The notes below the pieces were generated by a model. It worked only from the letters and a program-made list of their open reading frames with translations, did not search any database and was not told where the DNA came from. The translations under genes and the position numbers were made by a program. A stretch of DNA of 22,645 bases from a virus: positions 1-22,645 of IMG/VR virus record IMGVR_UViG_3300012936_000193. One strand, 5' to 3'. Below are positions 1 through 22,645 of the stretch, in pieces. Each line of letters opens with the position of its first letter. The stretch's first letter is position 1.

Positions 1-1
1 C

Positions 2-3000
2 AATAAGTGGGTTACTGATTCTTTTTTCGATGAAGAGGCACGCATAGAAAGTGCTGCCGAAGATAATGAGGGAACCCTTGGAAACAGCGAAGGGTATAAC
101 GTCTACCTTTCCAGGCAGTTTAGTTACAACACAAGTCACTACTATAATGATATTTTTGACCCGTCTTTGTTGACCTCCACAACCCAACCAGAAAATGGTT
201 TATATACAGAGGGGATTTTTTCAAAGTGCGGTCGTAAGGGCAATCTAGGAAGTCTCACACTTGTAAGTGAGGAACCTACCAAATATTATGTATTCCCTCA
301 AGACGTTTGCGCTGCTGCCACCGACTTTGGAAGAGAGAATCATGACAAATCTTTGGCAGCATTTTCAGTGGGAGGTTCTAGAGATGATAGAAAAAGAATA
401 CTTTCCAGTGTTGACATGGAAAATTTTTCTACAGAGTATGCACCGCAAAATTCACTTCACTTAGAAGGGTTAAAGTCTGGTGTATTGGACACCATAGAGG
501 CGATGGATAAATCATTTAATCTGTATCAGAGTGCCCCAGCACGCCCTGATCCAGGAATGGAGCGACATCTAGAAAATTTAAGAGAATCGGAAGATTACAA
601 GATAGGTTTAAGGCATTCAGATTTTGATTACTTTCAACCTGGGAGTTTGCAGTTAGAGGACACTGGGGTTTTTCAGTGGAAACTTGGAGAGGTGACTCAA
701 GATGAGTATAATAATTATAAATCTTTAGACTTTCCTGATTTAGAACCAGTGGAAAACGATGAGCACCTTTTGGGACCAAATGATGTGTATGAAGAGTGGA
801 CCCAATACATTATTGAAGATCCAGGATATGTTTTTTCAAATCCAGGAGAGTCTTTGCACAGTCCTTTTTCGATGGGCGCAATGATGGATGCTTCATATAA
901 CACAGGACAAGTTGAGGTCCGATCATTCAATTCGGACGACGAAGAGCTTCCAGCTCCAGAACCTACCAATATTCGTTACCACTGGCCAATTCAAGTTTAT
1001 CATAACGTTTTGGATCACATGAGGGTTTCAAGTCTAATCAAAGACAAAAGGTTAACAAAAGGGTATAATGGAATTAACTATGGGTGGGGATCAGAACCAT
1101 TCTTTAGGTCGAACAAGTCAGACCATCCTGATTTTCGCAATGAAAAGACTGATTATCGAAATCGGGGCAAGGGAAAGTATGATCAGATTTGGAGATTTAA
1201 CCAGAGTAAGTCTGGAGGTGATAATTCTAAAGCTGCAAGAGGAGAAAGAGGTGCAATAAGAAACATGATCAACAACGGTGTGTATCCCAAGCATTGTCCA
1301 ATAATGGTTAGACCTTTGGGGTATCAATCGGAGCAGTACGAACATGAAAATACAAATGAACTAGGGGCAAACGAATATGTATGTCCAGTATATGTGATGG
1401 TGACTCAGATTGACTATAAAATTGGAGATACAGTGCTTCATTCTGACACATATATTGGATCAAAATTTAATGATCCACTAGGAATAATGAAAGGCAGTGA
1501 TCTTAGGAATGATCATGGCACTACTGTAAAAAGAAGAGCTTTAAGTGAAGCAGTTACAAGGTTGACTATGGAATGGTCGGAGAATAACACTCGTGCAGTA
1601 AACTTAGTCGCTGGTGAAAATGTTTCTGACACTGAAGCATTTAAAGAAGTTGTTCGTGAACAATTAGATTATTTTGCCGCCGAAGCAGGACCAGGAGGCA
1701 GCTTTAATGGATCATTGTACCCAGGTCTTTTAGATGGTGTCATATTGGCTGTCCTAAGTAATGCTGGATTATTCGCTCGCGTTATGGAGGATACAGGTTT
1801 TGGTTCCTTCACCACCCTTCAGATCAAATTCGCTGAAAAGAAGGCGGACGAGGGCAAGTTTGATGACGCAATGAAAGAGTTTAGAAAAGTGGGTGCCGAA
1901 ATCGCCGCTGAGTTTGTTTACAGGATTGTGGATATACTAAACAACGGGGCAGGTGGTCTTTCAAGTGAAAATGTTCGTGAGATGATTATCAGACAGAGAA
2001 GTTTCTTTCGAAATCTTCTTGTAACTAATATCATAGAAGAACAAATTCTAGCAAACAGTGAATTTGGTGATTTTGGTATCAGACCATTATCAAGAGGTTA
2101 TGATCTAAATAGAACAAAGAGTACGAGAGCTAGACCGGAAGATATATCTTTTTCTTGGAGAACAAGAAATCATAAAACAAACATGCTAACAACATCCAAG
2201 GTTTATAGTGTAGCCGCCATGTTAACGGGAAATAACCGTGGTCAGGTCGGTATGGTGCAACCAATCGGAAAGGTTGGATCCTCATATGCCGCAGAGGGAA
2301 ATCCTACTTTGAATGTACCTTTGGTCAATATAGGTGATCTAGCGGATGAGTTGACTTTAAATTCAATCGCAGTTTCTAATGATCCTAACTCTTTTTGGTC
2401 TTCACTTGACTTGTTTAACCTTGAGCAAGATGCCGATCAAAAGATCTTATCTATCGTAAATGAATATACGGAGGGGTTTTTAAACACAAGGACTTATGAG
2501 GGATTTTGGGGATACACAAGTTCTCCAAAATATTTGGAAGGTTTTGCTTTCAATGAATTAACCAATAGATCGCAAAACCTTGGAACTGGAATTAGATATG
2601 AAAACGCCTATAGAGGAGATGACTATACTTGGACCGACTTTTTTGTTGATCACGACACTTTCCCTGCAATCTGCGACATAGAGGGTGGAAATGAGTCGGG
2701 ACTTACAGATGATGCAAATTGGAATGAAGAATACTCCGTCTTAAGATTGCCTTATCCTGGTGATTTTGAGGGCACTTTTGCAGGAAACACTTTGCCAAGA
2801 ACCTCTGCTGGGCATTACATGTTGGCAGACCTCCGACAGGGTCGCACTCGTGAAGGCGCTATAGAGTCCTATACAAGATCAAGAGGAGATTTTGAAAAAG
2901 CAACAACTAGAAGAGAGATAACCGAAGGCACTCAGATAAGTGGTTTTAGGGCATATCTTTTGAACAAAGCGATTTATCTTTTTTACAAAGCAGATGCTGA

Positions 3001-4282
3001 AGAAAGGAGGTTCTGGAATATCGCAGGCGGTCAGTTGGCAACACCCATGGATGAGCAAGATACTTTGGTGAACTATGGGGCAAGAACAAGGGACTCAGAA
3101 AATCCAGGACCACAACCCTCCGGTATTTTTGAAAGATTGAACGTAGCGTTGAAAGAAGAGATGACTACTAGACTTGAGAATATTATAGAAGGCAGCAATT
3201 ATGCTACAGGGTTGAGGATGGTTCACATTTTATCTGATTCTGCTTCAGACGAGATTGATCAAATTATGAATTCCTACAATGAGGGTCATCCATTAAGGTT
3301 GATGTTTGATCTTCTGTTTTTTGAAGAACGTCTCATTAGGATTAAGATTCCTGGACAAAGGAGAGAATTCAACTATGTAATTCCTTTGATATCTGTAGAG
3401 GAGGATATGGACAGGTGCAATCTTAATTGGAGAAACATTAGCACAACAGCGCAAACGATGGTGCCTGGACTTATGGACAGGTTGTCCAAAAACGAAGATT
3501 TTTTGACAATAGTGGAAGAGAGTTTTCCTTTGCAAAGATTCGCCTTGCTTTCAGGTTTGTATTCAGTCATGACATTATCGACAAAAGAGACGTTTGAAGA
3601 CTTTATGAACCCTTCAAAGTATTCTGTAGTGAATATCTTTGGAGCGATTATGAGTAAAGACGATTTTGAAAGAACTCCTTCTGGGGTAGAGATGTGGATG
3701 ATGGCAAATGGTTACATGACATCTAGGGGACCAAAACCCCCTCTCATGGAAGGTTCAATTGGGTCTTTCTTTAATCAGTTGTTCTTAAATGCCCTGAAGA
3801 CTCCCGTAATTATGATAAGAAATCTTTCCGGCATGTTAGATCCTGCATACAAATCAATGTTGAAAGAGCAAGACCCAGCAGACCAAAAGATAAACGTGTT
3901 GGGGTGGAGTTCTATTTCTGCAAATGGTGTCAAGTCTCCAATGAAGAACGGTGTGAATTGTGACGGGGATTATGTGCCCATAAACCTTGGATTCCCAAGG
4001 GATATAGCGACTAATCTATTACCCGTTCCAAATGAAAAGTTCTTTAAGGCACTCAAGAAGTTTGGTTTGTACATGTATAGAAAGAGAAGAGGGGGAGTTA
4101 ATGATAGTTATGGAGATTTCTTGGGACCATTCGGCGCATTGGCACTTTCATTACCAGAACTGCCTGGAGAAAAGGCATCAGTCGTCGCTGCTAGAAAGAT
4201 AGAGGAAGAAGGACGAACCCAGGAAGCGTGTGCCCCACCACAGATTATTGAAAGTTCTGAAAATAATACCGAAGAAGAATAA
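2..4282 (+). CDS. Large virion-associated protein of unknown function (5' end outside window)
   Basis: The reading frame is open from position 2 to the TAA at 4280-4282, giving 1426 visible residues; the true start lies upstream. A TTG at 167 could be taken as a start, but the frame continues unbroken before it (NKWVTDSFFDEEARIES...), so 167 is internal. I recognise no domain. The protein is rich in Asp, Glu, Asn, Arg and aromatic residues, has few Cys, and shows no membrane segment or signal peptide. A stretch encoded around 1630-2080 looks helical (LLDGVILAVLSNAGLFARVM, then a charged helix), while the first third looks loop-rich. The C-terminus is an acidic tail (SSENNTEEE). It ends 25 bases before the gp25-like gene, so a role in the tail or baseplate is likely from context only. 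It could be a wedge component, a tail-fibre connector or another large structural protein. Confidence refers to the gene being real. Confidence 0.9.
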   Translation, partial: NKWVTDSFFDEEARIESAAEDNEGTLGNSEGYNVYLSRQFSYNTSHYYNDIFDPSLLTSTTQPENGLYTEGIFSKCGRKGNLGSLTLVSEEPTKYYVFPQDVCAAATDFGRENHDKSLAAFSVGGSRDDRKRILSSVDMENFSTEYAPQNSLHLEGLKSGVLDTIEAMDKSFNLYQSAPARPDPGMERHLENLRESEDYKIGLRHSDFDYFQPGSLQLEDTGVFQWKLGEVTQDEYNNYKSLDFPDLEPVENDEHLLGPNDVYEEWTQYIIEDPGYVFSNPGESLHSPFSMGAMMDASYNTGQVEVRSFNSDDEELPAPEPTNIRYHWPIQVYHNVLDHMRVSSLIKDKRLTKGYNGINYGWGSEPFFRSNKSDHPDFRNEKTDYRNRGKGKYDQIWRFNQSKSGGDNSKAARGERGAIRNMINNGVYPKHCPIMVRPLGYQSEQYEHENTNELGANEYVCPVYVMVTQIDYKIGDTVLHSDTYIGSKFNDPLGIMKGSDLRNDHGTTVKRRALSEAVTRLTMEWSENNTRAVNLVAGENVSDTEAFKEVVREQLDYFAAEAGPGGSFNGSLYPGLLDGVILAVLSNAGLFARVMEDTGFGSFTTLQIKFAEKKADEGKFDDAMKEFRKVGAEIAAEFVYRIVDILNNGAGGLSSENVREMIIRQRSFFRNLLVTNIIEEQILANSEFGDFGIRPLSRGYDLNRTKSTRARPEDISFSWRTRNHKTNMLTTSKVYSVAAMLTGNNRGQVGMVQPIGKVGSSYAAEGNPTLNVPLVNIGDLADELTLNSIAVSNDPNSFWSSLDLFNLEQDADQKILSIVNEYTEGFLNTRTYEGFWGYTSSPKYLEGFAFNELTNRSQNLGTGIRYENAYRGDDYTWTDFFVDHDTFPAICDIEGGNESGLTDDANWNEEYSVLRLPYPGDFEGTFAGNTLPRTSAGHYMLADLRQGRTREGAIESYTRSRGDFEKATTRREITEGTQISGFRAYLLNKAIYLFYKADAEERRFWNIAGGQLATPMDEQDTLVNYGARTRDSENPGPQPSGIFERLNVALKEEMTTRLENIIEGSNYATGLRMVHILSDSASDEIDQIMNSYNEGHPLRLMFDLLFFEERLIRIKIPGQRREFNYVIPLISVEEDMDRCNLNWRNISTTAQTMVPGLMDRLSKNEDFLTIVEESFPLQRFALLSGLYSVMTLSTKETFEDFMNPSKYSVVNIFGAIMSKDDFERTPSGVEMWMMANGYMTSRGPKPPLMEGSIGSFFNQLFLNALKTPVIMIRNLSGMLDPAYKSMLKEQDPADQKINVLGWSSISANGVKSPMKNGVNCDGDYVPINLGFPRDIATNLLPVPNEKFFKALKKFGLYMYRKRRGGVNDSYGDFLGPFGALALSLPELPGEKASVVAARKIEEEGRTQEACAPPQIIESSENNTEEE

Positions 4283-4292
4283 TTAATATAAT

Positions 4293-4298
4293 AAGGAG
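4293..4298 (+). promoter_or_regulatory. Ribosome binding site of the gp25-like gene
   Basis: AAGGAG lies nine bases before the ATG at 4308, inside the 25-base gap after the preceding stop. It is a strong Shine-Dalgarno match and fixes the start of the gp25-like gene. Confidence 0.8.
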
Positions 4299-4307
4299 AA
4301 CAGTCAT

Positions 4308-4709
4308 ATGTCCAGGGGATTAGCGGCAAAACTACCATTAAGAATTTCAGAAGACTTTGGTCCATACGATCTGCACAAAGATGTAAAGAGTTTGGTGCAA
4401 CAAAACTTAAAAATGTTACTGCTAACTAATCCTGGCGAAAGGATGATGGATCCCGATTTTGGAATTGGACTACAGACTTATCTGCATGAGCAAAACACAG
4501 ATTCACTACAAGGCGAAATACGAGCAAGAATAAATGATCAAGTCGAAAGATACCTAGATTTTATAGAAATAAAAGAAAGTTATATTGGACCAGATAGAAA
4601 TTCTCTCAATCCTTCTGACAATGTTCTTACAATACAAATTAAGTACAACATCATTCCTTTATCGGAAGATGATATTCTATCAATAACTCTCCAAGATTTT
4701 AGTTTTTAA
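4308..4709 (+). CDS. Baseplate wedge protein, gp25/gpW family
   Basis: This 133-residue protein is a clear member of the GPW/gp25 family; T4 gp25 is 132 residues, so it looks full length. Residues 37-60 carry the family signature: a hydrophobic LLLT run, NPGER at 41-45, then DPDFGIGL at 48-55. The helix after residue 69 (IRARINDQVERYLDF) and the beta-strand end (VLTIQIKYNII) also fit. In T4 and P2-like particles this protein sits in the inner baseplate wedge with gp6/gpJ, and its fold helps start sheath polymerisation. Older 'lysozyme' labels for the family are misleading. It starts with a strong ribosome site and is followed by the gp6-like gene after 33 bases, the standard W-J order. The orthologue-level symbol is uncertain, so I leave it blank. 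Confidence 0.95.
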   Translation: MSRGLAAKLPLRISEDFGPYDLHKDVKSLVQQNLKMLLLTNPGERMMDPDFGIGLQTYLHEQNTDSLQGEIRARINDQVERYLDFIEIKESYIGPDRNSLNPSDNVLTIQIKYNIIPLSEDDILSITLQDFSF

Positions 4710-4731
4710 TCCTAATTATTTGGAAAAGTTC

Positions 4732-4735
4732 GAGG
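4732..4735 (+). promoter_or_regulatory. Ribosome binding site of the gp6-like gene
   Basis: GAGG lies seven bases upstream of the ATG at 4743, within the 33-base gap 4710-4742. It is short but well placed and supports the start. Confidence 0.6.
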
Positions 4736-4742
4736 TTTTTTA

Positions 4743-6539
4743 ATGACAATCAAGAAAATAGTTCCAATTGACTACACGAGTCGCGACTTTAATTCCATAA
4801 AGAACGACCTAATCGAATACACGAAAAGGTATTACCCAGAGGTTTACAGAGATTTTAATGAGGCAAGTTTTGGTTCCTTGATGTTGGATACTGTTTCTTA
4901 TGTCGGAGATATTTTGTCCTTTTACCTAGACTATCAGGCAAATGAGTCTTTTTTAGAAACATCAATTGAGTATTCAAATGTTCTTAATCATGCAAAGCAG
5001 ATGGGTTATAAGTTTTCAAATGCACCATCTTCATTTGGAACAGTTCAGATAGATTGCTTGATCCCTGCATCAACCCTGACAGTTTCTCCAGACTATGATT
5101 ATATTCCTACCTTGCAAAGGGGGACTGTTTTTTCGACTAATTCTGGAAAACTTTTTACATTAAACGAAAACGTTAGTTTTGACCCAACTGGCAACAACGA
5201 GGTCTACGTTCACTCTGAGACGGACCAGGGTCCTTCATATTATATTGTTAGATCAAAGGGTCAGGTTGTCTCTGGAGAGAGGTCGGTTGAGGAGATTGAA
5301 GTTGGCGATTTCCAAAGATTTCTAAGATTAGAGTTGTCAGGTGAAAATATAGCAGAAATCATTTCAGTTACCGACACTCAGGGAAATGTGTACCATGAAG
5401 TTAGTTACCTCTCGCAAAACGTAGTTTTTAAAGAGTTGCCAAACAAAGGCGTAAACTCCAAAGAATCACCTTCCTTGATCAAACCGTTTCCAGTTCCAAG
5501 AAGGTTTATAACTGAATACGAAGACAACAAGATCTACTTACAATTTGGTTATGGTTCAGAGAGCGAATTGACAAGCAACTCTATCATAGACCCAAGTGAA
5601 GTAATTCTCAAGGTTCATGGCAAGGATTATGTGACAGATACATCTTTTGATCCTAGTAAACTTACAAGTACAGACAAGTTTGGTGTTGCCCCAAGTAACA
5701 CGACATTGACTGTAGTGTATCGGACAAACAATGTCGAGTCTGTAAATGCAGCGGCAAACGAAATAACAAACGTTACAAGACCAATAGTTTCTTTTAGGAA
5801 TCCAGATTCTTTAGACGCCTCCAAGACACAAACAGTTACTAAAAGTTTTGAAGTCAGTAACTTGCAACCAATTGTTGGAGATATTTCCATTCCAACAACA
5901 GCGGAATTGAAAAGAAGGGCAATAGATGTTTTTGCAACACAAAACCGAGCGGTAACATTAAGAGACTATGTTAGTTCAGTTTATAATATGCCAGCAAAGT
6001 TTGGTGCAATAAAGAGATGTACGGTGCATAGGGATGACGATGAACTTAAAAGAAGTTTGAATATTTTTGTAATGTCAGAAGATCAGTCAGGAAATCTTGT
6101 AAAGGCAAACGAAACGATTAAAAATAATTTAAAGACTTGGTTAAATTCTATTAGAATGATTGGGGACTCCATCAAAATATTGGACGGACACATCGTCAAT
6201 GTCGGTATTGAGTTTGATATCATGATTGAAAACGACGCAAACGAAGTGGATGTACTTGCAAGGGCAACCAGAGAGATAATAAGGGACATGCTCCAAATAA
6301 AAATGGAGTTTGGTCAACCGTTTTACATTACCGATGTATTTAGATCTCTTAAGGACGTTGAAGGGTTGTTGGATGTAGTGGACGTCAGGTTGGTAAACAA
6401 GACGTCTACAGGATATTCTTCAGTATATTATGACATTAGGAATAACACATCAGTGGATGGTCGATACATCGGCATTCCTTTTGACCATGTGTTTGAGGTA
6501 AAAAATCCAAGAGTTGATATTGTAGGGAAAGTAGTGTAA
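4743..6539 (+). CDS. Baseplate wedge protein, gp6/gpJ (Baseplate_J) family
   Basis: The 598-residue product has the features of the T4 gp6 / P2 gpJ family; T4 gp6 is 660 residues. The N-terminus (PIDYTSRDFNSIKNDLIEY, then an FNEASFGSLMLDTVSYVGD stretch and LDYQANESFLETS) is the typical T4-like gp6 opening. Residues 399-409, TQNRAVTLRDY, match the characteristic Baseplate_J core, followed by a strand-rich region (IKRCTVHRDD, LNIFVMSED). The C-terminal part (VNVGIEFDIMIEND, then FYITDVFRSLKDVEGLLDVVDV) matches the family's C-terminal domain. In T4, gp6 dimers join neighbouring wedges into the inner baseplate ring and contact gp25, gp53 and gp7. The stop overlaps the next start (TAATG at 6537-6541), suggesting coupled translation. 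No truncation or frameshift is visible. Confidence 0.94.
   Translation: MTIKKIVPIDYTSRDFNSIKNDLIEYTKRYYPEVYRDFNEASFGSLMLDTVSYVGDILSFYLDYQANESFLETSIEYSNVLNHAKQMGYKFSNAPSSFGTVQIDCLIPASTLTVSPDYDYIPTLQRGTVFSTNSGKLFTLNENVSFDPTGNNEVYVHSETDQGPSYYIVRSKGQVVSGERSVEEIEVGDFQRFLRLELSGENIAEIISVTDTQGNVYHEVSYLSQNVVFKELPNKGVNSKESPSLIKPFPVPRRFITEYEDNKIYLQFGYGSESELTSNSIIDPSEVILKVHGKDYVTDTSFDPSKLTSTDKFGVAPSNTTLTVVYRTNNVESVNAAANEITNVTRPIVSFRNPDSLDASKTQTVTKSFEVSNLQPIVGDISIPTTAELKRRAIDVFATQNRAVTLRDYVSSVYNMPAKFGAIKRCTVHRDDDELKRSLNIFVMSEDQSGNLVKANETIKNNLKTWLNSIRMIGDSIKILDGHIVNVGIEFDIMIENDANEVDVLARATREIIRDMLQIKMEFGQPFYITDVFRSLKDVEGLLDVVDVRLVNKTSTGYSSVYYDIRNNTSVDGRYIGIPFDHVFEVKNPRVDIVGKVV
6524..6528 (+). promoter_or_regulatory. 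Ribosome binding site inside the end of the gp6-like gene
   Basis: AGGGA lies ten bases before the ATG at 6539, inside the 3' end of the gp6-like gene. With the TAATG overlap it supports the chosen start of the next gene. Confidence 0.45.
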
Positions 6540-9097
6540 TGGCAATTAAAAGATTTGTATCAAACAAGGACAATGTTATAACAAATGCTTATAAGTTTGA
6601 TCTAGATACTAGGGCAACAGACTCTAATATGGGGCAATCAGACATAGTAGAAGTTTTTAATATTTTTGGGCAACAGTCTAGAAATTCAATTGAAAAGTCA
6701 AGGACTATAATTCAGTTCCCGGTTGATGAGGTGGTATCGCAAAGAAGTGCAGGTAATATACCAAGTTCTGGTAGCGTACGGTTTATTCTTAGAATGTTCA
6801 ACGCAGAACACGGTCAGTCTGTACCTAGAAACTTTTACCTTGATGTCTGTCCATTGGCACAGTCCTGGGATGAAGGTTACGGTCTAGACATGGAGTCATT
6901 TGTGGATACCGGAGCGTCAAACTGGTTATCTGCCTCAGACGCATCTACTACGCAAATCACAAAGTTTACTTTTCTAAGTGCTTCTGCATATGATTATCGT
7001 GGTGGATCGGTGAGTCTTTATGAACAAGACGGCGACAGACACAATTTTTACTTCCAACACCATGCAACTGCTTCAGCGCCAGTTTTAGACGGTACCGAGC
7101 ACGAGGTGGATGTCAAAGGAAAAGTGACTCCTTCAGAGGTTGCAACTGCCTTTAGAAATTTTGTAAATCCAGTAAGTGGATTTAGCGCAGTCTCTCAAGA
7201 CGGAAATGCTGCTGTAGTTTTGGTGACAAGTACAACCGCTGGTTCGGTATCTACCTTTTCAATTAATAGTTTGCCTTCGAACACGATCACGGGTCAAATC
7301 ACTCAGACGGGCACTGATGCAGTGCTTTGGACATCTGAGGGTGGTTCTACATGGAAGAGTAATATTAAAGATACAGAATTCTCATCATACTCTCAGCAGT
7401 TTGTTTCCGGTAGAGAGCATTTGGAGATTGATATTACAGGTTTGGTCGAAGAGTGGGTGAAGGGGGAAGTCGGTGCAGGTTTGACAAAATCAAGCGGTTC
7501 AGTAAACTTCACAGGAACTCCAGTAGACAACTCCACTATAACTCTGATCAGTACTGATGGTCTTGCAAAAGAGTATAGATTTTTGTCTTCTGGCATAACG
7601 AACGCAGAGACTGGTTCTTCCGATTCATCAATTATTTTTGTTGACACTAGTTCTGGCAATACGTCAACAATTGCCACTAATTTCAAATCGGCAGTGACAA
7701 GCATCAATGCACACAGTAATCGATTTACGGTTGCAACAGACGCCACCCTTGTCTCTCTGACTCAATCTGTTGCTGGTTTCGGCGGCAATACAAAAGTTGC
7801 AACAACTGGGGTACCAAATGCAACAGTTTTCACTTACCTTTCGGGTGGGCATGGAGCGCACAATTACGGTCTTATGGTTAGTCTTCAGGGGACTTATGAG
7901 GACGGCAGTCTAGCAACTTCTTTCTATACTAAAAAGTTTTTTGCAAGAGGTAGTGAGTTTGAACTAAAGAGACCAATTTTAGAAGCTCGATGGAACAGTT
8001 CTGTAACTGATGATAGAAATGATTTCTACTTGAGTAGTTCTATGCTGAGTGCGGCAGACAATCTAAACTCCATCTATCTTTATAATTATTTCAGAGGGTC
8101 TCTAAATAACTTGCCAAACGTTGGAACTGGAAGTCTTTATGTTAAGTTCCTAAATAGTTCAGGCGCTGAGATTACTACATCGACACCGAGAAACCCAATC
8201 ACTGCTTCATATTCGTCCACTGGTGTTTATCGGGCACAAGTTGCCCTAACTACAAACGAGACACCTGTGACTGACGTTTGGTTTTTTGAAAAAGAAGCAA
8301 CAGCAACAATTACTACAACTGGAAATCCTGGAAATAATCAAACATTTTCCTTAAAAAACACTGCTGGTACAACAGTTACTTTTGTTTTTAAGACTGATTC
8401 TACAACGGTTGACGGCACGCTAGACGGAAGTAATGTCATCATTGGAGTCAACGGTGCCCTTGGCAGCGCCGCCGCAGTCGGAGACAGGATTCGATCAGCA
8501 ATAAACAACGCTTCCGGTCTCAATATTACCGCTACTGAGACTGCCGGTGGTGCCATGACTCTCACACAAGATGTGAAGGGGTCAGCGGGAAATACAACTA
8601 TTAACACGGATGCGGTTGACACTGTTAGTTCTACATCGTTTGATGGCGGTATCGGACCAACCGAATTTAACCGGGGAACTATCGTTCCAAAAACTCATAC
8701 CTCTAAGGGCAACAGACCAGATTTCAATTATGTATCAAAGTTGTTAAATCTAAAATCATCTTACAATTCGCAAGAAAAACCAAGACTCAGACTCTATATC
8801 AGAGAAAGAGATTGGCGTCCAAACATTTATACGATTGCAAGCAGAGACATTGAAAGCACTGTAATTAAAAATGCTTATTACAAATTGGAAAGAATTTCAG
8901 ATAATTTTCCTGTTATAAATTATGGAACGGGCAGCGTAGAGTACACAAAGTTGTCTTATGACGTTAGTGGGAGTTACTTTGACTTAGACATGTCAATGCT
9001 TGAGGAAGGGTATGCTTACGAAATTTCCATAGTCTATAAGTTAGATAATGATTATAAAGAGCAAAATGACAAGTTTAGGTTCAGAGTAGACAAATGA
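6539..9097 (+). CDS. Beta-rich tail/baseplate structural protein with three inserted modules
   Basis: The 852-residue product appears to be a conserved scaffold interrupted three times. Residues 1-138 contain SRTIIQFPVDE, a strand-rich RFILRMFNAE segment and an AQSWDEGYG motif. Together with W264..EGGSTW and the IDITGLVEEWVKG strand (297-309), these resemble DNRLRE/CBM96-type beta-sandwich domains, though this rests on motif impression only. Residues 440-580 (YTKKFFARGSEF, RPILEARW, DNLNSIYLYNYFRG) recall a family of large marine phage structural proteins, from memory. The C-terminal 145 residues (RLYIRERDWRPNIYT...) are also scaffold. Modules lie at about residues 139-259, 316-437 and 589-706. 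The position after gp6 suggests a baseplate-peripheral role, possibly glycan binding; this is inference. It starts in the TAATG overlap with the gp6-like gene and ends in an ATGA overlap with the giant gene. Confidence 0.9.
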   Translation: MAIKRFVSNKDNVITNAYKFDLDTRATDSNMGQSDIVEVFNIFGQQSRNSIEKSRTIIQFPVDEVVSQRSAGNIPSSGSVRFILRMFNAEHGQSVPRNFYLDVCPLAQSWDEGYGLDMESFVDTGASNWLSASDASTTQITKFTFLSASAYDYRGGSVSLYEQDGDRHNFYFQHHATASAPVLDGTEHEVDVKGKVTPSEVATAFRNFVNPVSGFSAVSQDGNAAVVLVTSTTAGSVSTFSINSLPSNTITGQITQTGTDAVLWTSEGGSTWKSNIKDTEFSSYSQQFVSGREHLEIDITGLVEEWVKGEVGAGLTKSSGSVNFTGTPVDNSTITLISTDGLAKEYRFLSSGITNAETGSSDSSIIFVDTSSGNTSTIATNFKSAVTSINAHSNRFTVATDATLVSLTQSVAGFGGNTKVATTGVPNATVFTYLSGGHGAHNYGLMVSLQGTYEDGSLATSFYTKKFFARGSEFELKRPILEARWNSSVTDDRNDFYLSSSMLSAADNLNSIYLYNYFRGSLNNLPNVGTGSLYVKFLNSSGAEITTSTPRNPITASYSSTGVYRAQVALTTNETPVTDVWFFEKEATATITTTGNPGNNQTFSLKNTAGTTVTFVFKTDSTTVDGTLDGSNVIIGVNGALGSAAAVGDRIRSAINNASGLNITATETAGGAMTLTQDVKGSAGNTTINTDAVDTVSSTSFDGGIGPTEFNRGTIVPKTHTSKGNRPDFNYVSKLLNLKSSYNSQEKPRLRLYIRERDWRPNIYTIASRDIESTVIKNAYYKLERISDNFPVINYGTGSVEYTKLSYDVSGSYFDLDMSMLEEGYAYEISIVYKLDNDYKEQNDKFRFRVDK
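6953..7315 (+). repeat. Divergent inserted beta module A (protein-level repeat)
   Basis: Residues about 139-259 of the 852-residue protein. The order of elements is like the other modules: a strand, a DG turn, an aromatic strand (NFYFQHH), a helix (VATAFRNFV), then strands with VVLVTSTTAGS. It interrupts a DNRLRE-like domain between SNWLSASD and W264..EGGSTW. Sequence similarity to modules C and D is weak, so membership is a pattern-based inference and the edges are approximate. Confidence 0.45.
7484..7849 (+). repeat. Inserted beta module B (protein-level repeat)
   Basis: Residues about 316-437 of the 852-residue protein. The core ITLISTDGLAKEYRF, a helix with ATNFKSAVTSIN, VSLTQSVAGFGGNTKV and the terminal LSGG correspond in order to the strand, DG turn, aromatic strand, helix, LTQ..G..GNT and TSF.GG elements of modules C and D. 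It lies in the loop between the VEEWVKGEVG strand and NYGLMVSLQ. Edges are approximate. Confidence 0.6.
8303..8656 (+). repeat. Inserted beta module C, paralogous to module D
   Basis: Residues 589-706 of the 852-residue protein, running from ATITTTGNPGNN to TSFDGGIG. By hand alignment about 71 of 117 positions match module D in the next gene (11428-11778), with one gap. Shared blocks are TITTTGNPGNN, FKT...TVDGT, VIIGVNGA, VGDR.R.AI, ETAGGAM.LTQ, GNTTI and TSF.GG.G. The DNA has drifted, largely at third codon positions, so this is a protein module repeat and not a recent DNA duplication. Confidence 0.85.
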
Positions 9098-12000
9098 GTT
9101 TAAAAAAGTTTTTTGAAGACAAAAGCAAAAAAATAATTAAGTTAGTAGATTACAAGGCAACAGAGAATCTTCTAAAAGAGAATGTTTACACTCACGATTT
9201 TATCGTGTCTAAAGAGTTGACATTAAGAAGGTTCGTGCCCAAGATCGACTATTCTGATCCAAAGAATTTTGCTTTTTTTGGAAATGCGGAACGCTATTAC
9301 GAAGATTCCATAAAAAGAGTTTATGGGACCTATCCTTATGATGATTCACCGCATGAAAAAGAACAATGGTTTCTCAGTTCATCCTTTTTGGACTTGCACG
9401 TTTTTAGGAATGATTACCCTAAATCTACTGGATATGGTATCTTCTCTTCAGCGGGATGGGGCACAAGAACATCAGTAAGTGGTGCTTACGGAGAACCAGA
9501 GAACAAAGAATACATTTATGTCAAGGGTGGACCACATAAGAATAATGTTTTCAATCCAGCGGACAACAAAGAATCAAATCTTAAGTTAGACGGATCGAAA
9601 GGCAATACTGTTGAGTTCTTTTTAAAGAAATCAGAGTTCGTTAACTCCTTGACCGGAAGAGAGGTGATTTTCGATTGCTCCACCAATGATTCAGACATCT
9701 CAGAGTTTGGTGGTTCATATGGCAGGTTCAGGGTGGAACTGGACGGTAACGCTGCGGGTTCCCCATTTCTAGTAACATACTCATCAGGATCAAAGGGTGT
9801 GACACATGCTGTAGTTGGTAATTCAATTACGAAATCAACTGTTGCTGACAATGCTTGGCACCACTACGCAGTTTCTGTTGCAAACAAGGGGTCAAATCTA
9901 GAGATATCTCTTTATATTGATGGAGTGATCAATCAGACAATCTTAACCGGATCTACTTGCGCTGCAAACGAAGTAAACCTTCAAGCTAATATTGGTTCTT
10001 TGGTTAAGAAGATTACCAACACATCTACGACAGCGATAGGTTGGGGTAAACTTTCTGGATCTCTGGATGAATTTAGATTTTGGAAGGTCAAGAGGGATGC
10101 AGAGCAGATTGGTTCAAATTGGAGACATCAGGTTGCTGGAGGAAGTAACTTCGAAGGAATTACGGGTGATCTAGGAGTTTATTATAAGTTTAATGAAGGC
10201 ATCACTACTGACGCTGATACAGACAAGGTAGTTTTAGATTACTCAGGTCGTGTTTCAAACGGTAATTGGATTGGATATGCATCTACTGCTAGAAACACCG
10301 GATCCGCAATCACAGAATCGGGAGCAAACACTACAGAGTTTCAAGACCCAATTATTAGGTCCAACCATCCATCAGTTGTCTCTCTTTTGACAGAAAAGAG
10401 GGCAATTGGCAAAAGTCATGACATGACAAACTCTTCTGGTCTTTATTCTACTTTTCCAAATTGGATGTTGAGCGAAGACACTGAGGCATACAAGGGTTCT
10501 GGAAGACTTGCAGAATTAGTTCAGATCATTGCTTCATATTTCGATACTCTGTACATTCAGACAAAGGTTTTGCCCGGTCTTAAGAGTAGGGGGTATGATG
10601 ATTACTCGTCATCTCAGCATTTAAGTGGATCTAAACCTGCCCCTTTTGCTGATAAGTTGTTGAGATCTTCAGGTTTTGTTGCTCCTGAGTTGTTTGTTGA
10701 GTCCAATGTCATGGACAGGATTCTTGGACAAGATGCAAATAGGTCCTTCGAGCAAGACTTGACAGACATAAAGAATCTTATTTACAAGAACATTTACAAC
10801 AATCTTGTACACATCTACAAATCTAAGGGCACTGAGTCATCTTTTAGAAACTTAATTCGTTGTTTTGGAATAGACGACGAACTGATAAAGTTGAACCTAT
10901 ATGCTTCAGATTATACTTATGAGTTTTCAGATACCTATCTGTATAAATCAGAGAAGGTTAAGGGAATAAACTTTAACGACCCAAATCTCTTCAGTGCAAC
11001 GATCTTTCAACAAACATCAAGTTATGGATCGACTCACTATATGTCGGGTAACACCGATCTACACACACCGTATACTATTCAGGCAGATGTAATAATGCCT
11101 TTAAAGTTAAAGAGTGGTCAAAAGGGATTCTTTGTAACAGGATTTTTAACATCTTCAATCATGGGTCTGCACACTCCTGCCCTAGCAGCAGGCGATACGA
11201 CTTTTGATACAAGTGACCCCGCAGGAATACAGGTTTATGCAGTGCATCACCCAACCAGAGAAGGAGCGGCAAAGTTTGTACTTACTTCTTCAAAGGGGAA
11301 TGTTCCCCATCTTGAGACGCCCTTTTACGAAGATGTTTACGATGATAAGCATTGGAGCATTTCTGCCAGAATAAAACCAAATGTTCATCCTTTTGCGGGC
11401 ACTGTGGTTGCTTTTGCAAGTGCTGTTGGGACGATTACAACAACAGGCAATCCTGGAAACAATGAGGAGTTCACTTTGACGGACGCCGATGGACTATCTG
11501 TTACATATATTTTTAAAACAGGTGTCGCGACAGTAGATGGAACCAAAGATAGTGGAAAAGTCATCATAGGCGTCAATGGTGCTACAGGTCACGCCCCATC
11601 TGTTGGAGACCGAATGCGCGCAGCAATAACCGCTTCGGACTTGAATGTGACCGTAGTGGAGACCGCTGGTGGAGCAATGAGTCTAACTCAGAACTCAAAG
11701 GGGACAACAGGAAATACAACAATAGATATGAGCGGAGTCACAACTGTCGTCGCGACTAGTTTTACTGGTGGCGTCGGCGAGTATACGGTTGAGTTTTCAG
11801 GATACAATTATATTGTAGATGAGTTACAAGAGAGTTTTTCTTTGTCTGGTTCTGCAACAGTGTCTGCACTTGGAGATTTCTCTGCCGCTAGAAAATCTAT
11901 GTATGTCGGCGCAAACCGTGGCAACTTCAATGAAACGGTTCAGCAATCTTCAGACGTTATTATAAACTCTGCTAGAGTTTGGCAGGGATACTTAACAGAG

Positions 12001-15000
12001 GCAGAACTCAAGAGTCATGCCCTGAGTTTTAATGAATATGGAAGGTTAAACCCTTCAAGAAATGCGTATCTTTTTGAACCTGGATCAGATTCAACTGAGA
12101 TAAACCAGGCAGCAACGATGATGTTGCATTGGAACTTTGACCAGGTTACTGGATCTGACGCTAACGGTGAATTCTTTGTGGCAGACACCAGTAGGCAATT
12201 TGCTGGATCTTTTGGTGGGTCAAATACTGCTTTAAATGCGTATCACGGGGGCACTGGTTTTGGTTTCCCTGCGTCATCTACAACAATGGTTAGGGGCATG
12301 TCTCTGGCGGTAGCGAAAGAGAATTTGCCTGAAAATATTCACAACTCTAGTTTGGTTACTGTAGAGACTCGTGACAAAGAAAGATTGACAAGAGATTCAC
12401 GTCCAATAAACTATTATTTTGCATTTGAAAAGAGCATGTATCAGACGATCTCTGAAGAGATGGTCAAGATGTTTGCCACTATTGTGGAGTTTAATAACCT
12501 TATTGGTGAACCAGTTAACAAATATAGACCAACTTATAAAAAGATGGATCATTTGCGATCAATGTTTTTCGCAAACGTGGAAGAAGATCCAGATTTAGAT
12601 AAATACATAGAGTTTTACAAGTGGTTTGATGTTTCAATGGCAATAATGTTGGAAGAGGTTAGACCAGCATCAATGCCTGGTTCAGACGGCATCAAGAACA
12701 TGGTTGAGTCCCACATCTTAGAGAGGAATAAGGTTCAGCATCGTGCGCCCACTATCGAGTTCAAGCAAGACACACCGGAAGCAAAGATACTAGGTGTCAA
12801 CGAGTTGTCTTATGATTGGGAGCACGGTCACGCCCCGATACCTGGATTCTGGGCAGGTTTCGATGGCACCGACGACTTCATTCAAGTTTCAGACCATGAC
12901 GACTTTAGTTTTGGTGACGCATCGAACGATGGGGTCTTCACTTTATCTGCATGGGTTGTGTTTAGCGATCCTGCGTCAAATGTACAGTCGATTATAAGCA
13001 AGTACAATGCAAACACGGCATCTGAGTACCTTTTCTTCAATAATAATGGATATCTTCAGATGAACTTGTATGACCTAAACACAGCAAACATAATCAGATC
13101 TAAGACAAACGCTGTAGTTTTTGAAAGTGGAAAACTTTATCATGTTGCTGTGGTCTACGACGCTGGTGGCGCAGCGTCTGGAATTGAGTTGTATGTGAAT
13201 GGTGTTGCCCCCGCTCAAACAAAGTCGTCCCTTGGGTCATACACAGCGATGCACAATACATCAGTTGCCCTCCAGTTTGGATCAACCGTTGCAGGAACAT
13301 TTGACTTTGCAAGAAACATGCATCATGTAATGGTTATCGAAGATGACTTAACTCCAGCGAAAGTTTTGGAACTATACAATCTTTATGAAGATGGTATACT
13401 TCCCGCAGAAAAGTTCAGTGGTTATAGTCAGATAACTTCTTGGTGGAAGATGGACCAAGAATCTTATATGTTTGGTTCAGCGAGAGACTCAAAGGGCGCT
13501 CACCACGGTTCTTTCCATGGTAATGCAAACATAGTTCATGAATATGCCATATTTAAAAAGCAAAACGATAATTGTCTTTGGTGGAAAGACCGAGAGATCA
13601 GGGGTGATCTTTTAGAGACATCTACTCTAGTCGATGCAAACAGAGAGTCCATAAGAAGGGTAAACAACACTGTTGTGTCTGGTTCGACTTACGCCACTAG
13701 AAGACTGACAAGACCTTATAGATTCAGCATGGAGAGGAGTCAAGGACTGAGTCCAGGTTCTAACATTGCAACGAATAAGACCAACAACCTTTATCAGGGT
13801 GTTATTAAGTTTGACGATGATGCGGCATCAATTGAGTTGACTGCATCAAACTTGCAAGAGCAGAAAATTTGTAATGATGTTATTGTGCCAAACCAAAAGA
13901 TTAGACTTCATGGCAAAACAGATGCACTAGGTACTGATGGATATTTGGACGTAGATTCAGATATGATTGCCCCATTTAGTTTGTACTCATCTTCTGTGGG
14001 CGACAATGCGCTTTCCGCTTTCAAGTCGGGTGTCGCTTTGACAAATAACCATGGAGACTCTTATCACATAGACGGGCATATTCCATTGCAAGGTTTGTTT
14101 ACTGCCCAACATGTTGGTGGAAAGACACATCGAAACGTTGAGGTTACGGTGTCTTCTCCTGAACTTCGACCCGAAGCATACGCCCTTGAGGTCACTGCTG
14201 GTAAGATAAAGATTGTTCATCAACCGACGAACAGACCTCGGTCTATGTTTTATAGAAATGAGATGATCAGACGCCCAGTAAATATTCGCAATATTCGGAC
14301 AACAACGGGGTCTTACAAGATCGGAAATTACCAAGAGGTATACGAGTATGCGTTGACCAACGGAAGGCGCGAGAACAACAATGACTTCGCTCAAAACAGT
14401 GGTTACACTGGGTCCTTGTACAGTTCTGTCGCTGCCATTGCAACAGGGTTACTGGACCAACCAAAACCAAATAGAAATAAGAACACTCATGTCATCGTTA
14501 ATAGATTTTCTGCACCAGGTGGCACTGAGACCATGGGTGATGCAAACGGTGGTCCAAACTTGGATTTTGCTGCTGGCGAGTACTCGGTGTATAATACGAT
14601 GAATCATAGAAATTCATTGGTCAGAGAAGTCAAGAACGAATTGGATGCAGAGTTCTCAGAAAGATTTGGACTAAGAAGTGGTTCTACAGTTGTAGAGAAT
14701 TCGTATGAAGTGGTATCTGGTTCGAAGAATGGGTTTGCGTCAATACATATGACGAACAGAAACACCTTAACAATAAGCACCGCATCAGTAGATGGGTATG
14801 ATCCAAAGGTACAGAGAGATAATGCCTTTGTGCAGCATCCGATTCCGAGAAGTGAGGTACAGTATAGTTGGATCGCCGCGAAGACAACTGATACAAGAGA
14901 GACGTTCCCTGGGTATAAGCATGATTTCACTATACCCGTTGGAACTGACACAGCAAGACAAAGAGAGATTGCAATCTTACAATCTTCAGCAGGAACATAC

Positions 15001-18000
15001 TCTGATTTTGTTGGACTTCATTACACTTCGTCCGCTCCAACTATAATAAACTCATCTATCAATACTGGTAGTAATACGTTTTCTTATGATTTTGGAACTC
15101 TTGCTGACCGGCATCATTTGAGATCCTTTATCGCTAAAAGATCTCCATATGCCTGGAATTCATGGAAGCAACTTCGTGGTGGCGACCATCCGATAGCAAA
15201 GTATTATAGAAGTCAAAATATCATCTCTATCCACTTGAGGGACGGAGAACCTAATTCATCTCCTTTTATGGATTATGAGAGACCGCATGGTATAAACGAA
15301 AACAGAACAGCAACAAAAAGCAGGGTGATACAGAATTATCAAGAACCCTCTGTCACTTCACAATATAAACCAATGGAACTCATGTTTGGGGTTATTAGTG
15401 ATGCAAATTATGGTCAACTCCGAGAAGATACTCTTGGAGAAGGTGGAAAGGTTGGAACAGCGCAAAGAAGAAGAAGCAGGGTCTTTGGTGCTGAAAGGTC
15501 TGAAGTAAAGATGAAAATCTCTTATGCAAATAATCTTTGCAAATTTGCAAATAGAGACTTGATGAACGTTCTTAAGTTGGAAGACACTGGACCAACAGAT
15601 TTTGGGAATCTTTTGGAAAGCATGAGGTCAAACCTTATTGCAACCCCAAGAGGATTCAAATATTCAGAAACAATATATCCAGCAGAAGTTAATGCGTATC
15701 AAAAGGAAACCAGACTTAGAACTGCTTTTGTTAGTCACGAATGGAGAGACACTAGACTTGCAAGGTTTGAAATGTTGACAAGAAGTGTCACAGAGAGGTC
15801 TTACAATTACGATTCTTGGTATACAAACACTATAGAAGCAAACACAAAAACAAACTCTCAGAATGTTGCAATTCTAGATTCAAATAATGCCGGTTCTTTG
15901 AATTACCATCTGAGTCAAAGCATGTGGGCACTTGATGCTCGTAGTGATTTCGCTGCCATTCCTGAAAAGTTGTTATCAAGCAACCTGACTTGGTCTAGTG
16001 ATGCACAGAGAGACGCTTATAAGCTTCAATTTGTTACAAACCTTAAGGATTCTGGGGAGTTGCAAAATGGATACAGTATTTTCCATCAGTATGGTGCAAC
16101 TCAAGGAAGGTACGACCTTTTGACCGCTGCATTGTATAATCGCAGAATTCCTCAAACGGTAGGGTCCAGCACTTATTTGGCAGGCGAAGCAAAATGGGAG
16201 GCAGGAGACCAAGCAGGCAAGTACCCTTTTGAGAAAGACTACAACACATGGGCAGAAGAGTTAAGGACTGTTTCAGATTTCTCTCTTATTCCAGAGTTTA
16301 GAATTTCGGAACATATTCCAAATTACTTAGAAAATGGAAACACTAGAGATCCAATTGAGACTTTTCTGGAATTAACCGGATCATCTCTGGACAGCAGTAA
16401 AGGTACTTTTTTCAAAACATATTCTAATACTGATTTTATGAAGTACTTTACAGTAGTTAAAGACTCCTTGAGCAGTGGAAGTTTGGACAAAGAACCTTCT
16501 TCATTGTTTTTGAAGTGTTCCGCAATGCTTAAGATGCTTCCCTACAAAGGTTTCTACCCAGCAACAAGAACTTTGAAAATAGCTGAACTCTTCCAAGAAG
16601 GTTACACAGACACCAATTTTGATATATCATCCATTCTAAATGCTACAAGCGACGACGAGAAAAAGAATTATAATAGATATGCTAATACAAATGTCAGAAC
16701 AAATATGCATCTTGCAACAAAGGCGTTATATGCCCCTGGGGTTTTATACAATTCAATAAAATCTGGTGTTGCTGTTGATTATCCAATTTTTAAAAATGAA
16801 GGAATAGGTAAGTGGAGCTTACAAGAGTTCAGCACAATCTTTGGAGTCTCCTTTCCAACAGGTCCCGTGACTTCAGATAACGCCTCTGGGTCATTAAAGA
16901 ACTTGTACGCAGGATACGGAACTTCTATAACAGGAAGTTATTTGAATGGAACGCAAGATCAGTCGATACCAAGAATCAAGGGTTCGGTCTCAAAGAGGGT
17001 TAGTTTTGAGGAAATGATAGATCCATCAGTACTGGAGGGAGTGATTTTGTACGATAATGAACCACACCCCTCTGCTTCATACGGAAGTTTTGCATTTGGG
17101 AATCCTGACAGAACCTTTTCACTAAACGCATTCCCTCGTTATGGACTTATGTTTGCTCAATCTGAATCGGACGCAACTGGTTCTGCTTGGCAAGTAGATA
17201 TCCCTACTGCACGAGCAGGTGATACAACAGAGTATTCTTTGGCAATGAGTAATTTTGCCGCTGAAGTTCCAAACTTTTTCTTAAAAGATAACTCGCTTAC
17301 AACTATTTTATCTGAACCTGGACCGTTTTCTTTCAACAAGTCAGAAATTGGTAAAACCTTTAAGATGAGACTCACGTTTAAGAACAACTCTACATTGATG
17401 TATGACAATGTTTCTGCTTTTGGACCCCCTGTTGACAATAGTACTGGTGCAGGCGCAGGCGGCAATTATGATTTTGATCCATATGTACCGGCATTTTTAA
17501 GAAAAAATGCGGACCCATTCGTGGAGTTTGTTTTTACTCCGACAAAGAGAGAATATGCTATAGATGAAATACAGGGTGAGGTTACGGCAAGTTTTGGTTT
17601 GGGAAATACGACAAGATCTGTAAGATATAGTACAAATTTACAAGCTCAAATGACATTATCCAGTTCTTTGAATCTTTTCGGAACGCTCAAGGAACCTGCG
17701 GTCACTCTAGACAGAGATGGCAATCCATTACAAGTAGAGGAGCGCGCTACAGACCGATTTAGATGGATGATCCAGACCAAGTGGGAATGTCCTGTTTTAG
17801 ACTTTTCAGATTCTGACATTACCTTGTTCGACGTTACGGGCAGCAAAGAAGTGAAATTATCAGAGGAGTATTCAAGTGCTCCCGGTACTTTGGGGTCTCC
17901 ATGGACCACGACCACTGCGTTCGTCCCCTCTGCCATGCCACCAGGCAAAAAAAGTTCTTTTATGACCGGTTCAAGAGGTATGTGGCATCAGTATGGACAA

Positions 18001-18807
18001 CTACCCGCTAAGGAAAAGGGTTATCAAATTGTGCTGTCAGACGTAAACGACCTTAGTGAGTCTCTTGCATCAAAGATTGGATTCCCAGTTGGAACACCAT
18101 TTCAGGTTGGTCAGGTTGCTGACGGAAGGGAGATTGGGGAGGCAATCGTAGCGGTGCCTTACTATGTAGAGTCGGGAGATTTAAACTTTTTTGATCTAGA
18201 TGTAGAAGACATGAGAGAAGTTCTTGGAGAGTTTGATGCTCTGCGCGGAGAGATCGCACTTACTCCTGGAGTAAATCCAGCAGTTAGGCACCAGATAGAA
18301 ATGATGCAGAAGTACATTTTCCCACCTCAGATGGATTTTGTAAAATATCGTGACAAAAGTCCAATTGCTATGTATGTTTTTGAGTTTACTCATGATTTGA
18401 GCAAGCAAGATCTTGTAGACTTGTGGCAAAATCTACCTCCTAAAATTGGACAACATGCAGAGGGCACACAACAAAAGGTTGTCGGTCATCGTTTGGTCAA
18501 GAATGGACAAGTCAAGGATCCACTCAACGGAAGCATGGCAAACAAACTTCAATGGATGGTGTTCAAGGTTAAGCGCAAGGCAGAAAAGAATTACTTTAAG
18601 AAACTTGATGATTCTGCTTTCCAAAAGTCAGGAAAATCAGGCAATGTTTTGCGAGAAGGGAAGAGTCTTGCTCTGATCGATACTTTGGATCAAAAATTTA
18701 GTAAAACTGACGGATATTCATACAACTGGCCATATGATTACTTTTCACTAGTAGAACTAATTAAATTGGATGCAGAAGTGGTCTTCAGAGATGATGAGGG
18801 CAACTAG
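9094..18807 (+). CDS. Giant tail/baseplate protein with gpI-like segment and three LamG folds
   Basis: The 3237-residue product starts at an ATGA overlap with the preceding stop and runs without interruption to the TAG at 18805-18807. LamG/concanavalin-like folds are at about residues 170-390 (TVEFFLKK, WHHYAVSV, LYIDGV, LDEFRFW), 660-1040 (WSISARIKP, SARVWQGYLTE, MLHWNFD; interrupted by module D at 779-895) and 1250-1475 (FDGTDDFIQVSD, FTLSAWVVF, YHVAVVYD, ELYVNGV). Residues about 465-600, between the first two, hold a helical segment ending in YKSKGTESSFRNLIRCFG (575-592), which resembles the KGT...G signature of P2 gpI / T4 gp7 wedge proteins. From about residue 1480 on I see no named domain; VNRFSAPGG and QHPIPRSEVQYSWI recall giant proteins of marine phages, from memory. 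A fused wedge and receptor-contacting protein is my inference; a tail-fibre or neck role is possible. The ribosome site is weak, so translation probably depends on coupling. Confidence 0.92.
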   Translation: MSLKKFFEDKSKKIIKLVDYKATENLLKENVYTHDFIVSKELTLRRFVPKIDYSDPKNFAFFGNAERYYEDSIKRVYGTYPYDDSPHEKEQWFLSSSFLDLHVFRNDYPKSTGYGIFSSAGWGTRTSVSGAYGEPENKEYIYVKGGPHKNNVFNPADNKESNLKLDGSKGNTVEFFLKKSEFVNSLTGREVIFDCSTNDSDISEFGGSYGRFRVELDGNAAGSPFLVTYSSGSKGVTHAVVGNSITKSTVADNAWHHYAVSVANKGSNLEISLYIDGVINQTILTGSTCAANEVNLQANIGSLVKKITNTSTTAIGWGKLSGSLDEFRFWKVKRDAEQIGSNWRHQVAGGSNFEGITGDLGVYYKFNEGITTDADTDKVVLDYSGRVSNGNWIGYASTARNTGSAITESGANTTEFQDPIIRSNHPSVVSLLTEKRAIGKSHDMTNSSGLYSTFPNWMLSEDTEAYKGSGRLAELVQIIASYFDTLYIQTKVLPGLKSRGYDDYSSSQHLSGSKPAPFADKLLRSSGFVAPELFVESNVMDRILGQDANRSFEQDLTDIKNLIYKNIYNNLVHIYKSKGTESSFRNLIRCFGIDDELIKLNLYASDYTYEFSDTYLYKSEKVKGINFNDPNLFSATIFQQTSSYGSTHYMSGNTDLHTPYTIQADVIMPLKLKSGQKGFFVTGFLTSSIMGLHTPALAAGDTTFDTSDPAGIQVYAVHHPTREGAAKFVLTSSKGNVPHLETPFYEDVYDDKHWSISARIKPNVHPFAGTVVAFASAVGTITTTGNPGNNEEFTLTDADGLSVTYIFKTGVATVDGTKDSGKVIIGVNGATGHAPSVGDRMRAAITASDLNVTVVETAGGAMSLTQNSKGTTGNTTIDMSGVTTVVATSFTGGVGEYTVEFSGYNYIVDELQESFSLSGSATVSALGDFSAARKSMYVGANRGNFNETVQQSSDVIINSARVWQGYLTEAELKSHALSFNEYGRLNPSRNAYLFEPGSDSTEINQAATMMLHWNFDQVTGSDANGEFFVADTSRQFAGSFGGSNTALNAYHGGTGFGFPASSTTMVRGMSLAVAKENLPENIHNSSLVTVETRDKERLTRDSRPINYYFAFEKSMYQTISEEMVKMFATIVEFNNLIGEPVNKYRPTYKKMDHLRSMFFANVEEDPDLDKYIEFYKWFDVSMAIMLEEVRPASMPGSDGIKNMVESHILERNKVQHRAPTIEFKQDTPEAKILGVNELSYDWEHGHAPIPGFWAGFDGTDDFIQVSDHDDFSFGDASNDGVFTLSAWVVFSDPASNVQSIISKYNANTASEYLFFNNNGYLQMNLYDLNTANIIRSKTNAVVFESGKLYHVAVVYDAGGAASGIELYVNGVAPAQTKSSLGSYTAMHNTSVALQFGSTVAGTFDFARNMHHVMVIEDDLTPAKVLELYNLYEDGILPAEKFSGYSQITSWWKMDQESYMFGSARDSKGAHHGSFHGNANIVHEYAIFKKQNDNCLWWKDREIRGDLLETSTLVDANRESIRRVNNTVVSGSTYATRRLTRPYRFSMERSQGLSPGSNIATNKTNNLYQGVIKFDDDAASIELTASNLQEQKICNDVIVPNQKIRLHGKTDALGTDGYLDVDSDMIAPFSLYSSSVGDNALSAFKSGVALTNNHGDSYHIDGHIPLQGLFTAQHVGGKTHRNVEVTVSSPELRPEAYALEVTAGKIKIVHQPTNRPRSMFYRNEMIRRPVNIRNIRTTTGSYKIGNYQEVYEYALTNGRRENNNDFAQNSGYTGSLYSSVAAIATGLLDQPKPNRNKNTHVIVNRFSAPGGTETMGDANGGPNLDFAAGEYSVYNTMNHRNSLVREVKNELDAEFSERFGLRSGSTVVENSYEVVSGSKNGFASIHMTNRNTLTISTASVDGYDPKVQRDNAFVQHPIPRSEVQYSWIAAKTTDTRETFPGYKHDFTIPVGTDTARQREIAILQSSAGTYSDFVGLHYTSSAPTIINSSINTGSNTFSYDFGTLADRHHLRSFIAKRSPYAWNSWKQLRGGDHPIAKYYRSQNIISIHLRDGEPNSSPFMDYERPHGINENRTATKSRVIQNYQEPSVTSQYKPMELMFGVISDANYGQLREDTLGEGGKVGTAQRRRSRVFGAERSEVKMKISYANNLCKFANRDLMNVLKLEDTGPTDFGNLLESMRSNLIATPRGFKYSETIYPAEVNAYQKETRLRTAFVSHEWRDTRLARFEMLTRSVTERSYNYDSWYTNTIEANTKTNSQNVAILDSNNAGSLNYHLSQSMWALDARSDFAAIPEKLLSSNLTWSSDAQRDAYKLQFVTNLKDSGELQNGYSIFHQYGATQGRYDLLTAALYNRRIPQTVGSSTYLAGEAKWEAGDQAGKYPFEKDYNTWAEELRTVSDFSLIPEFRISEHIPNYLENGNTRDPIETFLELTGSSLDSSKGTFFKTYSNTDFMKYFTVVKDSLSSGSLDKEPSSLFLKCSAMLKMLPYKGFYPATRTLKIAELFQEGYTDTNFDISSILNATSDDEKKNYNRYANTNVRTNMHLATKALYAPGVLYNSIKSGVAVDYPIFKNEGIGKWSLQEFSTIFGVSFPTGPVTSDNASGSLKNLYAGYGTSITGSYLNGTQDQSIPRIKGSVSKRVSFEEMIDPSVLEGVILYDNEPHPSASYGSFAFGNPDRTFSLNAFPRYGLMFAQSESDATGSAWQVDIPTARAGDTTEYSLAMSNFAAEVPNFFLKDNSLTTILSEPGPFSFNKSEIGKTFKMRLTFKNNSTLMYDNVSAFGPPVDNSTGAGAGGNYDFDPYVPAFLRKNADPFVEFVFTPTKREYAIDEIQGEVTASFGLGNTTRSVRYSTNLQAQMTLSSSLNLFGTLKEPAVTLDRDGNPLQVEERATDRFRWMIQTKWECPVLDFSDSDITLFDVTGSKEVKLSEEYSSAPGTLGSPWTTTTAFVPSAMPPGKKSSFMTGSRGMWHQYGQLPAKEKGYQIVLSDVNDLSESLASKIGFPVGTPFQVGQVADGREIGEAIVAVPYYVESGDLNFFDLDVEDMREVLGEFDALRGEIALTPGVNPAVRHQIEMMQKYIFPPQMDFVKYRDKSPIAMYVFEFTHDLSKQDLVDLWQNLPPKIGQHAEGTQQKVVGHRLVKNGQVKDPLNGSMANKLQWMVFKVKRKAEKNYFKKLDDSAFQKSGKSGNVLREGKSLALIDTLDQKFSKTDGYSYNWPYDYFSLVELIKLDAEVVFRDDEGN
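10486..10893 (+). other. gpI/gp7-like wedge segment within the giant protein
   Basis: Residues about 465-600 of the 3237-residue protein form a mainly helical stretch (LAELVQIIASYFDTLYIQT, then DLTDIKNLIYKNIYNNLVHI) ending with KGT at 578-580 and G592. The P2 gpI (Tail_P2_I) family has a comparable layout: helices, then R/K-x-KGT, then a short helix and glycine. This is motif-level evidence only. Confidence 0.5.
11428..11778 (+). repeat. Inserted beta module D, paralogous to module C
   Basis: Residues 779-895 of the 3237-residue protein, from GTITTTGNPGNN to TSFTGGVG, about 60% identical to module C of the previous gene by hand alignment. It lies between strands of the second LamG fold: AGTVVAFAS before it and EYTVEFSGYNYIVDE after it read as a continuous domain if the module is removed. 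Confidence 0.85.
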
Positions 18808-18823
18808 TTTGGAATTCAATTAA

Positions 18824-19762
18824 ATGTCGTTTATTAATAAAAAAGAAGAAGTAATCAACATTCAGTTAACAAGGTTCGGCAAAGAGGCGATGATGAAAGG
18901 TCGCTACAAACCTGTATATTATCGTTTTTTTGATGATGGTGTTATTTATGATGCAGAATGGGCATCCGTAACAGAGAATCAAAATGATTCAGAACCTAGA
19001 ATAAAAGAGGCACCTGTCTCTAACCCTCAGTCGGCATTCGTTGGTGTAGAGTCTGCCTTCCGACGCGAATACAATACTAATAACATTGAAGACAGCACTA
19101 TAGATGCTTTCTATGAACCACTTTATGAAGACGAGGACGAAGACGAGAAGGTAAACTCCCTCAGATATCCGATCAGTACATCAAAGATTGGAATTCAAAA
19201 AACGCCACTCTTTCAAGTCAATGCAATGACGGAACCATTTACTGGTAGTCTAAATTATAGAACCGGGTCCAGGGAGGCGATCCCAGTGGTGCAGGTTCCG
19301 TTTGAGTCACTGACCTTGATACAACAAGAAGCAAACGTCCCAGATCCTCTTTTGGATGAAGCAATTGTGTCAGAAGGACTTATATTTGATGACGGTGTCT
19401 CCTATACAACATCTCAAGAGTACATTGTCTTTTCAGCAAAAGAAACTAACGTCCCAGATGATAATCGTGGATTTGAGATTGAGATGTTTGAGGAAATTAG
19501 TGGTTCTTTAGTGCAATTATATTTTGACCACAACGACACTCAGAGGTTGGTAGAAGAGTATTTTGACGTCCTTGTTGATTCCGATGTGGTATCTGAGTTG
19601 TTGGACCGGATTGATAATATTCCTACTAGCACCACAAGATCTACGATCTTTTCAAAGAAAAGTTCAAACCCTGCTGAAAATGTACCTATCACAAGGACAG
19701 GTATCGTTGACAGGATATATACAAGTCTTCCTTCTGACGACGATGTGGAGGATTGCGAATAA
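18824..19762 (+). CDS. Conserved phage virion protein of unknown function, acidic tract
   Basis: The 312-residue product begins MSFINKKEEVINIQLTRFGK, followed by GRYKPVYYRFFDDGVIYDAEW and ENQNDSEPRIKEAP. I remember this kind of N-terminus from uncharacterised structural proteins of large marine phages, but cannot confirm it here. No catalytic motif, signal peptide or membrane segment is visible. Residues 102-109 are EDEDEDEK, a low-complexity acidic stretch. The C-terminal third (GFEIEMFEEISGSLVQLYF, VEEYFDVLVDS) is strand-rich and acidic. It starts 16 bases after the giant gene. There is no good Shine-Dalgarno, only GGA at 18811-18813, so expression may rely on upstream translation. Its TAA overlaps the ATG of the next gene at 19760-19764. 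A virion-assembly or baseplate accessory role is inferred from context only. Confidence 0.88.
   Translation: MSFINKKEEVINIQLTRFGKEAMMKGRYKPVYYRFFDDGVIYDAEWASVTENQNDSEPRIKEAPVSNPQSAFVGVESAFRREYNTNNIEDSTIDAFYEPLYEDEDEDEKVNSLRYPISTSKIGIQKTPLFQVNAMTEPFTGSLNYRTGSREAIPVVQVPFESLTLIQQEANVPDPLLDEAIVSEGLIFDDGVSYTTSQEYIVFSAKETNVPDDNRGFEIEMFEEISGSLVQLYFDHNDTQRLVEEYFDVLVDSDVVSELLDRIDNIPTSTTRSTIFSKKSSNPAENVPITRTGIVDRIYTSLPSDDDVEDCE
19127..19150 (+). repeat. Acidic low-complexity tract (EDEDEDEK)
   Basis: Eight codons alternate GAA/GAG and GAC, then AAG, inside the 312-residue protein (residues 102-109). It is a short codon-level repeat that may form an exposed acidic loop or a replication-slippage site. 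Confidence 0.6.
19747..19752 (+). promoter_or_regulatory. Ribosome binding site of the last gene, inside the preceding gene
   Basis: GGAGGA lies nine bases before the ATG at 19762, inside the last codons of the 312-residue gene. It is the strongest Shine-Dalgarno in the window along with that at 4293, and it decides the start at the TAATG overlap. Confidence 0.8.
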
Positions 19763-22645
19763 TGGCAAGTCTTAGTTCACAGTTGGGCAACTTCGCTAGT
19801 ATATTGCCGCAGGTTATGATTAAAAGAATAATCGTAACCAATACGGACAATGAAGATCTAATAAACCTAAAGATTCGTCTTTTGGTTAGAGATGTTGCGA
19901 CAGATTCAGACCAGCAAATGTTGATAGATATTATTAGAAACAACGCTGTCGTTTGTCTTGAGGTTTTCGATTCGGATCAAAACCAGGGTTATAAAGATGC
20001 GTATTACTATCCATCGTCACCGCAAAGAGTGTCAAACGCTAGACGAGGTATTCTAAGAAGAGATTTTTTTAGAAATGACCGACGCTTAATAAGAAGAAAG
20101 GTCGATGTAGGGTCTCTTCTTAGAGGCACTCCAGTTGAGTCGGACGTTTTTCTAAATTCTGGAGCAGAGGTTTATGATTTTACAACTGATTATGACATTC
20201 AGGTTGCTTCTGGCATACAAAGTCTTCAGGCACTAGTCTATGTTCACTTAGACATTCTTGGTGTAGTTGACTCAATGGAGGAATACTCTGGTGTTAACCT
20301 TGATTTTGCAGAAGGTCATCTAAACGCGCCATACAATATTGGAACAAATGCAAAATGTGTTACGATACTTCAGGATAACAAGGTTCCAGATTTTAGCATG
20401 GCAATGATTGATCAAAACTCAGGTCAGGTCTGGACTGGCGAGTACCATGAAATGAGAGACCAAGAGGGAAATGTAACTGCTTACATGGACGGTGCTACTC
20501 ACGATGAATCTACCGGTATCTTCTTGGCGCAGAGAAGAGTTAGAAATACCAAAACACTAGACAATCGATCAACAGTGAACAATCAAACATCGGGTTACTA
20601 TGGTGGCACCTACGAAACTGAAAGAGTCCCTCTACCAGGAGACATATCTAGAGCAGCGGAGAACGCACTTTCAAGATTTAGACAAGAGCGTGCTTCAAAT
20701 TCTTCAAGAGGGTTTGGAACTCCGTCTCCCAGAGAAAGAATAACAAACTCTCTATTTGAATTGTCCGCTCAGAACGCAACCAACGAATCTATTGGCGACT
20801 TGTTTATGTCTGTCAACAACCACAAAGATGTGAACATAATTTTTAACATTAATTGGTTGGAAGTCCTCAAGAGAAAGAGCGATCATTATCATCTATTTCC
20901 TCACATGACTCCAGAAGAAGTTGATGTAGTAATACGACTGACCAGCATTTTAAAGATAGATTTAATGAGAAGAGAGGTGTCCAAGGAGAGATCTGGAACA
21001 AGTAAGTTCTTGTCAAGAACCAGAAGAGTCTTAAATGAAGAGGCACCTGTCAGGGTCTCTAGTACTTATCCGATGGCATCCGCGACCGGGTTACATTCCG
21101 TACATAGAATCGTTCCTTTGAATATAGATTACCAAGATGCAGATCCTGTAGATATGATGGGAATCTCCTCGTTTACAGGTAAGGACACAACAATAAAGAA
21201 CGAAATAGGCGTATTCCAGTACTATGTAGAATACGAGTTCATTGATGGGTTTTCGACTTTTTTTAAAAACTTTTTTGAAACCGTGGAAACGGCACAAAGA
21301 GATTTAGAGAGGTTTATCCAGATAGCAACAATTCCTGTATCCTTCTATACGTCAGAAGCAGGGCAAAGAATCACCGATGATACAAACGGCAACTACAATC
21401 CAGAAACAGGAGAATTTACGGAACAATTTAGAAACTCGCGAGACAACGAGGGGTTGATTGAACAGTTGATGGACGTTTTTGCTACAATGGACAGGTTTGT
21501 CAATGTGGACCACCCCAGCGCAAGATCTGCACGTTCATTTATGCTTTTGGATGCTCGTAGAATGATTAATCCAAGAACTGCAACTTTGGATACTATGGTT
21601 GAGTTTCAAAATTCTTTTATGGCATACTTTACGCTTTTAAGATCAAAAGTAAAAGAAGGCAAAACTGTGACTAGATCACACACTTCTAGGTTTACTCCAC
21701 AAGATAATCTTAAAGTTTTGAAGCATGTGGACTTTAGCGACACATTTTTTAACACAGACACGTTGAATAAAATGTTTGTAAATTTATTTGATTTTAATGT
21801 CGATGACCCTTCCGGCGAGTTGATCGCTGATCTAGTATCAGCGGTGGAGGCAGAATCTACAAGTTTTGGTTTTAGCACAAATCAGTTTGCTGATGGAGTT
21901 TATTTGAGTCCTAATTCTTTCCAGTTTTCTCCTGACATTGTGCCAGACATGTTTGTTCCAGCGGAGACAAAAGACTTTGTAAATGGACCGGAAGACACAA
22001 AGAAGATTATGATAAAAGGCAAGTCTTCCAACGAACACAACATTCTCTTAGAGAACACTTTAGATAAAGCATTCGCTATGATTGGAAAACCAAGCATCGG
22101 TGCTCCAGGTTTGAAGAACATGAATTTGCCACATATTCCAAAGACATCTTTTGAGTCTGCAATGTTTACACCGCGACCAGAACCAGACTCAGTATACAAT
22201 GGGGTTAATCCGAGTTTTTTCACTGATGTCAATACTTCTTTCACAAAATTTGGATTGGTTGTTGACATTGATCAACCCTCTACTTCAATATCTTCTTTGC
22301 TTGCCGATATTCCGTTTAACGATTTAGGGCAGGAGCAAAGTTTGGAAATGAAGTTTGAGGTTCTTAAAAAGTTGACACAGAATCATATCGATCAGTTGAA
22401 GAATCAAAAAAGCACCTCAATAAAGTCAGAAGAACTTATAGACGCAAATTCTGTTTTATCTTTAGATAGTTTTGCCGGAAGTTCTTCTGATATTCTAGGG
22501 TTTTTAAGAACCGTGTCTTCCCTCGATTCTCAAGGTCAAATTATAAATGGGACAGAGGTTCGCAACGCTCAGGTTGATATAAGTCCAGAAGAAAGAAGAA
22601 ATATTCCTCCCCAACTTAGAGCGCCCCTGGTTCTTGATAGGGCGA
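19762..22645 (+). CDS. Large virion-like protein of unknown function (3' end outside window)
   Basis: From the ATG at 19762 the frame is open to the right edge, giving 961 complete residues with no stop; I read it codon by codon. It begins MASLSSQLGNFASILPQVM and has a strong ribosome site at 19747. I recognise no named domain. Visible features are a basic stretch (ARRGILRRDFFRNDRRLIRRK, about residues 92-112), a beta-like region around 130-230, a linker with ETERVPLPGDIS near 284-295, an NIIFNINWLEVLKRKSDHY stretch near 359-377, VFQYYVEYEFIDG at 484-496 followed by a helix (FFETVETAQRDLERFIQIA), and a helical region near the visible end (EMKFEVLKKLTQNHIDQLK). There is no signal peptide or membrane span. 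Tail or baseplate structural function is suggested only by its place in the operon. An early helix-rich part and long loops fit large phage structural proteins. Confidence 0.92.
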   Translation, partial: MASLSSQLGNFASILPQVMIKRIIVTNTDNEDLINLKIRLLVRDVATDSDQQMLIDIIRNNAVVCLEVFDSDQNQGYKDAYYYPSSPQRVSNARRGILRRDFFRNDRRLIRRKVDVGSLLRGTPVESDVFLNSGAEVYDFTTDYDIQVASGIQSLQALVYVHLDILGVVDSMEEYSGVNLDFAEGHLNAPYNIGTNAKCVTILQDNKVPDFSMAMIDQNSGQVWTGEYHEMRDQEGNVTAYMDGATHDESTGIFLAQRRVRNTKTLDNRSTVNNQTSGYYGGTYETERVPLPGDISRAAENALSRFRQERASNSSRGFGTPSPRERITNSLFELSAQNATNESIGDLFMSVNNHKDVNIIFNINWLEVLKRKSDHYHLFPHMTPEEVDVVIRLTSILKIDLMRREVSKERSGTSKFLSRTRRVLNEEAPVRVSSTYPMASATGLHSVHRIVPLNIDYQDADPVDMMGISSFTGKDTTIKNEIGVFQYYVEYEFIDGFSTFFKNFFETVETAQRDLERFIQIATIPVSFYTSEAGQRITDDTNGNYNPETGEFTEQFRNSRDNEGLIEQLMDVFATMDRFVNVDHPSARSARSFMLLDARRMINPRTATLDTMVEFQNSFMAYFTLLRSKVKEGKTVTRSHTSRFTPQDNLKVLKHVDFSDTFFNTDTLNKMFVNLFDFNVDDPSGELIADLVSAVEAESTSFGFSTNQFADGVYLSPNSFQFSPDIVPDMFVPAETKDFVNGPEDTKKIMIKGKSSNEHNILLENTLDKAFAMIGKPSIGAPGLKNMNLPHIPKTSFESAMFTPRPEPDSVYNGVNPSFFTDVNTSFTKFGLVVDIDQPSTSISSLLADIPFNDLGQEQSLEMKFEVLKKLTQNHIDQLKNQKSTSIKSEELIDANSVLSLDSFAGSSSDILGFLRTVSSLDSQGQIINGTEVRNAQVDISPEERRNIPPQLRAPLVLDRA

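Follow-up and report, generated by a model that had tools for sequence, protein, structure and literature searches.

A ~117-residue accessory domain recurs in tail and baseplate-locus protein loops of an uncultured virus and its relatives

Phage Ig-like domains are exchanged horizontally between structural proteins, and weak carbohydrate binding has been proposed for them, as cited in PMC9230969, which also names adhesion and stabilisation as candidate roles for the added domains of tail sheaths. PMC10684548 describes how phages continue to shuffle fragments of their proteins. The ~117-residue module examined here is a phenomenon of this known kind, that is, a promiscuous accessory virion domain. 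Like the Ig-like domains it is an optional addition with signs of horizontal exchange; in contrast to them, it is inserted into internal loops, and its predicted model (strands and a central helix) does not look like an Ig sandwich. In its predicted fold it resembles the add-on domains of tail sheaths (A-1(L), Sf14, PhiTE, Bas63, Milano; PHROG 165), and two of its own hosts are sheaths, but the add-on domain has been described as a part of the sheath, whereas the module shifts between host proteins that belong to several families. LamG or concanavalin A-like inserts (PF13385) are unrelated to it in sequence, with no fold relation indicated, yet they can occupy the same port. The consulted passages of PMC10684548 mention neither this domain nor its sites in their empty, filled and swapped states, nor that sheath and giant baseplate-locus proteins share it, and in the literature and databases searched no description of the family or of its port-like sites was apparent.

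The window, meaning the whole 22,645-nucleotide stretch analysed, is an uncultured virus record. The wedge genes that precede the 852-aa gene mark a T4-type contractile-tail locus, and the features relevant to the module are the following:

4308..6539, + strand: gp25-like and gp6/baseplate-J-like wedge genes (phrog_261, phrog_43, phrog_219)
6539..9097, + strand: host protein 1 (852 aa), whose gene follows immediately on that of the gp6-like wedge protein
6968..7321 (about), + strand: module A, the most divergent copy, at about residues 144-261 in the 852-aa protein
7496..7858, + strand: module B, at about residues 320-441 in the 852-aa protein (matched to D by BLASTP with E 8e-9; profile E 3e-28)
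8303..8656, + strand: module C, a domain of 118 aa inserted in the 852-aa protein (residues 589-706), 62% identical to D
9094..18807, + strand: host protein 2, a 3237-aa giant with LamG-like domains (Laminin_G_3, 9e-20)
11428..11778, + strand: module D, a domain of 117 aa inserted in the 3237-aa protein (residues 779-895)
12838..13560, + strand: swap site, with 'DWEHGHAP' and 'QNDNCLWWKDR' on either side of a LamG insert (PF13385 at residues 1257-1424)

The preliminary description of this DNA had placed the same ~117-residue module in two adjacent genes with unrelated surroundings, and this claim holds, as do the coordinates and termini given for C and D. BLASTP of the whole proteins aligns residues 587-706 of the 852-aa protein with residues 777-895 of the giant (74/120 identical, 62%, E 1.2e-37), and the only further match between the two proteins is the third module copy, B (32%, E 8e-9), which indicates that the flanks of C and D are unrelated. 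Compared alone, the two modules share 73 of 117 residues with one gap (E 8e-46); the earlier estimate of about 60% identity is thus borne out at 62%, and the rough hand count of 71 becomes 73. The copies had also been judged not recent from drift at third codon positions, and the fourfold-degenerate sites agree, being identical at 17 of 47 positions (36%) where base composition predicts about 31% by chance (p 0.27). Synonymous sites are therefore saturated, which means that the pair is old, that its protein sequence has been kept by selection, and that mobility has to be inferred from the relatives and not from the window pair. An iterated profile raised the number of copies in the window to four, namely A, B and C in the 852-aa protein and D in the 3237-aa protein. 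Module A was found in this way (E 1e-7 among the window ORFs), and A and B, both in the 852-aa protein, are the older copies.

The relatives offer unusually clear before and after states, in which the same loop is empty, filled or differently filled, so that the insertion of domains into virion proteins can be measured. Among twelve orthologues of the 852-aa protein, window included, the module is absent from four (L014, L016, L018, L028), present once in five (at B in L013, L019 and L022, at A in L017 and L025), twice in L012 (A and B) and three times in the window and L015 (A, B and C). By site, aligned copies stand at A in L012, L015, L017 and L025, and A is empty in L013, L014, L016, L018, L019, L022 and L028. 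Site B is filled in L012, L013, L015, L019 and L022 and empty in L014, L016, L018 and L028, and site C is empty in L012, L013, L014, L016-L019, L022, L025 and L028. Protein length tracks copy number accordingly, as a core of 501 aa and three modules of 117 add up to 852, and the module-free L014 orthologue measures ~500 aa.

In the giant family, C/D-type modules occupy ten positions across twelve genomes (window residues 291, 703, 734, 781, which is D, 1046, about 1250, 1514, 1615, 1708 and 1873). Site D, in a loop of an apparent LamG-type region, is filled in three of the twelve giants (window, L015, L028), and in the other nine it is empty with continuous host sequence. At the swap site, the port that carries LamG in the window holds the module in L015, the window's close relative, as well as in L017 and L022, and a linker of only about 13 residues in L014. 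The same site contains other inserts, missed by the profile, in L013 (ORF residues ~1175-1325) and L018 (~1333-1480), which by eye resemble very divergent cousins of the module at the sequence level. Further down, the L015 giant has a LamG-like insert at about residues 1798-2050, before 'RDNAFVQHP', where the window has a short linker only. Two more, very divergent module-like copies lie at residues 2784-2898 and 3084-3201 of the L022 giant ORF (E 3e-4 and 7e-19), which suggests that the module family extends beyond the C/D type.

The module is also found outside these two families. C/D-type copies are inside tail-sheath proteins of two other, unrelated contigs, of which the L024 host is assigned by phrog_23 (E 4e-57) and PF17482, and the L020 host by a weak match to phrog_20545 (E 0.003). 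In addition, a C/D-type copy resides in a 420-aa protein of L021 that has no family assignment, and a more distant copy in a protein of 800 aa encoded on another contig (L010/L029). The profile thus reaches beyond full-length orthologues, to giant loops, 852-family loops, tail sheaths and others, and the proposal that the domain spreads between loops of virion proteins is upheld by these many contexts and by the clean empty sites in orthologues. Being optional in orthologues and present in different host proteins, the module behaves as a promiscuous accessory virion domain.

Predicted in isolation from 34 aligned copies, the module gives a confident, compact AlphaFold2 model (mean pLDDT 84, pTM 0.80) with four strands, one 14-residue helix (56-69) and further strands. 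By this prediction it is an inserted, self-folding domain that is not integral to the host fold. Its top VIA-align match is residues 96-186 of the cyanophage A-1(L) sheath (8kee; Z 10.2, rmsd 2.1 Å, 88 residues aligned, 22% identity), followed by other sheaths (Sf14, PhiTE, Bas63 and Milano; Z 8.9, 8.1, 8.1 and 7.7), so that by VIA-align the fold is shared with a non-core domain of solved tail sheaths. T7-type nozzles reach Z about 7, and the outer D2/D3 domains of flagellin and FliD (Flagellin_IN type), which have a similar arrangement, Z 5.2-7.7, although values under 8 may reflect a common arrangement. Matches with Z of at least 5 comprise sheath, nozzle, baseplate and flagellar chains, and the absence of Ig chains among them does not amount to an exclusion. 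Foldseek against solved structures returned no PDB match below E 0.5 (best 0.59), while predicted viral proteins gave five matches with E < 0.001, with baseplate-J-like proteins next.

At the sequence level, four of the 34 copies match phrog_165 (tail sheath), the best being L017 site A over residues 96-179 (E 8e-8), near the region 96-186 that the structural match covers in the A-1(L) sheath. C/D-type copies searched singly have no significant match to solved sheaths (Milano sheath only at E 0.55), and C and D have none in Pfam, NCBIfam, PHROGs or PDB sequences. Likewise, tblastn against INPHARED yielded chance matches only, and a single-protein module scan of the genome contigs yielded no relatives. 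The earlier doubt that the family has a name was well placed, as it has none in Pfam, NCBIfam or PHROGs. A Flagellin_IN label for the module was considered and finds no support in Pfam, where none of the 34 members matches PF07196 at E up to 10 (filters drop weak matches). The C-terminal domain of the 852-aa protein itself is an Ig/MG-like beta-sandwich (VIA Z 9.9 over 98 residues), and the prediction of the whole protein is poor (pTM 0.40) and gives no basis for exposure claims in context.

Trees of 19 C/D-type copies are not sorted by site. Grouping the three site-D copies is rejected (AU p 4e-44), and so is grouping the three swap-site copies (AU p 0.001), which means that the same loops were hit repeatedly or that copies were overwritten by conversion. 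Copies from three genomes, at giant sites 291, 781 and 1615, group in a single clade, and same-genome copies cluster in L018 and L022, with 67-70% of fourfold sites shared among the three L018 copies. Copies of L019 and L028 at different sites share 62% of fourfold sites compared with 38% in their hosts (Fisher p 0.005, to be read with caution as one among many pairs compared), and the L017 giant copies share 59% of 113 fourfold sites with the L020 sheath copy. Synonymous similarity of modules above that of their hosts in some pairs suggests that the spread is partly younger than host divergence. Between the window and L015, the modules evolved along with their hosts, i.e. vertically. Replacement of module D in the window and L015 after their split was also considered and rejected, its flanks being equally saturated (34% vs 33-45%). 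No conserved DNA or motif was found at the module ends as a recombination signal.

Overall, the module is probably an accessory display domain, carried in loops of T4-type contractile tails, spread by in-frame insertion or recombination and serving adhesion or as a spacer. According to this model, the ~117-aa unit would fold independently within the surface loops that carry it in proteins of the tail and the baseplate locus, and copies would be inserted in frame both within one genome and between phages, putatively by recombination. After insertion, the protein sequence would come under strong selection while the DNA drifts freely. Insert-tolerant loops would act as recurrent ports, either empty or occupied by the module, by a LamG domain or by a divergent insert. 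The module would most likely serve as a displayed adhesion or spacer surface that provides weak host-envelope binding or tail-stabilising contacts. Exposure on the virion surface, which we infer, is supported indirectly by the sheath location, by the LamG replacement at one loop and by the sheath add-on fold. Carbohydrate binding, suggested as a possibility in the preliminary description, is plausible, and the exchange of module and LamG at one port hints at this putative activity. A bolder version, which we regard as improbable, holds that the module is a dedicated mobile domain, whose copying process would insert it precisely, repeatedly and in frame into the same sheath and baseplate-locus loops, so that ports would swap cargo (module, cousin or LamG) and thereby change the tail display.

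A purely structural role, in which the module acts as cement or spacer and, with no ligand, stabilises tail and baseplate through extra bulk and contacts between subunits, is rather unlikely, even though the same fold is an add-on domain in solved tail sheaths, stabilisation stands beside adhesion among the roles proposed for such domains (PMC9230969), and conservation of the module sequence is strong from one host to another. One domain would then need matching contacts in unrelated hosts and in ten different loops, a LamG domain replaces it at one port, and relatives manage without it. Free variation of presence among relatives, and the many different loops with no fixed position, would also fit a near-neutral or selfish hitch-hiker that folds well, does no harm and gathers in tolerant loops by illegitimate recombination. 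However, module protein identity is kept at ~65% despite near-saturated synonymous sites, and K30, D37, R62, E78, Q88 and N96 (alignment A5 numbering) are invariant charged or polar residues that mere filler need not keep, which makes this reading very unlikely.

The least credible account is old paralogy, whereby an ancestral protein with many copies underwent differential loss and gene conversion. The A and B copies are indeed ancient and recur at fixed 852-family sites, and the clustering of same-genome copies is also in its favour. Against it stand the sheath proteins of other contigs that carry the module, the single clade formed by sites 291, 781 and 1615, the module-free state of distant isolate relatives and the many precise losses that would be needed. 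The empty, filled and differently filled sites provide a natural collection of insert-tolerant places in contractile tails.

The isolate relatives place the locus in context. The gp6-like protein of the window has relatives with 32% identity in Microcystis phage Mel-JY01 and Flavobacterium phage immuto. In immuto, gp6 is followed by a gene for a 370-aa protein whose relation to the 852-aa protein is confined to the N-terminal part (hhalign probability 96%). A little further along, at a similar gene position, proteins of 1266 and 1337 aa from the two isolates match the giant with E 5e-20 and 1e-17. No clear module copy was found in the examined regions of either phage. Module insertion helps to explain why a giant of more than 3200 aa sits at a T4-type baseplate locus where the isolate relatives have about 1270-1340. 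The unnamed immuto genes in NC_055915.1 (L040, 15808-21046) are distant module-free relatives of the giant and the 852-aa protein, and those of Mel-JY01 in PP395634.1 (L041, 18265-22275) of the giant.

Long ORFs flank the baseplate genes of the window at 2-4282 (1426 aa) and 19753-22645 (964 aa), each open at the window end and with no PHROG match below E 0.01. The giant gene itself, compared between two close phages (window against L015/L032), is a mosaic over about 13900-18804. Fourfold sites show about 33-47% identity as far as residue ~1600, climbing to 97% by residues 2101-2370, and the DNA is 95-97% identical over 14812-18804, which suggests that the downstream half of the gene recently underwent homologous replacement.
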